Shown: positions 1 through 64,000, counted from the first letter of the stretch. The stretch: 64,000 nt of DNA from a virus (IMGVR_UViG_3300028392_000045:1-64000); one strand, 5' to 3'. Numbers and translations are program-made. The notes: generated by a model from the sequence alone, not told the origin.

Positions 1-3000
1 AACTTAGATAAAGTTCTAGCATGTTCAATATGGATTAACTCAGCAATAGCCTTATACATATTACCTCTTACATCTTCTGGTATGACATAACGAGTACCTA
101 TGATATTAGGTGAGTCAGAAAGAATAGGAGTAGGATATACATTTTGCTGTTCCCACATATGGTACATAGTCTCCATAAACATAGGTTCAGTAAAATGGTC
201 ATAAGTAAAACCATTTCCTGATTTGTCTTTGTATCCACCATACATTACAAACTTAAAATCTCTTTTTCCTGGTTTACTTCTAAATATAGGTAACTTAGAT
301 AAAACAGCATCTTTAGAAAATAATGTCTTTTTAGTATTTTCAAAATCTCTATTTAGTCTAGTCATCAATTTACCAAAGTAGGAACCATTGATAATCTCAT
401 ATATCTTTTTACCTTCTACACTCAAATGACTATCTAAGAAAGTATTAGAGATTTGATTTTCTAAAGCTTTAAAGACCTGATCTCCTTTTTTATTCTGAAT
501 ATCTTTTACTAGATTTTCTACTAGAAGTTTATCAGATAGATCAAGCCCTTCAATACCAATCTGAGATAAGTAGTTGACTAGATCACCTTTATAAGGAACA
601 TTGTTTACTAGATTCTTAATACGTTGTTTAACACTATTTTTATTTTCTTCAGTAGCTTCTACACCAGATAATCCAGCGGCATTTACCATCCAATACTCAG
701 GATGATTTTTATCACCTAATGCTTTGAATAGTTCTGTATAAACTGCTTCGGTATTGGCATATTTAGTTTTGATATAAGCCATAAAGCTTTTAAAAAAAGG
801 ATCTATACGAGATTCCATCTTTGCTTTCATATCTTCTACATCAATAGAATCTGTAATAACAGAAGCTAGTCTTGAGTAGGTCTCATAGCCATTGTAGGTA
901 AGATTAAATCCTAAACCTAAAGAATCAGGTACATCAGTTTCTATAGAATAAATAAGCTGTTTAATCCGCTTACTTAGTTTTTCCATAGGAGATCTAAGTG
1001 AAGCTTTTTCTTGCCAACCTTCTTTAGTAGATTCTTCCTCTATATCTATAGTATCATCTTCATTAATATCTGTTTCTACATCAGGATTAAGTGAAGCAGT
1101 ATCTCTTTCTAATATAATCTTATAACCTCTTTTACCTAGATCTTTTAGTAAACTAGCATACAATACTCCTTTAGTAGGTTTATCAGTATAACTTACTTCT
1201 ACATTTCCTTCGTCACTAACACCTACTTGAAGATCAGGTCGAATATATTTTAATACTTGATTGGCTAATTGTACACCATTATCTGGATTATTAACTAGAA
1301 TATCCAATACAAATTCATACAAAGGACTGCCAAAACCTTCATCAGTAGTAGGTACACCAAATACTAATAATTCATTTTGCTTAATGTCATTATTGATAAG
1401 CTTACTTACATTTTTTCTATCTGATAAATCTAGTAGACTATTTACTTTATTCAAGTATACATTTACTAGATATTGTTGCTGTTTTCTAGTTAAACCAGAT
1501 ACAGAAAACATTCTAGGAAGTGTTACAGGCTTAAAGTTTTTGTAGTAACCATTATCTATTCTTTGAAATATATCTTCTAAAGTAGCCTGATAACCTACTA
1601 GATCATTAATAAATGCAAGTATATTCTCAAATACTCTACGTAAAAAAGAATTAGATTCTTGGTGAGTAGCTTTGTACTCCATAAATCTATCAGCTCTTTC
1701 TTCTTCTGTACCTATCTTAGAAATATACTTTCTTTGGAATGCAGGTAAGATAGCTTCTATAATGTGCCAAGCTTCATGATAATCTACGCCTTCTGGTGCT
1801 AACTTAGATAGTGTAACAGCAGAATTATGCACCATACCATAAGCTTCTACATTACCTACTTTAATTAATCCATCAAGAATTTCTACAGTATACTTATTAG
1901 GCAATACTCTTTTTAAATAAGCTATAGCTCTATTAGGACTAAGTTTTTTAGCAGACTCTCTTGACTTGTCTACTTTCATAAACTTAGGTGTATCTCTCTT
2001 TCTAGCAGCTATATTAAGTACTATTTTTTCAGTAGGTATTTCTTCTTTAATTTCTTGTTGTAATACAGGTTCATCTATATAATCCTCACCTGCTGGTACA
2101 GTCATGAAAGGATTAATAAAAGGTTGTACTGCAATATCAGTAGTTAATCTATTCATAATAGATGCTACATAATCAGAGTCTTCTATCTTCTTAAAATCAA
2201 TCTGTACTTTCTTATTTAATAAGTCTCTGGAAGCTATAAACTTATCTACATCAAAAACTCCATCAGTTTGAAATTTCTTAATAAGAATTAGCTTATGATT
2301 AAAGTCAGGTTCTAGTTTACCTTTTACTTTATAACGTACAATTTTTCTTACTCTAGCTAGAATAGCTTTTTCATCTAGTAGTAAAGAAGCTAGTGAAGTT
2401 AATCTAGGATCATCTTTTTTAGCTAGCTCTACTGCTTTGAGTTTATCTTCTTCAGGTAATGCTGCTACTTCTTTAGATGCTTTTACAAATAAGTCAAATT
2501 CAGATTTTAGTTGATCTACTAAATCAGGCATATCACCTAATTTTTGTGTAGTAACATTAATCCAAACCCATCCACCTGTAGGAGATTTCTTACCTATATG
2601 TACAGATCCAGAAATAGTCCTTACTCCTTCTCTAGTTAGTATACTAGAATCATTAGTAATAAAGTCAGAACCATAAGCTTCATTATGCCCTGTATAAATA
2701 CCAATCTTAAAATTATCTTTCTCCTCTTGTGTTAAAGCTTCTACAACAGGTCTATGTGTAGGTACAGTATTATAAAAACCTTTATGGTAGTATTTGATTT
2801 TAGTCTTACCTAGTATTTTAGAACCAGAACCTTGTACCCAAAAGTCAAATGCTTTTTGACGTAATAACTGTAAACTACCTTTATCAGTTTTGTCTTTAAC
2901 CTTACTAGTAGTTTGTAGCTGACCTATATAGATTTTCTTACCATCTCTTTCTACAAACAGTTGAATAGGTACATTATCTGGAGTTACTATATAAGATTTT

Positions 3001-6000
3001 TTAGTAACATTTACTTCAAAGAATACATCATATTGACTAGGATCTCCAATAGTATTAAAGAATTCTTCAGTTGCTTGTACATCTGGAGTCCATTCTAAAA
3101 ATTCAGGAGGATTTACTTCTGGATAACCGTTTTTCTTAATAATTCTTCTGGAAGACCAAGGAGCATACTTATCAGGTTTCTGCATAAAATAAATCTGATT
3201 TTGTAGCATATAGTCTTTATACAGTTCTATAGCTGCAATAGTCTCGTTAGTCTGTTCAAAATCTTCTACTGTATAAGCTACCTCTAAAGGATTCTCATCT
3301 ATAGGCTCTTCTGATTCAGGTACTTGATCTGATAAAATATTCCATTCTATTGTGTCTCCTATTTCAAATTGACTTGATGGAGTATTTACCAGGTTTTGGT
3401 TAGTCAAAAGTTGTTCTATTTCTTTTACAAATTCTGAATTATTATATGCTTTTGTTTCATGATAAATTTCTGCACTTTCTAAATACTCATTACTTTCTAA
3501 TAGACTAGAATATTTATTGTCAAATATCTTTTTAAGTTTTTCAGGTATTGTATCCAATAGTGTATTGTCACCATATAATTTTCCTTGAAAATATTGCATT
3601 ACATAATCTGCAAAGTTTTCCTCTTGTAGTGATGCACCTGTTTCTTTGCCTTTACCACTTTTTTCTTGTGCTTCATAATGTTTTGCCATCCCTGTTTCAA
3701 GTGGCAATGTCCTAACATAATCTCTTTCTTCCTTAGTTAATTTAGTCCATTCGTGATGCCCTAATTCGTGGCTCATTGCATTTGTAACTTGCCTTATATT
3801 TTCAAATGCCGAATTATTATTTAAGTGTATCTTATTATCAGAATAATGGCCAAACATTTCTTCTACTGGTCTATTTTCTCCGTGTATTTTAGTTACCCCT
3901 AACTTATTAAGTACATTTAAGAATTTCTTATTTTCTAATAGTAGTTTAAAATGGTTTGGGTTTAAGTCTAAATCAATTAATGAATTACCTACTTTATAAT
4001 AACCACCTTCCGTATGATGCAAATCGTCCAATTCATAATCTGCTCTTTTTAGTTTTTTATCTCTTGAACTTAACTTACTCCATTCGGCTTTTGCTTTTTT
4101 AAAGTTTGATAAATGCTGTTCGTTACTAACAATACCTAGTTTTTTACCTATGTTTTCTATTAATTCTTTTATTTTTTTCCATAATGTAGGTTCTTTTCTT
4201 GCAATTTTTTCAAATACTTTAGAAGTATCATTTACATTATCTCCTAGTTCCTGTACTTCTCTCGGCAAGGATTGTAAATCCTGGCTGGCAGTAGCATCTA
4301 AAGGTGCTACATCAGTTTGATTATCAGTCGATGTCGTACCCTGACTGGTAGACGAACTTTTTAAGTCGTCTGCAAGGTCTTTAATAAAATTATCTTCATC
4401 CTCATTTGTATAGTCCTCCAGAACATCTGTATACTCTCCACGTTCCTTATTGTATTTATCAAGTACTTGTCTTACAACATCAATAGAATCTTGTACTAGA
4501 TTAGCAAGGATAGGATCTTGAATATCATTTAGGTAATCTTCAAAAGTATCGTAGTTAGCAGCAGGAGGTAAAGTCTCCATAGCTTCTTTAGCTAACTTAT
4601 TAAGTCTATCAAAAGCAGCTTGAGCTAATTCTTTATCTTCTAGTTTAGCAGCCTCACTAAGTTCTTGGTAGTCAGTAGATTTGCTTATATCACTTACAAT
4701 AGCTTGTTTAGCTTCTGCATTAAACTGCTCTTCTCCCTCTGGAGTATTAAGTTTATCAGCAGCTTTATCTAATTTGATAGCTTCAATTTCTAAATCTACT
4801 TTTTGCTTAACTAGATCTTTAGTAGCTTTTGGTACTTTAGGAACTTCAAAATCTCCATCTATTTTAAGCTGTTTAGCATCTGGATCTTTAAGAGTTTTTA
4901 AATACTCTTGACGTAATCCTTCTTCTGTAGCTCCTGTAATGTTAGCTAGTCTTTTAGTAATTTCAGGAGTAAGCTTAGTAGCTGCTTGTCTTTTAATATA
5001 GGCTTGAGTAGCTACATTGATAGGTAGACTATTTCCTTGATATTGTAGAGTAAGTTCTTGATTCTTTGCTAGAAGCTGTTCGTAAGCAGAAGTATCTTCT
5101 CCTGCTTCTTTTGCTTGATCTAAGAAACTTTGATGTAGGTTATTATTAATAAGCTCATGAAACTTAGTAAGCTGCATTTCATGTACTTTAGCAAAATCAC
5201 CTTTACTTTCTGCTTCTTGTACATTAGTATTATACTTAAATAAACTTTTAAGCTTATTAGCAGCTTGTTCAAATTTATCTTTAAGTACACCAGTAAGTCC
5301 AGTAGTTTGTTCTACTACAGCATCTTTAGCTGATTTACCTGCATTTTTAATTACATCTAAAGCAGAGTTTACATTAGCATCAGGTAAATTGTCTACACCA
5401 GTTTCACCTAGTTTACTAGACATTTTTTCTATAGCGGAACCAATCAAACTCATACCACCTCCAGATGCAGCACCTACTACAACTGAACTAAGAAATTCAG
5501 GATCAGAAAAGTATTCAGGAAAGTTTTGTACAACAGCACCTATAGTATTAAGTGCATTAGAATTCTTAGCTGCTTCTTTACCTACACCATATTGATAGCC
5601 TTCTTCAAATCCTTCTGAAGCAGCTACCTTGGCAGATTTATATAAACCAGATTCAGTTATTTTTTGAATTAAGGATTTCTTCTTACCTACTTGTCCTAAA
5701 GCATCAATAGCAGACTGTACGTTTCTACCTTTAAATAGAATATCGTACTCAAACATATCCGCTAACATCAAAGGTAAGTTAGCATAATAAGTATTAGCAG
5801 CTACTTTACCAGCTTCTTTTCTAGCACTTTCTTCAGTATATCCTTCAGCGATAAGAGATTTATAATGACTATCAGCATTACCAGCAGCTTCCATAGTACT
5901 TTCTAATACTCTGGAAATAGCACCTGAAGTAGCACTACGCATATTTAATGCACCACCTAATAGTTTACCTTCTGTAAGAAATTTACCTAGTTTAGGAATT

Positions 6001-6518
6001 TTAGAAAGAAATCCTACAGCAGCTCCAGTAGGAACCATAAGTGTTAAAGTAGATAAAACACTTGGAAGTTGGGCTTCCCAATATCTAGCAGAAAGTGGTT
6101 GGAATGGTTGGTCTGGATTAGTGTAAACGGGAAATTGCTCATTTAAAGCTTCTTTATTTTCCCTCATAGCCTTAGAAAGGAAGTTATCAAATTCTTTTTC
6201 AGCACCTACTAAAGCTTTACCATGTTGCTCAAAATCAAGCAAGTAGCCAAAACCTTCGAGAGTACCCAAACCTACCTCACCTAGAGATTGAACAAGTGCA
6301 TTCCCTAGTGCTTGAGTGTTAGTTTGATTTTGATACCGTAATTGCGCTATGTCATTAGGAGTGTGATACATTGTAACACCTTGATCATACTTCCCTAATT
6401 TTTGACCCGGAAGAACATTAGATCCAGTAAAGCCAGAATTTGGTGTGATACCAGCAATTACATCTAAAGAACTAATTCCATTTGGGTCAGAAGCTTCTTT
6501 AAGTCTTCCTTTACTCAT
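1..6518 (-). CDS. giant virion protein with two zincin-type motifs (C-terminus beyond window)
   Basis: An open frame starts at ATG 6518 and runs off the left edge, giving at least 2,172 residues. Two metalloprotease-type HExxH motifs lie in this one frame: HELGH at residues 917-921 (followed by HEW) and HEAWH at residues 1581-1585. The N-terminal third is Ala/Gly/Lys rich with helical stretches. The start lies 6 bases after the TAG stop of the cargo-type gene upstream. Giant proteins at this end of the structural block are typical of crAss-like phages, where they are packaged and injected and some carry a virion RNA polymerase. No polymerase DxDxD motif was recognised in the visible part; it may lie beyond the edge. 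Frame continuity was checked by translating most of the segment. Function is inferred. Confidence 0.85.
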   Translation of the reverse strand, partial: MSKGRLKEASDPNGISSLDVIAGITPNSGFTGSNVLPGQKLGKYDQGVTMYHTPNDIAQLRYQNQTNTQALGNALVQSLGEVGLGTLEGFGYLLDFEQHGKALVGAEKEFDNFLSKAMRENKEALNEQFPVYTNPDQPFQPLSARYWEAQLPSVLSTLTLMVPTGAAVGFLSKIPKLGKFLTEGKLLGGALNMRSATSGAISRVLESTMEAAGNADSHYKSLIAEGYTEESARKEAGKVAANTYYANLPLMLADMFEYDILFKGRNVQSAIDALGQVGKKKSLIQKITESGLYKSAKVAASEGFEEGYQYGVGKEAAKNSNALNTIGAVVQNFPEYFSDPEFLSSVVVGAASGGGMSLIGSAIEKMSSKLGETGVDNLPDANVNSALDVIKNAGKSAKDAVVEQTTGLTGVLKDKFEQAANKLKSLFKYNTNVQEAESKGDFAKVHEMQLTKFHELINNNLHQSFLDQAKEAGEDTSAYEQLLAKNQELTLQYQGNSLPINVATQAYIKRQAATKLTPEITKRLANITGATEEGLRQEYLKTLKDPDAKQLKIDGDFEVPKVPKATKDLVKQKVDLEIEAIKLDKAADKLNTPEGEEQFNAEAKQAIVSDISKSTDYQELSEAAKLEDKELAQAAFDRLNKLAKEAMETLPPAANYDTFEDYLNDIQDPILANLVQDSIDVVRQVLDKYNKERGEYTDVLEDYTNEDEDNFIKDLADDLKSSSTSQGTTSTDNQTDVAPLDATASQDLQSLPREVQELGDNVNDTSKVFEKIARKEPTLWKKIKELIENIGKKLGIVSNEQHLSNFKKAKAEWSKLSSRDKKLKRADYELDDLHHTEGGYYKVGNSLIDLDLNPNHFKLLLENKKFLNVLNKLGVTKIHGENRPVEEMFGHYSDNKIHLNNNSAFENIRQVTNAMSHELGHHEWTKLTKEERDYVRTLPLETGMAKHYEAQEKSGKGKETGASLQEENFADYVMQYFQGKLYGDNTLLDTIPEKLKKIFDNKYSSLLESNEYLESAEIYHETKAYNNSEFVKEIEQLLTNQNLVNTPSSQFEIGDTIEWNILSDQVPESEEPIDENPLEVAYTVEDFEQTNETIAAIELYKDYMLQNQIYFMQKPDKYAPWSSRRIIKKNGYPEVNPPEFLEWTPDVQATEEFFNTIGDPSQYDVFFEVNVTKKSYIVTPDNVPIQLFVERDGKKIYIGQLQTTSKVKDKTDKGSLQLLRQKAFDFWVQGSGSKILGKTKIKYYHKGFYNTVPTHRPVVEALTQEEKDNFKIGIYTGHNEAYGSDFITNDSSILTREGVRTISGSVHIGKKSPTGGWVWINVTTQKLGDMPDLVDQLKSEFDLFVKASKEVAALPEEDKLKAVELAKKDDPRLTSLASLLLDEKAILARVRKIVRYKVKGKLEPDFNHKLILIKKFQTDGVFDVDKFIASRDLLNKKVQIDFKKIEDSDYVASIMNRLTTDIAVQPFINPFMTVPAGEDYIDEPVLQQEIKEEIPTEKIVLNIAARKRDTPKFMKVDKSRESAKKLSPNRAIAYLKRVLPNKYTVEILDGLIKVGNVEAYGMVHNSAVTLSKLAPEGVDYHEAWHIIEAILPAFQRKYISKIGTEEERADRFMEYKATHQESNSFLRRVFENILAFINDLVGYQATLEDIFQRIDNGYYKNFKPVTLPRMFSVSGLTRKQQQYLVNVYLNKVNSLLDLSDRKNVSKLINNDIKQNELLVFGVPTTDEGFGSPLYEFVLDILVNNPDNGVQLANQVLKYIRPDLQVGVSDEGNVEVSYTDKPTKGVLYASLLKDLGKRGYKIILERDTASLNPDVETDINEDDTIDIEEESTKEGWQEKASLRSPMEKLSKRIKQLIYSIETDVPDSLGLGFNLTYNGYETYSRLASVITDSIDVEDMKAKMESRIDPFFKSFMAYIKTKYANTEAVYTELFKALGDKNHPEYWMVNAAGLSGVEATEENKNSVKQRIKNLVNNVPYKGDLVNYLSQIGIEGLDLSDKLLVENLVKDIQNKKGDQVFKALENQISNTFLDSHLSVEGKKIYEIINGSYFGKLMTRLNRDFENTKKTLFSKDAVLSKLPIFRSKPGKRDFKFVMYGGYKDKSGNGFTYDHFTEPMFMETMYHMWEQQNVYPTPILSDSPNIIGTRYVIPEDVRGNMYKAIAELIHIEHARTLSK

Positions 6519-6524
6519 TGATTA

Positions 6525-8345
6525 CTATTGTTTTTTAGGAGCGTACTGCTCAAAAGCTGATTGTATATTATCTACATTATATTGAGCAGGATCTAGTTTT
6601 TCTTCTGCTAACGGTTTTCCATCAGCACCTACTTTAGTAGCTTTATAAAATTCTAAATCTACTCCAGTATAATTACCAAATTCATCTTTTTTAAAGATAG
6701 GTTTAGATCGGACTAATTCTGGATTTTTACCTTTAAATTGAATTTTATTCCAACCAGATATTTCTCCTGTTATTCTAGGCTGTAATAATCCTTTTAGTGG
6801 AGCATAGTGTGCTGCCTCTTCGTAGTTTACAGGTTCAACTACTACTTGACGAGCTTTACCATCAGTGTTTAATATAGCCATATAAGAACCAGGAAAAAAT
6901 CCATTTCCAGCTCCAGTAGTTCCATATACAAACAAATTTGATGCTCCTTTTACTTTTTTTACTTCACTAGAATTAACAAGTCTAGGAGCAGCATTGGGAG
7001 ACAATTCAGTCATTTTAAAATTCTTTAAAGCTCCTGCATCTTCTTGATTGTTTCCTACTAAAAAAGCAGTTTTTGATTTTTTTTCTTTATCAGATAACTC
7101 TACAGTATTCATTACCTTATTAGAGGTTTCTAAAAACTGATTATAAAATTTAACTACTTCTTTATTAATTTGTTGAGGAGATTTTCCAGTAGGATCAATT
7201 TGACGTGTTACTTGAGATAATCCTGGATGAGTTCTAAACACCTCTTGATCATTAGGTTTTTTAGAGTCTAGTAACTCATTAAATCCTTTAGTAGTATATA
7301 CTGGTAAATAAGAGTCAGTAGTTTTTGTTTGCGCACCTAAAGCTCCTACACTACCTACTTGGAATGTATTTTTAGTTTCACCTATCTGAACGTTACCATC
7401 TTTTTCTTTGAGTGGTTGTGCTCCAAAAGGACTAAGTCTAAATGCTTCAGTTAATATATGTAAATTTTCAGAAGGATTTTCTAAATCATATTTGTATTTA
7501 GTATTCTTTAAAGTATTCATTAGATCATAATCCTTATTACTATGCCAAGATACTTTGTCAGAATTAAAAGCATATTTATCAGCCGCATAATCAATAGCAG
7601 ATGTAATTCTACCTTGTGCTGCTTTATCTCCATACATTTCTTTCAACTGATTTACATAAGGAGCTAGTTCTGGATTATTAGGAAAAGCTTGGTAAAGAGA
7701 ATTTAGTATTTCATTCTTATCTACACTTTTACCAGAGATTTGCTCTATGTATTGACCATTAGCTGTCTTACGATAACCTTTAGAAAACTCTGTTTCTGCC
7801 CAACCTTTTACTAGACCATCAAAATAGTTATTTAAATCTACATCTTTAGCAGGAACATAACCTTGAAAAGTTTGCTTCTGACCATTATTACCATAAGTAG
7901 TAAAATCCTGTAAGGACTTTCTAACACTAAAATCTCTAGTATCTTTATTGATGTCTTTATTTTTAGACAGTTCGGTCATGTAATCATTAGCTCTTTTGTA
8001 GTTATCCTCAAAAGAATGAAATACTCCTCCAGGCTGTTTAGCTTCATATAAGAAACTATCTGCTTGCTTGAGTAGATTAATACCATCTGATACATTACCT
8101 TGCTTAAAAGCCTCTACAGCCTTATTCTTGTATTGCTCTAATGGTTTAATGTAGAGATCATTTACTTGTTGTTGATCATTATCTATATGTAAAGGTCTAG
8201 GTACTTTAGATAAAGCATCGTAACTAGTCTGCAAATAAGAAGACATTTTATCTACAACAGATAAGTCAGGTAAAATCTCTTGTGGATTATACTTATAGAT
8301 AGTAGGATCTAATTGAGCAAAATGCTGTCTGTACCTATTGATCAT
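6525..8345 (-). CDS. putative internal (cargo) virion protein
   Basis: This 606-residue protein is hydrophilic, has no signal peptide or membrane segment, and has a helical N-terminal half rich in Lys, Asp and Gln with a mixed C-terminal half. Its ATG overlaps the TAA stop of the upstream gene by one base (TAATG) and it ends with TAG six bases before the giant gene, so the three are almost certainly co-transcribed. In crAss-like phages the genes next to the giant proteins encode cargo proteins stored in the head or tail barrel. No catalytic motif was recognised, so the role is inferred from position. Confidence 0.6.
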   Translation of the reverse strand: MINRYRQHFAQLDPTIYKYNPQEILPDLSVVDKMSSYLQTSYDALSKVPRPLHIDNDQQQVNDLYIKPLEQYKNKAVEAFKQGNVSDGINLLKQADSFLYEAKQPGGVFHSFEDNYKRANDYMTELSKNKDINKDTRDFSVRKSLQDFTTYGNNGQKQTFQGYVPAKDVDLNNYFDGLVKGWAETEFSKGYRKTANGQYIEQISGKSVDKNEILNSLYQAFPNNPELAPYVNQLKEMYGDKAAQGRITSAIDYAADKYAFNSDKVSWHSNKDYDLMNTLKNTKYKYDLENPSENLHILTEAFRLSPFGAQPLKEKDGNVQIGETKNTFQVGSVGALGAQTKTTDSYLPVYTTKGFNELLDSKKPNDQEVFRTHPGLSQVTRQIDPTGKSPQQINKEVVKFYNQFLETSNKVMNTVELSDKEKKSKTAFLVGNNQEDAGALKNFKMTELSPNAAPRLVNSSEVKKVKGASNLFVYGTTGAGNGFFPGSYMAILNTDGKARQVVVEPVNYEEAAHYAPLKGLLQPRITGEISGWNKIQFKGKNPELVRSKPIFKKDEFGNYTGVDLEFYKATKVGADGKPLAEEKLDPAQYNVDNIQSAFEQYAPKKQ

Positions 8346-9685
8346 TAGATTTTAAATTTAATAGCAGATGTAGGATTATTACTTCCTAATAGCTTTTCAT
8401 CAATCTGGAAATTAGAATTTTTAGTATTAATAAGAGCTAACTCAGCAAAGAATTTTCTTTTCTGCTCTACATTCATTTGCTTAGTAGCCTCTTTCAAGTA
8501 ATTCTGCTTTTCAAGCTCAGTACCTAGATTATTAATATTTTCTAGGAATGAAGCTTTAGCATCTTGACTCATTGCTCTATTCTGAGAATTAGCATTTTGA
8601 GTTCTAATTAATTCTTGTGCATTACCCTGTGCTATGTTATCAGCTCTTTGACCTCTAGCCATAGCTATCTGATCATTATATTGTTTCTGCTGTAACTGAC
8701 TCAATGCTTGATTTTTACCAGCAGCAGACTGAATAGCATTTATTCTTGAGAACAATTGACCATAATTACCTACTGACTCTCTAGCTACATTAGAAGCTGA
8801 ATCAGCAGCCATTTGATTTTCTGCTCTCATAGGTTCGTATGAAGCACCTAGTCCAGCAAAGTCTTTATTCCCTTTACCATAATCAGGTAGTCGAAGTTGT
8901 TCCTTTTCTTGTTTCTGAAAAGCATCAATACCAGTTCCAATATAAGCAGCAGTCTTTAGTAAACTACCTGCATTCATATTAGGTAAACCAGATTTAGTAG
9001 CTGTAACACTAGGTAATACATTTCCTACTGATGGCTTGGTAGCAGTCAAAGAACTTACTCCTTTTGCTTGTAGTCTACCAAAATTATTAAGAGGAGTAGT
9101 AGATAGATTAGGAGCATCTAGTTGATTTGGCATTAACTGAAAAGGCATCTGACCACCATTAGGATATTTCATATTATCTGCATCAGGTTGATTATTAGCC
9201 ATCTCTCTAGCTTCATCATTCTGCTCCATTAGGTCAGCCATCAACTTTTTGTAAGTACCTTTATTAATAGAATCATTTTTGTTACCAAACTTTCTTTCTA
9301 TCATTTTAGATAACTCAGCAAAAGTCTTACCATCTTTATTAGTTAGTCTATCTGAAAAAATGTAAGGAGCTTCACCCGCTTTACCAGTAAGGGCTGTTTC
9401 TCTTTTTTCAATTTCACCAATTTCATTCTGTGCATCAGGATTACCCATCTTATTGATAGCTTGTCCCCCTTGAGCGTGTGTAGGAGCATTATAGATTTTT
9501 AGTTTACCGCCTTTAGCATATTGTCTGAAAGGATTAGAAGTCCTATTAGGAGTTACAATAGGTTTAGGTTGATCTATTAATCCTACTAAAGCAGAAGAGG
9601 CAGTTCCAAGTCCTGGAGCTACCAAATCAAGTGCAGGTAAAAGAGATTTAACTACACCACCAAAATTATATTTAGGTTTTTTCAT
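8345..9685 (-). CDS. putative internal virion or tail-barrel protein
   Basis: This 446-residue protein has a short hydrophobic N-terminal stretch (residues 12-37), a Gly/Gln motif around THAQGG, and a motif near GEIEKRET followed by YIFSDRLT that I associate with structural proteins of Bacteroidetes phages. The C-terminal half is Gln/Asn/Ala rich and probably helical. The start is ATG 9685, just downstream of a degenerate double-hairpin repeat (9690-9726). It overlaps the next gene by one base. Cargo or tail-barrel function is inferred from operon position. Confidence 0.55.
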   Translation of the reverse strand: MKKPKYNFGGVVKSLLPALDLVAPGLGTASSALVGLIDQPKPIVTPNRTSNPFRQYAKGGKLKIYNAPTHAQGGQAINKMGNPDAQNEIGEIEKRETALTGKAGEAPYIFSDRLTNKDGKTFAELSKMIERKFGNKNDSINKGTYKKLMADLMEQNDEAREMANNQPDADNMKYPNGGQMPFQLMPNQLDAPNLSTTPLNNFGRLQAKGVSSLTATKPSVGNVLPSVTATKSGLPNMNAGSLLKTAAYIGTGIDAFQKQEKEQLRLPDYGKGNKDFAGLGASYEPMRAENQMAADSASNVARESVGNYGQLFSRINAIQSAAGKNQALSQLQQKQYNDQIAMARGQRADNIAQGNAQELIRTQNANSQNRAMSQDAKASFLENINNLGTELEKQNYLKEATKQMNVEQKRKFFAELALINTKNSNFQIDEKLLGSNNPTSAIKFKI

Positions 9686-9689
9686 CGCA

Positions 9690-9726
9690 TTAAAATTTTC
9701 AATTTTAACTTTCAGATCTAAAGATC
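9690..9726. repeat. degenerate double-hairpin element upstream of cargo gene
   Basis: The gap between two structural genes holds a perfect 8-bp stem (TTAAAATT, 3-nt loop, AATTTTAA) and next to it a GATC-N4-GATC hairpin. On the minus strand the sequence closely resembles the intact pair at 13471-13495, with substitutions in the CTG flanks. The GATC-N4-GATC core recurs at 54.96 kb. It is probably a decayed copy of the CTG-hairpin family. Confidence 0.45.
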
Positions 9727-9733
9727 CAAAAGA

Positions 9734-12700
9734 TTACATCTCTTTAAGTCTGTTACTAGAATTTGTCAAATCCAATATGATCTTTACATTATCAGTAGGA
9801 TTAAAGAACAACCGAATGTAAAAATACTTATCATTTATTGGAATTTGGTTCCATTGAGACATATTATAGTTAATATTTACAGGTACTTTGTCAGTAAAGT
9901 AATTATTTTTTATATCTGCCCAGTTCTTTGAGTATACTAAATTAGATGTACTTAAGTCTCTAATAGCTGCTATTCGATAATTTTGAGAAGCTGCTGTTAC
10001 TACTTTAGTTTGATTATTCCATCCTGTAGTATATAAAGGTTTTGGTATAAGTTTTTGTAAACCAGTAGATTGCTGTTTAGTATATACCATAAACCTATCA
10101 AAAGTAGGATAATCTACATCTTGTTCTCCTATTAAACTTTGTGCGTAATATTCTACAACTTCAAGATCAGATGTTTGCTGACTATGAATATTGTATTCTA
10201 CTATAAAGTCTTTTTTACTATTAAAAAATCTTTGATAGTTTTGAGAATCATGTTTCCAAATACTATTCCTACCTATTGTATTATCTCCAATGACATATAA
10301 GCCATCGTAGTCAGAAAACATTAGACTAGGAAAATAACTATGAAAAGAAATAAAGCTATCAAATATAAAAGAATAACTTATAGTATAACTTTTATTCTCA
10401 AAGTAGTTATTGAAAGTAAAATCTACTTGATAGTCATCCTTGTAATAAACTCCATTCTTTTTCTTAATAGTAGAATCTATCTGCTTGTAATCATATTTAG
10501 ATAATATAAGCCTTTTAAATCTAGGATCATAAGCTACTTGAATATATCCTTCTGTAATATTCAAAGGTAAATTCTCTTTGAACCATTGTTGACAGCCACT
10601 AGTAAAATCAGTCAATTCCTTAAAGCCATCAGAGAATAAGAATACCTGACCTGTTTGTGAATCTACAGTAACCCAACCAAATTCAGTAGTACAATGATCT
10701 AGGAATCCTAAACCACCACCAAATCCGTAATCTGTCTTGACCATCTGTGCAGGAGGTATACTTAAAAAATCTCCTGAACCTATATACAAAGCTCCTACAT
10801 CTGTATTAAGCTGTTGTGGGTTAGGAGACAGAGCAAATATGTTTTTAGTACTTCTTACTAGCAATCTATTTCTATCGTAATACAAAGCAGTAATAGGAGA
10901 AGTACCTACTGTAGTAAAATTTTCTGATAAATAAATTCTAAAATTATCTTTTGTCTCTTCAGAAAAAGAAGCTAAAGACCAGACTATTCTATTTTGAAAT
11001 TTATTACTACATAGATTACAATAGTTGTAAGTTAAAGGTACAGGAGGATATATCTTACCTAAGAAATGTTTTCGATAGTCTTGATTGTAATAATAATATT
11101 CTCCTAGAGTATCTGTACTATTTAGTGAGCTTAAAGTATTAAGTACTAAGTTTTTTAATTGTATAGCATCAAATCTAGGACTAATACCTGTAGAATCTAC
11201 TACAGCAAGTTTGTTTAAGTAGTAAGTTATTAAATCTCCACCAGTGTAAGTAAGAAATTGATTCAAACCATTTATTCGTAGTGAGAAGTTAATATCTGAT
11301 TCTACCCAATAAGGAGCTGTTTGCCCTTTGAATACATAGTCTGATTTACTAAATAATCCATTTCTATCTGTACCTCTAAAATAAATATTATGTACTTGGA
11401 ATGGAGTTATAAAAGTATCTCCATTATAAAAAGTAGCTGTTGTAGCTTTAATATCTGTATGTAGTAATTTATAGTTTAGTGTAGTTAAATTTTGATAAGG
11501 AGTAATAATTTGCTTCTTTAGAATATACTTATTAGTTCCTGCTACAACAGCTTTATAGTTAAGATTTAAGAAATTTACATTATTGGAGAAACTTAGATTT
11601 ACTAAAGTCTTATTCTGTTCATCAATAAATTCAGATAGCAAATCTATATAGTAAGAGTTATTTACTTTCTCGTATACTTCAGTTTGGTTACTGTATACAG
11701 GATTTAGAATTTCTGCTTGTACTCTTAGTTTTCTATTAATACCAGAAGGCAAAGCATAATCTGCATCTGTCTCACCTAATGAAGTAAGATCAATATTTTT
11801 TACTATAGAAATGTAGTCAGCTCTAATTGCTTTGTTTGCTAAATCTTCAGGAGTAAATACAGTAACTCTACTAGAGTTCTTTAGTGGCAAATTAAGTCTA
11901 TCAAACTCAATCCAAGTATCTCCTGAGTTAGCATCTAAAGATCCAGTAGCATAATTAGCATTTTGAAATAAAATACCTCCTGTGTTTACAGTTCTATTAT
12001 TAGGGTCTCTAGGTACATAAAGTAATCTATATCCTATAGTGCCTGTAGGAAGCGTTACAGTGGCTTTTACGCCTAGCTGAGTATTGATAGGTAAGTTTGC
12101 TTTACTAGGGAATCTATGATAGCGTACAGGCTTTCCTTGTAAGTCTCCATATATAAAATTACCATTACAGTCCTTGGTTGTAGGGTAAGTCTCATTAGTT
12201 TGATAATAGCCAAATCTACCATCTGGTCTTGCTGTAGAATATACTTTCCAATTGGGTAGACTTACATTATTACCTGATGTTACAGGATTAACTGTAAGGT
12301 ATTGTGCTTCTGATATAGGAAAGTTCTTTACTTGTAAGTCAGTAGAATCTGGTTCTACACCGGGAATATGAAACGCAGGAGAAAATGTATTATCTGAATA
12401 AGCATATTGTATAGCAAAAGCATAAATCTCATCAGATTGAAAAGTAGATTTTGCTTCATATTTGCTAATTGCTTGAGATGTCCATTCTAGTTTTACAGTA
12501 TTAGCAGCTCTTTGTAAAGTAGAAAAGTCTTTATAGTTACTACTTACATTAGCTCGTACAAGTCTTTTATCTACTATAGTTAAAGCTTGAGAAGTATCGT
12601 ACACTACAGGATCTACTAAAAGTGAGTCTATAGTAGATCTTAAAGCACCTGACAGTCCTGTATAAGTAAAAGAAATACTTTGTGAAGTAGGGATAAGATT

Positions 12701-13456
12701 AGGAAGCTCATACACTGCTACACCATTTCCTTCAATAGCAGCAAGTACAAAAAGCTTTATATAAGGATAATTAGTATCTACGTTATTAATTGTAAGCTGA
12801 ATACTTTTATTGATTCTATTTATACCTCCACTATCAGAATCAAATACACCTAGATTTAAGTTAGGTACATTAGTAAATACTTCATCAGATATGTCTGAAG
12901 TTACAATAGCATTACCTAATTCATCTACTAATCTAGCAGCAAAAGAGTAGGAACCTATTTCTATAAGGCCACCTGAATTTTGTAATACAGCAGAATCTAC
13001 TACAGGTTTCTTTACAGCAGATTGTAATCTAAGCTCGTTAACAGATTGAATTAAGTTAACTCTATCTAAATTAATTACTCTATCTGGATTAATCCCATCA
13101 ATGAAGTAAATAACTCTATCACATCCATTAAGTAGTCTATATTCTCCTTTAATCCAAGAAGTAAAATTAAGTCCTGAATCTGTATATTTAGTAACGTAAT
13201 TATCTTTAGTGAGTATACCAATTTCTCCTACTAAGCCATTCTGTGAGAAGATGCACTGCTCACCTCTTTCCATATTGACTACACCATAGATAGTACCAGA
13301 AATGTATCTAATTAGTCTATTACCTATTTCATTCTGATAATGATAAGGATTACCTACTTTATCGTCAACTTGTGCATTAAGTGCATAAGTTACTGACTGC
13401 TCATTAACATCAGAAGAGAAAGTATCTAGCGTTAAACCTTTTGATGGTCTGTTCAT
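9734..13456 (-). CDS. muzzle-like tail barrel protein
   Basis: This large protein of 1,240 residues is rich in beta-forming residues, Asn, Tyr and Thr, with no signal peptide or enzyme motif. Its N-terminus (MNRPSKGLTLDTFSSDVNEQ) continues into a region about genome strings such as GNPYHYQNEIG and GERGEQ-like turns. Size, composition and position beside ring and cargo genes fit the muzzle protein of crAss-like podoviruses. I chose ATG 13456: the frame extends ten codons further to TTG 13486, but that stretch lies in a hairpin repeat (13471-13521) and lacks an ATG. Assignment rests on size and gene order, so the exact structural role is tentative. Confidence 0.6.
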   Translation of the reverse strand: MNRPSKGLTLDTFSSDVNEQSVTYALNAQVDDKVGNPYHYQNEIGNRLIRYISGTIYGVVNMERGEQCIFSQNGLVGEIGILTKDNYVTKYTDSGLNFTSWIKGEYRLLNGCDRVIYFIDGINPDRVINLDRVNLIQSVNELRLQSAVKKPVVDSAVLQNSGGLIEIGSYSFAARLVDELGNAIVTSDISDEVFTNVPNLNLGVFDSDSGGINRINKSIQLTINNVDTNYPYIKLFVLAAIEGNGVAVYELPNLIPTSQSISFTYTGLSGALRSTIDSLLVDPVVYDTSQALTIVDKRLVRANVSSNYKDFSTLQRAANTVKLEWTSQAISKYEAKSTFQSDEIYAFAIQYAYSDNTFSPAFHIPGVEPDSTDLQVKNFPISEAQYLTVNPVTSGNNVSLPNWKVYSTARPDGRFGYYQTNETYPTTKDCNGNFIYGDLQGKPVRYHRFPSKANLPINTQLGVKATVTLPTGTIGYRLLYVPRDPNNRTVNTGGILFQNANYATGSLDANSGDTWIEFDRLNLPLKNSSRVTVFTPEDLANKAIRADYISIVKNIDLTSLGETDADYALPSGINRKLRVQAEILNPVYSNQTEVYEKVNNSYYIDLLSEFIDEQNKTLVNLSFSNNVNFLNLNYKAVVAGTNKYILKKQIITPYQNLTTLNYKLLHTDIKATTATFYNGDTFITPFQVHNIYFRGTDRNGLFSKSDYVFKGQTAPYWVESDINFSLRINGLNQFLTYTGGDLITYYLNKLAVVDSTGISPRFDAIQLKNLVLNTLSSLNSTDTLGEYYYYNQDYRKHFLGKIYPPVPLTYNYCNLCSNKFQNRIVWSLASFSEETKDNFRIYLSENFTTVGTSPITALYYDRNRLLVRSTKNIFALSPNPQQLNTDVGALYIGSGDFLSIPPAQMVKTDYGFGGGLGFLDHCTTEFGWVTVDSQTGQVFLFSDGFKELTDFTSGCQQWFKENLPLNITEGYIQVAYDPRFKRLILSKYDYKQIDSTIKKKNGVYYKDDYQVDFTFNNYFENKSYTISYSFIFDSFISFHSYFPSLMFSDYDGLYVIGDNTIGRNSIWKHDSQNYQRFFNSKKDFIVEYNIHSQQTSDLEVVEYYAQSLIGEQDVDYPTFDRFMVYTKQQSTGLQKLIPKPLYTTGWNNQTKVVTAASQNYRIAAIRDLSTSNLVYSKNWADIKNNYFTDKVPVNINYNMSQWNQIPINDKYFYIRLFFNPTDNVKIILDLTNSSNRLKEM

Positions 13457-13470
13457 ACTGTTGGATCTTA

Positions 13471-13521
13471 CTGTAAAAATTTTCAATTTTGACTGTCAGT
13501 CAGAGGTTTCACTTCTGACAG
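13471..13521. repeat. CTG-flanked double hairpin
   Basis: Two hairpins lie head to head one base apart. The first is CTGT-AAAA-N9-TTTG-ACTG (one mismatch in the stem) and the second is CAGT-CAGA-N9-TCTG-ACAG (perfect stem). The second is the reverse complement form of the same CTGT...ACTG pattern. It lies directly upstream of the muzzle-like gene, so it would be in its 5' untranslated region. The same architecture with different stem sequences occurs at 47344, 54578, 54860, 54982, 59631 and 62583-62734. Confidence 0.75.
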
Positions 13522-13556
13522 TAGATCTGACTGCTTGCCTTTAAATTATACTAAAA

Positions 13557-14621
13557 TTAAGATGCGTAGAGTGTACGATAGTTACCAGAATATCTATGAG
13601 AATACTGTCTGTGTAGTAATGAAGGTACTTTAGTATATCTATGTCCTCCATATACTAACTCTAATTGTTTTACTAGATCAATATTCATTAATGTAAGCTG
13701 TGATTTAGCATGTGCAAATAAAGCATTACATTCTTGAGTAAGCATCTGGTATAGGGCTTGATCTTGTCTGAAGTTATTCTGTAACATTAGTTTTTCGTAC
13801 ATGAATTTCTTTTCTATGTACTTAGCAAGATACATATGAAGTGAGTTAGGTTCTTGAGGTATTAGATAATTACCATCTTCATCCATCATAGGTATAGTGT
13901 AAGTAACTAGTACTGTACCTTCAGAAAAAGAAAATTCTAAAGTATTACCATTGGCTACATAAGTAGGAGAACCCTCTGTACATAAACCTTTAGAAGTATA
14001 TCCATTTACTTTCTTAATTGGAGAAGTATTAGGAGTTTGAAAAGTTTGGTTAGTAAATAGAGCTGCTTGATAGATATTAGGCGCTGTATCTGTAGGATTA
14101 GTATATACAGATTCCATAGATACTACATTGTAGCTATTACCTACTACATGGTTTGTAATTGTAATAGTATTTCCTACTACTGTATAATCTGTATTAGGAA
14201 AAAGATAAGATCCATTTTTAAATACAAAAAGATTATCTCCTTGAGTAAGTACTCCTCCATTTTCTGTCCATACCAGAGTAGCAGGTACTACTTGAGTAAA
14301 ATTCTGTACAAAAGTCTTTACATCTTTTTGTAATAGATTGTCACCAGAATAATATGCTGATCTAGTAAGTAGGAAGTTTAAGTCATTGAATGTTTGATCA
14401 CATAGTTCTACTTTAACTTCACGTATAGCAGACTGAGGTAACATCATCCTATGATTAGTAACCTGAAACATATCTACATCTTTTACAGTCTGTATACCAG
14501 GAAATTTAAGATTGCGATAACCTTCTAAAGCCCAGGATATGAGTTGATCATTATCTGCTTCTTGATAATGAACGGCTTTACTTACTTGATTGAGAACAGC
14601 GTTTATTGGGACAAACATCAT
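13557..14621 (-). CDS. putative ring (connector-tail) protein
   Basis: This 354-residue protein begins with two consecutive Met codons (ATG 14621) and overlaps the upstream TGA stop as ATGA. The first ~90 residues are helical and the middle is a beta-rich region; the C-terminus is helical and basic. In crAss-like phages a set of ring proteins is encoded between the tail-fibre genes and the muzzle gene, and this gene and the next two hold that position. No enzyme motif is present. Ring assignment is by synteny only. Confidence 0.5.
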   Translation of the reverse strand: MMFVPINAVLNQVSKAVHYQEADNDQLISWALEGYRNLKFPGIQTVKDVDMFQVTNHRMMLPQSAIREVKVELCDQTFNDLNFLLTRSAYYSGDNLLQKDVKTFVQNFTQVVPATLVWTENGGVLTQGDNLFVFKNGSYLFPNTDYTVVGNTITITNHVVGNSYNVVSMESVYTNPTDTAPNIYQAALFTNQTFQTPNTSPIKKVNGYTSKGLCTEGSPTYVANGNTLEFSFSEGTVLVTYTIPMMDEDGNYLIPQEPNSLHMYLAKYIEKKFMYEKLMLQNNFRQDQALYQMLTQECNALFAHAKSQLTLMNIDLVKQLELVYGGHRYTKVPSLLHRQYSHRYSGNYRTLYAS

Positions 14622-15130
14622 TTTTCAATTAACTTGTTAAAAATAGTTACATTAGCTGAATCTATTAATTTGTCTAATGCATTAGGATTAGCTTTAAAAT
14701 ATTCACAACAATGAATATAAGCTACTTTAGGTGCTAGTGAAATATGCCAAAAACCAAAGACATCATTTTTTACTGAACCTACATGTCTAGGTTTAAAGTT
14801 AAAACCATTGACTGCATATTTAGTACGATAAACAATATCTTCTTTTATCATTTTAGTACGTACAGGAGATCCAGTTCTTTCCTCTACTTTTTTCCAAGAA
14901 GCTAACCAGTCTACTCTATTTGTTAAATCACTCTTATATTTGAATAGACTTACTTTTCTTTGTTTAGAACTAACAGGATATACATTCCCTTCTGCTAAAT
15001 ATTCAGTAGTAAGTAAATAGTATTTCTTAACTAGTCTAAGATAAGTTAAATAAGTTAATTCAGGATGTTTATGTTTATTGTCTTTCCAATAAGCATCAGC
15101 AGCACTAAAATAAGTTATCTTTTTAGCCAC
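14618..15130 (-). CDS. conserved-looking structural operon protein
   Basis: This 170-residue basic protein contains many Lys, Tyr and Trp residues. The reading frame begins with GTG 15130, which overlaps the preceding TAG stop (TAGTG), and no nearby ATG competes. It ends in an ATGA overlap with the ring-like gene. The tight coupling on both sides implies the same transcript and a role in tail or neck assembly. I do not recognise the family. Confidence 0.5.
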   Translation of the reverse strand: MAKKITYFSAADAYWKDNKHKHPELTYLTYLRLVKKYYLLTTEYLAEGNVYPVSSKQRKVSLFKYKSDLTNRVDWLASWKKVEERTGSPVRTKMIKEDIVYRTKYAVNGFNFKPRHVGSVKNDVFGFWHISLAPKVAYIHCCEYFKANPNALDKLIDSANVTIFNKLIEK

Positions 15131-15762
15131 TATCGTATTTCTGGATTTTTATCTGATGTCGTATCTTCTTTCCTAGAAAAAGAGAAACGTAACAGATTCA
15201 ATACTTTAAAATAAATCTCATCAGCATCCATTTGTCCAAATCCAGCATCCATATCATATACATCCAAACAAGGATTAGAACCACAGTATTGTATATCTGC
15301 CCACTCTATAATATTTTCCCATAATCCATTTAGACGTACTATAGGTAGAGTAAGATTATTATAGATTTGTAGTCTATCATTAATCAAATTCCATCTAGTA
15401 GCTTTTGATTTAATAGGATCAAACTTAGAATAAAGTAATTCGGTCTCTGTACTATAGCCAAAAGTATTACCTCCTAAATCTGATACTGTCATCAAATCCT
15501 TGTAGCCATTATTAACTACTTTAGGAATAGTATATTTTGATACTAAGATATTACAACCTGTATCACTTACACAAGCACAGTTATGAGCTTTAGCAGGTAT
15601 TAATTCTATACAAAACATAGACCTATTATGAGGTACATCTAACTTCTCTGGATTTTTACAAGTAGCTATCATTGACCATAAAAAACTATCTGTATAGTTA
15701 GAGTCATCTGATACTTCTTTAATTAAAACCCTCAATGTACTTACGGCTTCTCCAATCCTCAT
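15130..15762 (-). CDS. putative ring or tail-hub protein
   Basis: This 210-residue protein has an N-terminal helix followed by a beta-rich part with a cysteine group around residues 57-67 (C-A-C-V-S-D-T-G-C). The start ATG 15762 overlaps the nuclease stop as ATGA and the TAG stop overlaps the next start. Position between the nuclease and the ring-like genes suggests a head-tail interface component, as in crAss-like ring genes. No known catalytic motif is visible. Confidence 0.45.
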   Translation of the reverse strand: MRIGEAVSTLRVLIKEVSDDSNYTDSFLWSMIATCKNPEKLDVPHNRSMFCIELIPAKAHNCACVSDTGCNILVSKYTIPKVVNNGYKDLMTVSDLGGNTFGYSTETELLYSKFDPIKSKATRWNLINDRLQIYNNLTLPIVRLNGLWENIIEWADIQYCGSNPCLDVYDMDAGFGQMDADEIYFKVLNLLRFSFSRKEDTTSDKNPEIR

Positions 15763-16538
15763 AGTAGTAATTTTATAATGTCAGGAGAATTAGGAATATC
15801 AAATGGCCTAATTTTATCTCTGACGTGGATAATTTTCATTTTTCCTATCTTTAAGCTAGTATATTTTTCAATACAATGCTTATACATATTTAACTGTAAT
15901 GTATACTTATTAAAATTACAATCAGACATAAATTCAATAGGTGCTTTCATAGATTGAAATTTGTTATTGAATTTGATCTCTTTGTCTGTCTTATAATCAT
16001 GTAGCTCTATTTCTCCAGTTAAAGTATTAAAAAATAAAGCATCTAGTTGTCCAGCAATCTCAGCATCATAATCAGCTACTATAAATTCTGACTTTAGTAG
16101 TGCAAGATGTCTATTCTGTTCTACATAATCTTTGATTTCTTTATTGACAGAATTCATCTTGCCAACAAAAGCATATTCAAAGATTTTATGCATATCAGTA
16201 CCTCTTGTTTTACCTTCATCTCCTTTAATAGTCCATTCCTTTTTAAGATCTGATTTCATTATTTTCAGATCATCGTAGTAATACATTGTACCATTGACTC
16301 TAATATGTTCATAAGGTACATCTGCTTTACTATGGCTTTCTACATTTAGTCCTATACCTTGTAAGGTCTTGTAAGTAAGCCAATAGTTCTCATGAAAATC
16401 AGGAACAAACTTCTTTATGAAAGTAGTAACTGATATAAAAGGTACGTCTTCTTTACCTGCTTCAGTTTTAAAGTACTTGTGCGTATCTTCATAGAAAATA
16501 ATATCATTGAATGTATTAAGCTCTATAAAGTCTGCCAT
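15759..16538 (-). CDS. PD-(D/E)XK superfamily nuclease (RecB/Cas4-like)
   Basis: The protein carries the RecB-like nuclease motif series: RGTDMH early, then DAEIAGQLDALF (catalytic Asp), ELHDYKTDK (the D-x-K core), and a QLNMYKHCIE helix matching the QxxxY signature. This family cuts DNA ends and acts in recombination or genome processing. The start is uncertain: ATG 16538 gives 259 residues and a 23-base overlap with the phosphoesterase gene, while ATG 16577 gives 272 residues with a 62-base overlap; I prefer the shorter. A nuclease and a phosphoesterase inside a tail module is unusual and may reflect late DNA maturation. Family is confident, role is inferred. Confidence 0.75.
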   Translation of the reverse strand: MADFIELNTFNDIIFYEDTHKYFKTEAGKEDVPFISVTTFIKKFVPDFHENYWLTYKTLQGIGLNVESHSKADVPYEHIRVNGTMYYYDDLKIMKSDLKKEWTIKGDEGKTRGTDMHKIFEYAFVGKMNSVNKEIKDYVEQNRHLALLKSEFIVADYDAEIAGQLDALFFNTLTGEIELHDYKTDKEIKFNNKFQSMKAPIEFMSDCNFNKYTLQLNMYKHCIEKYTSLKIGKMKIIHVRDKIRPFDIPNSPDIIKLLL

Positions 16539-17229
16539 TAAAAAAGAACCCGTCTTTGTATTCAATTTGCTGGACATGCGTGTTATTATTTTTGTCTAAG
16601 TATATTACCATAAATCCATTAATCCATTTACTCTTTTCTGCTAGTCCAATGTAGTTAAATGCTTTGTGATTTTTATCACCTCCCCAGCCTATGTTGTAGC
16701 CACTAAATTTATTTTCATAATAAGCTCCCATTCTATGAGTATGAGCAAAAACACAAGATTCATTTAATTCGTCTACATGTTTTTTACAAGCATTAGCAGA
16801 AGTCCATACACCATGTAATAAAGTCAAATCACCTAATTGATACCTAGCAGTTTGCCAGTCATCTAAAACTTCCCATTCTCTTTGTTCGAATAGAAGTTTT
16901 TTACTTAAATCAGGAATAGAGTATTTTGCAATCTCATTATTCTTCTGCATCTTTTTAACTCGCTGTTCGTGATTACCATACATGTAGGTAACGTTCCCTG
17001 GAATTAAATCAAGCAACTCGTTTGTTAAGCTTGTTTCTTCCTCATAATCAGTCCACTTCAGTGCTCCTATATTATGTGAACTCATAGAATGCAAATCTAT
17101 TCCATCTCCTAAAATAATAGTTCTTGTAGGTTTAATGTCGTGCATAAGCTGCAACATGCAATTATACATTCCCTTATTTTGGTAAGGAAAATGTAAACAA
17201 CCAGCGATCACGTAATAACCTGTTTCCAT
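16516..17229 (-). CDS. calcineurin-like metallophosphoesterase
   Basis: The 237-residue protein shows the metallophosphoesterase motifs in order: GDGID (residues 41-45), GNHE (85-88), LHG (138-140) and AHTH (162-165). The first motif, normally D-x-H, is C-L-H at 11-13, so the first metal-binding Asp is replaced by Cys; this could lower activity or change metal use. Phage members of this family act as phosphatases or nucleases. The gene starts at ATG 17229 and its 3' end overlaps the PD-(D/E)XK nuclease gene. Substrate is unknown. Confidence 0.75.
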   Translation of the reverse strand: METGYYVIAGCLHFPYQNKGMYNCMLQLMHDIKPTRTIILGDGIDLHSMSSHNIGALKWTDYEEETSLTNELLDLIPGNVTYMYGNHEQRVKKMQKNNEIAKYSIPDLSKKLLFEQREWEVLDDWQTARYQLGDLTLLHGVWTSANACKKHVDELNESCVFAHTHRMGAYYENKFSGYNIGWGGDKNHKAFNYIGLAEKSKWINGFMVIYLDKNNNTHVQQIEYKDGFFFNGRLYRA

Positions 17230-17267
17230 TATTTAAATTTAGAACCTATACATTTATAGGTTTATGA

Positions 17268-19166
17268 TCAAGGATAAGTACATCCAAAATATGCAGTGTC
17301 ACCTATTGTAACTTCTCCACAATTACCAACAACAACAATACGTGCTATATGGTTAAAATTACAAAGTATTGGATAATCTACTGTAGCTACCCCAGCCGAT
17401 AAAGAAGTAAATGAAATAGTTTCGTAGAAGTTTCCTGGTATTGCTGGAGTACCTGGAGAAGCTATTCTATATAGTTTAGCTCTTAGATTACTCAAGTTAA
17501 CATCTGCTGATACTGTAACTCCAATTCTAAAGGTATTTGTAGCTCCACCAGAAGGAAGTAAGAAACTACCTGTAATAGTAGATCCAGAATACTGTCTATG
17601 CTCTACAGTAACGTTTGTAGAAGTAATTCCTAAAGTGTAAGTAAAGGTATAAGTACCTGAGTTTTTACTAGTATAAGATACTGCTGTAGGTGAAGCTAAG
17701 GAAACTGTAGAAGGATTACCTCCTGCTTGTGTCCAAGTACCACCTCCTGAATAACCTATAATCAAAGAAGTTAAATCTATTGTACCTTGATTACATACAT
17801 AACCTGCTGTACCTGTTCCTGCTGATACGTTGGTAACACTGATTGTAACGTTAGCAGATGTTTTATTATTAAGACCTACACCTTGTACTACAATCGTATC
17901 AGATCCAGTAGCAGAAGCTATGTATTGTAGTTGTCCATTTACTATAGTCAAAACACCTTTAGTAGGTGCAGTAACTACATTATAGCTTACAATAGGCACA
18001 CTAAATCTACCTGCTAGGTTATCTGTTACTAATACATTAACTCCACCACTTAGACTGAAGTTAGAAGCTGTAGGAGTAGGATAGTCATAAGGATCAATAT
18101 AAATATCAGCAGCATCAGACCATACTCCAGAAGTATTAGCTACTCTTACTCTAATTCTATCAAAACCAACTGAAGTATTAGTATATCTAATAGTACCAGG
18201 AGCTACAAGAATAGCTGATCCAGTTGCAGTAGTTAAAGTACCACCGGATACACTCTGCCCTGTAGTAGGAATAAATGTAAGAGTAGATAAATCTGCATTT
18301 GGAGGTAGTACTAAAGGATAATCAGTAGTAGTACTTACACCTGCTATTTTCTTAGTAACATCTAAAACTGTAGGAACTCCAGGAACAGAACATAGATTTA
18401 CTTTTACTGCTACTTGAGAATTTTTAGTAAATACACCTAAAGTATTCTTTATTCTTAAAGTATAAGTAAAATTAGAGTTTACAAAAGGCTTACTAAACTG
18501 CATTGAACTAGGTGAAGTCTTAGTTTTTGTAATGCTATTATCATCTAGTATAATAAGACTATCAAGATCTAAAAAACCTACTCCAGTATTGACAAAATTG
18601 ACATTCCAAACTAAAGTATTATTCTGACAAGCAGCTATAACAGAATAGCTATTCTGAATGACCGGATAAGGTATAGGTAAAGTATAGGTAGATGATGCTG
18701 TACAACCATTGCTGTCAGTTACGTAAAGTAGTACTTGAGTATTAGCTACTGTAATATCTGCTTTAGGTATAAGTTGTATAGCTGCTGTATTTACTCCAGT
18801 AGCATCAAACAAACCTGAGTCATACAACCAGTACATAGTATATGGTGCAGTACCTCCTAAAATAGTTCCTGTTACAGCTAGAGTACCAGTAGGATTGGTA
18901 GTTACTGTAAGAGAATTACAAGGATCTGTAATACTCACTACTTGAGATAATGTACAGCCATTATTATCTACTCCTTTAGCAGTTATAGTAGAGCTATAAC
19001 AAGCTGTATCTGGAAAGTCAAATGTAGCTTTAATACTAAAAACTGGATTAGTAGATCTACCTGACGGTGTGCTAATATTAACACAAGGTGAAGAAGATGT
19101 AATAGTCCAGTCTACATATGATGCACCAGGAAAATTAAAGTTTATAGTCTTTTTGATAGTACTCAT
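17268..19166 (-). CDS. large beta-sandwich (Ig-like) tail or surface protein
   Basis: This 632-residue protein is Thr/Ser/Val rich, with repeated patterns typical of Ig-like or fibronectin-type strands (for example DITVANTQVLLYVTDSNGC and NVTISVTNVSAGTG), and repeated Cys-containing turns. There is no signal peptide. I start it at ATG 19166 because this makes the usual ATGA overlap with the gene before; the frame also offers an ATG at 19193. A role as an adhesive tail appendage is inferred from composition and from its two companions upstream. Confidence 0.6.
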   Translation of the reverse strand: MSTIKKTINFNFPGASYVDWTITSSSPCVNISTPSGRSTNPVFSIKATFDFPDTACYSSTITAKGVDNNGCTLSQVVSITDPCNSLTVTTNPTGTLAVTGTILGGTAPYTMYWLYDSGLFDATGVNTAAIQLIPKADITVANTQVLLYVTDSNGCTASSTYTLPIPYPVIQNSYSVIAACQNNTLVWNVNFVNTGVGFLDLDSLIILDDNSITKTKTSPSSMQFSKPFVNSNFTYTLRIKNTLGVFTKNSQVAVKVNLCSVPGVPTVLDVTKKIAGVSTTTDYPLVLPPNADLSTLTFIPTTGQSVSGGTLTTATGSAILVAPGTIRYTNTSVGFDRIRVRVANTSGVWSDAADIYIDPYDYPTPTASNFSLSGGVNVLVTDNLAGRFSVPIVSYNVVTAPTKGVLTIVNGQLQYIASATGSDTIVVQGVGLNNKTSANVTISVTNVSAGTGTAGYVCNQGTIDLTSLIIGYSGGGTWTQAGGNPSTVSLASPTAVSYTSKNSGTYTFTYTLGITSTNVTVEHRQYSGSTITGSFLLPSGGATNTFRIGVTVSADVNLSNLRAKLYRIASPGTPAIPGNFYETISFTSLSAGVATVDYPILCNFNHIARIVVVGNCGEVTIGDTAYFGCTYP

Positions 19167-19393
19167 GAAATAGTTATTGTAGGAGTAGTGCAAGTAAATG
19201 ATGTTACAGTAATAGCAGCAGTACAGTTATTAGTTACTGTAAAAGGTGTACAAGGATCTATCAAGTTAGCAGTGGGATAACCACAATCATTTGCATAGTA
19301 AGCTAAGAAGTAAGGATTGATTTTACAATTCTCACAAGGCATACCATATAAATGCTTGTTGACTACATTATGAATTACATCCGCAATTGTCAT
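19163..19393 (-). CDS. small Cys-rich structural companion protein
   Basis: This 76-residue protein contains MPCENCKI and further Cys residues near PCTPF and SFTCTT. It begins at ATG 19393, overlapping the end of the upstream gene by 26 bases, and ends in an ATGA overlap with the Ig-like protein. Cysteine spacing resembles that of its upstream neighbour (CANC, CGC), so the three may assemble together. Function is not recognised. Confidence 0.5.
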   Translation of the reverse strand: MTIADVIHNVVNKHLYGMPCENCKINPYFLAYYANDCGYPTANLIDPCTPFTVTNNCTAAITVTSFTCTTPTITIS

Positions 19394-19775
19394 CTATCTC
19401 TGCTTTAAGTAAATTGAATAAATTCTTAACATCAGTACAGTTTGCACACTGACCTGCTTTAGATAATAGAAAATACCATTCAGCTACATTAGATAAATTA
19501 TTATCTACTACAGCTTTTACTACTTTGCATTTATAGCTTTGATCTACAAAATAGCAAGCAGTTTCTTTTGTTACTACATTACCTGTAGAAGTAATTACAA
19601 GTATAAACTCATAAATACCATCTTTAGGAGATAGCGCAAAAGTATAATTACCTTGAGTTACAGTATAAACTGCATCATTGATATATAACTTGACACCTGT
19701 AATATTAGTCCAAGAAGCTAAACTTGGAGATGCTATTGTCCAGGTGATGTAATCGTTACTCAGACTGACTGTCAC
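19368..19775 (-). CDS. small beta-rich structural protein
   Basis: This 135-residue protein begins with GTG 19775 (no closer ATG) and has a beta-rich N-terminal domain, then a helical segment with CANC (residues 109-112), and ends CGCNS. It is the first gene after the TnpB-like insertion and belongs to the three-gene cluster with the Ig-like tail protein. The family is not recognised; a tail-adaptor role is inferred from context. Confidence 0.5.
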   Translation of the reverse strand: MTVSLSNDYITWTIASPSLASWTNITGVKLYINDAVYTVTQGNYTFALSPKDGIYEFILVITSTGNVVTKETACYFVDQSYKCKVVKAVVDNNLSNVAEWYFLLSKAGQCANCTDVKNLFNLLKAEIDDNCGCNS

Positions 19776-19817
19776 GGTATGTAAATTTTACTTTGTTTTT
19801 TTAATAATGCAATATAA

Positions 19818-20999
19818 TTAAATAAAGCATTTTATTCTAACTGGTGCTACCACAGCACTCAATATTGAGTCAAAATCCTTTAAGGCTTCATCCCCAAGTA
19901 CGAGTCTACAAATATTAAGAGCACCATTGCAATCAGCATTTATATACTGATTTTTAGAAGTTCTGAAAAGCCCTCTCTTAACTCTTTTACCAAGATACTT
20001 TTCATGCTTCATAATAGGCTCTAAATCTAAAGCACTACATTTTGATGTATATGCTTCTTGTGTCTCGATAAAAAATTTACCTTCCAACTGTGCTTTATAC
20101 CTTATTTTTTCTATAAGGGTAGCGTGTGGGATTTGAGTAAACTTTCTATTACTATCTTTTCCTATATTAATATTTTGTTTCCAATGTATATTTTTTCCTA
20201 TTATAATTTTTGAAATATTATTAACATTACAAAAGTTTATTATTTCTCTACTAGTTTTATGAATATAATCTTTTATTTTATTATATCTTTTATATGATAA
20301 TTTTTTAATTCTTTTACTTGAATAAATTCCTTTTAATAACTTGGATTGCAATAATGCTTTACGTTTATTATAATATTCATTAATAGATTTTAAAGGCTTT
20401 CCATTAATTATAAATGCTTTGCCGATATTTGAAACACAAGTAACTAAATTATTAAGACCTACATCTATTGATAACCAATTATCGTTTTCTATTAAAAGTT
20501 TTTCCTCTTTTGTATAAATAAATTCTACTACAAAGTGATTTGATTTTGGTATTACTCTACCATAATCAATTTTAGTTAAATTAGTTTTTATAGGTAGAAT
20601 ATTTAACATCTTTGGAAAATGCACATAGCCTTCTTTTATTTTTAATTGACTAGATGTAAATCTTAATTCAGATAACTTTTTTTTATATTTAGGCATTTTA
20701 GGAAAGAATAAAAAATTACTTGAATCTTTATAATAAGATTTTTTAGCTGCTTTCCAAGAACTAATATTTCTAAATAGTATTCTTACTATTTGTTGAGATG
20801 TATTTGAAGGTAAAGCTCTAAATGTAGGTTCATTAAATTTAGCATAAACACCTGTTAATTCATATTCACTAAACTTTTCAATATTGCCAATCATGGATTG
20901 TTTCCAATAGTAAAGAGATTGGTTATAAAGCTCTTTAGCCTTTATACACCATTCTTTCCATTCATTTGTTTTAACTATATGTTGCTCTGTTAATTGCAT
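19818..20999 (-). CDS. TnpB-like (IS200/IS605 OrfB) RuvC-type nuclease, zinc ribbon reduced
   Basis: This 393-residue protein has the TnpB fold signs: a basic N-terminal half, RuvC-I SIDVGLNN (Asp179), the segment IIIGKNIHWKQ (266-276) where classical TnpB has a conserved Glu, QIPHATLIEKIRYKA, EAYTSKCS (Glu315) and RuvC-III NADCNGALNI (Asp356). The usual paired CxxC zinc-ribbon cysteines are absent. TnpB proteins are RNA-guided nucleases that act at the donor site of IS200/IS605 elements. This variant belongs to the GKN-type group, in which the middle acidic residue may have moved, with Glu315 a candidate. No tnpA lies nearby. It sits alone between tail genes, so it is a mobile or homing-like insertion. 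Confidence 0.85.
   Translation of the reverse strand: MQLTEQHIVKTNEWKEWCIKAKELYNQSLYYWKQSMIGNIEKFSEYELTGVYAKFNEPTFRALPSNTSQQIVRILFRNISSWKAAKKSYYKDSSNFLFFPKMPKYKKKLSELRFTSSQLKIKEGYVHFPKMLNILPIKTNLTKIDYGRVIPKSNHFVVEFIYTKEEKLLIENDNWLSIDVGLNNLVTCVSNIGKAFIINGKPLKSINEYYNKRKALLQSKLLKGIYSSKRIKKLSYKRYNKIKDYIHKTSREIINFCNVNNISKIIIGKNIHWKQNINIGKDSNRKFTQIPHATLIEKIRYKAQLEGKFFIETQEAYTSKCSALDLEPIMKHEKYLGKRVKRGLFRTSKNQYINADCNGALNICRLVLGDEALKDFDSILSAVVAPVRIKCFI
19844..19858. other. hairpin at 3' end of tnpB-like gene
   Basis: The last codons of the TnpB-like gene contain a GTGCT-N5-AGCAC hairpin. IS200/IS605 elements carry subterminal hairpins at their ends and the guide RNA of TnpB overlaps the 3' end of the gene, so this is a candidate for the right end or guide-RNA scaffold. 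Only about 40 bases separate it from the next gene. Confidence 0.3.
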
Positions 21000-21010
21000 A
21001 ATATACTAAC

Positions 21011-21262
21011 TCATTTATTTTTTAAAATGTTGAAACTGTCATTCTTCATGTATTGAGAAGTGTGAACACCTAGTATACCAAGAAAGAAAGCAAGAATGTC
21101 AGTTACTACACTAATAATTTCTTGTACTTGATTATCTAAGTGTATAAAATTATGCAAATTACTTAAAATCATATACAAAGCATATAATCCACCTAATGCC
21201 ATTGCACCAGTAAAAGGATTTTTAAATTTTAAAGCGTCTATAATACTAACTAAGTTTTTCAT
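21011..21262 (-). CDS. holin-like small membrane protein
   Basis: This 83-residue protein has two hydrophobic segments (about residues 18-35 and 48-64) separated by a short polar part and ends with a charged tail (KNDSFNILKNK). This is the layout of small phage holins. I choose ATG 21262, which overlaps the TAG stop of the upstream gene by 17 bases; upstream extension lacks support. It is paired with a membrane-anchored coiled-coil protein, suggesting a lysis cassette. Confidence 0.55.
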   Translation of the reverse strand: MKNLVSIIDALKFKNPFTGAMALGGLYALYMILSNLHNFIHLDNQVQEIISVVTDILAFFLGILGVHTSQYMKNDSFNILKNK

Positions 21263-21566
21263 TTTTAAGCTGATTATTCTCAAGTTCCAATTGAGAGATT
21301 TTAGAAGAGTGATCTGCAACTAAAGATCTAAGTGAAGAGTTTTCTTTTTCTAGCTCATGTACTTTGTTCATAAGATTTAGAATTTGCTTTTGTAAATCTT
21401 GAACTTCTCTCATTAAAGAATCTTTGAAATCTTGTTCATCTTTTTGAATCTGTAAAGCATTTAGCTTTAAATCCAGTAACGCTTTTCGGTTGGCATATCT
21501 ACCTCCAAAGAACCAGCCTATAATAGTTGTAACTAAGGCTAGTAGGATATTGGTAATTACAGTCAT
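21246..21566 (-). CDS. membrane-anchored coiled-coil protein (spanin- or holin-partner-like)
   Basis: From ATG 21566 this 106-residue protein has one N-terminal transmembrane segment (ITNILLALVTTIIGWFFGG) followed by a long heptad-rich coiled coil with repeated Leu spacing (LQKQILNLMNKVHELEKE). The frame extends to GTG 21587, but ATG is preferred. A single anchor plus coiled coil resembles inner-membrane spanin subunits, and the next gene is holin-like. It uses TAG as stop, which argues against amber recoding. Lysis role is inferred. Confidence 0.5.
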   Translation of the reverse strand: MTVITNILLALVTTIIGWFFGGRYANRKALLDLKLNALQIQKDEQDFKDSLMREVQDLQKQILNLMNKVHELEKENSSLRSLVADHSSKISQLELENNQLKNEKLS

Positions 21567-21609
21567 CAGTAGCTCTTTATTTTGCACGGTATGTATTATT
21601 AGGCATTAG

Positions 21610-21652
21610 GTATCTCGCTAATACCTTGAATACCATATCGGTAGCAAGATAC
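21610..21652. other. structured intergenic element
   Basis: The 85-base gap between the lipoprotein and coiled-coil genes folds into a stem of GTATCTCGCT with AGCAAGATAC (one mismatch) enclosing a second TACC/GGTA stem. No T-run follows, so it is not a clear terminator. It could be a leader or processing signal for the lysis-type pair on the minus strand. Confidence 0.35.
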
Positions 21653-21672
21653 AGCATTTCAAAAATAAAAAC

Positions 21673-22263
21673 TCAATTAATCTTTTGCATAACATAGTAT
21701 AAACTCATGTCTCTAGGTGCTTTAGATGTACCACCAAACCAAGCAGAAATAGGAATAGTTTTTCTGTAGTTCATAGGATTACCTTGAGTACAAACTATTC
21801 TATCGTTTAGTGTAAAAACATATCTACCTTCTCTTAGTAAAAAACTAAAATTAAATAATTGATTTTGTATTACTTCAACTATAGCATCTTCATGTGGATG
21901 GTTATTAGATCCATTTAAGCTATAGTTTTCATAAATACAAATTTCAAATCTACCTTTAATTTTATGTGGTCTCCATGCTACTATAACGCTATTCTTAGTT
22001 TTAAAAGGGAAATCAAAAGCGTTATAAAAACCACATATCTTGTTGAAGTCATAATTATCCTCACCTAGATTATTATACCAACAAGAACTATCTAGTTTAA
22101 TACTTCCTTGCCAACTAGCAATATCTGAAATACCACCAGTAGGATTAGGTAAAAAATCACTATTGCCTTTCTTTACGTAATACCTTTTAAGCTCAGTAGT
22201 GCCGTTGGTTACTAAGGAACAAGATGTAAAAAGTAGTAGTAAGAAGAATAGTAGGTATTTCAT
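21673..22263 (-). CDS. putative phage-encoded lipoprotein
   Basis: The 196-residue protein begins with a lipoprotein signal: a Lys-containing start, a run of Leu/Phe and a lipobox LFTSC with Cys15 as the acylated residue. The mature part is beta-rich and aromatic with several Cys. Such a protein would be exported and anchored in the host envelope. It sits at the end of the signal-peptide fibre cluster. Superinfection exclusion or receptor masking is a plausible role for a phage lipoprotein, but no family is recognised. ATG 22263 places the stop of the fibre gene 4 bases upstream. Confidence 0.6.
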   Translation of the reverse strand: MKYLLFFLLLLFTSCSLVTNGTTELKRYYVKKGNSDFLPNPTGGISDIASWQGSIKLDSSCWYNNLGEDNYDFNKICGFYNAFDFPFKTKNSVIVAWRPHKIKGRFEICIYENYSLNGSNNHPHEDAIVEVIQNQLFNFSFLLREGRYVFTLNDRIVCTQGNPMNYRKTIPISAWFGGTSKAPRDMSLYYVMQKIN

Positions 22264-22266
22264 GAT

Positions 22267-24243
22267 TTACTTTTGAACTGAAACTTTAAACGTAGCACTC
22301 GCGGGGTCTACCGAGCTAACAGTGTCATTATTAAATCTAACTGTCACTGTGTCGGCAGCACTCACCCAAGCCATATATCTTACTCCGGTAACAGAGCGCA
22401 AAGCATTCACAACGCCCAGTGTTACAATATCACCATCTGCTGCGCCTGTTACGGTAATTGTAAGGTCGGATTGGCCTAGTGATGCCGTGCTTGGAAAGTC
22501 AAGCGTAGCCGATCCAGATAATCCATAAAAAACTTCTAAACGAGTTGCGGATGGTGTATAAAAAAGCTTACCAGAAGAATTAACTTCAACAGTATTTGCT
22601 TCGGGTGTCGTTAATAGGGCGGCACTTGTTGAGGTAAATTTCAACGGGGCTGTTCCTGCTGTTGCTGTGCCTGCGCCAATATGGACTTTAGCGGTAGCTG
22701 TTACACCATTATTGAACCCCCAGTTGCCAGTAAGCCCATTTATAAACCCACAAAAATTATTATAACGTCCTGCATAAATCCACAAATCACGGCTGGGAGT
22801 TGCTTTTATATCAAAAGCAAACCCATTTGCTGTATATAAATTAAATCCAGAAGAACCAGAACCGTTTGATGTAAGATAAATTTTTGCTTCTGGTTGTTCA
22901 GTTGGTGCAACAATTTCTAAAACTTGTGTTGGTGTGGTATTTAAACCTATAAGACCAGTTGAATCTATATATATATAATGGCTAGCATCGTTTTTAATTT
23001 CGAGACGACCATTTGAGCCACCTGTAGAACCACGAACACCGATATTAAAAGCCGTTTTATTGCTACCTACAATTGTCATTCCTGTCACACCTGCTGTATT
23101 CCTACCGTTAAATTGAATATTAGCTGAATCCAATAACAGTGCTGTTGGTGAAAAAATAAATGAATTTAAACTGCCAGAACTATTTCTAGGAAAAAAAGAA
23201 ACGTTTTGCCCATAAGCATTGAAATCAAATATTGTTTTACTGTTTCCTCCACCCCCTAATGCTGACCAACGTATTTGCCAATCATCTGCATAGGTTTCGT
23301 GCGTTGTTCTGCCCGTAGCAATGTTATATTTCATAAACATAGCCCGAAGTGATTTATTTCCGTTTCTTCCTGCAAAAGTATGATGCCACTCGTTCAAAGT
23401 GTCTAATTCTGGCGTCACATAATCAACTTCAAATTGCTGACCGTTTTGAGGGTATCTGCTATCAATCACATTCCCATTCATAGTATTAAACCCTATGTTA
23501 AAAAGCCTATCGATTAAACCTGTTCCGGCAACGGTTGAGTTGAAAGCTGATATAGTAGCAAAACCACCCGGTCTAAGTCCACGTCTATCGTAAGGAAAAA
23601 GTATTCGATATGCTTTTAATGTGTCTTGCATTCTAAAAGCCCCTTTCACGTATCCAGTATCAACACTCGTATTATAAACTAGCTTTGAACTACCTGCAAA
23701 AGTTGATCCATTATTGATTTGGACTTGATTTATTGATCCGCCCGGTGTTCCGCCACCGCCGCTACTCACCGTCCTCGGCGCATATGCCTCCTTAACGTTA
23801 TCCCAAACAAGCGCCTGCCCAGCACTAGCACCATTTTGAGCGATGTTATTTGGACTAATTTTACTCACTTCTCCTGAATCTACTTTAGCATAAATCAAAG
23901 TAGATCCATTTGATTGTAATACCTGCCCATTTGTAGGGGTAGTGGCAGAAACAGATATACCTTGGATAGAAGTAGCATTCCCTGAAGAACCATTAGCTAA
24001 TTCCCATTGTCCTGTACTTGAATTATATACAAAAGTTTGTCCATTAGCAGTACCAGGACGAAACTTAATAGGATCAAGTGTAAAGTTTTTAATGTATTTA
24101 CCATCTAAGTTAGACGAGCCTTGTCCATAGTCATTTACTCTACCTGTACCTGTATTAGAAGTAACTGGTCTTTTTGGTTCAAACTGACCAAATAGAGATA
24201 CAGTAGTAAAAAGTAAAGTAATAGCTAAAATAATATTTTTCAT
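22267..24243 (-). CDS. tail fibre-like protein with signal peptide
   Basis: This 658-residue protein starts with a clear Sec signal peptide (MKNIILAITLLFTTVSLFG, then QFEPK). The rest is fibre-like: Ser/Thr/Gly/Asn rich, with TPGGSINQVQINNGS and several short beta-repeat stretches. Codon use changes inside the gene: the first ~120 codons match the AT-rich neighbours, while the remainder (below about 23,850) uses many GC-rich codons, for example around 23,750-23,830. This suggests a native N-terminus joined to an acquired fibre body. It shares a SPNNIAQ module with the 1,168-residue fibre gene. It lies between a lipoprotein and a protease gene. Confidence 0.7.
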   Translation of the reverse strand: MKNIILAITLLFTTVSLFGQFEPKRPVTSNTGTGRVNDYGQGSSNLDGKYIKNFTLDPIKFRPGTANGQTFVYNSSTGQWELANGSSGNATSIQGISVSATTPTNGQVLQSNGSTLIYAKVDSGEVSKISPNNIAQNGASAGQALVWDNVKEAYAPRTVSSGGGGTPGGSINQVQINNGSTFAGSSKLVYNTSVDTGYVKGAFRMQDTLKAYRILFPYDRRGLRPGGFATISAFNSTVAGTGLIDRLFNIGFNTMNGNVIDSRYPQNGQQFEVDYVTPELDTLNEWHHTFAGRNGNKSLRAMFMKYNIATGRTTHETYADDWQIRWSALGGGGNSKTIFDFNAYGQNVSFFPRNSSGSLNSFIFSPTALLLDSANIQFNGRNTAGVTGMTIVGSNKTAFNIGVRGSTGGSNGRLEIKNDASHYIYIDSTGLIGLNTTPTQVLEIVAPTEQPEAKIYLTSNGSGSSGFNLYTANGFAFDIKATPSRDLWIYAGRYNNFCGFINGLTGNWGFNNGVTATAKVHIGAGTATAGTAPLKFTSTSAALLTTPEANTVEVNSSGKLFYTPSATRLEVFYGLSGSATLDFPSTASLGQSDLTITVTGAADGDIVTLGVVNALRSVTGVRYMAWVSAADTVTVRFNNDTVSSVDPASATFKVSVQK

Positions 24244-24253
24244 TTCTTTTTGT

Positions 24254-25009
24254 TTATTGCACTAAATTAATAACCCAAAAATCATCTGCTAAATCTGTAG
24301 TAGTCAGATAGTCATATGGCATTCTACAATATCCTCTATCTCCCCATTTTGTACCCCAAGAATTTTTTACTATAAAAGATTTACTAAAATCTTCATAGCC
24401 TACAATTTTCATAGCATGTCCTCCTAAAACTCTTTCTGACATACTAGGCATAGGTACAATTCCTGTAGCTGCTACACCAGGAGTTTCAAAACTTTCATAT
24501 ACAGAACAACCAAAAACTACTGGATAACCTTGAGCTAAACAAGATTTAATATCTGTAATATTAGTATTGTCTACTCTATGATAAGTTTGTATTTTATGTT
24601 TAGCAGCTTCAGTATATGCTTTCTTAGTTGGTTTCCTTTTAAACTTAATAATGTCATATGGTACAGTTGTTTCACTACATTCACCATAAGTTACTAAAGC
24701 TTTAATTCCATCTCGTAATTGAGCACCAGAGTCATAGCCTACTGTACCTTCAATAATGCGTTCATTATAATACAAAAATAATCGAGAACCAGATGTGCTG
24801 TATACTCCTTGTTTCTTACGATCAAAATCAAAAGCAGATGTAATAGCATTTGCAGTACAACTACCTAAATTAAGCTGATCAAATACAGGAACATCTTGTG
24901 CTCTTAAATCAACCATAGGAGGTAATGTAATAGCATCTAATTGTCTATTAAATTTGTAGTCTCTATGATCTGGTAGATCAGGAACATAACCATACTTAAA
25001 TTGATACAT
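24254..25009 (-). CDS. papain-like (C1 family) cysteine protease
   Basis: This 251-residue protein has all hallmarks of a C1 peptidase: Gln45 of the oxyanion hole, LGSCTANA with catalytic Cys51, GGHA with His198, and KNSWGTKWGDRGY with Asn216. There is no signal peptide and only a short ~35-residue N-terminal extension, so it looks like a mature-length enzyme without a large propeptide. It is translated between two genes whose products have Sec signals, with 2-11 base gaps. It may cleave fibre or decoration proteins, or act as a tail-borne enzyme; the substrate is unknown. Family assignment is strong. Confidence 0.88.
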   Translation of the reverse strand: MYQFKYGYVPDLPDHRDYKFNRQLDAITLPPMVDLRAQDVPVFDQLNLGSCTANAITSAFDFDRKKQGVYSTSGSRLFLYYNERIIEGTVGYDSGAQLRDGIKALVTYGECSETTVPYDIIKFKRKPTKKAYTEAAKHKIQTYHRVDNTNITDIKSCLAQGYPVVFGCSVYESFETPGVAATGIVPMPSMSERVLGGHAMKIVGYEDFSKSFIVKNSWGTKWGDRGYCRMPYDYLTTTDLADDFWVINLVQ

Positions 25010-25011
25010 TA

Positions 25012-25662
25012 CTATTGAATTTTAACTAAGATAAATTCTACACCTTTATTAGTGTAGTTGATAGCAAACGTATTATCAAATAAATCAAATACTCTTTCTT
25101 CTGGTAATATTCCTTCTAGTTTAAAAGAAGTTTCACACAATACTTTGATTTTACCTTGTACTGGTTTAACATCTTTAGCTAAAGGTTTTCCATTAGCATC
25201 TCCTACTTGTTGTACATTACCTAGAGAATCAATACCAATAACCATACTAGTAGCTCCTCGTAATTGCCATACGCCAGAAAACTTCTTAGCAAAAATCTGA
25301 GTTAGAAAATCTTCATAATCTCTTTTGTACAAAGTCTTAATAAATTTCTTATAGGCTATTGTACCTGATTGATTTTTATTTCTAATCAAAGCACTTCTTA
25401 CTAATTGAGAAGAAGCTAAGTATTCAGAATTTACTAACTCTAAAGATTTTTGTAATAGTGTCAAAGAATCAATCTGAGCGAATGTTTCTGAAGTTAGATC
25501 TGAATCTCCTTTTACATAAGAAGTAAGCTTATAAGTAATCTTATTATTCTTCTTAATTTTAGTAAAAGAAATAGAATCAGCCTTTGCTAATTCAGGTAAT
25601 TGATTTTGTGCAGATACCGTCAATGCACACATAAACATAAAAAAGAAAATACCGTACTTCAT
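25012..25662 (-). CDS. secreted protein, paralogue of the next gene
   Basis: This 216-residue protein has a Sec signal peptide (MKYGIFFFMFMCALTVSA, then QNQ). The mature part is alpha/beta mixed with a short FSGVWQLRGA segment near residue 128. It matches its neighbour at 25679-26386 over LPELAKADS versus LPDLNTVDS, over a central helix ending KRDY versus KTNY, and over FSGVWQ versus FTGRWQ, so the two are tandem paralogues. Function is unknown; context suggests an exported fibre companion or chaperone. Confidence 0.65.
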   Translation of the reverse strand: MKYGIFFFMFMCALTVSAQNQLPELAKADSISFTKIKKNNKITYKLTSYVKGDSDLTSETFAQIDSLTLLQKSLELVNSEYLASSQLVRSALIRNKNQSGTIAYKKFIKTLYKRDYEDFLTQIFAKKFSGVWQLRGATSMVIGIDSLGNVQQVGDANGKPLAKDVKPVQGKIKVLCETSFKLEGILPEERVFDLFDNTFAINYTNKGVEFILVKIQ

Positions 25663-25678
25663 TGTGAATTATTTTTAG

Positions 25679-26386
25679 TTAAAGTTTTTGCAAAGTAATA
25701 GAAAAATCGTATGAAATCCAAATACCTAATGGAGTTTGAAAAAACCTAACAACTTTAGGTGTAGCTTTTACTGTAGTAGTTGGATTCTTTACTATAGTAT
25801 AATTAGGAAAATAATTAGTAGTCTCAATACAGTTATTAGATAATACTCTAAAATTACCATTAAAGTTAGGAGTACCTGTTTCTGAGTTCATGTTTTTTGC
25901 ATTACCACTGATATTAGAAGTAACTACAATTACATGATCTACCCATCTAGCATTCAAAGAAACAGCTTGCCATCTACCAGTAAAAGCAGATAGATTTGCA
26001 TTAAAAGTAGAGTCGGGATAATTAGTCTTAGTCATTCTACTAAACATCTTACTAAAAACTACATTACCTTTTTCTGAAGTACCATACAAAGCTTCATACT
26101 TGGCACGTACTGCACTTGCTGTAGCTTCATAACCACTAGCTAGTTTTGATTGTAAAGCAGCTACTACAGCTACAGAATCATACAAAGGAGATACAGCATT
26201 AATGGTATCACCTGTTGCTTTATAGGCTATATAGACAAATTGTACTTTACGTTTTGCTATTCCATTTTCAATTACATTACGTTTTACTAAACGTACAGAG
26301 TCAACTGTATTAAGATCAGGTAGATCAACAGATTGAGCAAAAATGGAAACTGAAAAAAGTAGAAATAAAAAAGTTAAATATTTCAT
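25679..26386 (-). CDS. secreted protein, paralogue of the previous gene
   Basis: This 235-residue protein starts with a Sec signal peptide (MKYLTFLFLLFSVSIFA, then QSVD). It is related to the 216-residue protein beside it by shared segments at the mature N-terminus, the central helix and the F-x-G-x-W motif. It follows the long fibre gene by 11 bases. A role as partner or chaperone of the exported fibre proteins is possible but not shown. No known domain is recognised. Confidence 0.65.
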   Translation of the reverse strand: MKYLTFLFLLFSVSIFAQSVDLPDLNTVDSVRLVKRNVIENGIAKRKVQFVYIAYKATGDTINAVSPLYDSVAVVAALQSKLASGYEATASAVRAKYEALYGTSEKGNVVFSKMFSRMTKTNYPDSTFNANLSAFTGRWQAVSLNARWVDHVIVVTSNISGNAKNMNSETGTPNFNGNFRVLSNNCIETTNYFPNYTIVKNPTTTVKATPKVVRFFQTPLGIWISYDFSITLQKL

Positions 26387-26397
26387 GGTATTGATTT

Positions 26398-29300
26398 TTA
26401 TTGTTGATTAGTTACTACCCATCGGTAAATTGATCCCGGTAAAAGCATACAAGTCAAAGTCACATTACCCCAAGCTAATGATGTTGTTGCATCAGTTATA
26501 TCGTAAGTTGAAAAGGTTGTCGGTGCACTTGCGAGTCCAGTAGAATACCAGATACCCGAAGTACAAGAAACGGTTACTTTAAAAGTTAAGGCAGCATCAG
26601 CGGCATAGATTACAACTGATTGCCCAACAAATGTTGCCGATGGAGTAGGTAAAGTTACAGTAGTATTAGCACTCGCACCTGATGTCTGATCGGCATAAAC
26701 ATTTACAGTCTGAAATAGTGTTAAATCTGAACTTGCATCATAATTGGCATTCTGTGTCTGTACTGCTTTTGAAAATCCTCTACCTGAAATTATATTTCCA
26801 TTTGCATCACCTACAACAACAGACCCTTGAGTAAGTCCACCATTTGGCATAGTAGGAATTTCTCTCCATGCTGCAAATGTATTGTCACGGATATTTAGCC
26901 TAGTTGTTGTACTATTTGCAATTACCAATAAGTTTGCTGGTGATGAAATAGCGTCGCGTTGGGTTGTGGTCATTACAGGAGGAAGAAATCCTCTAGTCGT
27001 AGAGTTTAGTGAAAGAACTGCGCTTGCGACTACTGATGCATCAACCGTATTATTATCAGAAATAATTGAACCTTTATTTACACCAAATATTATTTGTCGT
27101 CGGTTATTACCCGGAAGAATAGATACATCTCTAGTATTCCCTGAACAAATCTGTAGATCTCCACTAGTATTTACGATTATATCCGTATTTGAACCATTTG
27201 ATATATTTAATTTACTTGATGCTATCGTTGAGTTTATTGTTAAACCGCCAGATGGCGACATTACTAATGTGGATGATGATTGCAAATTCCCATTCGCATC
27301 ACCAAAAGCGATCTGTGTATTTGGAATTGATGTCTGAGAAGATCCTATCAAATATTTCCAAGAATCAGCATTGTTATAACCCAAGCGTCCAATTGTCGAA
27401 TTATACACAAACAACCCAGCAGGCGTGGTAATCGTAGCAACCGTTATCACCAACCCCGAACCGCTACCACCACCAATAGTAGCATTCGAAGCACTCAAAA
27501 CGTCCCCTACTTGATAACCACTTCCCGCTGTTGTGATAGTCACCACTGTAACAGCACCACCAGAGACAGTGATTGAAGCAACTGCGCCTGTACCTGTACC
27601 ACCTGTGAGGGCAATACTGGTGTAGCTTCCGTTGGTGTAACCTGTACCTCCGTTGGTTAGGGTTATGGTTGCTATGCCTGAATAGTTTGCGGCGATGTTT
27701 GCGGTTGTTTGGATGGGGAAGGGCATTGAGCCTTTTGTGGTGGAAGTAACAGAAAATTGAGCTAAATTATAACTTGTCGTAACACCTGTAGGATTTACAG
27801 CAAGTGTATTTGTTGAAAATATATAACCGTTTGTACCACCTGAAGCTGTATTTTTATCAATAAGTAAATTATTATTTAAGCCGCCTAAAATTTGAATAGT
27901 TGTTCCACTGTTTGCTCTCGTAATATTTAAATTACTAGATGTAGAATTTATAGCATTAACGTTCAATCCATTTCCTACTGTAACAGAACTTAAAAAATTC
28001 GCAGCAGCATTAACTTCTAAGCCAAACGAATTTGTAATAGACGTGTTTGTCCCAGCTGATGGTGCAGATCCAATCCTAACAGTAGAAAAACTCGTGTATG
28101 TTGTTGCGTTAGTTGAATTAACAACCCCGCCATCAAAACTTGACATTGAACCAGAAGCAATCGTACTTGCTCCCGATGTGTTCGTCACTGTCCCCGTCGC
28201 CACTCTAAATACATAACCATTTCCAGATAAATCACCTGTACTTGAATAAGAAGGTGTAATATGAACTTGAGAAGTAGGACTTGCTTGATTAAACCCAGTG
28301 AATCCAGTAAAGTTATTAACGCCACTCCAAGTTTGAGTACTTTGAAGTAAAGGAATAGTGCCACTTGCATTTTGCAGGGTGTACAATCTGTCTGCTGTGT
28401 TTGATTCTGAAAACCCATAAACAAATCCAGAAGCATCTTTTACACTTAAAGCATTACTTGCATTCGCATACAAAGCTAAACCACTCGAAACCGTTGTAGG
28501 TGCAGCCGATTGGTTTAGCATACCAAAAAAACCAGCTCCACCAGTGCCGGTTAAAGTACCACCAACTGCTGAAAATCCGCTTGATGCCGCAGGACGTGGC
28601 GCATATTTTGAACCCGTCCAAGTTAGTACATCACCAGTATTAGCTAAAGTCTGCGCTATGTTATTGGGGCTAAGTGCAGCGGCTTTTGTTGAGTCAACAG
28701 CGGCACTTGCTATCTTTATCTTTGTTACAGCGCTGTTGGCTATAGTTGTTGCGATAGCACCTGTTCCAGAAGCCGTTACATCACCCGTTAAGCTGGTAAT
28801 TAAATTAGAGGTTAAAGCGATAGTTCCACTAGCATCTGGTAAAGTATAAGCCCTATCCGCTGTATTAGAATGCGGAAAGCTATAAGTCAATCCCGCACCA
28901 TTTTTTACTGAAAAAACGTTGGAAGAGTTTGCAAATAAAGCCATCGAACTTGGAAAAGTAGTTGGATTTGCTGATTGACTTATCATTCCAAAGAATCCTG
29001 TGCCTCCTGTTCCAATTATAAATCCACCTGTTTTAGGATAATATGTTGCCCCAAGATTGAGATTTGTAATTGACGTCCTAACATAAGCTTGAGATGCAAC
29101 AAGGGCAGAGTCAACTCTAACTGTTTTAGTTCCCTTGATTGTTCCCCATCCGAATGTGCTGGGATAGATTGCCAACATTGTGGTCGTATCTGTTTTAAGT
29201 ATGTACGATGTTAGGTTTGATGTCAATGCAAACGTTCCAGTTGCATCTGGTAAAGTATATGTGCGATCTGCCGTGTTCGCTTCTGACAAGATATACGTAC

Positions 29301-29904
29301 GACCAGATGCGTTTTTGACACCTAGGGCACTTGCGGCATTTGCGAAAATACGCAAGCCACTAGATGGTGCACTCGGATTGGCTGATTGAGAAGGAAGACC
29401 GTAAAAACCAGCACCACCTGTGCCAGTCAAAGTTCCACCAAGCAAAGGAAAGTATGTAGTACCTAAGTTTAAATTTGTAATTTGCGTCCTAACATAAGCC
29501 CGTGAGGCCGCCAAAACTGAATCGATGCGAATTGTTTTGCTGCTTTTTAGCAATCCCCAACCAGGTGTAGATGCGTAATTAGCTAAAAAAGCTGTAGTAT
29601 CTGTCTTTAGTAAATAAGGAGTTAAATCAGTACTAAATACTACCCAAGTATTAGGTAAAGCAGATAATCTATATAATAGGTTATTAGAATTGACAAATAC
29701 AAACATACCTACTTTTCTTCTTAGAGTAGGTATATTATTTCTTTCTGTAGTATCTGCAACAGACCTAAAACCTCCTCTAGCTAAAGAGTCCATGTGAGTA
29801 GGATAAGTACCTCCTCCAATAGTTTGAATATATCCTGCTACGTTAACTTGAGCAGAAAGTGATAAAGTAAAAGCTAAAAATATAATAGATAGTAATAGTC
29901 TCAT
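26398..29904 (-). CDS. long repeat-containing tail fibre-like protein with signal peptide
   Basis: This 1,168-residue protein begins with a Sec signal peptide (MRLLLSIIFLAFTLSLSA, then QVNV). It holds repeat units of ~138 residues at about 93-231 and 232-369 (each starting L-T-x-Y-x-L-K-T-D-T-T and ending ADRxYTLPDAxGT) and a partial third unit near 455-525. A Gly-rich stretch near 730-830 (GGTGYTNGSY, GSGYQVGDVLS) is typical of phage fibre connectors. The first ~100 codons use AT-rich native codons, and the rest is richer in GC, indicating domain replacement. Antisense open frames here are shadows of the Gly-rich codons. Confidence 0.75.
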   Translation of the reverse strand: MRLLLSIIFLAFTLSLSAQVNVAGYIQTIGGGTYPTHMDSLARGGFRSVADTTERNNIPTLRRKVGMFVFVNSNNLLYRLSALPNTWVVFSTDLTPYLLKTDTTAFLANYASTPGWGLLKSSKTIRIDSVLAASRAYVRTQITNLNLGTTYFPLLGGTLTGTGGAGFYGLPSQSANPSAPSSGLRIFANAASALGVKNASGRTYILSEANTADRTYTLPDATGTFALTSNLTSYILKTDTTTMLAIYPSTFGWGTIKGTKTVRVDSALVASQAYVRTSITNLNLGATYYPKTGGFIIGTGGTGFFGMISQSANPTTFPSSMALFANSSNVFSVKNGAGLTYSFPHSNTADRAYTLPDASGTIALTSNLITSLTGDVTASGTGAIATTIANSAVTKIKIASAAVDSTKAAALSPNNIAQTLANTGDVLTWTGSKYAPRPAASSGFSAVGGTLTGTGGAGFFGMLNQSAAPTTVSSGLALYANASNALSVKDASGFVYGFSESNTADRLYTLQNASGTIPLLQSTQTWSGVNNFTGFTGFNQASPTSQVHITPSYSSTGDLSGNGYVFRVATGTVTNTSGASTIASGSMSSFDGGVVNSTNATTYTSFSTVRIGSAPSAGTNTSITNSFGLEVNAAANFLSSVTVGNGLNVNAINSTSSNLNITRANSGTTIQILGGLNNNLLIDKNTASGGTNGYIFSTNTLAVNPTGVTTSYNLAQFSVTSTTKGSMPFPIQTTANIAANYSGIATITLTNGGTGYTNGSYTSIALTGGTGTGAVASITVSGGAVTVVTITTAGSGYQVGDVLSASNATIGGGSGSGLVITVATITTPAGLFVYNSTIGRLGYNNADSWKYLIGSSQTSIPNTQIAFGDANGNLQSSSTLVMSPSGGLTINSTIASSKLNISNGSNTDIIVNTSGDLQICSGNTRDVSILPGNNRRQIIFGVNKGSIISDNNTVDASVVASAVLSLNSTTRGFLPPVMTTTQRDAISSPANLLVIANSTTTRLNIRDNTFAAWREIPTMPNGGLTQGSVVVGDANGNIISGRGFSKAVQTQNANYDASSDLTLFQTVNVYADQTSGASANTTVTLPTPSATFVGQSVVIYAADAALTFKVTVSCTSGIWYSTGLASAPTTFSTYDITDATTSLAWGNVTLTCMLLPGSIYRWVVTNQQ

Positions 29905-29910
29905 TTTCTT

Positions 29911-31119
29911 TTAATTTACACTAGTAAAAATAAATGCAGTATTAGAAAAAGTATTATTACTAGTATATACATAGTAATTTTGAACATATCCAGAAGCATT
30001 AGTTACTGATACTGTAGATCTAGTAAATGCTCCTATAGATTCTAAACCTGATACTATAATTGAAGTAAGAACTCCAAAAGAAGTAGGATAAGCATAATAC
30101 ACATTAGAAGGTGTTCCTACTCCAATAGATACAGAAAACCCTCCTTTAGCTGCTACTGTAGAAAATTCAGATGAACCTCCTGTAGTAGATATAATCTGAG
30201 CAGATGTAGGAGTACCTATATTATATCCCCAGTATTTTTTTGCTCTCCATAATAAACTAGTAGAAGCTCCAGATCCTTTTCCATCTGCTGTAGTACATAA
30301 AGAACTAAAAGTAGCATCTACGTTTCTTGTAGTAGTTGTGTTTTGAGTACCTGTTGCTGTAGCTCCTGCTGCTGGGTTAGTAGATGTATTTACTCCATTG
30401 ACTGTAAAACTAGCAACTGCTGTAGCATTAGTAGGTCTAAAAGCAGACCAGTTTAATACTAACGAAACTGCACCAGAACCAGACATTAATTCAGTTGTAA
30501 TAGTCTGTGCTGTAGTACCACCATAAGTAGTTGTTAATCCTAAAGTAATAGGAGAAGAAGGAAAAAATACTTGATCTAAGAAATCTTGTACTGTTGTAGT
30601 AGTACCCATATTTTGACCATTGAGCAATGATCCAGTTATAGTTCTATTACCATTATAATTTGCTGAAGTTGAAGATGCAGTAGATAAAGAATCTAATCGT
30701 ATAATGGCATCATTTAAAATAGCTAAATTAGTAGCATTAGGAGCACCATCAGCAGCTATACCTAATCGTCTTACTGAAGTATACCTATATATTACAGAAT
30801 TAACAGGAGGTATAATAGTAAGTGTTGATGTAGAATCTATAACACGACAACTAATTAAATTAGCACTTACAGATAATATAGAATCAATATGGAGTTTGTA
30901 ATACTTAGTGCCAGATAGTAAAAAAATCTTATAACCTACAGCTACCTGAGAAGCACTGTATTGTGCGTTGGTATTATTGAAAAAACCAGTAAAGAGAAAT
31001 TTATTAGTTACTCCTACTCTACTAGAAGAAGCTATATTAAAAGAACCATGAAATTTTCTTGATACTGTTTGACCTTGTAAGAAAAAAGGAAACAGTAATA
31101 TAATTAACAATAGTCTCAT
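29911..31119 (-). CDS. fibre-like protein with signal peptide
   Basis: This 402-residue protein starts with a Sec signal peptide (MRLLLIILLFPFFLQG, then QTVSR). The rest is Ser/Thr rich and beta-structured, with a central segment about strings such as TTTTVQDFLDQVFFPSSP found in Bacteroidetes phage fibres, and no enzyme motif. Unlike its two larger fibre neighbours it keeps the AT-rich native codon style throughout. It is the first gene of the signal-peptide cluster on this transcript and precedes the 1,168-residue fibre by 6 bases. Confidence 0.65.
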   Translation of the reverse strand: MRLLLIILLFPFFLQGQTVSRKFHGSFNIASSSRVGVTNKFLFTGFFNNTNAQYSASQVAVGYKIFLLSGTKYYKLHIDSILSVSANLISCRVIDSTSTLTIIPPVNSVIYRYTSVRRLGIAADGAPNATNLAILNDAIIRLDSLSTASSTSANYNGNRTITGSLLNGQNMGTTTTVQDFLDQVFFPSSPITLGLTTTYGGTTAQTITTELMSGSGAVSLVLNWSAFRPTNATAVASFTVNGVNTSTNPAAGATATGTQNTTTTRNVDATFSSLCTTADGKGSGASTSLLWRAKKYWGYNIGTPTSAQIISTTGGSSEFSTVAAKGGFSVSIGVGTPSNVYYAYPTSFGVLTSIIVSGLESIGAFTRSTVSVTNASGYVQNYYVYTSNNTFSNTAFIFTSVN

Positions 31120-31129
31120 TGTTTTCTAT

Positions 31130-31684
31130 TTAGTAACACCCTATGATAGTCCAATACAGGAATGCATCCAAACCTGTTATTTTTAAAGTAATGTCTCCTG
31201 ATCCTATAGCAACTATCTGCATTTGTGGACTAGGAGATTGATTATAAATAAAAGGAAAACTTGTAGAAGCACCACCTACTGCTTGAGCTGTAGTGTTTAA
31301 CACTTGTAAAAGTGGAGGTTGAAATGTCTGTACATTGGTATTGTAGATCATGGTATTAATGACAACTAGGTATTCTCCTGCTATTAAGTCAGAAGCCCCT
31401 CCATTTATTGTAAACTTAAGTAGTTCACTTTTTTCAGGTACTAGTATACTGCAAGAGCCTGTTTGCTTTACGGCTATAATATCTCCACCACCTACTACAT
31501 ATACATCATTAGCTGCTGCATATCGTTCAATAATAGTAGATTTTATAGAACCTTGATCTAAGCCTTCATTGATAATATCAAACAAGCCTAGAGTATAGTC
31601 AAAATTGTCATTAGTTCCACCATAGCTCTGTCCTTGTACAGGCTTATTTCGAACTCCACTTTTAATCAAGCGATAATCTTTCAT
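31130..31684 (-). CDS. putative head-fibre or decoration protein
   Basis: This 184-residue protein has a short N-terminal arm with YGGTNDNFDYTLG, similar to GGSNSNYDYSVS in the next gene upstream, followed by a compact beta-rich domain. The shared arm suggests that both proteins dock on the same site, for example on the capsid or tail. No signal peptide is present. It lies between that gene and the signal-peptide fibres. Decoration or head-fibre role is inferred. Confidence 0.5.
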   Translation of the reverse strand: MKDYRLIKSGVRNKPVQGQSYGGTNDNFDYTLGLFDIINEGLDQGSIKSTIIERYAAANDVYVVGGGDIIAVKQTGSCSILVPEKSELLKFTINGGASDLIAGEYLVVINTMIYNTNVQTFQPPLLQVLNTTAQAVGGASTSFPFIYNQSPSPQMQIVAIGSGDITLKITGLDAFLYWTIIGCY

Positions 31685-31692
31685 GATACGTA

Positions 31693-32235
31693 TTAAGGCA
31701 TTATAATACCAAAAACATAAATGTCTGCTGTTGCTGCTGCTCCTTGAGCTGTAGTCAAAGCAAAATATAAGTTAGAAACACTATACTGCTCATTAACAGC
31801 AAGTGTAAGGTTCAAAGCTTTAGCAGAAGTAGTAAGTGCAGTATATGCTTGTGATGCAGCTACTACAGCAGTACCACCTTTAGAAGCAGCAGTGTAAACA
31901 CCACCAGCAGCAGTAGTCAAGCTAATAGAAGCATTACCTACTACAATACGAGTGATCAAACACTTCTTAGTACCAATCATAGCAACTGGAATAATAGTAT
32001 CAGTAGTTACGTTCATGTTAACTCCTGTCTTATATCCAAGCAAGCATTCTGTACCTACAGTAAGGAAAGAAGTATCAGCAGTAAGAGTAGTAGTAAGAAC
32101 CCCATCATTGTACAAAGTATCTTTAACACTTACTGAATAGTCATAATTGGAGTTAGAACCACCATCACCAAAGCCCATAATGCTCTTAATCCGCTTCTTG
32201 CTAAAACTATTTTTTCTGAAAAAGAAATCAGCCAT
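31693..32235 (-). CDS. putative head-fibre or decoration protein, Ala/Thr rich
   Basis: This 180-residue protein has a basic N-terminus (FFFRKNSFSKKRIKS), the GGSNSNYDYSVS linker shared with its neighbour, and a beta-rich Ala/Thr domain with low charge. Small, stable Ala/Thr proteins next to capsid genes often serve as virion decoration. A strong hairpin (32258-32280) separates it from the abundant 457-residue protein upstream. Role is inferred. Confidence 0.5.
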   Translation of the reverse strand: MADFFFRKNSFSKKRIKSIMGFGDGGSNSNYDYSVSVKDTLYNDGVLTTTLTADTSFLTVGTECLLGYKTGVNMNVTTDTIIPVAMIGTKKCLITRIVVGNASISLTTAAGGVYTAASKGGTAVVAASQAYTALTTSAKALNLTLAVNEQYSVSNLYFALTTAQGAAATADIYVFGIIMP

Positions 32236-32257
32236 TTTAATTAGATTTTTGAAGTTA

Positions 32258-32280
32258 AGGGGAAGTAATATACTTCCCCT
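32258..32280 (-). terminator. strong hairpin after 457-residue structural gene
   Basis: A 10-bp perfect stem (AGGGGAAGTA with TACTTCCCCT) with a 3-base loop lies 15 bases after the stop of the highly codon-biased gene. On the minus strand it is followed by TAACTTC, not a good T-run, so it may act as a partial terminator or an mRNA-stabilising 3' hairpin that sets fibre expression below structural expression. Confidence 0.55.
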
Positions 32281-32294
32281 CAGAAAGAAGACGG

Positions 32295-33668
32295 TTAGAC
32301 AAAAATAGTACTTGTCGTAGCACTACCATTCACTTTGTAAGGTAGGCATTTGATCAACCATGCACCAAGGATAGTGTTAAGGTTGGTTACTGTTGTAGTT
32401 GCAGAAGTAGTTACTGTAATACCACCAGATGCAGTAGCAGAACCAGAGTCGTCAGTTGCAGGTAGCAAAATCCAAACTCGTACGTTCTGGTGGTGATCAT
32501 CATCATAGTTAGCTGATCCTGTCAAATAGTCGATTGCAGTTACAGTATAGCTGATAGTCTCATCAATGTATTCAGGATCTAGCAACAATTCGTCAGCAAA
32601 TCCAGTCAATTGAAGATTACCACGTTGCATTTGAGCACGTTCTTTGAACCAGATACCTAGTGCACGTCCATTTCCTTCTGCTTCACGAGCATTAGCAAGA
32701 CGAGTTTCAGTAAAGGTTCCATCAGGCCAGCTAAGAGTAGTAGAAGAAATATCTACTTTAACTTGTGCGATGTCATCGTATGCATTAGCAAAAGTGTGAT
32801 CCAATCCCATTACTACAATAGCATCAATGCTTTGGCTGTGTGCTGTTGCTGGGTTAATGTTTACAATCTTAGAAGAAGCTGTAATTGAAGCAGAGTTAGC
32901 AATCCAGTTGTTGATAGTCTGAATCATCCCTTTAGTCATCACTACAGCCATGCTAGAAGTACCATCAGTAGAAAAGTTAACTGAAGTACCAGCAGTCAAA
33001 GCACCAATTGCAGTACCAGTAGCAGAACCACTGATATTAATACCAAACACTACATGATGACGACGCTGACCTTTATTCTGGTAAGTAGGCATAATTGTGT
33101 TAGCAATAGATACCTTATTTGCATTGTAAGCAATGTTACCAAGAATGTGGCTAGTAGCTGAAGTAAGTCCAGTGAATGAATCTGGAGCAGTAAAACCTAC
33201 AGTGTAACGATCTACAGCAGAACCGTAAGTGTTGTCTTTACGAACTGAACGGTAAGTCAAGTTCAAAGCATAACGGTTTCCGTTTACTGGAGTAGAAAGT
33301 CCTGTGTAGCTAATAGAGCTGTGCAAATCAATTACAGGAAGCTTAGTAGATACTTGCTGAATCTGATCGTAAAAGATGTCAGGAGTAGCCATGAAAGCTT
33401 GAGTTTCAATACCATTCCAGCCAAGGTTACGGCTAAAATCAGAAGATTTAGGAGTTCCTTGTACTACACGAATACGGTTAACTGCTGAAGTAGTTTCACC
33501 ACCTGACAAGTAAGCACCTGAAAGTGGGTTAATTACTCCTAGTTGTCCGTTAGTCAAGTTTACAGAAGAACCAGTTGTCTGGATGTTACCAGAGTTGCGA
33601 AGCCCTTGATTACCAGAAGCTACAATGAAGTATTCCTGATAGGGCTTGTTAGTTTTTTTATTAGCCAT
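32295..33668 (-). CDS. abundant virion structural protein (unassigned)
   Basis: This 457-residue protein is hydrophilic, beta-rich, and uses CGT/CGC arginine codons, like the major capsid gene and unlike its neighbours (AGA), which suggests a very high level of translation. It has no enzyme motif. Position downstream of capsid and connector genes suggests a major tail or capsid-associated protein. I could not decide between tail-tube and auxiliary capsid roles. A strong hairpin ends the gene. Confidence 0.6.
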   Translation of the reverse strand: MANKKTNKPYQEYFIVASGNQGLRNSGNIQTTGSSVNLTNGQLGVINPLSGAYLSGGETTSAVNRIRVVQGTPKSSDFSRNLGWNGIETQAFMATPDIFYDQIQQVSTKLPVIDLHSSISYTGLSTPVNGNRYALNLTYRSVRKDNTYGSAVDRYTVGFTAPDSFTGLTSATSHILGNIAYNANKVSIANTIMPTYQNKGQRRHHVVFGINISGSATGTAIGALTAGTSVNFSTDGTSSMAVVMTKGMIQTINNWIANSASITASSKIVNINPATAHSQSIDAIVVMGLDHTFANAYDDIAQVKVDISSTTLSWPDGTFTETRLANAREAEGNGRALGIWFKERAQMQRGNLQLTGFADELLLDPEYIDETISYTVTAIDYLTGSANYDDDHHQNVRVWILLPATDDSGSATASGGITVTTSATTTVTNLNTILGAWLIKCLPYKVNGSATTSTIFV

Positions 33669-33687
33669 TGTTGTAAATTTTTAGAAG

Positions 33688-34419
33688 CTACAGTAGCTCT
33701 TTTATTTTTTGTTGTGATACACTCAATTCGTTAAAATTACTATACCGTCTATTTAATTCCTGTACAGCAATTGCAACCACTACATTGATATAATCATCAG
33801 GTAGATCTGTATCTGACTTAGGTTTGTTTGGTGCATTTACATTATCTTTATTTTCAAAAGCAACATAAGTACCTAAACACACTTGATCAGGAATTTTGAT
33901 GTAAGTTAAGAAACAATCTTCAGGAATAAACTCATTATCTGTATAGATATATAGTTTATCGTTCCTCTGTGCAATAATAGCTCTTTGCCATTTCTTAGAA
34001 CTTTTTCTATGAAAGTTAATTTGTCCAGAAAAAAGTTCTTGATGTTGTTCCCAGTCTCCTATAATTTGTAAGTCACAATCTCTTATAGTAAACTTACAAG
34101 CTACAGCAGATTTACAAGGAACAGCAGTTTTAGTTAGGTCAATTTGATAAATATCATTTGATAGCTTTTCCGCCTTCATAAATGGTTGTTCAGGAAAAGA
34201 TCTAACTAAAGTCTGCAACATATCTATTCGTTGCTGAGTAACTTCAAATCCAAGATCATAGAGATTTTTATTCTCTCCATGTAAGAACATCTCCACATAC
34301 TCAAATATAGCCTTATTAAGAATCTCATCCTTTTCTGGATCAGTCAGATACTTTCTATGATTATTAGACTGTCTATTCCACTCTAAGTCTAATTTGAGAT
34401 GAAGATCTTCTACTCGCAT
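33688..34419 (-). CDS. putative head-tail connector (adaptor) protein
   Basis: This 243-residue protein has a helical N-terminus (MRVEDLHLKLDLEWNRQSN), a central mixed part and a helical C-terminus with INVVVAIAVQELNRRYSN. Its start overlaps the TAG stop of the upstream gene by ten bases. Gene order (capsid, this pair, tail-type protein) matches head-completion or adaptor proteins. No catalytic motif is present. Assignment is positional. Confidence 0.45.
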   Translation of the reverse strand: MRVEDLHLKLDLEWNRQSNNHRKYLTDPEKDEILNKAIFEYVEMFLHGENKNLYDLGFEVTQQRIDMLQTLVRSFPEQPFMKAEKLSNDIYQIDLTKTAVPCKSAVACKFTIRDCDLQIIGDWEQHQELFSGQINFHRKSSKKWQRAIIAQRNDKLYIYTDNEFIPEDCFLTYIKIPDQVCLGTYVAFENKDNVNAPNKPKSDTDLPDDYINVVVAIAVQELNRRYSNFNELSVSQQKIKELL

Positions 34420-35504
34420 TTAACATCTTTTTGTTTCAATTCACTTATCAACTTGTAATATAGGTTTTCAGAATCAGCTTTCTTAGGATTAAATGCTTCA
34501 AACTCTTGCATAAAAGTTCCTTCAATTTTCTGAGTTGACTTACCTAGATTATACAAATTGTCAACATCTTTTTGGCTTCTCCAAATAATAGCACCACCTG
34601 AGTTAATAAAGACATTAGTATTCAAAGCCTGTGCAATAAGATATTTAATCTTAAGTCTATTTGGTTCTTTAGTTAGAATATCCATTACCTCATTAAACTT
34701 AGTAATACGTTCTGCTTGTGTACCGTTATCGTTTTTCTTCTCATCCATGACATAATCCTGGATGGTAGATTCTACAAAGCTACTAGACACATCTCCTTTA
34801 ATAAGGCGAAGGTAAACAGCAACTTGATACTGAACGAACGTAGGATATTCTCTCATCAACTTACCTAGATTGTAAGTACCAGTAAGAATGAAGTTTCTCT
34901 TAGTTACTTTATCCTTAATAGCTTCTTCTTCTTCTGCAATGTAAAATTCATGCAAATCAGGATTTACATCATCAGCAGAATTAGCAATCATACTATGTGT
35001 TTTACATAATTGAATTGCTAATCTACCTCGTGAAGTATCAGAAGAAAAAACATTAGTACCTTCTTGTAGGTAAATTTTAAAGCCTTCCAAATAAGTCTTA
35101 TTAGACAAATTCTTCATCAAGTTAATATCCGAATAAGCTTGAGCCATTGTCGGAGTAGTAACATGTACAGTATAAGTACCTCTTGATACTTTATCCAGAA
35201 TTTCAAGATAGGTTTGCTTTGTAATGTTTTTAGCTCCTCGAATAGTAGTATCCCAAGTTGAAGCCCAAGTATCATCTAGTCCTAGTTCTTCTTTGTCTTT
35301 ATCAAAGAAATCATTAGGAACCATTTCCTCAAGTCCAGTAATCAACTTAGTACCTTCTCTTTGGAAAGTAAAACAAGGAGTAGCCCCTCTTGCTTTTGTT
35401 CTGTTAGTAGGTATTGAAGTACCATTGTCAGCAACAAACTCATAATTGTGTCTACCTTGAGCAGACTGTCTAAATACAGACACTACATAAATTTTCTCAG
35501 CCAT
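34410..35504 (-). CDS. structural operon protein of unknown function
   Basis: This 364-residue protein begins MAEKIYVVSVFRQSAQG at ATG 35504 and is mixed alpha/beta with an acidic, Lys-rich helical C-terminal half. It ends with TAG. It follows a free-standing homing endonuclease and precedes the connector-like gene. It may be a neck or capsid-associated protein. No recognised family motif is present. Confidence 0.5.
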   Translation of the reverse strand: MAEKIYVVSVFRQSAQGRHNYEFVADNGTSIPTNRTKARGATPCFTFQREGTKLITGLEEMVPNDFFDKDKEELGLDDTWASTWDTTIRGAKNITKQTYLEILDKVSRGTYTVHVTTPTMAQAYSDINLMKNLSNKTYLEGFKIYLQEGTNVFSSDTSRGRLAIQLCKTHSMIANSADDVNPDLHEFYIAEEEEAIKDKVTKRNFILTGTYNLGKLMREYPTFVQYQVAVYLRLIKGDVSSSFVESTIQDYVMDEKKNDNGTQAERITKFNEVMDILTKEPNRLKIKYLIAQALNTNVFINSGGAIIWRSQKDVDNLYNLGKSTQKIEGTFMQEFEAFNPKKADSENLYYKLISELKQKDVKCE

Positions 35505-35536
35505 GATCTTAGCTCGTTTCGATTTTTGAAAAAATG

Positions 35537-36709
35537 TTATTCTAAAAATACTTCTTCAGGAATTGTAGAATCTTCAGTATCAAAATTCATATCGTCAGAT
35601 TCTATAAGTTCCTTAAAGTTATCTCTCTTTCTTTCTGAGAAGTAATTACAGTCAGAATAAAGAAACTCAAGAATTTTTTTAACACTACCATTTGAGTATC
35701 TTAAATCTCCTATTTCATTATCTCTGTCTTTATGACGGATGTAAATAGAAGTTTCAGTTAAACCTAAATGGTGTATCAAAACTTGTTGTACTTCAAGTAA
35801 AAAAGGTTTGTTACCAGTAAAACTTATATTGGGTCTACCTCCTGTATACCAGACAGAACCATCACCATCATAATATCCTCTGATAAAGTGTCTAATCAAA
35901 TTAGGATCAATATCAGGAATATGTTCTAGGATATGTGTTTTGTTTTGTACACAACCCCACTTAGCTAATGCATCACACAAAATAGGACTGCATATAGTCA
36001 TAGTATAGAAATCCTGATGATTCTCATTCTCTCTAGTTCTAATGCCTATAGTATGTGTAGCACCAATAGCTTCTTTAAATTTATAAAGAAGTGGGCTATC
36101 TCCTTCAGCAAATCCTAACTTTATGTAAGTTTTTTGCTGGCAGTTATAACCATCTGCATAGAAGAGTCCAAGAAAATAAGCCTTGTCTTGGGTATCAATA
36201 TTATCAAAATAATGATAATCGCAAGTGTAAGTATTATAATCTGCCTGTTCTCTTTTCATATCTTCAGGTAGATATTTCAATACAGTAGGTTTACCAATAT
36301 CAAGTTGTTTAGCTACTTTAGCTGCTGATAACCCTTGCTCATAGAGATCGTAGATTTGAAATCTAATTTGAGTAGTAATTTCAGTTTTTACTCGAACCCA
36401 TACCTTATGTTTACGCTGCATTTTCTCTACATAAGAATTACTTACTTTAAGTCTTTTAGCAATGTCAACTATACTAAGTCCTTCCTTTGTAAGTTCCACT
36501 ACTTGTAATGCAACTTCTTCAGGAATTACTCTAGGTTTAGGTCTAGTGAACTCAACTCCTTTTTCTTTTAACCAAGTTTTAATAACTGGTCTTGAGATAC
36601 CTACAATCTCACTAATCGTTCTTAATGAGGTTTTTTCTTGATGAAGACAAAGAATCTGATCAATCAGACTCAATTTGACTTTTTCGGAAATAGCATTGTA
36701 ATGTGCCAT
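35537..36709 (-). CDS. free-standing LAGLIDADG homing endonuclease with N-terminal HTH modules
   Basis: The 390-residue protein has about three helix-turn-helix units in the first 160 residues (such as TISEIVGISRPVIKTWL, DIAKRLKVSNSYVEKM, VAKQLDIGKPTVLKYL) followed by a two-motif LAGLIDADG core: YFLGLFYADG and FIRGYYDGDG. Such enzymes cut intron- or intein-less alleles or neighbouring genes and spread by repair. Here it stands alone right downstream of the major capsid gene with its own promoter (36726-36757). No matching intron ends were identified in the capsid gene. Confidence 0.88.
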   Translation of the reverse strand: MAHYNAISEKVKLSLIDQILCLHQEKTSLRTISEIVGISRPVIKTWLKEKGVEFTRPKPRVIPEEVALQVVELTKEGLSIVDIAKRLKVSNSYVEKMQRKHKVWVRVKTEITTQIRFQIYDLYEQGLSAAKVAKQLDIGKPTVLKYLPEDMKREQADYNTYTCDYHYFDNIDTQDKAYFLGLFYADGYNCQQKTYIKLGFAEGDSPLLYKFKEAIGATHTIGIRTRENENHQDFYTMTICSPILCDALAKWGCVQNKTHILEHIPDIDPNLIRHFIRGYYDGDGSVWYTGGRPNISFTGNKPFLLEVQQVLIHHLGLTETSIYIRHKDRDNEIGDLRYSNGSVKKILEFLYSDCNYFSERKRDNFKELIESDDMNFDTEDSTIPEEVFLE

Positions 36710-36725
36710 AGTCTATAATTTTTTA

Positions 36726-36757
36726 CAAAGATAAACTATGGCTTTCTTATTTCCAAA
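36726..36757 (-). promoter_or_regulatory. Bacteroidetes-type promoter
   Basis: On the minus strand TTTG (36757-36754) and TATCTTTG (36733-36726) are separated by exactly 20 bases, matching the Bacteroidetes -33 TTTG / -7 TAnnTTTG consensus. The endonuclease start codon lies 17 bases downstream. It suggests independent transcription of the homing gene, and supports a Bacteroidetes host. Confidence 0.7.
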
Positions 36758-36782
36758 TGTTTCTTACATTAATCCCACAGAA

Positions 36783-38381
36783 TTATTCCCAGACTATTTT
36801 TCCACATGAAGAAATGTCCCATGCCCCCAAACTACCCGACAATTCACGCTTAATTGACAAAGTTTTGCCATCACGGTACACGTTAGAACCATCACGTACA
36901 ACACCATTTTTGAAGTCAATTGCGTTAGCTACAGAGTAATAGTAATCTGCCATGTCTTCTACAGCCATGAAGATGTTTTCACCTGATGCATTTTCGTCAG
37001 CGTTTTCAGACTTACCAAATTCCATAATGTCAATGTTGAATGACTCTTTTGGAAGGTAAGAACCTGGAGCTTTTTCTTTGTACAATTGATCATCATCCTT
37101 AGAAGGATCATACATGATTTGTACATCAATGCCGTTAGGGAACTTAATACGAGTGAATTGGAAACCAAATTCTTTTTCGTATTGGTGTACTCCAGTTGGT
37201 TCTGGATTAGAACGAAGTGCAAAACCTGGCTCCAATGTTTGGAATACTGATGCGTTCTGTGCAATCAAGTTGGACAAATAAGTAATAGCACCTGTACCAC
37301 CACAAAGAATAGGCTTACGATTCATGAAACCACGACGACGGAATACAATCTGATGCAAGAAATCATAAAGGTCAGCAAGAGTAAAGTTACCATTGTGTAC
37401 CATCAATTGACCATCACGAACTAGCTGTCTCCAACCTGGAGCAGTTTTGATTGCACGCTTAGAATCCATGTCGTTGTTAATCTGCAAACGACCAAATTCA
37501 CAAGCCATTTCACGGTCTCTCTCAGTACGCTCCAACAAACGTTGTTCAGCTTTAGTGATAAAGAAGCCTTTCTCAATCTTTTCGTTAGTACCAGATTTAG
37601 TCAAAGAAGTCTGATATACATAACCACGACCAAATGCATCATGATACTGCTTACCTCCATTACCATCTTGGTAAGTAGATTTGTTAGCACCACCTGTACG
37701 AGCAGCAGCCAATTCTTGCTTAACGAATTTGTCTGTAAAAGTTACTTCATTACCATACTGACCTACAATAGAGCGCAATTTAGACATTGAGCTGTACTGA
37801 TCAGTACCGTATTTGTCGTTTTCTTCGTTAGCTACACGAGTAGACACCCGAACAAAAATACGACCTACTTCCAACAAGCTAGAAGGAATCCAAGTATTAG
37901 GATTGCTGTCTTGTAGTTCACAAGTATACTTCCAAGAGTGACCAGCACCAAGAGGTTGAGCTACATCAAGGATGTTAATCAGTGGAGCATCATCAGATTC
38001 AGTCTTGATCACACATGGTGTTTTCAACCAGTTGCGGTCAAGTGCAATTTCAAATGTTGCATTGTTTTTACCAACTTGAGATCCACCAGTTACCAACAAT
38101 TCGGTAGAACGGAAATCAATATCAGCATCACCTACTACTGACCATTGGTAATCATTAGTACCAGCAGGTAGTTTGTGAAAGTTACCTTGAGCCATAGTCA
38201 AATAAGTCCAACGCTTATTTGTAAGACCAAGAGAACTTGTAGAGGAGAAAAGACGTGAAGTCATTACTCCAAAATCAAAAGGTTTGTCGTCACGAAACAA
38301 AGCAGCATGTGAGGCACTGTCAAAAAAGTTACCACCGAAGCCTTTGTATTCACTGACGCGAAGTTGCGCTCTGCGTTCCAT
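36783..38381 (-). CDS. major capsid protein (candidate)
   Basis: This 532-residue protein has the strongest codon bias in the window together with the 457-residue protein (CGT/CGC arginine, few rare codons), as expected for the most abundant virion protein. It follows an acidic scaffold-like gene and portal and terminase genes, the standard place for the HK97-fold capsid gene. It is a mixed alpha/beta protein with no catalytic motif and no signal. Length fits crAss-like capsid proteins. It starts at ATG 38381. Identification is by position and codon use. Confidence 0.75.
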   Translation of the reverse strand: MERRAQLRVSEYKGFGGNFFDSASHAALFRDDKPFDFGVMTSRLFSSTSSLGLTNKRWTYLTMAQGNFHKLPAGTNDYQWSVVGDADIDFRSTELLVTGGSQVGKNNATFEIALDRNWLKTPCVIKTESDDAPLINILDVAQPLGAGHSWKYTCELQDSNPNTWIPSSLLEVGRIFVRVSTRVANEENDKYGTDQYSSMSKLRSIVGQYGNEVTFTDKFVKQELAAARTGGANKSTYQDGNGGKQYHDAFGRGYVYQTSLTKSGTNEKIEKGFFITKAEQRLLERTERDREMACEFGRLQINNDMDSKRAIKTAPGWRQLVRDGQLMVHNGNFTLADLYDFLHQIVFRRRGFMNRKPILCGGTGAITYLSNLIAQNASVFQTLEPGFALRSNPEPTGVHQYEKEFGFQFTRIKFPNGIDVQIMYDPSKDDDQLYKEKAPGSYLPKESFNIDIMEFGKSENADENASGENIFMAVEDMADYYYSVANAIDFKNGVVRDGSNVYRDGKTLSIKRELSGSLGAWDISSCGKIVWE

Positions 38382-38398
38382 TTATAAGAATTTTAATG

Positions 38399-39337
38399 TT
38401 AAAGTTCTAATTCGTAATCTTCTAAATTCAATCCTCCAGTCTGATAATTTTCTTGCTTACTTGTAGCAGAAGAACCAGACCAGTAATTTTTTATTTTATC
38501 TGCTACTTTTTTTGTAGTAGTAGAAAAAGCTTGCCTAGAATATCTTTCTAAATCTAGTTTGCCATCAGCATAATGTCTTACAAAATCTACTAAATAAGGA
38601 AGTGTTTTAGGATCTTTGATCATAGCTGTAATCTTGTTACTAAAGTTACCTGATTGTAATTCAGTAGCTACTTTAGTTTTTACATCTTTTGACCAGTTCA
38701 ATTCCTTGACAGTTTCTACAAAACCTTCAATTACTCTAGCTTGTTCTTCTTCAGATTCTTTCTTTTCATCTTTAGCTTGAGCTACACGATCTTTAACTGT
38801 ATTAGAGACCAAATTCTGATTCTTAGCAAAAGCTCGTTTAGCTGCTTTTTCTAGTTTATCTCTGTACTTCAAATCTTCAATCTCCTCTTCAATTTCATCT
38901 TCATCTACTCCATCTTCCTTCAATACCTTACGCATAAATGCTTCTTGATCTTCTGGGTTGTCTATATCAAACACAGAAGAATCAACAAGATTCAATACTT
39001 CTTTAAGTTCTGTAATGGTAAAGTCTTTGCCTTTAGTAAGTACTAGGTCAATAAGAGGTTGGGCAAAGTCAGGAGCTTTGGAAATGATGTCTGATTCAAA
39101 TTGCTCAATAGCTTGAGTATATTGGAGATCTAAAAGATTTTGTAGACCTTCAGCAGTACCATCAAATTCTTGATCTACTGTAAGAAAGCCTTTGTCTTTG
39201 TAGTACTCATAAGCTGCTGTCGCATTAGGATCAAGTACTTGCTCTTGTCCTTCTGGTAACTCTTCCTCATGAGTCGCTTCGGTGGATTCAATCTGATCAT
39301 CTGTGATCTCAAAATCCGGTAGGAATTCATTCTGCAT
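38399..39337 (-). CDS. putative scaffolding protein
   Basis: This 312-residue protein is very acidic (many Glu/Asp), has long helices and coiled-coil stretches, and is encoded between the portal and capsid genes, 17 bases before the latter. These are the classic signs of a head scaffolding protein. The C-terminus is more basic, as in scaffolds that bind the capsid. Role is inferred. Confidence 0.6.
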   Translation of the reverse strand: MQNEFLPDFEITDDQIESTEATHEEELPEGQEQVLDPNATAAYEYYKDKGFLTVDQEFDGTAEGLQNLLDLQYTQAIEQFESDIISKAPDFAQPLIDLVLTKGKDFTITELKEVLNLVDSSVFDIDNPEDQEAFMRKVLKEDGVDEDEIEEEIEDLKYRDKLEKAAKRAFAKNQNLVSNTVKDRVAQAKDEKKESEEEQARVIEGFVETVKELNWSKDVKTKVATELQSGNFSNKITAMIKDPKTLPYLVDFVRHYADGKLDLERYSRQAFSTTTKKVADKIKNYWSGSSATSKQENYQTGGLNLEDYELEL

Positions 39338-39411
39338 ACAAATCTATATTAAATAATGAAACAATGTTTTACTTTTTAGATGTTTTATTAACAGTTCTAT
39401 TAGTCTGATAG

Positions 39412-41892
39412 CTAAGACTTCTTTGTCTTAGCAGTCTTCTGCCTATTTGCTTTAGCTTGCTGTGCTATCTTTTGTTCCTCTAATTGAATCTTTTTTACAG
39501 CAAGCATAGTCTCAACTCCATCATTAATGCCGTTTTTATCAACATCTTTGTCAGGTGAGAAGTCAGAAGTTTTTAAAGCTGCTATTTCGGCATCTCTATC
39601 TTTAATCAAATTAATTTCTTCAAGCTTGTTAGCATGTTGTTTATCCAGAGCATCTTGTTTAGTTTTTTCAAGATTAGTAGCCTGCTCATAAGCTTGTTTC
39701 TGCATAGCTTCTGCTTGCTCTCTTTGCTTCTTAGCAGAGATAACTAGCATCTTATGTACTTTCTCTGGACTCTCACCTCTAGTAATAGCCATCACCAACT
39801 CAGATATAATTTCTACACCTTCTCCTCTATTCTGAGCTAAAGGCTGTAATCCAAGTTGTAATATAGTTCTTCTATAATCCTCATTGTAAGTAGTGTCAGA
39901 AAGGTAAATACCTAGTCCTTCATTATCTAAATACTCTGGTTTGATTGTCAATAACTTTTTAGAGCCATCAGGTAGATTGTAGTTTAGGTAACATTGCTCT
40001 ACATCAGGATTATCTTCAAAGTAGTTCTTGTAGTAAGTAGTAAACTGAGATAAATATTCATTGAGTACACTCTTCATCAAATCATTATGTACATGATAAT
40101 ACTCTTCAGTCATCGTATAAGAAGAAGTAACTGCTGCTTGATTATCAGTTACATTAGATGAAGCTGAATACATACCAGTAGCTTGAATAGGAACAAGCAT
40201 CTCTAAACCCATTTGTCTATCTAATAGATCTAATAAGTTTTGCATATTTACTATTTCAGCAATAGATCCAGCTACTTCAGCTCTTACAGGAGATGTTTTT
40301 TGATAATCAGGTAGACCATTAGCATTTTCATTAGAGTCATAGTAGCTATCACCTAGTGCTCTTCTAAAGTGTCTCCATATTGAAAGTTTATCTGCACCTT
40401 CATACAGTGGTTGACCATTTTCATCTAGTGCTAAGTAGTCAGGTATTTTAGAAGCATCAATAGACTTAATAAACCCTTCATACTTAGAAAGTTCTCTAAG
40501 CTGTAAATCCTTTACAAAGATATACTGCATCAAGGTAGATACAGCTCTTTGTACTAATGAGATAGGTTCAGCATTTAAAGAGGTAAATATTCTACCTTTT
40601 AGTGATAGTTCAAAATCATAAGGATTGTCTATATTAATAGGTTGATTAGGAACCTCTCTACGGTCTACAATAATATCAGAATATCTAGTACACTCATATC
40701 TTCTTGGTATCCATAGAATCTCTGCATAAATAGCATTACCTCTATCATCAATCCATTCATATTTCTTAGACTGTCTTCCCCATTTGTTGGTAAAAATAGT
40801 AGTAACAGCCTGTTTAGGTATTTCAAAATCAGCAGAAACAATTTCAGTTAATACTTCTCCATACTCATCAATAGACGTTAGGAAAATAACTTCTCTAAAA
40901 GCCTTAAACTGAAATTTAGTTTTCCATAAAAGCCTACTAGATTGTAGTCTGTTAGAGTTATTAGATCCAGTATTCTGCCCAATATATCTTTCATCAAACT
41001 GTCTACGCTCATATGCTTCTTCTACAGACAAGTAGTTCATCTGCATCTTAGACTGATTCGAAGTAACATCCCATGCTTTATTAGGTGAGATTTGAGTAGC
41101 AGAAGTATAAGTTCCTAATCTATCTAATTCTTCTTGTGATACTTTATCCATCAAGTCATCATATGCTTCAGATAAAGTAACAGCAGTTCTTACCCACCAG
41201 AAATCTCCTTTTTCTACTTTACTCTCATCAGGTGATTTGTGAAAACCTACATTTAAAGTATTGTATACTACAGGTTCAGGAATACCATTGTTTTCTGCTA
41301 TGTCTATAAAACACATATCAGCAGCTAGTACATGCTTAAACGAAAGGCTTTTAATTCTTTTAATGTCAAACTTAGCTTTAAAATACTCCAAGACATCAGA
41401 GTAAAAAATTTCCATAGAAGATTTAAAGCTAGTAACATCTTGTTCTTGTGGCTTTACTCTTTGTTCTTCTGGTACTTCTTGTACAGCTTGAGCTAGATAC
41501 TCCTCTACTTTCTCTGATAATAAGTCAGTAAGTTCCTGATCTTTTCTTTTGTTATCTCTATCTCCAAGGAGTAGCACATCAAAATTAGTTCCTCTTTTTA
41601 GCATTTCACCAAGTAGGAACATATAATACTTAAATAAAGGATTGAATACTACAATTTCTCTATCTTCTTCAAAAGGTAATTTGAATACACTATTTTCAGG
41701 TGAGCAGAATTTCTGAATATTTTTTTGGATGTAGGTAATATCATTATTGATAATAGCATAAATCATCCTTCTATTCTGATAGGAATCTAATTGAGTATTA
41801 TGTTGAGGGACAATAGAATCCATAACTGCTTTGTACCAGTCTTGGTTCTTATCCTTATCTTTTACTTTTAAGCTATATCTAATGTCGGGCAT
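39412..41892 (-). CDS. portal protein (candidate)
   Basis: The 826-residue protein has a mixed core with many aromatic residues and a long Gln/Lys/Ala-rich helical C-terminus (about residues 715-826) that resembles the barrel-forming tail of large portals. Its ATG overlaps the end of the TerL gene by 14 bases, and the scaffold gene follows. Its length is in the range of crAss-like portals. The last codons and the TAG stop form an 8-bp hairpin (39411-39432). Assignment is by position, size and helical tail. Confidence 0.7.
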   Translation of the reverse strand: MPDIRYSLKVKDKDKNQDWYKAVMDSIVPQHNTQLDSYQNRRMIYAIINNDITYIQKNIQKFCSPENSVFKLPFEEDREIVVFNPLFKYYMFLLGEMLKRGTNFDVLLLGDRDNKRKDQELTDLLSEKVEEYLAQAVQEVPEEQRVKPQEQDVTSFKSSMEIFYSDVLEYFKAKFDIKRIKSLSFKHVLAADMCFIDIAENNGIPEPVVYNTLNVGFHKSPDESKVEKGDFWWVRTAVTLSEAYDDLMDKVSQEELDRLGTYTSATQISPNKAWDVTSNQSKMQMNYLSVEEAYERRQFDERYIGQNTGSNNSNRLQSSRLLWKTKFQFKAFREVIFLTSIDEYGEVLTEIVSADFEIPKQAVTTIFTNKWGRQSKKYEWIDDRGNAIYAEILWIPRRYECTRYSDIIVDRREVPNQPINIDNPYDFELSLKGRIFTSLNAEPISLVQRAVSTLMQYIFVKDLQLRELSKYEGFIKSIDASKIPDYLALDENGQPLYEGADKLSIWRHFRRALGDSYYDSNENANGLPDYQKTSPVRAEVAGSIAEIVNMQNLLDLLDRQMGLEMLVPIQATGMYSASSNVTDNQAAVTSSYTMTEEYYHVHNDLMKSVLNEYLSQFTTYYKNYFEDNPDVEQCYLNYNLPDGSKKLLTIKPEYLDNEGLGIYLSDTTYNEDYRRTILQLGLQPLAQNRGEGVEIISELVMAITRGESPEKVHKMLVISAKKQREQAEAMQKQAYEQATNLEKTKQDALDKQHANKLEEINLIKDRDAEIAALKTSDFSPDKDVDKNGINDGVETMLAVKKIQLEEQKIAQQAKANRQKTAKTKKS

Positions 41893-44800
41893 ATCTTAGT
41901 TGTTTAGTAAGTCCATGCAATACTTTAGTTCCTGATCTGTTAACAGCGTAATGTTCTTGTTCGTTTATAGCAAGAGGTAAGCCAAGTAATGCAGAAACTC
42001 CATCAAAGTTACCTTCTAATGTATACTGACGTATTTGTTTTACAGTAAATAAACATGGTATAGTCTCTATAACTCTTTTGCCGTCTGGTAATTCTTTCAG
42101 TAGGATTTCACTTAGACCATCTAATAGAGTAATCTTAGCTAATCTATCTCCTACGTTAAATCCAGTTTGAGTAGCATTCTTTTTAAAAAGGTATTGTCCT
42201 TGTTCAAATTGAGGTCTTAAACATAAGAGATGTGCTTTATTCTTTCTAATAGCATATCCTCTAATCTTATCTCCTCGGTTGGCTTCATACCATAGATTTC
42301 TACTTTGTAATCCGTAAAAATGTAAACCTTTAAATACTATATCATTGTAGCCATCTACACTAATTTCATGTTTACCTATATAAGTAGCTGCTATCTGATA
42401 ACCAGGAAGTCCAAAGCTTAGGTACTTAGGATTGACTATAAAATAAGTAACACCAAGTGAACCTCCTTTAACTGGATCATCAGATACATAAGGGTCATGC
42501 GTTACAATAACTGCATCTGGTGGAAGCTGTCCGTTTATCTTTAATTTCTCAGGAGATATGTACATCATAAATTCTCCTTTAGTACTCTCAGTAGGTTGTA
42601 GCGGCCAGTTAAAGATAGCGTTAGACTTTGATTTAGGTATTACAGAATAGTTAATTCCTGTAGGTGTATTAGAATCATAAAATAAATCTATTGCTGTGCC
42701 TAACTTTTCAAATAAATTATCTTTTATGAGTTCCTTTTCTCTTGCTTCTGCCTCTTTTACAGGTAAGTATCCAGTAGAACCAGATAACCACATATCATCT
42801 ACCTGTAGTGGATAGTTCATCCTTTCAGCTAAGAGTACTCTAGGATCAGATGATTTAGCTGCATCTTCTCTACGTTTTATATAGAACTCGTAAGCAGCTT
42901 GTATATCTGTATTACCATCTGCATCTTTGAATCTCTTATCAGTTAGAGGTGCAGGTAAGAAAAAGCATTGATCATCAAATTCTATACAATTATAATCTTT
43001 AGGGTGAGTAAAAATCTTCTGAGCTGGTCTTACCATTTCTAAATCACCAGAAGTACCAATACCTACTTGAATACCAAACTGTTCACCATCTGTAGTTACT
43101 ACCGCAGTGTTAGATGTCCAGGCTTCTATAAGCAATTGCATCAAACCTACCTCTTCGTATAGAATAACGTTTCTACGTCCACCTGCACCTTCTTGAGCAC
43201 CACCTTTCTTATTAGTAGAATATATTTTATGATTTACTTCAGAACCAGATCCTAGCTTCTTCCATACTCCATTTTTAGATGCAGCAATTTCATGTACCCA
43301 AGAAGTATTAGCAGAGCCATCTCCTTTCATATTTCTATAGTAAGGACAAGGCTCAAATATATCTTTATCATCACCTTCTTTACCATATACACCAAATTTA
43401 GGATCTACTTTCAGCTCATGCATAGAGTCAATAAGTTTCTTCATTAATTCAGTAGACTTAGATCCTATACCTGCTGCAATGTCTATAGTAGCTTGACTTT
43501 TTCCTTGATCTGCATACTTCTTGGAATCAAATACTAGCTCATATAATGCTAGTGCAAGTCCAAAGAAATAAGAATTATGTGTAACTACATAATTAGTGGT
43601 TAAAAAATTATGATCTTTAGCATCTACACTAATGCATATAGTAGGTGCTTGATAATCCATTTTTTTAATACTTACAATCGAAGTATATTCATTAATATTT
43701 TTTTTAGTTATACGTTCTAATTTTCTTGATATAAAAAAAATAGGTAAGTTAGTAGTAATAAAAAGCCTCCAACAATCATTTCTAGTTGTAATACATCCTT
43801 TTATATCATGTACTTTGCCAGTTCTTTTGTCTATACCTTTTTGACTTTTTATACCTAAACTTCTTAATACCTCTTGTAAATCATTTAGTAAAGTTTCATT
43901 TGTGCTACTGAATGAAGCATATCCTTTTGATATAGAACCATCAGAATCCATTAAACCTCTTACTAACTCCATACGTTGATCTATAGAAGCATATTTATAA
44001 ATGTCTGGTATAAATTTACTTTTACAACCGACATTTAATCCTAAAGCTTTTAAATCCCTGTGTAATAAATTTTGATGTTGTAATAAAGGGGTTCCGTTTA
44101 CCTTAGTGCCTATATTAATTTTTTCTCCTCTATGTACTATAGTGTAGTTGTTATTTGTACTTTTATCATATACTATATCGTAGTCAGGAAAAGAATTTTT
44201 AAAACGTTCTAAAACTTCCATTTCACTAGTGGCTACTTTAGGAGTAGAACTTGTTAAAGCACCATTTCCTAATAAGTATCCCAAAATATAAGGGTCTATT
44301 GGCAATTCTTGTTTTGGATAATTTACTGGTTTATTTTGTTTTACTTTATATCTATAAGTAAATCCCGATCTTTTATGAGCATATTTATATCCTTTTTCAA
44401 GCATATCTATTGTAGATATAACTTTATTATTTTTATTTACTGTCCATAAATGCTCAGGATTTGTATAACATTTCCTACCATCTTTAAATTCTACCTCATA
44501 AACATCAGTAATACCTTGTGGGTATACTCCAGTTATTGTAGTCAAATTGCCATCAGATCCATATATTTTATCTCCTACTTGTGCATTCTTAATTAGCTCA
44601 TAACCAGTCTCTTTATAGATATATTCAGTTTCTAACATTGCTTTCCCGCCGCCCCTAGAACCGACCACGAGAAAATTCTTAGTATTATTATTGTATAAAG
44701 GTCTACCTAATGGCTTGTCATGTAATTCAAAAAGAATATCTCTTGGTTTTTTGTATTCTTTTAGCTTTCCTTTGGAGTTAGAAATATCAGCTAAATCAGA

Positions 44801-45208
44801 TATAGATAAAGTAGAAGTATCTTTCAGAAGTCTCTCATCACCTGAATATCTATCATCATCTTCAAAACCAGAAAAACCAAAGCATTCAGTAATATAATAA
44901 GCAAAATGCCATTCTAAATCTCTTATAGATGGTATTACTTGTTTCCTAGCTTTAGTCTTTTTAATAGTATCAAAGATAGAACAGAATTTAGCATAAAATC
45001 CTATACGTCCTGGACAGTATCTATACTTACCAAACTGTTCTACCCAAATACCTTCTATCAGTTTCTTTCTATTAGCTTTCCAAGCTTCTCTATATCTTGG
45101 ATCTTCAGGATGATATTTAGGAGGTTCAAACTGATCTAAGATATAGTTAAGATTTTCTATCTTAATCCAATCTACATTCGTAGAATAAATGCCCAGATTA
45201 TACTCCAT
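41879..45208 (-). CDS. terL: large terminase subunit interrupted by an intein
   Basis: The 1,109-residue precursor contains a terminase of about 753 residues. The ATPase P-loop reads GSRGGGK (residues 183-189), continues after the intein with SYFFG, and a Walker B segment NVILYEEVG follows. The C-terminal nuclease region has Asp residues around VTHDPYVSDD. TerL powers DNA packaging through the portal. The intein occupies residues 190-545 and splits the Walker A motif between Lys and Ser. The gene starts at ATG 45208 inside the end of the amidase gene (37-base overlap) and ends with TAG overlapping the portal gene. Confidence 0.92.
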   Translation of the reverse strand: MEYNLGIYSTNVDWIKIENLNYILDQFEPPKYHPEDPRYREAWKANRKKLIEGIWVEQFGKYRYCPGRIGFYAKFCSIFDTIKKTKARKQVIPSIRDLEWHFAYYITECFGFSGFEDDDRYSGDERLLKDTSTLSISDLADISNSKGKLKEYKKPRDILFELHDKPLGRPLYNNNTKNFLVVGSRGGGKAMLETEYIYKETGYELIKNAQVGDKIYGSDGNLTTITGVYPQGITDVYEVEFKDGRKCYTNPEHLWTVNKNNKVISTIDMLEKGYKYAHKRSGFTYRYKVKQNKPVNYPKQELPIDPYILGYLLGNGALTSSTPKVATSEMEVLERFKNSFPDYDIVYDKSTNNNYTIVHRGEKINIGTKVNGTPLLQHQNLLHRDLKALGLNVGCKSKFIPDIYKYASIDQRMELVRGLMDSDGSISKGYASFSSTNETLLNDLQEVLRSLGIKSQKGIDKRTGKVHDIKGCITTRNDCWRLFITTNLPIFFISRKLERITKKNINEYTSIVSIKKMDYQAPTICISVDAKDHNFLTTNYVVTHNSYFFGLALALYELVFDSKKYADQGKSQATIDIAAGIGSKSTELMKKLIDSMHELKVDPKFGVYGKEGDDKDIFEPCPYYRNMKGDGSANTSWVHEIAASKNGVWKKLGSGSEVNHKIYSTNKKGGAQEGAGGRRNVILYEEVGLMQLLIEAWTSNTAVVTTDGEQFGIQVGIGTSGDLEMVRPAQKIFTHPKDYNCIEFDDQCFFLPAPLTDKRFKDADGNTDIQAAYEFYIKRREDAAKSSDPRVLLAERMNYPLQVDDMWLSGSTGYLPVKEAEAREKELIKDNLFEKLGTAIDLFYDSNTPTGINYSVIPKSKSNAIFNWPLQPTESTKGEFMMYISPEKLKINGQLPPDAVIVTHDPYVSDDPVKGGSLGVTYFIVNPKYLSFGLPGYQIAATYIGKHEISVDGYNDIVFKGLHFYGLQSRNLWYEANRGDKIRGYAIRKNKAHLLCLRPQFEQGQYLFKKNATQTGFNVGDRLAKITLLDGLSEILLKELPDGKRVIETIPCLFTVKQIRQYTLEGNFDGVSALLGLPLAINEQEHYAVNRSGTKVLHGLTKQLRYARH
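43574..44641 (-). other. class 3-type intein with LAGLIDADG endonuclease domain
   Basis: This 356-residue insertion begins with Ala instead of Cys or Ser, ends VTHN, and the next host residue is Ser. It shows a Trp in block B (PEHLWTV, intein residue 66), Cys in block F (PTICISVD, residue 336) and Thr before the final His-Asn (residue 354): the W-C-T set of class 3 inteins, where the block F Cys starts splicing. Endonuclease motifs YILGYLLGNGAL (118-129) and LVRGLMDSDG (226-235) are intact. It is inserted at the catalytic Lys/Ser junction of the TerL P-loop, so splicing is needed for packaging. Confidence 0.85.
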
Positions 45209-45867
45209 AAAGATTTCTTTGTTTTTACTGGAACCTGAATTGGTTGCATAATTTTAGGTTCAGATATAGTTTGTTTAGCTATTACTTCTTTAGTCTCTGT
45301 ACTATAAGTAGCAGTAGGTGTAATAAAAGTAGCTTGATCTTTTAGTTTTTCCTTGAATGCTAACCAAGCATGTTCTAGCTGTACTCCAGAAACTATAGTA
45401 GGTAAAAACATTTTAGGACAATCCTTTCCTGTCATGTCATAATGTCTGTATACCTGATCAGTAGTTAACTTATGTTTACTTAATAGATTTTTTACTAGTT
45501 CTATAGTATTCTCTAATACTTTTTGTTGATTAGCTTCTTTGTATACACACATCTCTATACCAATAAAAAAGTCATTAGGGTTTTGACCTTTAGGTACTAA
45601 TGCATTTCTATAAGGTAGATTGTCAAATCTTTGCTTATCACCAATATGCCAAGCTACTTCATCATCAGGTATAAGCTGAACTACTTCATGATCATCTACA
45701 AAATAATGAGCAGAAGCATTTACTTTATTCTTAGAGAAATATCTATAATGCGCTTGAGCATCTGCTTTAGATCCTACATTAGCAGTCCAGTGTATAATAA
45801 TACCTTTAAGCTGTACTAGCTTTCTAAAAGGTCTATTGATAGTAATAAACTGTTGTGAAATATTCAT
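45172..45867 (-). CDS. N-acetylmuramoyl-L-alanine amidase (Amidase_2 type)
   Basis: The 231-residue enzyme shows IIHWTA with zinc ligand His26, Glu105 in GIEMCVY, and RHYDMTGKDCP with His142, Lys148 and Cys150, matching the T7 lysozyme/PGRP zinc site. It cleaves the bond between MurNAc and L-alanine in peptidoglycan. After residue ~175 a Thr/Pro-rich linker leads to a hydrophobic C-terminal end (LWSIIWAFILRM) that might bind membrane. No signal peptide. It sits between a small-terminase candidate and TerL, overlapping TerL by 37 bases. Lysis role is likely. Confidence 0.88.
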   Translation of the reverse strand: MNISQQFITINRPFRKLVQLKGIIIHWTANVGSKADAQAHYRYFSKNKVNASAHYFVDDHEVVQLIPDDEVAWHIGDKQRFDNLPYRNALVPKGQNPNDFFIGIEMCVYKEANQQKVLENTIELVKNLLSKHKLTTDQVYRHYDMTGKDCPKMFLPTIVSGVQLEHAWLAFKEKLKDQATFITPTATYSTETKEVIAKQTISEPKIMQPIQVPVKTKKSLWSIIWAFILRM

Positions 45868-45910
45868 ATCTTATAATTAAAAACTTTCAGGTATTAATCA
45901 TACCTAAAAG

Positions 45911-46501
45911 CTAATCATCAAAAAAGTTTTCATCTTCTTCTACTCTAGTAAGTTTAATACCTGCTTTACCTCTTGCTACAGTCTTCTCTTCTAGGAATTT
46001 ATTTCTAATCTTTTCATAAGATTCATAAATCTTAAGAGAATCTTTCTGTAGTAAATTTATTTGAGTAGCTGTACCTTTTTCTGTATACATTTTACCATTA
46101 GCATCCATTAAAGATCTGTCTAAAGTAAGCTCTGTATTCTTAATCAAGTCAGCTCTTTTAACTAGCTGCTCAATTTCTTCTTTTAAAGTCTTTTGTACAG
46201 TAGTCAAACAAAGATTAGTAAATTGACTCAATAAGGTATCTATATCATCACTCACTTTAGGTGCTAATGTCTCCATCAACATAGTTCGTCTAACCTCTTC
46301 TTTTACTCTATAGAAGATATTTAGATCTTCATCTGGATAAGTCATAAAGAAAATAAACCACATTACCTTAGAAGACTCTACTTTATCCTTACTCTTATCT
46401 TCTTTGTATAGCGCATCAAAAGGCTTATACAACATAAAAGTAGGATTGAGTTCCCAGAAATTAGCAAGATGATTTATATTATCTGTATTTAGCTTTACCA
46501 T
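45911..46501 (-). CDS. candidate small terminase subunit
   Basis: This 196-residue protein is helical with an acidic C-terminus (RVEEDENFFDD) and lies just before the amidase and TerL genes. Small terminase subunits often show helical domains of this size next to TerL. No clear HTH was recognised, so the assignment is from position. It overlaps its upstream neighbour by 7 bases. Confidence 0.4.
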   Translation of the reverse strand: MVKLNTDNINHLANFWELNPTFMLYKPFDALYKEDKSKDKVESSKVMWFIFFMTYPDEDLNIFYRVKEEVRRTMLMETLAPKVSDDIDTLLSQFTNLCLTTVQKTLKEEIEQLVKRADLIKNTELTLDRSLMDANGKMYTEKGTATQINLLQKDSLKIYESYEKIRNKFLEEKTVARGKAGIKLTRVEEDENFFDD

Positions 46502-46719
46502 GTAGGTATATATTTCTTTGTGATTACTTGACCTGACCTAGTAGTTGCAGAAATAACAACAACCTCTTTTACTTTCAGGTGAACTTCGTATGTAAAGTTA
46601 TCTATCTTTTTGGCAGATATATAGTTGCCTTCTATCTTGCTAATCATACTTTCAAAACTAACTTCAATAGGTATTACTGAATTAAGTTTTGCGTAAGGAA
46701 GTTTAATTACTTCTTCCAT
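46495..46719 (-). CDS. small protein of unknown function
   Basis: This 74-residue protein is beta-rich (TYEVHLKVKEVVVISATTRS) and has no Cys or membrane segment. It starts at ATG 46719, overlapping the zinc-ribbon gene by 13 bases, and overlaps the next gene by 7. Likely real because of the tight overlaps. Function is unknown. Confidence 0.45.
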   Translation of the reverse strand: MEEVIKLPYAKLNSVIPIEVSFESMISKIEGNYISAKKIDNFTYEVHLKVKEVVVISATTRSGQVITKKYIPTW

Positions 46720-46931
46720 CGTTCACAGTCTTTTCTTGATGTAAGAATACCTTCAAAATTACAACCACAGAAAGTACATTTACCTGCTTCAAAACAATCT
46801 TTACAGGTCTTAACTCTATCTAGTACTTCTTTGGTATTAGTAATAGAAGCATCTCCAATAACTTTAAGATACATCCATTTTATATAGGCAAGAACAGACT
46901 CTTTAGTTAGATTACTTAATATCTTATACAT
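46707..46931 (-). CDS. small zinc-ribbon protein
   Basis: This 74-residue protein ends in a Cys cluster (TCKDCFEAGKCTFCGC, with one more Cys seven residues from the end), consistent with one zinc-binding ribbon. The N-terminal half is helical. It follows a rho-independent terminator, so it probably begins a new transcript section. Nucleic-acid or protein binding is likely, but the target is unknown. Confidence 0.55.
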   Translation of the reverse strand: MYKILSNLTKESVLAYIKWMYLKVIGDASITNTKEVLDRVKTCKDCFEAGKCTFCGCNFEGILTSRKDCERWKK

Positions 46932-46942
46932 AGCTTTAAGTT

Positions 46943-46979
46943 AAAAAGCTGTTACCTCCTTTTTATCAGAAGTAACAGC
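46943..46979 (-). terminator. rho-independent terminator
   Basis: On the minus strand GCTGTTAC...GTAACAGC forms an 8-bp core stem, extended by weaker pairs to about 12, followed by TTTTT. It lies 30 bases after the end of the 94-residue gene and before the zinc-ribbon gene. Confidence 0.75.
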
Positions 46980-47008
46980 GAATTAATTAAAAATTTTTTA
47001 AAGAAAAA

Positions 47009-47293
47009 TTATACGAATTCGTACTTAAATTCGATACCCAATACTTTTACAAGTTCTACAATAGTCTTGTACAAGAAAGTGTTAGGCAGACGAACAATAA
47101 AATCTTTTCCTTCACATTCTTTCAAAGTTTCGGTGATTTTAGCTACCAAAAGATTGAGTAGTTCAGTAATGTGAACAGGAGTAATAACAACTTTGTCATC
47201 TTCAATGATAGTAGAAGTAGACAATTCTTGCATTAGTTCACCAATGTTGATGGTGTAGCAAGATGCTTTAGTCAAATCTTCAGAGATACCCAT
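47009..47293 (-). CDS. small acidic protein of unknown function, well translated
   Basis: This 94-residue protein (MGISEDLTKASCYTINIGEL) is mixed alpha/beta and uses less AT-biased codons than its neighbours. It is closed by a strong terminator, so it forms the end of a transcription unit. That pattern suggests high expression. No family is recognised. Confidence 0.5.
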   Translation of the reverse strand: MGISEDLTKASCYTINIGELMQELSTSTIIEDDKVVITPVHITELLNLLVAKITETLKECEGKDFIVRLPNTFLYKTIVELVKVLGIEFKYEFV

Positions 47294-47326
47294 AGCTATA
47301 GAGTTTATAAAGAGTTAAGAAATTAC

Positions 47327-47971
47327 TTATTCTTTATCTTTCACAGTCAAAGGCTTCGCGTTTGACAGGACTGCAACAATCTGTCTAGTAGGATTCAATT
47401 GCAAATATCCAAAATGTGGATTGTCAGGTGAAGTAGGTGGCTCAAAATCTAACCAATCTGTATTGGTATATCCATACTCTAAGTGAGGTGGATGATCTAC
47501 AGAAGGTTTAATAGCCATAATAGAATCTTGAGTAACTTGAACTACATCTCCTACTTGGAAACCACAATCATAAGTTGGTTTAGCTACTACAACTCCTTTT
47601 CTGGTAAAAGGCCAAGGAGATTCCATAGTTTGTCTTACACCAATACCATTCTGAGTAACTTCTTTCATAGAAATTTTAGGTTCTATGATTAAACCAGCTT
47701 TAGTCTTTTCAGGTACAATGTGGTACATTCTTACAATAACAGAAGACAAAGGTAGGATAGAACTATACTGTTCATCTAGTGTAGTTAGATTATTATTATA
47801 GTCTTCAATCTTCGTCTCGTTCAGTTCCCAGTAACTCTTTCGGTTTAGATCTATTAAAGGTACTGGAGTCGCCGACCGGTGCTGTTCGGTTATGTAAAAG
47901 CTTCTTTGCTGATTTGGATCGGGAAAGTGATTCTCTGCGTAATCCCGAATTGATTCTGAACTTCCTTTCAT
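47327..47971 (-). CDS. GroES-like protein (candidate)
   Basis: From ATG 47971 the protein has 214 residues. Residues ~70-180 resemble a chaperonin-10 fold: SSVIVRMYHIVPEKTKAGLI, then KGVVVAKPTYDCGFQVGDVV, similar to the R-V-L-V...G-I-I-I...G-x-V-V-A...V-G-D-x-V order of GroES. Some phages encode such co-chaperones for capsid folding. The frame is open up to 48076, but that region overlaps the HU-like gene. Even from 47971 the two genes overlap by 167 bases in different frames. A CTG-hairpin repeat forms the last codons. Confidence 0.5.
   Translation of the reverse strand: MKGSSESIRDYAENHFPDPNQQRSFYITEQHRSATPVPLIDLNRKSYWELNETKIEDYNNNLTTLDEQYSSILPLSSVIVRMYHIVPEKTKAGLIIEPKISMKEVTQNGIGVRQTMESPWPFTRKGVVVAKPTYDCGFQVGDVVQVTQDSIMAIKPSVDHPPHLEYGYTNTDWLDFEPPTSPDNPHFGYLQLNPTRQIVAVLSNAKPLTVKDKE
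47344..47368. repeat. CTG-flanked hairpin inside gene end
   Basis: CAGT-CAAA-N9-TTTG-ACAG, a perfect stem with a 9-base loop, lies within the last codons of the GroES-like gene. On the minus strand its loop (CGCGAAGCC) nearly equals that of the copy at 54860 (CGCGAAGCA) and resembles the copy at 62660. It is a member of the dispersed family, here single. Confidence 0.7.
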
Positions 47972-48203
47972 AAGCTTCTTGTAATTTTTCTTTTTGTTCT
48001 CCTGAACAAAGGAATGAAAATAAATAAAATGTCTTCTTTGTTGGCTTAAAGGTAAGTAAATTAGGTAACATAACATAAGAATATAATTCAGGATGTTTTA
48101 AGCCTTGTTCTAAGCTATCTTCTATACCTAAAATTATATTCTCTAGTTCCTTAATTGGAAACTGCTCCTGCTCTGCTATCTGCTGTACTAGCTTTTTTAC
48201 CAT
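47805..48203 (-). CDS. HU/IHF-like DNA-binding protein (candidate)
   Basis: The first ~80 residues (KKLVQQIAEQEQFPIKELENII... then VMLPNLLTFKPTKKTF) resemble the helix-helix-beta pattern of HU/IHF-type proteins found in crAss-like and other Bacteroidetes phages. The C-terminal 50 residues are basic and Ser/Arg rich. This tail is translated from the same DNA as the start of the GroES-like gene, in a different frame. It overlaps the upstream gene by 53 bases. Confidence 0.45.
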   Translation of the reverse strand: MVKKLVQQIAEQEQFPIKELENIILGIEDSLEQGLKHPELYSYVMLPNLLTFKPTKKTFYLFSFLCSGEQKEKLQEAYERKFRINSGLRRESLSRSKSAKKLLHNRTAPVGDSSTFNRSKPKELLGTERDED

Positions 48204-48618
48204 CTTTCTTAACTTTGAGTTCCATAGTAAAAGTAAAAGAAACAGCTTGATTCTGTATCAATTTCTTTATCTGTAACAGTGTCTTATGTGGTCTAGTTTT
48301 ATTTCCAGGTACAGGGTTTTCTACATTCACAATAAGACCTATATCAGTCAAAAAAGGTTTAAAATAACTAATCTCAGTTCTATGTATCTTAAAACCTTCA
48401 ATAACCTCCGCTACATTAGGTGAAGAAAACCAACATTTATCTGGATCTTCTCTTGACATTATCCAAGCCATAAAAGCAACATGTTTTGGTCGCATAGAGT
48501 AGTTACCTTTAGCTATCAATAAATTAAAAAACTGAATCCAAAAACCTTGCTCATCAATTTCTAATGGCTCTTTAGCTTCTGATCCAGTTTTTCCAGTAAG
48601 TAGATTTAATTCGAACAT
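48151..48618 (-). CDS. putative winged-helix-type protein
   Basis: This 155-residue protein starts at ATG 48618. Its middle (KHVAFMAWIMSREDPDKCWFSSPNVAEVIEGFKIHRTEISYFKP broken into helices) resembles a winged-helix DNA-binding domain, and it ends with a charged, flexible Lys/Ala/Ser tail. It overlaps the HU-like gene by 53 bases. DNA binding is an inference. Confidence 0.45.
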   Translation of the reverse strand: MFELNLLTGKTGSEAKEPLEIDEQGFWIQFFNLLIAKGNYSMRPKHVAFMAWIMSREDPDKCWFSSPNVAEVIEGFKIHRTEISYFKPFLTDIGLIVNVENPVPGNKTRPHKTLLQIKKLIQNQAVSFTFTMELKVKKDGKKASTADSRAGAVSN

Positions 48619-48652
48619 GCTTTTGAAAATTTATTTTTGAAAGACCGTCTTA

Positions 48653-48832
48653 TTAAGAAGATTGCTTTTCTTCGTGTCTTATAGATACTATAGCAAGGAT
48701 AAAGAAAAGTAATACAATAATTTTACCTAAAGTTTTATAATCTTTTCCTGTTACTATATAGATAGCTAATCTAACCATACTAGCAAGTACAAAGTTGATA
48801 GCTATCATCATTATTTTACCAAACCAATTCAT
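48653..48832 (-). CDS. small two-segment membrane protein, holin-like
   Basis: A 59-residue frame (MNWFGKIMMIAINFVLASMV...) from ATG 48832 to TAA has two hydrophobic stretches (about 6-24 and 36-51) and a charged C-terminus (RHEEKQSS). Its ATG overlaps the TGA stop of the spanin-like gene (ATGA), showing translational coupling. A holin or lysis role is plausible. Confidence 0.6.
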   Translation of the reverse strand: MNWFGKIMMIAINFVLASMVRLAIYIVTGKDYKTLGKIIVLLFFILAIVSIRHEEKQSS

Positions 48833-49410
48833 TTCTTAATCTTAAATAAAGGTAAGTAAAGTCTTGCTTCCATAACTTTAGTACCAAACTGATAGCCAGC
48901 AGATACTCCAATGTTATGCCTATTCTGTAGCTGAATACCAACAGAAGGATTATATACAGAGTTAATACCACCATAAATACTAAACACATCTTTACCTTTA
49001 GCAGGTACTTCAACTGTCTTAGTAATAGTAGAATCTCTATATACAAAAGGAACTCTTACCCAATCAATCTTTCTTTTCATAGATTCAATCTTACCAGATA
49101 GTGTAATAGTATCAGAAATTCTAACTACAGTATCTTGATAAGGAACTACCATAGTATACACAGGCTCTTTCTTTAAGAAAGTATCTGTCTTACCTTGTAT
49201 AGAGTCAACAATAAAAACATAATTCGTATCAATAGTCTTATACTTCAGTTTCACATACTTAGTAATAACTGTATCCTTAAGTACATAAACCAAAGAGTCT
49301 TTAGTTACTGTTACTGTATCTACTTTACCAATAACTTGTGTACGATTACACTTAGCCATAATAAGCAAACCAATAACTAAACCTAAAAGTGCACCAGATA
49401 AAATTTTCAT
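48829..49410 (-). CDS. membrane-anchored envelope protein (spanin-like candidate)
   Basis: This 193-residue protein has an N-terminal hydrophobic anchor (LSGALLGLVIGLLIMAKC), a Thr/Val/Asp-rich extended region, and a C-terminal beta-rich end with alternating pattern (NIGVSAGYQFGTKVMEARLY) like an outer-membrane strand. An anchor followed by an extended periplasmic region would suit a protein that bridges the envelope. It overlaps a small membrane gene, forming a possible second lysis pair. Role is inferred. Confidence 0.5.
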   Translation of the reverse strand: MKILSGALLGLVIGLLIMAKCNRTQVIGKVDTVTVTKDSLVYVLKDTVITKYVKLKYKTIDTNYVFIVDSIQGKTDTFLKKEPVYTMVVPYQDTVVRISDTITLSGKIESMKRKIDWVRVPFVYRDSTITKTVEVPAKGKDVFSIYGGINSVYNPSVGIQLQNRHNIGVSAGYQFGTKVMEARLYLPLFKIKK

Positions 49411-49435
49411 TCTTGTTATTTTTAATTGTTAAATA

Positions 49436-49648
49436 CTATTCAGTAACTACCTGTACTCGCTTCTTACATATCAACGTAAGCTTATCAATCATATCCTTAT
49501 TCTCAGTTAATATAGAAACAACATGAATAAGATGATCATAATTAGTACGAGCAGGCATGTGATAATTATTTGCTACTTTATCTAACCTATCTAAATGCAG
49601 TTCTAATAACCCTCTTCCAATCTTATTTACTGCTGTGAGTTTCCACAT
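49436..49648 (-). CDS. small basic-helical protein of unknown function
   Basis: This 70-residue helical protein (MWKLTAVNKIGRGLLELHL) starts at ATG 49648, 11 bases after the gene before, and ends 25 bases before the spanin-like gene. No recognised motif. Considered real because of orientation, spacing and lack of alternative genes. Confidence 0.4.
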   Translation of the reverse strand: MWKLTAVNKIGRGLLELHLDRLDKVANNYHMPARTNYDHLIHVVSILTENKDMIDKLTLICKKRVQVVTE

Positions 49649-49659
49649 TTTGGATCTGT

Positions 49660-49884
49660 TTAAGATTCGAAATCTTGATTTTCAACATTTAAGAGTTCTA
49701 TAATTTGCTTCTCTTCTTCCATTATAATATTCAATTTATTCAGGAGTATATTAGTAACCTCCTCATCATCCTCAAATACAGGTAGAGTTTGATAGATCTG
49801 CTCTTTAGTAAACTCAAGAGATTCAACAAACTCAGGAGAGCTTATAATATCAAAGTAAACTCGAATAATTTTAGTCTTCTTCAT
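49660..49884 (-). CDS. small acidic protein of unknown function
   Basis: From ATG 49884 this 74-residue protein (MKKTKIIRVYFDIISSPEFV) is acidic and helical. The frame also extends upstream to 49920, but ATG 49884 fits the overlap with the 33-residue frame before it. Function is unknown. Confidence 0.4.
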   Translation of the reverse strand: MKKTKIIRVYFDIISSPEFVESLEFTKEQIYQTLPVFEDDEEVTNILLNKLNIIMEEEKQIIELLNVENQDFES

Positions 49885-49972
49885 CTTTTGCAATTTTTTC
49901 AAATTCTTCAGTAGGATCATCTTCTTCTATCGGACATTGTGTGTCATCAATTCTTTCTTGTAATTTAGTCAT
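49871..49972 (-). CDS. 33-residue acidic peptide, first gene of leftward block
   Basis: An ATG at 49972 opens a 33-residue frame rich in Asp and Glu (MTKLQERIDDTQCPIEEDD) that ends with TAA and overlaps the next start by 14 bases. It is the first frame after the divergent promoter region. It may be a small protein or a translated leader. Confidence 0.35.
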   Translation of the reverse strand: MTKLQERIDDTQCPIEEDDPTEEFEKIAKDEED

Positions 49973-49992
49973 ACTGTAATTTTTACAAGACG

Positions 49993-50023
49993 CAAGGTAT
50001 AACTTATATTTTAGTTTCTCAAA
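49993..50023 (-). promoter_or_regulatory. candidate promoter of leftward block
   Basis: On the minus strand TTTG (50023-50020) and TACCTTG (49999-49993) are 20 bases apart; the -7 element lacks one T of the TAnnTTTG consensus. It lies 20 bases upstream of the first leftward frame, in the only place where both gene blocks diverge. Confidence 0.4.
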
Positions 50024-50397
50024 AAAATTTTTAGAAAAAAATGTTTGATCAATTTATATAGCAATAAAAGTATTTTTAATATACCCCCTATGGTATGAAA
50101 ATTATAGATATGTATATGGGTATAGTATACAACCGGCTTCGCCGTCGACATTTTCTAGCTATCGAGGTTCCCCTACCCAATTTTGATTTACACTTGTATT
50201 TCGATAAAGCGTATGGGAATCTGGTTATGGTTTGTAAAGTTTGGTTATTATTATGAGCGAGCCTTGGCATTGTGCCGATAATGAAGGTATGGAATACAGT
50301 AAATCCTTAGCTTGCTCTTTTTTCTACTCTTATTCTTATACCTATATATAAGGTATAGCATTCAATTTGATTATTAACATTCTTAACATACATTACT
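50024..50397. other. divergent intergenic region with GC-richer core
   Basis: No credible gene is present. A stretch at about 50,130-50,200 is richer in GC than its surroundings and contains TGGGTA and TACCCA 51 bases apart, a CGGC-TTC-GCCG hairpin and two TCGA boxes, so it could fold as an RNA. The rest holds T-rich sequence likely to include promoters for the rightward block. An origin or leader RNA is possible; no tRNA cloverleaf fits. Confidence 0.4.
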
Positions 50398-50793
50398 ATG
50401 GAATTTATTTCAATTGTGACATGTCGTCAGCTTAATGCGAAATCCAAGAAGAAAGATGGTTCGTCTTACGAGATGAACAAGAACAAAGTTTATCCAGTAC
50501 AGCTATCCGTTGTAAAGGGTGAACTTCCTGGAAACTGTTTGGTTGTAGACGGAACTGTTGCAGCACGTATTAACCTATCTACGGAAGGCTATACACTATT
50601 GACTGCTGTACAATCTGGAGTAGATCCAGTTTACGGTACTCAATATCAGTTGTCTGCATTGCCAGTTGTAGGAGTATCAGATTATCTTGCAACACTAAAG
50701 CAATTGCCTAGTGCAAAGATCATCGACACTCGATCTTCAAATCCTAAAGAAGCTTTGGAAAACGCAAACGCTGGGGATAATCCATTTTCCTAA
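50398..50793 (+). CDS. possible single-stranded DNA-binding protein
   Basis: This 131-residue protein is the first gene of the rightward block. It is beta-rich with a basic N-terminal part (CRQLNAKSKKKDGSS) and ends with GDNPFS, an acidic-Pro-Phe tip reminiscent of SSB C-termini. Its codons are optimised relative to neighbours and a terminator follows at once, which suggests strong early expression. OB-fold assignment is only suggestive. Confidence 0.4.
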   Translation: MEFISIVTCRQLNAKSKKKDGSSYEMNKNKVYPVQLSVVKGELPGNCLVVDGTVAARINLSTEGYTLLTAVQSGVDPVYGTQYQLSALPVVGVSDYLATLKQLPSAKIIDTRSSNPKEALENANAGDNPFS

Positions 50794-50797
50794 CTAA

Positions 50798-50835
50798 AGT
50801 AGACCACTCAGACTGATGGGTGGTTTACTCTTTTT
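50798..50835 (+). terminator. rho-independent terminator
   Basis: AGTAGACCACTC pairs with GGGTGGTTTACT (12 bp with two G-T pairs, 8-base loop) followed by CTTTTT. It begins 5 bases after the first gene and its T-run directly abuts the tRNA-like RNA. Confidence 0.85.
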
Positions 50836-50911
50836 ATCCAGTCCTAGGGGTAATCTACGTTGAAACATAGAAACGACGTATGAGTAAGTTCGATTCTTAC
50901 ACTGGATACCA
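50836..50911 (+). tRNA. tRNA-like RNA with unusual anticodon arm
   Basis: Seventy-six bases with a perfect 7-bp acceptor stem (ATCCAGT/ACTGGAT), discriminator A, encoded CCA, and a canonical T arm (GTAAG-TTCGATT-CTTAC). A D arm of 3 bp (TAG/CTA) encloses GGGTAAT. The central stem CGTTG/CGACG encloses an 11-base loop AAACATAGAAA instead of 7, and base 8 is C, not T. No standard anticodon with T33 can be assigned, so the amino acid is unknown. It may be a degenerate tRNA, a decoy or a variant evading anticodon nucleases. Confidence 0.6.
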
Positions 50912-50935
50912 TTATTAACCACTAAAACATATAAC

Positions 50936-51340
50936 ATGAATTTCGAGATTAAATTCACTTCAAAGGATGGTTATCCTATTTACAAAACTACTGAAAACAT
51001 CGGAGTTGCTCATGTAGATTTTATTCGCGCTGAAACAGGTGTAGCAAATCTATCTTTGGATAGAATGCAAGGACATATTTCAAGTGTAATCGGAGGCCAT
51101 AATATTCCAATTTCTGAGCATCTTGCTAGAAAATCAGGACATTTTGAGTTCGATTACTTGGTAAAAATCAAAGGAGACTCAGCTTTTCTAAATAAATATC
51201 TTCAAAAAGAAGTACAATTTAGAAAAAATGATACTACTGGAGAAGTTGAGTATGCCTGGATCAAATGGTCATTCAATACTCACTATTTTTTAAATGTATG
51301 GGAAGAGGCAGGATTTCCATTGGATATGACAGTAGAATAA
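50936..51340 (+). CDS. unknown early protein
   Basis: This 134-residue protein starts after an A-rich leader typical of Bacteroidetes (no Shine-Dalgarno). It is mixed alpha/beta, slightly acidic, with no Cys-rich or membrane parts. A symmetric hairpin (51345-51389) follows and separates it from a convergent cassette. No family is recognised. Confidence 0.5.
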   Translation: MNFEIKFTSKDGYPIYKTTENIGVAHVDFIRAETGVANLSLDRMQGHISSVIGGHNIPISEHLARKSGHFEFDYLVKIKGDSAFLNKYLQKEVQFRKNDTTGEVEYAWIKWSFNTHYFLNVWEEAGFPLDMTVE

Positions 51341-51344
51341 TATA

Positions 51345-51389
51345 ATATATAAGGTGTATTCTCATTAATTGAAAGTACACCTTATATAT
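51345..51389. terminator. bidirectional hairpin between convergent genes
   Basis: A 14-bp stem (ATATATAAGGTGTA with TACACCTTATATAT) with a 17-base loop lies between the end of a rightward gene and the end of a leftward cassette. A/T flanks on both sides allow it to stop transcription in both directions. Confidence 0.75.
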
Positions 51390-51428
51390 ATGTAAAAGGT
51401 TCAAATAATTATATAATTCCAATATTAT

Positions 51429-51824
51429 TTACTTTTCTTTAAACAAAATTTCAAATACAGCTTTATGTGAGTTATTACTAGATATTTTTCCTTTATCATC
51501 ATTCAATCTATAAGTATTAGGAGCTAGTTTTATAATAACTTTTTTAGCTTGTAGATTCTTTATAGAGTCAGTAAATGCTCCTATATTTTTCTTTGATACT
51601 TTAGCTATCTCTTCTTTTAAAGCTTTACTATTACTGAATACTACACCTTGAGCATAGTTTCCATATACATAAGCATAGTAATGTAAATCAGAGCTATTTA
51701 ATTCCAACTTATGTATTACATTCAATATGCTGCAATAAGTAAAGAAATAACCATGTTCTGTAGTATCTATAATAATAAATTCATGATAATACAAATCAAC
51801 ATTTTCTGGGTGTGTAATCTCCAT
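51429..51824 (-). CDS. unknown protein of minus-strand cassette
   Basis: This 131-residue protein (MEITHPENVDLYYHEFIIID) shows a C-terminal basic half with helix-rich parts (KALKEEIAKVSKKNIG and NLQAKKVIIKLAPNTYRL) that could be a winged helix like those of plasmid replication or partner proteins. It is one base away from the ATPase gene. Function is unknown; context suggests replication or copy control. Confidence 0.5.
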   Translation of the reverse strand: MEITHPENVDLYYHEFIIIDTTEHGYFFTYCSILNVIHKLELNSSDLHYYAYVYGNYAQGVVFSNSKALKEEIAKVSKKNIGAFTDSIKNLQAKKVIIKLAPNTYRLNDDKGKISSNNSHKAVFEILFKEK

Positions 51825-51825
51825 C

Positions 51826-52491
51826 TTACTTATTTTTTACTCTTAAACCATCAGGTGTCCAAATAAAGTCTATAGTAGTTTTTGATAAATCACTACTTAA
51901 AGTAAATTCATCTTTATTTCTCTCTACAGTTAATGTAGAAAAAGACTTTTGATCTACAAAATCATTTAGAACAAAGTCTGAATTAGTATAAGTACTTACT
52001 ATAGTAGCACAGTTATTTTCTATTGTTAAAGAGAATAACCAGTCAACTAATTTTTTATCTACATTAGGATTATTTGATATTGTCAATATGTCAGCTAGTC
52101 CATCTATTATTAAAAGATATGTAGGATATGCAGTTAAAATTTCTTCAATTGCATTTCTAGCAACAGCTCCTCTAGTAAGTATTAAATCATAAAAATGTAG
52201 ATTTTCAGGATGATAGCCTATTTGATCTACTGTTTGCTTACATAATTCCCAAGATTCATACTCAGACATATGAGTATTGATATAGATTACATGCTTATCA
52301 TCTGGACATTGAGTAATGTCAAATCCTAATTTGTCTGTATTGTCAGTAAAACAACTAGCAATAACAGACATCAATACACGTGATTTACAAGTTTTAGTCA
52401 AACCAGTAAACTTTAAAATACTACTAGTTCTTAATAGTGTAGTATTATCCAATGCTATTACATTAGTAGGTCTAGCCAAAGATGAGTTCAT
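51826..52491 (-). CDS. RecA-like P-loop ATPase (RepA-type)
   Basis: This 221-residue protein has a P-loop-like GLTKTCKSR (Walker A with Cys for the usual Gly before Lys-Ser) near residue 31 and a Walker B-like YLLIIDGLADIL near residue 125. The remaining fold fits RecA-like ATPases used by Bacteroides mobile elements, in which the P-loop is also often non-canonical. It is sandwiched between a winged-helix gene and an unknown gene on the same transcript. Role in plasmid-type replication or helicase loading is inferred. Confidence 0.6.
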   Translation of the reverse strand: MNSSLARPTNVIALDNTTLLRTSSILKFTGLTKTCKSRVLMSVIASCFTDNTDKLGFDITQCPDDKHVIYINTHMSEYESWELCKQTVDQIGYHPENLHFYDLILTRGAVARNAIEEILTAYPTYLLIIDGLADILTISNNPNVDKKLVDWLFSLTIENNCATIVSTYTNSDFVLNDFVDQKSFSTLTVERNKDEFTLSSDLSKTTIDFIWTPDGLRVKNK

Positions 52492-52508
52492 AGTTATGTA
52501 GTTTATAG

Positions 52509-52973
52509 TTAAATAAATTTAGACATATCCATGTCTTGAATAGGTTTAATACTCTCTCTAAGTATTTCAACATTGCCTTTAGACATAATAGAAGCTTTAC
52601 ATTTCATTATAGCTTCTCCATCTTCATTCTGATAAGCTTCAAAGAGATACTGAATCTTATCAAAGTCTTTGTTTTTAATACCTAAATCAGGACATACAAT
52701 GTAAGAATAGTATCTAGTATGTAGTATTAAAGTAGGACTGCGTTTAAGTAGCTTCTTAAAAGTTACATCAATACTTCGTCTACTAGAATTAATACGTTTA
52801 GCTAGTTCTTCCATTTCTACTTTACCAAATATAACTTCATTAGCAATATCCATATTATCCATCAAATACATAAGAATAGTATGTTCCAATGAACTTAAGT
52901 CATGCATGTCAACCCATAAAGAAAAAAATGCTTTAACAAATAATTTTTGCTTAGGCTTCGTTACAAGATCCAT
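52509..52973 (-). CDS. winged-helix replication initiator-like protein (RepL-like)
   Basis: The 154-residue protein begins with a short basic part (PKQKLFVKAFFSLW), then helices LEHTILMYLMDNMD, and a winged-helix segment EELAKRINSSRRSIDVTFKK. This is the layout of RepL-like initiators and similar regulators: an N-terminal leader, HTH and wing. It begins a leftward cassette. The upstream region has two copies of GTAAAGATCCTTGT 40 bases apart, reminiscent of iterons. The alternative is a transcriptional regulator. Confidence 0.5.
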   Translation of the reverse strand: MDLVTKPKQKLFVKAFFSLWVDMHDLSSLEHTILMYLMDNMDIANEVIFGKVEMEELAKRINSSRRSIDVTFKKLLKRSPTLILHTRYYSYIVCPDLGIKNKDFDKIQYLFEAYQNEDGEAIMKCKASIMSKGNVEILRESIKPIQDMDMSKFI

Positions 52974-53054
52974 AATTGTAAATTTTTATTGTGATTTAAC
53001 AATGTAAATATACTATTTATAATTACAACATCCAAATTTAATTACAAAAAAGAT

Positions 53055-53144
53055 GTAAAGATCCTTGTATACATGTAATAAACGTTATTTTAAAGTAAAG
53101 ATCCTTGTTTTGGAGACAATAACTCTTACGGTGGTGACAAGGAT
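53055..53144. repeat. iteron-like repeats upstream of RepL-like gene
   Basis: The 14-base sequence GTAAAGATCCTTGT occurs at 53055-53068 and 53095-53108, 40 bases apart, and an inverted partial copy (ACAAGGAT) lies at 53137-53144. They lie about 80-170 bases upstream of the winged-helix gene in an A/T-rich region, as expected for initiator binding sites or autoregulatory operators. Confidence 0.5.
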
Positions 53145-53403
53145 TTGTGTAAAAAACAGGCCGTCAAGCCCTTATTTTGCTGGATTTTGCCTTACAGATA
53201 AAAGATAAAAGATAATAAGAGAGAATTTATTTTCTTAAATTCTTTTGCTGCAAGAAATCTAGGTAGTAAGTCAGAAAAAGTAGAGTAGGAGAGGGTATTA
53301 AGATATACTATATCAGCTCTTGACTATTTCCCCTTTTTAACTTCTACCCAAATTATCATATTCCTGACTTTTTAGTAGGAAAACAAAAATAATTTATACC
53401 ACC
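53145..53403. other. intergenic region without recognised gene
   Basis: This part of the 480-base gap contains a short tandem repeat of GATAAAA (three near-copies around 53,197-53,215) and pyrimidine/purine-rich stretches. No open frame of credible length or RNA fold was seen. It may complete the regulatory or origin region next to the iteron-like repeats. Confidence 0.4.
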
Positions 53404-53439
53404 TGACATATTGTCATTAATATATCTGACATTATGTCA
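53404..53439 (+). promoter_or_regulatory. two tandem palindromic operator candidates
   Basis: TGACA-TAT-TGTCA (53404-53416) and TGACA-TTA-TGTCA (53427-53439) are two palindromes with identical half-sites and a 23-base spacing, about two helical turns, directly upstream of the first gene after the gap. Such spacing fits cooperative binding of a dimeric repressor. No third copy was noticed elsewhere. Confidence 0.55.
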
Positions 53440-53453
53440 TCAATTTATAAAAC

Positions 53454-53588
53454 ATGAAAACTGAAAAGAAAGTATATGTACGTAATCCACAAATGAATTA
53501 TTTCGTATACCCAAAAACATTTCTAAAAGAACCAGAAAAGTTTCACGCATTGAAAGCTGACGATACTTATATTTCTGATGCAAATTAA
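53454..53588 (+). CDS. small early protein (44 residues)
   Basis: A frame from ATG 53454 to TAA encodes 44 residues (MKTEKKVYVRNPQMNYFVYP...). It starts 15 bases after the operator-like palindromes, so it is the likely first regulated gene. Basic N-terminus and a short aromatic centre; no family recognised. Confidence 0.5.
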   Translation: MKTEKKVYVRNPQMNYFVYPKTFLKEPEKFHALKADDTYISDAN

Positions 53589-53594
53589 TTTACT

Positions 53595-53804
53595 ATGATA
53601 CCTAGATTTCAAAAAGAATGGGAAACTTGGTTTGATTCTTTAAGTGAAACAGAGAAAAGAGCTATGTTTGATAAGCATATTGCTCCTACTTTTGTAATTG
53701 AACCATCTAAAGAATCATTAGATAACATTTTTAATACTCAAATCTACAGATTAGTGCAAACTATGTGGATATATGAACAAGAAGACAATGATACCAAAAT
53801 TTAA
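53595..53804 (+). CDS. small protein, paralogue of next gene
   Basis: This 69-residue acidic, helical protein begins MIPRFQKEWETWFDSLSETE. The next gene begins MIPKFKTKYEIANEWWMALT, a similar start motif followed by Trp-rich helices and a D/E-rich turn, so the two look like diverged tandem duplicates. Function is unknown. Confidence 0.5.
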   Translation: MIPRFQKEWETWFDSLSETEKRAMFDKHIAPTFVIEPSKESLDNIFNTQIYRLVQTMWIYEQEDNDTKI

Positions 53805-54036
53805 AACTAAGTACGAAATTGCCAATGAATGGTGGATGGCTCTAACAGATGAACAATGCGTAGAGGAATTTGAAAAAACACCTTTTGCAACTGATCCTCC
53901 AATGACTACTCCACCAAAAGAAAAAATCAAAAATATGGTAATGAAATTTCATCGACAGATGATTTATGCAAGACATATGGCTGATCTACAAGGAATAACA
54001 TTCGAGGAAGCTATGAAAACTGCTTTTGGATCATAA
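53788..54036 (+). CDS. small protein, paralogue of previous gene
   Basis: From ATG 53788 this 82-residue protein overlaps its upstream paralogue by 17 bases. The frame extends five codons further to 53773, but the MIP-start motif shared with the neighbour decides for 53788. Acidic and helical; function is unknown. Confidence 0.5.
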   Translation: MIPKFKTKYEIANEWWMALTDEQCVEEFEKTPFATDPPMTTPPKEKIKNMVMKFHRQMIYARHMADLQGITFEEAMKTAFGS

Positions 54037-54109
54037 AATCTAAAGCAATTATATTAGCTAAAAAAGAAGTATTCTTCTGGTGATATTTTCAACTTTAAAA
54101 CTCAAGAAG

Positions 54110-54241
54110 ATGGCGGAATGGACTGATTTTGATTTATTATTGCAAACCGAGGAACCAGAAATTAACTTAACTGAATCTGAAGAAGAACAGTTGAATGAAT
54201 ATGAATGGCAACTCGATAACTTTTTGGATTATGAGTACTAG
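54110..54241 (+). CDS. very acidic small protein (43 residues)
   Basis: A 43-residue frame (MAEWTDFDLLLQTEEPEINL) with a very high Glu/Asp share runs to TAG 54241 and overlaps the next start by 11 bases. Highly acidic phage proteins sometimes mimic DNA or inhibit DNA-binding host proteins; this is only a hint here. Confidence 0.45.
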   Translation: MAEWTDFDLLLQTEEPEINLTESEEEQLNEYEWQLDNFLDYEY

Positions 54242-54575
54242 AACATGCCAAATTGTGTATATTCATGGAACTAAGTCTATTACAGGTGAAGAAGTAATTA
54301 ATGAGAAAATCATTATTGCAAAACTTTCAGCCGTACAGACATTAGGTAAAAAATACACAGAAAAATCTCCTTTCAATCCTAACATGCAAGACCATTACAT
54401 TCTACCAATGAATTGTACTGTGGAAGTAAAAGATGTAGCAAATCAAAAAGTAATCTGTAAAGATACTTTGAAAGGTGCTCAAGCATATGGGTATTGTTAT
54501 CCAGATGATAAAAAGCTTTTACTTCAAAACATTAAGGAATGTTTAAAGGGGCAACAAAATTTGTTTTCTTATTAA
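54231..54575 (+). CDS. unknown early protein
   Basis: This 114-residue protein starts at ATG 54231 (MSTRTCQIVYIHGTKSITG), chosen because the extra twelve upstream codons lie in the acidic gene. It is mixed alpha/beta with one short Cys pair and a basic C-terminal part. A CTG-hairpin repeat begins two bases after its stop. No family is recognised. Confidence 0.5.
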   Translation: MSTRTCQIVYIHGTKSITGEEVINEKIIIAKLSAVQTLGKKYTEKSPFNPNMQDHYILPMNCTVEVKDVANQKVICKDTLKGAQAYGYCYPDDKKLLLQNIKECLKGQQNLFSY

Positions 54576-54577
54576 GG

Positions 54578-54601
54578 CAGTCGTAGGCCGAATTACGACA
54601 G
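54578..54601. repeat. CTG-flanked hairpin
   Basis: CAGT-CGTA-N8-TACG-ACAG, a perfect stem with an 8-base loop, directly after a stop codon. It matches the family form but with a stem sequence not used elsewhere, so it is a compensated variant. No head-to-head partner is seen. Confidence 0.65.
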
Positions 54602-54642
54602 TAAATACAATCCCAGTTAGTAATTTTATTAATTAGTGTTGT

Positions 54643-54673
54643 GCCAGTCTGCTTGAGGGTAGGCTGGCTTTTT
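54643..54673 (+). terminator. rho-independent terminator
   Basis: GCCAGTCT pairs with AGGCTGGC (8 bp, one G-T) around a 10-base loop and is followed by TTTTT. It closes the transcript of the preceding small genes. Confidence 0.75.
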
Positions 54674-54731
54674 AATTATGCAAGTAATTAGAATGCTTGC
54701 TTTTTTATTTTTATTATATAAATCAGAAATT

Positions 54732-54863
54732 ATGAGAATATATCACAATTCAAATTATTTTAGTTTTGCAAACCATAAAAATATTGGATTTGGATTAGGA
54801 GCTTCTAATTTTTATGTAAGGCATACATTTGATAAAAAATCAATTAATATCATACTACTCTGA
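54732..54863 (+). CDS. tiny array protein (43 residues)
   Basis: MRIYHNSNYFSFANH... from ATG 54732 ends ...SINIILL, the hydrophobic end pattern shared by the tiny genes around polA. It ends in the first bases of a double-hairpin repeat. The frame continues upstream to 54678, which reads as a hydrophobic run without support. Function is unknown. Confidence 0.4.
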   Translation: MRIYHNSNYFSFANHKNIGFGLGASNFYVRHTFDKKSINIILL

Positions 54864-54909
54864 CAAACGCGAAGCATTTGTCTGACAGTAATTTTATCAA
54901 AAATTACAG
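54860..54909. repeat. CTG-flanked double hairpin
   Basis: CTGA-CAAA-N9-TTTG-TCTG and CAGT-AATT-N8-AATT-ACAG lie one base apart, head to head. The first has a loop (CGCGAAGCA) almost equal to the copy at 47344. Both stems are perfect. The pair starts inside the end of a tiny gene and continues into a gene-poor stretch. Confidence 0.75.
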
Positions 54910-54954
54910 GAGTTTGGTGATTACACAAGGAAAGCCGAATTCTGAACCTATTTG

Positions 54955-55006
54955 TACTATCAGATCTTTAGATCAGATTGCCAGTCAGGATTTCCAATCC
55001 TTACAG
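54955..55006. repeat. degenerate double hairpin
   Basis: A hairpin with ATCAGATC...GATCAGAT (one mismatch, 4-base loop) is followed by CAGT-CAGG-N9-CCTT-ACAG (one stem mismatch). The central GATC-N4-GATC is shared with the degenerate copy at 9690. Probably an aged copy of the family; it fills most of the gap before the next gene. Confidence 0.5.
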
Positions 55007-55032
55007 ACAGATTTACCTGAATATTTTCATGT

Positions 55033-55263
55033 ATGAAAACAGAATACACAATACTTGTAACAGGATCAGATCTTACAAAATTTAAAAAAGAATATGCTAT
55101 ATACACTAAAGCAAGCACTCAACAGTTTGCTTTGTATGATGTAGCTAATAAAGATTCTTTTATTGCTTTTTGTAAAATATTTTCAAAAGCTAATAAAGTA
55201 GAGCTTACTTTGATGATAGTAGATAGTAAAAACACTAATTCAGAATTAAAAATAAAACCATGA
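55033..55263 (+). CDS. unknown small protein (76 residues)
   Basis: MKTEYTILVTGSDLTKFKKE... is a soluble alpha/beta-like small protein with a short conserved-looking ferredoxin-like pattern (strand-helix-strand). It overlaps the next gene as ATGA. Function unknown. Confidence 0.5.
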   Translation: MKTEYTILVTGSDLTKFKKEYAIYTKASTQQFALYDVANKDSFIAFCKIFSKANKVELTLMIVDSKNTNSELKIKP

Positions 55264-55490
55264 GTCCAGCACTTGCAGTACTTGCAATGATTATCATATG
55301 GGTTATGTATAATAGCCTTAACGTAACCTACAACGACAAACATAAGAATGAACTCAATTACCTTGCTTTTGATGCAGGGTTTGATCCAGAGCAGACTAAA
55401 CATGAATTTCATGGTTTTAGCGCAGGGTGGATAATCATTCTATTTTGTCTATTTATAGCATTAGGCTATTGGTTTAAAACAACACTATGA
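55260..55490 (+). CDS. small two-helix membrane protein
   Basis: The 76-residue protein has an N-terminal hydrophobic helix (LAVLAMIIIWVMY) and a C-terminal one (GWIIILFCLFIALGYW) with a charged middle, so both ends span or anchor in the membrane. It is linked by ATGA on both sides. It may change the host envelope early in infection; unknown family. Confidence 0.55.
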   Translation: MSPALAVLAMIIIWVMYNSLNVTYNDKHKNELNYLAFDAGFDPEQTKHEFHGFSAGWIIILFCLFIALGYWFKTTL

Positions 55491-55612
55491 AAATCGTACA
55501 TATTGTGTATACTAGCTCTTTTTCTATTTCTAAAAACTTTATTGATTTCATGGAATTAAAGCATTTAGAGGAACCAACTACTAGATGCACTCAAAAAATT
55601 ATATTTACATGA
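55487..55612 (+). CDS. tiny array protein (41 residues)
   Basis: MKIVHIVYTSSFSISKNF... ends ...QKIIFT, with N-terminal MKI-strand and C-terminal I-I strand as in the array genes. It is coupled by ATGA at both ends. Too short for the usual gene callers' cutoffs. Function unknown. Confidence 0.45.
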   Translation: MKIVHIVYTSSFSISKNFIDFMELKHLEEPTTRCTQKIIFT

Positions 55613-55764
55613 CAAATACAGAATTTAAGAAGTTGTTACATATTCAAGAAGACTCACTAGAAAGCAGAGTACTTGAGTATATGACATTTTTCTTTTTAGC
55701 ACAGATCAAAATTAATCACTTAGCCGAGCTGATGGCACAGGCAAAATTCATAAATCTATTATAA
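55609..55764 (+). CDS. small helical protein (51 residues)
   Basis: MTNTEFKKLLHIQEDSLESR... is helical throughout with an acidic-to-hydrophobic gradient. It starts in an ATGA overlap and ends in a TAATG overlap with the next gene. It does not share the array end motif. Function unknown. Confidence 0.45.
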   Translation: MTNTEFKKLLHIQEDSLESRVLEYMTFFFLAQIKINHLAELMAQAKFINLL

Positions 55765-56483
55765 TGGCACAAGGTATTTATTTGGACAATTTTCATTTTG
55801 ACTTTGAAACGTCATGTAAAATCGTAAAAGCTGTCTACAAGGAAGACTTCAAAGATTTCAAAACCGATTATCCAATGTTCTATTCGAACAATAAGGAACA
55901 TTTTGATGCAAATTGGAGTTCTATTAATCCATTTACTATGGGAGATTTTGAAAACATCAAAGACGTAAACAAGCGTCGAGTCGTTTTTAATTCTTTACCT
56001 TTGTCCTTGTTGTTTTCAGATGCAGAAGTAATGCAGGCTAAGTCTGTTATTACAAAGCAGCGTGCAGAGCCAGCTAGAATGGTTCAAGATGTAGATGGAA
56101 ATACTATTGCCCTTGAGGCAGGTACTATGCTAAACAACTATTATCTAGTACGTAAACCAATCAAGTCTATTTTCCCAGATGCTAATGTAGCATTTGATTT
56201 TATTTACGCTGTACGTTGTTTTTGTACATCTCAGATTGAAGATGGTAAGCCAAAAGTTTATCACCTGATGGTGAATTCCGAAGCTGATTACTGCAAGCCT
56301 GGGCGATTTAATGTTTTGGAAGCAATTGCTACTAGAGCAAGAACCTATGTGAATAAATTCGATTCAATCTATCGTCATGGTGAAGTAATGATTTTTAAAT
56401 TGCTACCTGACTCTCAGCTTTTGGATGAGAAACGACCTCTTACAGTTGAAGAGTATTTCAACTTCATGCAAGAACAGAGATGA
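55764..56483 (+). CDS. codon-biased early protein of unknown function
   Basis: This 239-residue protein (MAQGIYLDNFHFDFETSCK) has codons richer in C/G third positions and CGT arginine than nearby genes, suggesting high expression. It is mixed alpha/beta with two Cys near residue 150. It is the first of three consecutive codon-biased genes. No known family motif; not a polymerase or helicase. Confidence 0.5.
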   Translation: MAQGIYLDNFHFDFETSCKIVKAVYKEDFKDFKTDYPMFYSNNKEHFDANWSSINPFTMGDFENIKDVNKRRVVFNSLPLSLLFSDAEVMQAKSVITKQRAEPARMVQDVDGNTIALEAGTMLNNYYLVRKPIKSIFPDANVAFDFIYAVRCFCTSQIEDGKPKVYHLMVNSEADYCKPGRFNVLEAIATRARTYVNKFDSIYRHGEVMIFKLLPDSQLLDEKRPLTVEEYFNFMQEQR

Positions 56484-56517
56484 TCATTTTTTTATAATTT
56501 AGCTAAATATTGTTATT

Positions 56518-56793
56518 ATGACTACTGAAGCAATCGGGTATCTAACCCAAAATGAAGTTGGACAATTGGTTCTAACTCCTGGTTCACCAACTAAACACAT
56601 GTTGGATCAACCAGTAATGGAAGGCATTGTTAGAAAAGACATCGTTGGTGATGTTATCTTCTTTCGTGTTCTTCAAGACGGAACCAATGTAATTCACCCA
56701 CAACATGGTGATTTGCGTTTGGATGCTGGTAGCTACTGCGCTACTATTCAAGTTGAGCAACTTCTAAATAAAGAAGTTCTAGCATTCGACTAA
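56518..56793 (+). CDS. small codon-biased early protein
   Basis: This 91-residue beta-rich protein (MTTEAIGYLTQNEVGQLVLT) has a fold-like pattern of five to six strands and no Cys clusters except one near the end. A terminator (56827-56859) follows it, indicating a strong, closed transcript. Possible DNA- or protein-binding small barrel; unknown. Confidence 0.5.
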   Translation: MTTEAIGYLTQNEVGQLVLTPGSPTKHMLDQPVMEGIVRKDIVGDVIFFRVLQDGTNVIHPQHGDLRLDAGSYCATIQVEQLLNKEVLAFD

Positions 56794-56826
56794 TTTTTTT
56801 GCATTTTTTGTTAATTTCCTATTCAG

Positions 56827-56859
56827 GGGGTTGGTTACATTTGTAGTCAGCCCCTTTTT
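56827..56859 (+). terminator. rho-independent terminator
   Basis: GGGGTTGG pairs with TCAGCCCC (8 bp including G-T pairs) with a 12-base loop and is followed by TTTTT. It closes the two codon-biased genes before it. Confidence 0.75.
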
Positions 56860-56882
56860 ATTACAAAAATTCAATCAATCAT

Positions 56883-57755
56883 ATGGTAAATACTAAATGG
56901 ATGGATAAACGACTAACATTCATTCAAAAACAAGCTCGTGGTGCAAAAGAATTTCAGATTCCTGTAAAACCAGACCTTGGCTTTTATAAAGGAGGTATCT
57001 GGACACCATCTGAATTTTTACCTATTCCTGGCGTTAAGAGTGTCCTGGACACAGATGTTAAGCTGATGAACCACATGGTTCCGTTTAACTTCATCTGGCC
57101 TTTCTTGATTTTAACAGGACGTGATCTTCCAGATGATTCTTCATGGGGATATGGCTCATTTGCACCTGGACAGGAAGAATCAGACGAAGAGAAAAAGACT
57201 ATGCCTGTGTCTAGCTTTTCTATGTTGTCTCACTTGTTTTTTGTGAATTACCTCAATATTGTGAATGGTAAGAACCCTCCATACTTGATTAAGAAAATGA
57301 AGGATGACAGCTATTGGGGCTGGTTAAACCCTTCTATTAGAGACAATCAAGGAACTTTCATGGTTCCTACTGTACCCGATTGGAAAGCTGCAACTGCAAA
57401 CTTTCCTCTGAATATGGATAAAGAGGAGTTTGCAAAGTATGTTTGGTTTTCAGAAAATAGTGGTGGATGCCCTCATCCGGTAGCAGAATTACTACCTTGG
57501 AACATGAACGAGGGACTTGCTGGCCAGGATGGTAAAACAGGAATATTCGATCTAGTTGGTAATCTATGTGCTACAGTTGTTGAGACTGATATGCCATTTA
57601 TCACTAACGCTCTTTTGAAAGAACATTTCCCAGAAATTAAGCAAGCTGCTAATAACCTAACTTGGCAGGATGTTTTTGATGCTCAACTGTTAGGTAAAGC
57701 TCGTCCTGTAGGGACTGTAAATTGGCTTGGTTTAGGTGCTGATTTCATATTCTAA
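56883..57755 (+). CDS. codon-biased protein of unknown function
   Basis: This 290-residue protein (MVNTKWMDKRLTFIQKQARG) is Trp/Pro rich with DDSSWGYGS and NSGGCPHPVAELLPW segments and uses the same favoured codons as the two genes before. It has no signal, membrane segment or known catalytic motif. The position between a terminator and a lysis-type gene makes an early or virion role possible, but unknown. Confidence 0.5.
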   Translation: MVNTKWMDKRLTFIQKQARGAKEFQIPVKPDLGFYKGGIWTPSEFLPIPGVKSVLDTDVKLMNHMVPFNFIWPFLILTGRDLPDDSSWGYGSFAPGQEESDEEKKTMPVSSFSMLSHLFFVNYLNIVNGKNPPYLIKKMKDDSYWGWLNPSIRDNQGTFMVPTVPDWKAATANFPLNMDKEEFAKYVWFSENSGGCPHPVAELLPWNMNEGLAGQDGKTGIFDLVGNLCATVVETDMPFITNALLKEHFPEIKQAANNLTWQDVFDAQLLGKARPVGTVNWLGLGADFIF

Positions 57756-57789
57756 CTGACTTAGTTATATTCAATTAAATATAAACCTC

Positions 57790-57797
57790 TATATTTG
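57790..57797 (+). promoter_or_regulatory. possible Bacteroidetes -7 element
   Basis: TATATTTG matches the TAnnTTTG -7 consensus 29 bases upstream of the SleB-like start codon. The -33 box is not convincing (no TTTG at 19-21 bases). A short ACCTC/GAGGT hairpin overlaps it. Confidence 0.3.
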
Positions 57798-57825
57798 AGG
57801 TCATTTATTCACCAAATTTTAACTT

Positions 57826-58302
57826 ATGATTATTTTATGGATCATGTTATCTTCTTTTTTGGTGGAAGAAAAGCCTCAAACATATGTGGCAGATCTTCCT
57901 GAGTTTCTTGTTAGTGCTAAATACCCAACTAATGGTAAAGTGGCATTATTAGCCCGTTTGATTAATGCAGAAGCAGGAGGTGAACCTATTCAAGGTCAAT
58001 ATGCCGTAGCTTCTGTAGTACTAAACAGAATGGAATATAAAAAAGCTTCTATAGCTAGTATTGTATTTCAGTCAGGGCAATTCGACGGTGTTAGATCAAA
58101 AAGGTTTCGGCACTATGACCGTTACCAATACATAATTGCTTACAAAGTTCTTATATGTAAGCAAAGAACAATTCCTAGTTCTGTACTATATTTCCATAAC
58201 AAGAAAACTAGTACAGATACAGGATGGGTTGCAGCTCTTAGTAAGTATGAATGGATGACAATTGGTAGACATACTTTTTGTCATTCAAAATATCTTATTT
58301 AG
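57826..58302 (+). CDS. SleB/CwlJ-like cell wall hydrolase
   Basis: The 158-residue protein has the hydrolase_2 signatures: LLARLINAEAGGE (catalytic Glu49), GQYAVASVVLNRM, QFDG, and a final WMTIGRHTFC. This family cleaves glycan strands of peptidoglycan. It has a very short hydrophobic N-terminus (IILWIMLSSFL) that could be a membrane anchor or signal. It is encoded in the early/replication block, separate from the amidase; it may aid entry or early cell-wall change. A terminator follows. Confidence 0.85.
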   Translation: MIILWIMLSSFLVEEKPQTYVADLPEFLVSAKYPTNGKVALLARLINAEAGGEPIQGQYAVASVVLNRMEYKKASIASIVFQSGQFDGVRSKRFRHYDRYQYIIAYKVLICKQRTIPSSVLYFHNKKTSTDTGWVAALSKYEWMTIGRHTFCHSKYLI

Positions 58303-58338
58303 ATTTCTGTTTTGATTAATTTAGTGGATTTTTTTGAG

Positions 58339-58367
58339 AAGGAGATGTAAAAAGTCTCCTTTTCTTT
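58339..58367 (+). terminator. rho-independent terminator
   Basis: AAGGAGA pairs with TCTCCTT around a 9-base loop, followed by TTCTTTT. It lies about 35 bases after the SleB-like gene. Confidence 0.75.
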
Positions 58368-58389
58368 TACTAATCAAAAATTATATAAC

Positions 58390-58542
58390 ATGAAGTGCAA
58401 ATTCTGTAATCAAAAAATGACAAAATCTTGTCAGAATAGACAAGCAGCTAATTCTTGTGGGTTTAAGGCTAAAAAGGAGGGTAACAACAAAAAGTCTCTA
58501 AAAGAAATTAATAGAGATGCAAAAAATAAAACAAGGCCATGA
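58390..58542 (+). CDS. small zinc-finger-like protein (50 residues)
   Basis: MKCKFCNQKMTKSCQNR... has C-x2-C, then Cys14 and Cys23, followed by a basic, Lys/Asn-rich tail, so it may bind one zinc ion and nucleic acid. It starts 23 bases after a terminator and overlaps the next tiny gene as ATGA. Confidence 0.55.
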   Translation: MKCKFCNQKMTKSCQNRQAANSCGFKAKKEGNNKKSLKEINRDAKNKTRP

Positions 58543-58724
58543 AAATAATTGACTTTTTTGTTACAGATGCATTTTTAGTAGATTATGGAGTACTTTGTCC
58601 CGACTTATCTAAATATGCTCATCTAAATATTAAAATAAAATCCATTTTTGATGTGTTTGAAATCTCATCAGATGGGATTATAGAAATTTCAGATGTAACG
58701 AGCAAAACAATTATACTAATATGA
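58539..58724 (+). CDS. tiny array protein (61 residues)
   Basis: MKIIDFFVTDAFLVDYG... ends ...SKTIILI with ATATGA coupling to the next gene. It shares the N-terminal strand and C-terminal hydrophobic strand of the array family. Function unknown. Confidence 0.45.
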   Translation: MKIIDFFVTDAFLVDYGVLCPDLSKYAHLNIKIKSIFDVFEISSDGIIEISDVTSKTIILI

Positions 58725-58849
58725 AATTATGTTATTTCTTTCAAGCTGCAAGATTTATGAAACCTTATAATGAGTCTTCTCTTTCTAGGATATACAACAT
58801 AGTAGATGATGTTGATCCTGTAGATACAAAAAATATAATATGCATTTAA
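58721..58849 (+). CDS. tiny array protein (42 residues)
   Basis: MKLCYFFQAARFMKPYN... ends ...DTKNIICI. The DTKNII end is shared with the following gene, which ends DTKNIILI. Start is coupled as ATATGA. Function unknown. Confidence 0.45.
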   Translation: MKLCYFFQAARFMKPYNESSLSRIYNIVDDVDPVDTKNIICI

Positions 58850-58851
58850 AT

Positions 58852-58962
58852 ATGAAGTATCAATTTGCTAGATTTAGAAGTTATAAAGATTTTCTAAATT
58901 TAGAAATTAGTCTAGTGAAAAACGTTGATAATTTAGACACAAAAAATATAATCTTAATATGA
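58852..58962 (+). CDS. tiny array protein (36 residues)
   Basis: MKYQFARFRSYKDFLNL... ends ...DTKNIILI. A second in-frame ATG at 58840 would add four residues (MHLN). The end coupling is ATATGA. The strong similarity of its last nine residues to the previous protein suggests tandem duplication. Confidence 0.45.
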   Translation: MKYQFARFRSYKDFLNLEISLVKNVDNLDTKNIILI

Positions 58963-59219
58963 TTCAATTAAACTCAAACACATTTTTTGCTCCATGTGAT
59001 TTAGTAGACATGGATACCAATAAAAAAATAGGGGAAGATTATGTAGAATTTACACTTCCTACTATATTTGAAGACAGTTTATGTCATGAAATTTTTTATC
59101 CTGAATTCAGACTAATTAAACGTATATGGAAATTCTCTTCATTGGGAATCAGTTATTCAATGAATGCAAGACAAGCACAATTGAAGAAGCTGTCAGCTAT
59201 TTCTCAAACCAGTCTATAA
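58959..59219 (+). CDS. array protein with apparent loss of stop, overlapping polA
   Basis: MIQLNSNTFFAPCDLVD... runs 86 residues to TAA 59219 and overlaps polA by 94 bases. Where other array genes end with ATA-TGA, this frame reads ATA-TGG at 59124-59129, after RLIKR. So a single base change appears to have removed the usual stop and the last 31 residues are translated from polA's sequence in another frame. Function unknown. Confidence 0.45.
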   Translation: MIQLNSNTFFAPCDLVDMDTNKKIGEDYVEFTLPTIFEDSLCHEIFYPEFRLIKRIWKFSSLGISYSMNARQAQLKKLSAISQTSL

Positions 59220-61273
59220 TAGGTCTGGATATAGAAACCAGTAGAAAATACAAAAAAGGTACATTTCCTGAAGAAGTATATAGACCAGGATTAGATCCAT
59301 ATACTTCAGTTGCCTGTCTGATGCAGCTAGGGACTTTAGAAAAGGTTTTTGTAATAGATACTCGTGTTATTGACATAAGTGCTTTAAAACCGATCCTAGA
59401 GTCTCCTAGCATAGTTAAAGTAGGTCATAATCTACAATTCGAATACAAACACATTCTACATAATTTTTGTATTAAACTAGATAACATCTGGGATACCATG
59501 ATATGTGAAAAAGTATTGTATAATGGTTTAGGTTTATCTAATAGTCTTGAAGCATTAGCTAATAGATATTTAGGTGTAGAATCTATAGAGACTATTAATC
59601 TATTTAATGAAGAAAAAGAAGATAAACACTCTGTCGAACCTTTAGATTCGACTGACAGTCTGGATCTCCCATCCAGACAGTATATAGATAAATCAACTAG
59701 ATTAGGTTTTATCAATATAGGAGATAGCCCATTCACCATAAAACAAATTATGTATGGTGCTGATGATATTGTATATCCTCTTAAAATTAAGAAAATTCAA
59801 GAAAAAGGAAGAGAAGTTGGAGGAGTAATTTGGAATCCAAAAAATGCTTTCAAATTAGAAAATGCTACTGTATTAGTTTTAGCAGATATGTCACTTAGGG
59901 GTATTGGTTTTTCCAGAACTGTATGGTTAGATATTCTTAGTAAACAGTTACCTTTATTTGAGAAAAGAAAACAAATTCTTAATAAATGGGTAGAAGATAA
60001 TGTACCTAAATTTTGTAGATCAGGTGATTTATTCTCTTCAATTCCTACTTGTGCTGTAGATTGGCAATCACCTACCCAAGTTGTAAAGCTTTTTAAGTAT
60101 TTAGGAATATGTCCTAGAGAGGTATCTAAATCTACTAAAAAGTTAGAATACACAGTAGGTGCTAAAGAACTTCTAAAGACCATGAGAGCTGAATTACAAG
60201 AAAGCTATAGTTATAATAAGGATAAACCTATAGATAGCTTAGAAGAGCTTAAATTGGCTTATTTGCTATTTAAAAAATCACAAATGTCTTGTACTACTTT
60301 TGGTGCAAGCTGGTTAGATTATGTACATCCTATTACAGGAAGAGTACATTCTAACTTTAATCAGTATATGAACTCCTCTCGATTATCATCAAATAATCCA
60401 AATATACAAAATTTACCTCAAGGAGAATACAGAGATGCATTTATTCCTTCACCTTTAACTGACTTTATATCAGTAGATTATGCAAGTCAAGAGGTAAGAA
60501 TTTTAGCTGATGTTTCTGCTAATCCAGTAATGGAAGATTTCTTTGTAAATGGTTCAAAAATATTTGGGGACGATATGCATTCATTTTCTGCTACTCAAAT
60601 GATGAGAGCAAAGACAGGTGATGATACTATTGTAGTTTCTAAGAAATCACATCCCAAAGAAAGAAATATATCTAAGTCGTTAACCTTCTCATTAAGCTAT
60701 GGAGGTTCAGCGCATTCAATCAAATTTAAGTTAGGATTAGAGTTAGAAGAAACTGAAACATTTATTCAGTCTTTTTTTGATGGCTTTCCTGGACTTGAAG
60801 AAGATTTTACAAATAGAAAGAAATTCGCCATAGATAATGGCTATATAATATTAGACAAAGCAACAGATAGACGCTACTTTTTTCCTCAGTATGAAAAAAT
60901 GAAAAAAGCAGAAGAGTTAGCTAAATCTTACTACACAAGAGATATGTCTGCTGAAGAAAGAGCAGAAGTTAAATTAATACCAGAAGTAAAAGAAGCTTGG
61001 AAAACTTTTTTTACTCTAAAAGGAAAGCTAGAAAGAAGAGCATTAAATTATGGAATTCAAGGTCTTGCTGCCGGAATGACAAAATTAGCTTTAGTACTAC
61101 TATATAAAGCAGGAATAGCACTTGTTTCTTGTGTACATGATGAAATATGTGCAGAAGGAAATGAAAAAGATGCAAAAACTATAGAAAGACTGATGATAGA
61201 GGCAGGAAAATACTTTTGTAAACGAGTTCCAATGGGCGCAGAAGCATCTGTAGGAGATAAATGGATACATTGA
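59126..61273 (+). CDS. polA: family A DNA polymerase with 3'-5' exonuclease domain
   Basis: The 715-residue enzyme shows exonuclease motifs GLDIET, KVGHNLQFEY and YGADDIVY, then polymerase motif A VDYASQEVRIL, motif B with RNISKSLTFSLSYGG (Arg, Lys, Phe, Tyr of the O helix) and motif C VHDEI. It replicates phage DNA. The start ATG 59126 overlaps the preceding tiny gene by 94 bases. A double-hairpin repeat (59631-59680) is inserted in frame in a surface loop of the exonuclease region, adding residues near SVEPLDSTDSLDLPS. Its stop TGA overlaps the next tiny gene's TTG start. Confidence 0.95.
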   Translation: MEILFIGNQLFNECKTSTIEEAVSYFSNQSIIGLDIETSRKYKKGTFPEEVYRPGLDPYTSVACLMQLGTLEKVFVIDTRVIDISALKPILESPSIVKVGHNLQFEYKHILHNFCIKLDNIWDTMICEKVLYNGLGLSNSLEALANRYLGVESIETINLFNEEKEDKHSVEPLDSTDSLDLPSRQYIDKSTRLGFINIGDSPFTIKQIMYGADDIVYPLKIKKIQEKGREVGGVIWNPKNAFKLENATVLVLADMSLRGIGFSRTVWLDILSKQLPLFEKRKQILNKWVEDNVPKFCRSGDLFSSIPTCAVDWQSPTQVVKLFKYLGICPREVSKSTKKLEYTVGAKELLKTMRAELQESYSYNKDKPIDSLEELKLAYLLFKKSQMSCTTFGASWLDYVHPITGRVHSNFNQYMNSSRLSSNNPNIQNLPQGEYRDAFIPSPLTDFISVDYASQEVRILADVSANPVMEDFFVNGSKIFGDDMHSFSATQMMRAKTGDDTIVVSKKSHPKERNISKSLTFSLSYGGSAHSIKFKLGLELEETETFIQSFFDGFPGLEEDFTNRKKFAIDNGYIILDKATDRRYFFPQYEKMKKAEELAKSYYTRDMSAEERAEVKLIPEVKEAWKTFFTLKGKLERRALNYGIQGLAAGMTKLALVLLYKAGIALVSCVHDEICAEGNEKDAKTIERLMIEAGKYFCKRVPMGAEASVGDKWIH
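59631..59680. repeat. CTG-flanked double hairpin inside polA
   Basis: CTGT-CGAA-N8-TTCG-ACTG, one A, then CAGT-CTGG-N9-CCAG-ACAG. Both stems are perfect. The loop of the first (CCTTTAGA) equals that of the copy at 62635, although its stem differs. The pair lies in coding sequence of polA and is read through in frame. Confidence 0.85.
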
Positions 61274-61404
61274 AAATTATACTTTACTATCATGGGACGG
61301 ATAACAAGACTTCAATGCAATTTGCGATGTTGGATGTTAGAGAAAGTGTAGCAAGATTGGAAGCAAAAGTGAGAAATAAAAAACAAAACTTAATAATAGT
61401 ATGA
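61270..61404 (+). CDS. tiny array protein (44 residues), TTG start
   Basis: A frame starting with TTG 61270 inside the polA stop (TTGA) encodes (M)KIILYYHGTDNKTSMQF..., ending ...QNLIIV just before the next ATG. The KIILYYHG start and NLIIV end match the family pattern, so TTG is the probable start. Confidence 0.4.
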   Translation: MKIILYYHGTDNKTSMQFAMLDVRESVARLEAKVRNKKQNLIIV

Positions 61405-61538
61405 AATTGGTAGGACAACTTGGTGATGTCAGTTACAATAGTAGCAAATACATGAATAGACCAGATAATTTAAGATATTTGTCTAATTTAGGGATTACTG
61501 TAGATTATGTTTTATCTCAATTTATGTTATTTATATGA
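61401..61538 (+). CDS. tiny array protein (45 residues)
   Basis: MKLVGQLGDVSYNSSKY... ends ...SQFMLFI, ATATGA coupled to the next gene. Soluble, alpha/beta-like; unknown function. Confidence 0.45.
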   Translation: MKLVGQLGDVSYNSSKYMNRPDNLRYLSNLGITVDYVLSQFMLFI

Positions 61539-61675
61539 GCTTAATAGTAAATTATTGTGGAGGAAGATTTACTACTAAAATGGAATCAGAATTTCAATTA
61601 CATAGTTGTTGGTGGGATGAAAATCCTATTTTTGTATATGATTATACAGGCCAATTTATAAACTTAATTTATTAA
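61535..61675 (+). CDS. tiny array protein (46 residues)
   Basis: MSLIVNYCGGRFTTKME... ends ...GQFINLIY with TAA. It contains several aromatic residues (SCWWDENP). No overlap with the next gene, which starts 18 bases later. Unknown function. Confidence 0.45.
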   Translation: MSLIVNYCGGRFTTKMESEFQLHSCWWDENPIFVYDYTGQFINLIY

Positions 61676-61692
61676 CTTTTAAACTAAAGGTT

Positions 61693-61830
61693 ATGTACTT
61701 TTTCCTAATTGAGTATACTATTGGACAAGAATGGAAACATAAAACTGTTAGAGCAGATAATGCTTTTATGGCTAAAATGAAAGCTCCATTTGGTGCTAGG
61801 AATATTAAAGCTTATAAGGTAGCGTCATGA
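61693..61830 (+). CDS. tiny protein (45 residues)
   Basis: MYFFLIEYTIGQEWKHK... has a start strand followed by a short basic helix and an ATGA end overlap. The middle (RADNAFMAKMKAPFGAR) differs from the other array proteins. Unknown function. Confidence 0.45.
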   Translation: MYFFLIEYTIGQEWKHKTVRADNAFMAKMKAPFGARNIKAYKVAS

Positions 61831-62000
61831 ATTTATTAAACCACAATCTTGGGTCTGCTTATCATAACTGCTATGATCAAGTAAAATACATATTTTATAA
61901 AAGTTCTAATTTGCCACCTTATTATCCTAGCAATAGTACTCAAATCTTAATTTTATCAAAGTACAATATTTTTACTTTCGTGATTGCTACTATAATATGA
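61827..62000 (+). CDS. tiny array protein (57 residues)
   Basis: MNLLNHNLGSAYHNCYD... has an internal STQILIL that looks like a normal array end, then continues to ...FVIATII with ATATGA coupling. It may be another example of end extension. Unknown function. Confidence 0.4.
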   Translation: MNLLNHNLGSAYHNCYDQVKYIFYKSSNLPPYYPSNSTQILILSKYNIFTFVIATII

Positions 62001-62089
62001 TAGAAGGTATGAAATATCCTTGTCCCATTGATTATTACATCCACAAAAACAAATACTATATTTCAAATCAAATAATCTTAATAACATGA
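61997..62089 (+). CDS. tiny protein (30 residues)
   Basis: MIEGMKYPCPIDYYIHK... ends ...NQIILIT, overlapping the secreted-protein start as ATGA. At 30 residues it is the shortest member; it could be an upstream leader peptide for the next gene. Confidence 0.35.
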   Translation: MIEGMKYPCPIDYYIHKNKYYISNQIILIT

Positions 62090-62568
62090 AAAAATTTTTC
62101 TTTTTTATTCTAATGTTGCTTACTGTAACTACAAAAGCACAGTTTGGAGATGTATCTGTTATCCTTAAACAGAATTTCAAGGATTCAACTGTTACTATGG
62201 AGTGGCCTTTCAAGATTGATACTCAGAAATATGCGGTAACGTATACTTACATCCAAGATGAGATCAAGAATGATACTGTCGCTTCTAAACGTATTTTAAA
62301 GTGGAATACTACACTTCCTTATCGTAAATTTAAATTATCTACTTATCGTTCAGTTATTCTTATGTATGTAGATATTTATCTTAAAGGAGCAAATTCTGAA
62401 GATCCAAATACCTACACATATGAAAAAACATTGTACAGTAAAACATATGATGTATATGCTGCTCGTAATGGGTATTTTGAAAAAGAAGTGGGTAAAGATG
62501 GTAGTAAATTGCTCTATTTTTATCCTGAATTTAATAGAGTTCCCTCTAAATTAAGAGGAGAAAAATGA
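62086..62568 (+). CDS. secreted protein with signal peptide
   Basis: This 160-residue protein starts with a Sec signal peptide (MKKFFFFILMLLTVTTKA, then QFGDV). The mature part is beta-rich and aromatic, with no lipobox. It is the only exported protein in the early block and its tiny-gene leader overlaps it as ATGA. A role at the host envelope during early infection, such as exclusion of other phages, is possible; no family is recognised. Confidence 0.6.
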   Translation: MKKFFFFILMLLTVTTKAQFGDVSVILKQNFKDSTVTMEWPFKIDTQKYAVTYTYIQDEIKNDTVASKRILKWNTTLPYRKFKLSTYRSVILMYVDIYLKGANSEDPNTYTYEKTLYSKTYDVYAARNGYFEKEVGKDGSKLLYFYPEFNRVPSKLRGEK

Positions 62569-62582
62569 TTTTGGTGTTTATT

Positions 62583-62734
62583 CTGTCGAACGTGAACTGT
62601 AGAAATTTTACATTTCTACTGTCTATCAAATCTACTGTTGAACCTTTAGATTCAACTGTCAGTCAAAAGCTACGCATTTGACAGAAAAATTTAATAGAAC
62701 CTTCGACTGGCAGTAAGTTTACTTAAACTTACAG
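62583..62734. repeat. nested cluster of CTG-flanked hairpins
   Basis: The gap between two genes is packed with family members: CTGT-AGAA-N9-TTCT-ACTG at 62597-62621, a head-to-head pair CTGT-TGAA-N8-TTCA-ACTG/T/CAGT-CAAA-N9-TTTG-ACAG at 62635-62684, and CAGT-AAGT-N8-ACTT-ACAG at 62711-62734. An outer CTGTCGAA (62583) and TTCGACTG (62702-62709) match each other and lie one base before the last hairpin, as if a pair had been split by insertion of the others into its loop. Confidence 0.75.
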
Positions 62735-62797
62735 AACGTGACTAGGTGAGGAGGTCTACAGTGACGTGTGGGCTTCCTTTACTTTTAATTTCAGCAT

Positions 62798-62950
62798 ATG
62801 AATATTAGAATGACTTACATATTAGCAGATTTTAATAAATTTGTTTTTAAGGCTAATAACTATAGAACTGTATGCTTAAAGCCTCAAAAATGGTGTGCTA
62901 ATATAGAATTAGGAACTGAATCAGAAGCTTGTTTAATAATAAAGCTATGA
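62798..62950 (+). CDS. tiny array protein (50 residues)
   Basis: MNIRMTYILADFNKFVF... ends ...EACLIIKL with an ATGA overlap. The N-terminal strand and the C-L-I-I-K-L end fit the array pattern. First gene after the hairpin cluster. Confidence 0.45.
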   Translation: MNIRMTYILADFNKFVFKANNYRTVCLKPQKWCANIELGTESEACLIIKL

Positions 62951-63114
62951 AGTTACGTATTTATTACACTGGTCATTGTTATTACCCATATGAAGAAATG
63001 CTTAAAAGATTTTCTAAAAGGCCAGTAAGTACTGATATAAATCTTTGGAGTGATTACTACGAACAATTTAGTAAAACACATCCTTCTAAAACTGATATAA
63101 TAGTAACAATATGA
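62947..63114 (+). CDS. tiny array protein (55 residues)
   Basis: From ATG 62947, MKLRIYYTGHCYYPYEE... ends ...SKTDIIVTI. An upstream extension to 62929 is rejected because the ATGA overlap fixes the start. The MK-strand start with IYYTGH resembles KIILYYHG and KIVIFYTK of other members. Confidence 0.5.
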   Translation: MKLRIYYTGHCYYPYEEMLKRFSKRPVSTDINLWSDYYEQFSKTHPSKTDIIVTI

Positions 63115-63248
63115 AGATAGTAATTTTCTATACTAAAACAAGTTATCAAGATGCTTATTACTTAAATTTTTTAAAATTAAGCAAAGATCTTGCTATTTCT
63201 TTTAACGATATTTTTGATTCAGAAGGATGTAGATTAATAATAAAATGA
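63111..63248 (+). CDS. tiny array protein (45 residues)
   Basis: MKIVIFYTKTSYQDAYY... ends ...GCRLIIK with ATGA overlap. The start MKIVIFYT is a near match to MKLRIYYT of its neighbour. Unknown function. Confidence 0.5.
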   Translation: MKIVIFYTKTSYQDAYYLNFLKLSKDLAISFNDIFDSEGCRLIIK

Positions 63249-63385
63249 AATTAGAAAATCGCTTTTTTACTACTTCTTATCGTGAATATTATGGAGCATA
63301 TAAAAGTCATTTTATAAAAGAACCAAGATATTATTTTCTAATTAGAGCAACAGAAAATCTTAATAATATGCTGATATGGATTTAA
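63245..63385 (+). CDS. tiny array protein with apparent loss of stop (46 residues)
   Basis: MKLENRFFTTSYREYYG... ends ...NNMLIWI. At 63374-63379 the frame reads ATA-TGG where others read ATA-TGA, so it passes two codons into the next gene, as seen before polA. Unknown function. Confidence 0.45.
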   Translation: MKLENRFFTTSYREYYGAYKSHFIKEPRYYFLIRATENLNNMLIWI

Positions 63386-63510
63386 AATTATGTTTATACC
63401 TAAAAAATTATTTATCAGACTATTATAAAGTGTTTAATTTTGAATACAGTAATAGTGGAACTATTGAACCAGGATTTTTTACTGAAACTCAAATAATAGT
63501 AAAATTATGA
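63376..63510 (+). CDS. tiny array protein (44 residues)
   Basis: MDLKLCLYLKNYLSDYY... ends ...TETQIIVKL with ATGA overlap to the next gene. Matches the family by its end strand. Unknown function. Confidence 0.45.
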   Translation: MDLKLCLYLKNYLSDYYKVFNFEYSNSGTIEPGFFTETQIIVKL

Positions 63511-63641
63511 TAATACTTATTTATTCTAAGAGGGATAGATACAATACATCAAATTTTGAAATAGCCTTAGACACACTTACAAGTCCTTTACTTGTTAGTT
63601 TTCATCTTAAACATAATACTCGTTTAATTACATTCATATGA
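63507..63641 (+). CDS. tiny array protein (44 residues)
   Basis: MIILIYSKRDRYNTSNF... ends ...NTRLITFI with ATATGA overlap to the helicase start. The start IILIYSKRD resembles IVIFYTKTS of a member 400 bases upstream. Last complete tiny gene in the window. Confidence 0.5.
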   Translation: MIILIYSKRDRYNTSNFEIALDTLTSPLLVSFHLKHNTRLITFI

Positions 63642-64000
63642 TACAAGATGATATTCAAAATGAGGCTATAGAAACCTGGAAAGCTTCAGGTTACAATGGT
63701 ACTCTTGAATTAGGTGTAGGAGCAGGTAAGACATTCTGTATGTTTAAAGCCGCTTATAAGCTATTAGAGGATGATAAAATTAGCAAAGGGGATAAGATAG
63801 TAATAAAGGCAGAAAGAAGTAAGAGATTTGAACATACAATAATTCCAGAAGCAGCTAAATTTTTGAAATTTACTGGTAAAGACTTTCTAAAAGATTTTAC
63901 TGTAGAATTTTATACTTATCAGTCTAATACTGTAGTTGAAAATGCTGTATTAGAAGTAATGGATGAAGTGACTGACGTAGTAACCGGATTAAAATATGTT
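63638..64000 (+). CDS. helicase (superfamily 2 / SNF2-like), N-terminal part
   Basis: The first 121 residues are visible before the right edge. GVGAGKT (residues ~26-32) is a Walker A motif preceded by a Gln-containing N-terminus (IQNEAIETW), as in superfamily 2 helicases with a Q-motif-like start, and VIKAERSKRF follows where motif Ia is expected. Phages with PolA usually encode such helicases for replication or recombination. The DEAD/DEAH box and helicase C-domain lie outside the window. Start overlaps the last tiny gene as ATATGA. Confidence 0.75.
   Translation, partial: MIQDDIQNEAIETWKASGYNGTLELGVGAGKTFCMFKAAYKLLEDDKISKGDKIVIKAERSKRFEHTIIPEAAKFLKFTGKDFLKDFTVEFYTYQSNTVVENAVLEVMDEVTDVVTGLKYV

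Follow-up and report, generated by a model that had tools for sequence, protein, structure and literature searches.

Sec signal peptides followed by Gln on phage fibre-like proteins point to the possible export of some fibres ahead of their attachment to the particle

On the current view, all assembly of tailed-phage virions takes place in the cytoplasm. How, then, should a row of adjacent phage genes be read, fibre-like genes among them, when their products begin with export signals? Such a row lies in the window analysed here, i.e. the whole stretch of 64,000 bases designated IMGVR_UViG_3300028392_000045:1-64000, which is part of a virus record of 97,264 bases. An earlier note on this DNA had described five genes beginning with Sec signals followed by Gln and a sixth, starting at 22263, with a lipobox, and we found the six genes and their N-termini to be as described. 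It had also proposed that the proteins may be displayed at the surface of infected or carrier cells, for instance to bind the gut matrix, and it had called export unexpected for virion fibres. We come to a different reading.

Judging by its gene families, the window phage is a crAss-like phage of the order Crassvirales. The head protein, portal and terminase matched head-and-packaging families (phrog_11589 for the head protein, E 8e-25; phrog_6547 and phrog_6681/19299 for portal and terminase), and the product of 13557-14621 matched the crAss tail-ring family (PF24228 CrAss_Ring_1). The gene of the major head protein (36783-38381, on the minus strand like the structural block and the cassette described below) encodes no signal peptide and anchors the block to Crassvirales; tblastn with this protein retrieved crAss-like phages, Cellulophaga phi14:2 among them. 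It is 68-69% identical to its counterparts in two viral contigs, L002 and L003 (68% for L003). These two were the only close relatives found among the viral contigs searched with the fibres and their neighbours, and the genome contigs searched with 26398-29904 gave none. Downstream of the head gene come several signal-less genes and then the six signal-bearing genes. The structural-block protein encoded at 31130-31684, without signal peptide, appears to correspond to the product of 10897-11610 in L003, a pairing made by gene order and inspection rather than by scored alignment.

The first gene of the cassette (29911-31119) encodes a fibre-like protein of 402 aa, whose signal peptide (31072-31119; MRLLLIILLFPFFLQG, then Gln) ends in LQG-Q, the hyphen here and below marking the predicted cut. 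About 140 aa at its N-terminus form a domain that is kept in L003, and the link of the protein to fibres runs only via the L003 homologue, which has a C-terminal domain of the type found in 22267-24243; a search of solved structures gave no relatives of weight. The next gene (26398-29904) encodes a large fibre-like protein of 1168 aa with the signal peptide MRLLLSIIFLAFTLSLSA before Gln (29851-29904; SLSA-Q). One part of it matches the baseplate wedge family phrog_438, and another is the RGFLPP-MTTTQ module, which is common among phage fibre-like proteins and present in 29 viral contigs. Two small proteins follow, of 235 aa (25679-26386; signal peptide 26336-26386, MKYLTFLFLLFSVSIFA before Gln, SIFA-Q) and 216 aa (25012-25662; signal peptide 25609-25662, MKYGIFFFMFMCALTVSA before Gln, TVSA-Q). 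They are paralogues of each other (E 7.5e-6), and neither matched a fibre family in the Pfam and PHROG searches, or any family above its cut-off in Pfam and NCBIfam; the search for phage homologues of 25679-26386 found none, and the structure predicted for 25012-25662 was of low confidence (pLDDT 55). Beyond a C1 (papain-like) peptidase gene (24254-25009; PF00112, E 9e-17; phrog_16701), the cassette continues with a fibre-like protein of 658 aa (22267-24243; signal peptide 24187-24243, MKNIILAITLLFTTVSLFG before Gln, SLFG-Q). Its C-terminal domain of about 85 aa is common to Escherichia phage tailspikes (38% identity to the HSE2 tailspike) and recurs at the C-terminal end of the first signal-bearing L003 protein (E 9.5e-26). 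No solved-structure relatives were found for 26398-29904, 22267-24243 or the Cellulophaga protein phi10:1 gp93 considered below. The sixth signal-bearing gene (21673-22263) encodes a predicted lipoprotein of 196 aa with a signal at 22222-22263 and a lipobox-like FTS-C; its predicted structure was unreliable (pLDDT 43). Next to it lies a possible lysis gene (21246-21587, minus strand), with a membrane segment, a coiled coil and weak matches to holin- and spanin-like families.

Homology to fibre, tailspike or baseplate proteins was thus found for 22267-24243, 26398-29904 and 29911-31119, and only these three look like fibres among the five proteins with Gln after the cut; the name of fibre genes given in the earlier note holds for them and fails for the two small paralogues, which have no fibre signature. 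Likewise, the five genes do form a cluster with Sec signals, although the C1 peptidase inside it has none.

Signals were scored with a home-made rule set for the n-, h- and c-regions rather than with SignalP or any trained predictor. By these rules, a signal peptide with Gln at +1 (hereafter SP-Q) was present in five of the 154 ORFs of at least 60 aa in the whole 97,264-base record, all five within seven adjacent genes; the background was 18 of 16,600 random internal ORF segments (about 0.1%). Shuffles of the five N-termini themselves scored as SP-Q in 414 of 20,000 cases, and composition alone therefore does not account for all five together. Gln occupied +1 in all five at the best-scoring site and in three of the five when the site was picked blind to +1; in a wider set, blind choice, which missed some sites through its own exclusion rule, placed Gln there in 11 of 17 proteins, where the background would give about 4%. 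Chance and wrong start codons were ruled out by these scan statistics and, in the Cellulophaga homologues, by the selection on signal codons reported below.

All five proteins have the Sec layout, with n, h and c regions and a small residue at -1. Gln at +1 corresponds to the Bacteroidetes Q-rule, to which about 71% of the substrates predicted for signal peptidase I conform as a species average (PMC5837995), and the +1 Gln of such substrates is cyclised to pyroglutamate (PMC5837995, PMC10653852). Signals of this kind fit the known hosts of Crassvirales, and nothing among our findings indicates the gut or a Bacteroides host mentioned in the earlier note.

L003 carries counterparts of the window genes after the head gene in the same order, and then two SP-Q genes side by side, with LFG-Q and LSA-Q. 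The one with LFG-Q corresponds to 29911-31119 both in sequence (39% identity over 160 aa) and in its place in the gene order. Since L003 has SP-Q on two adjacent genes, the pattern is, as far as sequence can tell, common to the window phage and a diverged relative. We therefore regard the predicted signals as real, as obeying the Q-rule and as recurring in L003, and export of the proteins as likely.

Where would exported fibres go? No match to the type IX C-terminal sorting domain was found in the window proteins (Pfam and NCBIfam) or in ten Cellulophaga proteins (Pfam), and the proteins searched were rejected as type IX cargo. Bacteroidetes surface lipoproteins have an export motif of the K-(D/E)2 or S-D-D type after the +1 Cys (PMC5080379); the window lipoprotein reads SLVTNG there, which does not fit this charged motif, and it was rejected as a surface lipoprotein of this type. 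Because they have no type IX sorting domain, the signal-bearing fibres are expected to remain in the periplasm, which is the simplest prediction for their destination.

Whether a signal-bearing fibre can nevertheless be a virion part is addressed by cultured Cellulophaga phages. MS/MS proteomics underlies the annotation of eleven SP-Q proteins of their fibre cassettes as virion proteins; these annotations belong to other phages than ours, give no N-termini and could also result from co-purified exported proteins. They are gp91-94 of phi10:1, gp101-103 of phi19:1, gp85-87 of phi18:3 and gp8 of phiSM. The four phi10:1 genes and gp95, whose signal was recognised by eye and by a second scan, form a run of five adjacent distal signal-bearing genes, and phi19:1 gp104, also MS-annotated, has a signal-like N-terminus without Gln. 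In the tabulated stretches of phi10:1 and phi19:1, the two phages in which such a restriction was seen, MS-annotated capsid, portal and tail proteins are signal-less and signals occur only on distal genes of the structural cassette. Short SP-Q genes with no MS note also occur outside the structural block (phi10:1 23531-23845, phi19:1 22972-23331), a weak within-sample control. No sequence homology was detected between the Cellulophaga fibres and those of the window. Since the annotation of Cellulophaga SP-Q proteins places them in the virion, a signal does not preclude a role as virion fibre.

These phages also provide a view of how the signals evolve. In the gp93-like genes of seven phages, seven signal codons vary synonymously and none of the changes alters an amino acid, i.e. 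the signal is under purifying selection in this family; among the gp94-like genes, +1 is encoded by CAA or CAG, hence Gln throughout. Other signals look interchangeable: phi46:3 gp81 and phi10:1 gp93 are identical at 661 of 696 aligned body residues and have different signals, both followed by Gln, and phi10:1 gp92, phi19:3 gp87 and phi19:1 gp101 have one common body behind three different signals, each again followed by Gln. Because near-identical bodies thus carry different signals that all precede Gln, the feature that is kept appears to be the function of the signal rather than its sequence. Part of the same fibre body is found without a signal in phi4:1 gp47, also an MS-annotated virion protein, and export would therefore be optional rather than required to reach the virion.

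In the reading best supported by these observations, the cassette's fibre-like proteins serve as virion fibres and take the host's export route. Made with Sec signals, they would probably cross the inner membrane, where signal peptidase I would cleave the signal and expose a Gln that would probably then form pyroglutamate; as no type IX domain directs them further, they would stay and fold in the periplasm, and tails still lacking fibres would gain them at or after lysis, when the compartments mix. It is the combination of a predicted periplasmic location with virion annotation in other phages that leads us to propose that export precedes attachment and that the latter takes place at or after lysis, and, by analogy, the window phage would behave like the Cellulophaga phages. 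Attachment of fibres and tailspikes to finished particles in vitro has long been established for T4 and P22. The two small SP-Q paralogues may contribute accessory subunits to the fibres or act as helpers in the periplasm; that two of the five window SP-Q proteins are not fibre-like counts against this explanation, as do the signal-less fibre-region genes read in crAss001 and phi14:2, the signal-less phi4:1 gp47, the lack of Gln in phi19:1 gp104 and the simplicity of the signal scan. We consider the full mechanism about equally likely to be right or wrong. Its generalisation, that some Bacteroidetes tailed phages build their virions in two compartments, with heads and tails made in the cytoplasm and pyroglutamate-capped receptor-binding or depolymerase fibres kept in the periplasm until they are joined at lysis, is put forward more tentatively, at somewhat less than an even chance; if true, what the signals label would be a late step of assembly, which has either arisen in several phage families or spread among them.

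Alternatively, the signals might be left uncleaved or only partly used, most of each fibre staying in the cytoplasm and being assembled normally, with the hydrophobic N-terminus anchoring trimers in the tail or tethering tails to the inner membrane. Tailed phages are normally assembled in the cytoplasm, which speaks for this possibility, as do the existence of homologues without signals and the structure of crAss001, in which the first 26 residues of the fibre gp22 lie in the docking hub, so that fibre N-termini can dock (PMC10172136). That gp22 N-terminus, however, is not signal-like, whereas those considered here have the full Sec layout (a charged start and a hydrophobic core, then a small residue at -1 before Gln at +1). 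Moreover, a docking peptide of fixed sequence would not predict near-identical bodies with differing signals and a cleavage-site pattern that is always kept. We judge this alternative rather unlikely, while still giving it appreciable weight.

A reading along the lines of the earlier note, in which non-virion adhesins or depolymerases are exported to the envelope or the surroundings and there prevent superinfection, loosen the matrix or capture debris, draws on the functional look of the signals and on the lipoprotein that adjoins the fibres. The phage T5 lipoprotein Llp, encoded beside the receptor-binding gene, can block the receptor, and lipoproteins of this type set a precedent for such a role. 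In a survey of the RGFLPP-MTTTQ module, signal-like N-termini were found at four of four bacterial loci and in no viral protein with an intact N-terminus, which also favours a non-virion role. Against it stand the position of the genes, which is that of tail fibres, the missing type IX domain and surface-export motif, and the MS/MS annotation of comparable Cellulophaga proteins as virion proteins. Display on the cell surface is consequently not supported, and non-virion export as a whole appears unlikely. That the signals are role-less leftovers, captured along with genes of secreted host proteins, as the module shared by 26398-29904 and bacterial proteins with signal-like N-termini might suggest, is very improbable given the purifying selection on Cellulophaga signals (seven synonymous against no amino-acid changes), their replacement by others with the same Gln and their presence in several phage families.

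The host alone does not determine the signals, since of two phages that grow on Cellulophaga baltica #13, phi13:2 has them and phi13:1 has none in its fibre region. Nor are they general among Bacteroidetes phages, judging by the fibre-region stretches read in crAss001, phi14:2, phi13:1, phi38:1, phi4:1, FCL-2 and P12002S, in which no SP-Q was seen.

Taken together, these observations suggest a possible departure of fibres from the cytoplasm ahead of their attachment to the particle. If virion parts do carry conserved export signals, the host would export, cleave and cap receptor-binding proteins before these are added to the particle, which would bear on the order of assembly and on the expression of functional fibres of Bacteroidetes phages. 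For annotation, signal-bearing fibre genes can be misread as genes of secreted host proteins. In the cultured Cellulophaga phages, the question can already be put to the test.

Compared with known systems, the window phage has head, portal, terminase and tail-ring proteins homologous to those of crAss001 and Cellulophaga phi14:2, members of the same order, but differs from them in its SP-Q fibre region. Among fibres and tailspikes of other tailed phages, the Escherichia phage HSE2 tailspike, which the C-terminal domain of 22267-24243 matches, and the Aeromonas 4_4512 protein have no signal peptide. With type IX cargo and Bacteroidetes surface lipoproteins it has in common the Q-rule signal or the lipobox, without the sorting domain or the surface-export motif. 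The position of its lipoprotein beside fibre genes fits that of T5 Llp, while the search for phage homologues of this lipoprotein found none. The Cellulophaga cassettes resemble that of the window in their adjacent fibre or depolymerase genes in the structural region, with Sec signals and Gln at +1; phi10:1, phi19:1, phi18:3 and phiSM differ in belonging to Assiduviridae, Pachyviridae and an unclassified group, and in having marine hosts. Our search of the open-licence literature found no account explaining virion fibres with export signals. Similar signals on phage genes were known before: signal peptides were noted on lyase proteins of the phages Nekkels and Ingeline (PMC8776804), and Q-rule signal peptides were noted by the authors on proteins of Porphyromonas gingivalis phages of the proposed family Nixviridae, on genes whose function is unknown and for which a part in altering the host outer membrane, rather than in virion fibres, was proposed (PMC10367356).

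Predicted Sec signal peptides with Gln at +1 were also found on other viral contigs, namely in two 184-aa ORFs lying near the fibre module (L026, 2137-2691; L027, 2136-2690) and in a 181-aa protein encoded on L007 near a relative of the C1 peptidase. This peptidase (24254-25009), which carries no signal, is itself included in the fibre cassette, and its relatives are encoded on viral contigs L006-L008. The C-terminal domain of the fibre-like 22267-24243 product recurs in a 164-aa protein of the spring-water podovirus L064 (MW202554, 2761-3255), whose N-terminus is signal-like and lacks the Gln.

The 641-aa product of 17268-19193, in which no signal peptide was found, gave a weak Y_Y_Y-domain match and is possibly another adhesin. 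Just downstream of the lysis-like genes lies an IS605-type TnpB gene (19818-20999; matches to OrfB_IS605 and Cas12f1-like_TNB).

After the head gene, 35537-36709 is homing-endonuclease-like (HTH and LAGLIDADG), with no counterpart at the corresponding place in the related viral contigs L002 and L003. The terminase gene (41879-45208) contains an intein-like insert at about 43574-44599 (matches to LAGLIDADG_3 and Intein_splicing); its product measures 1109 aa, versus 766 aa for the L002 counterpart.
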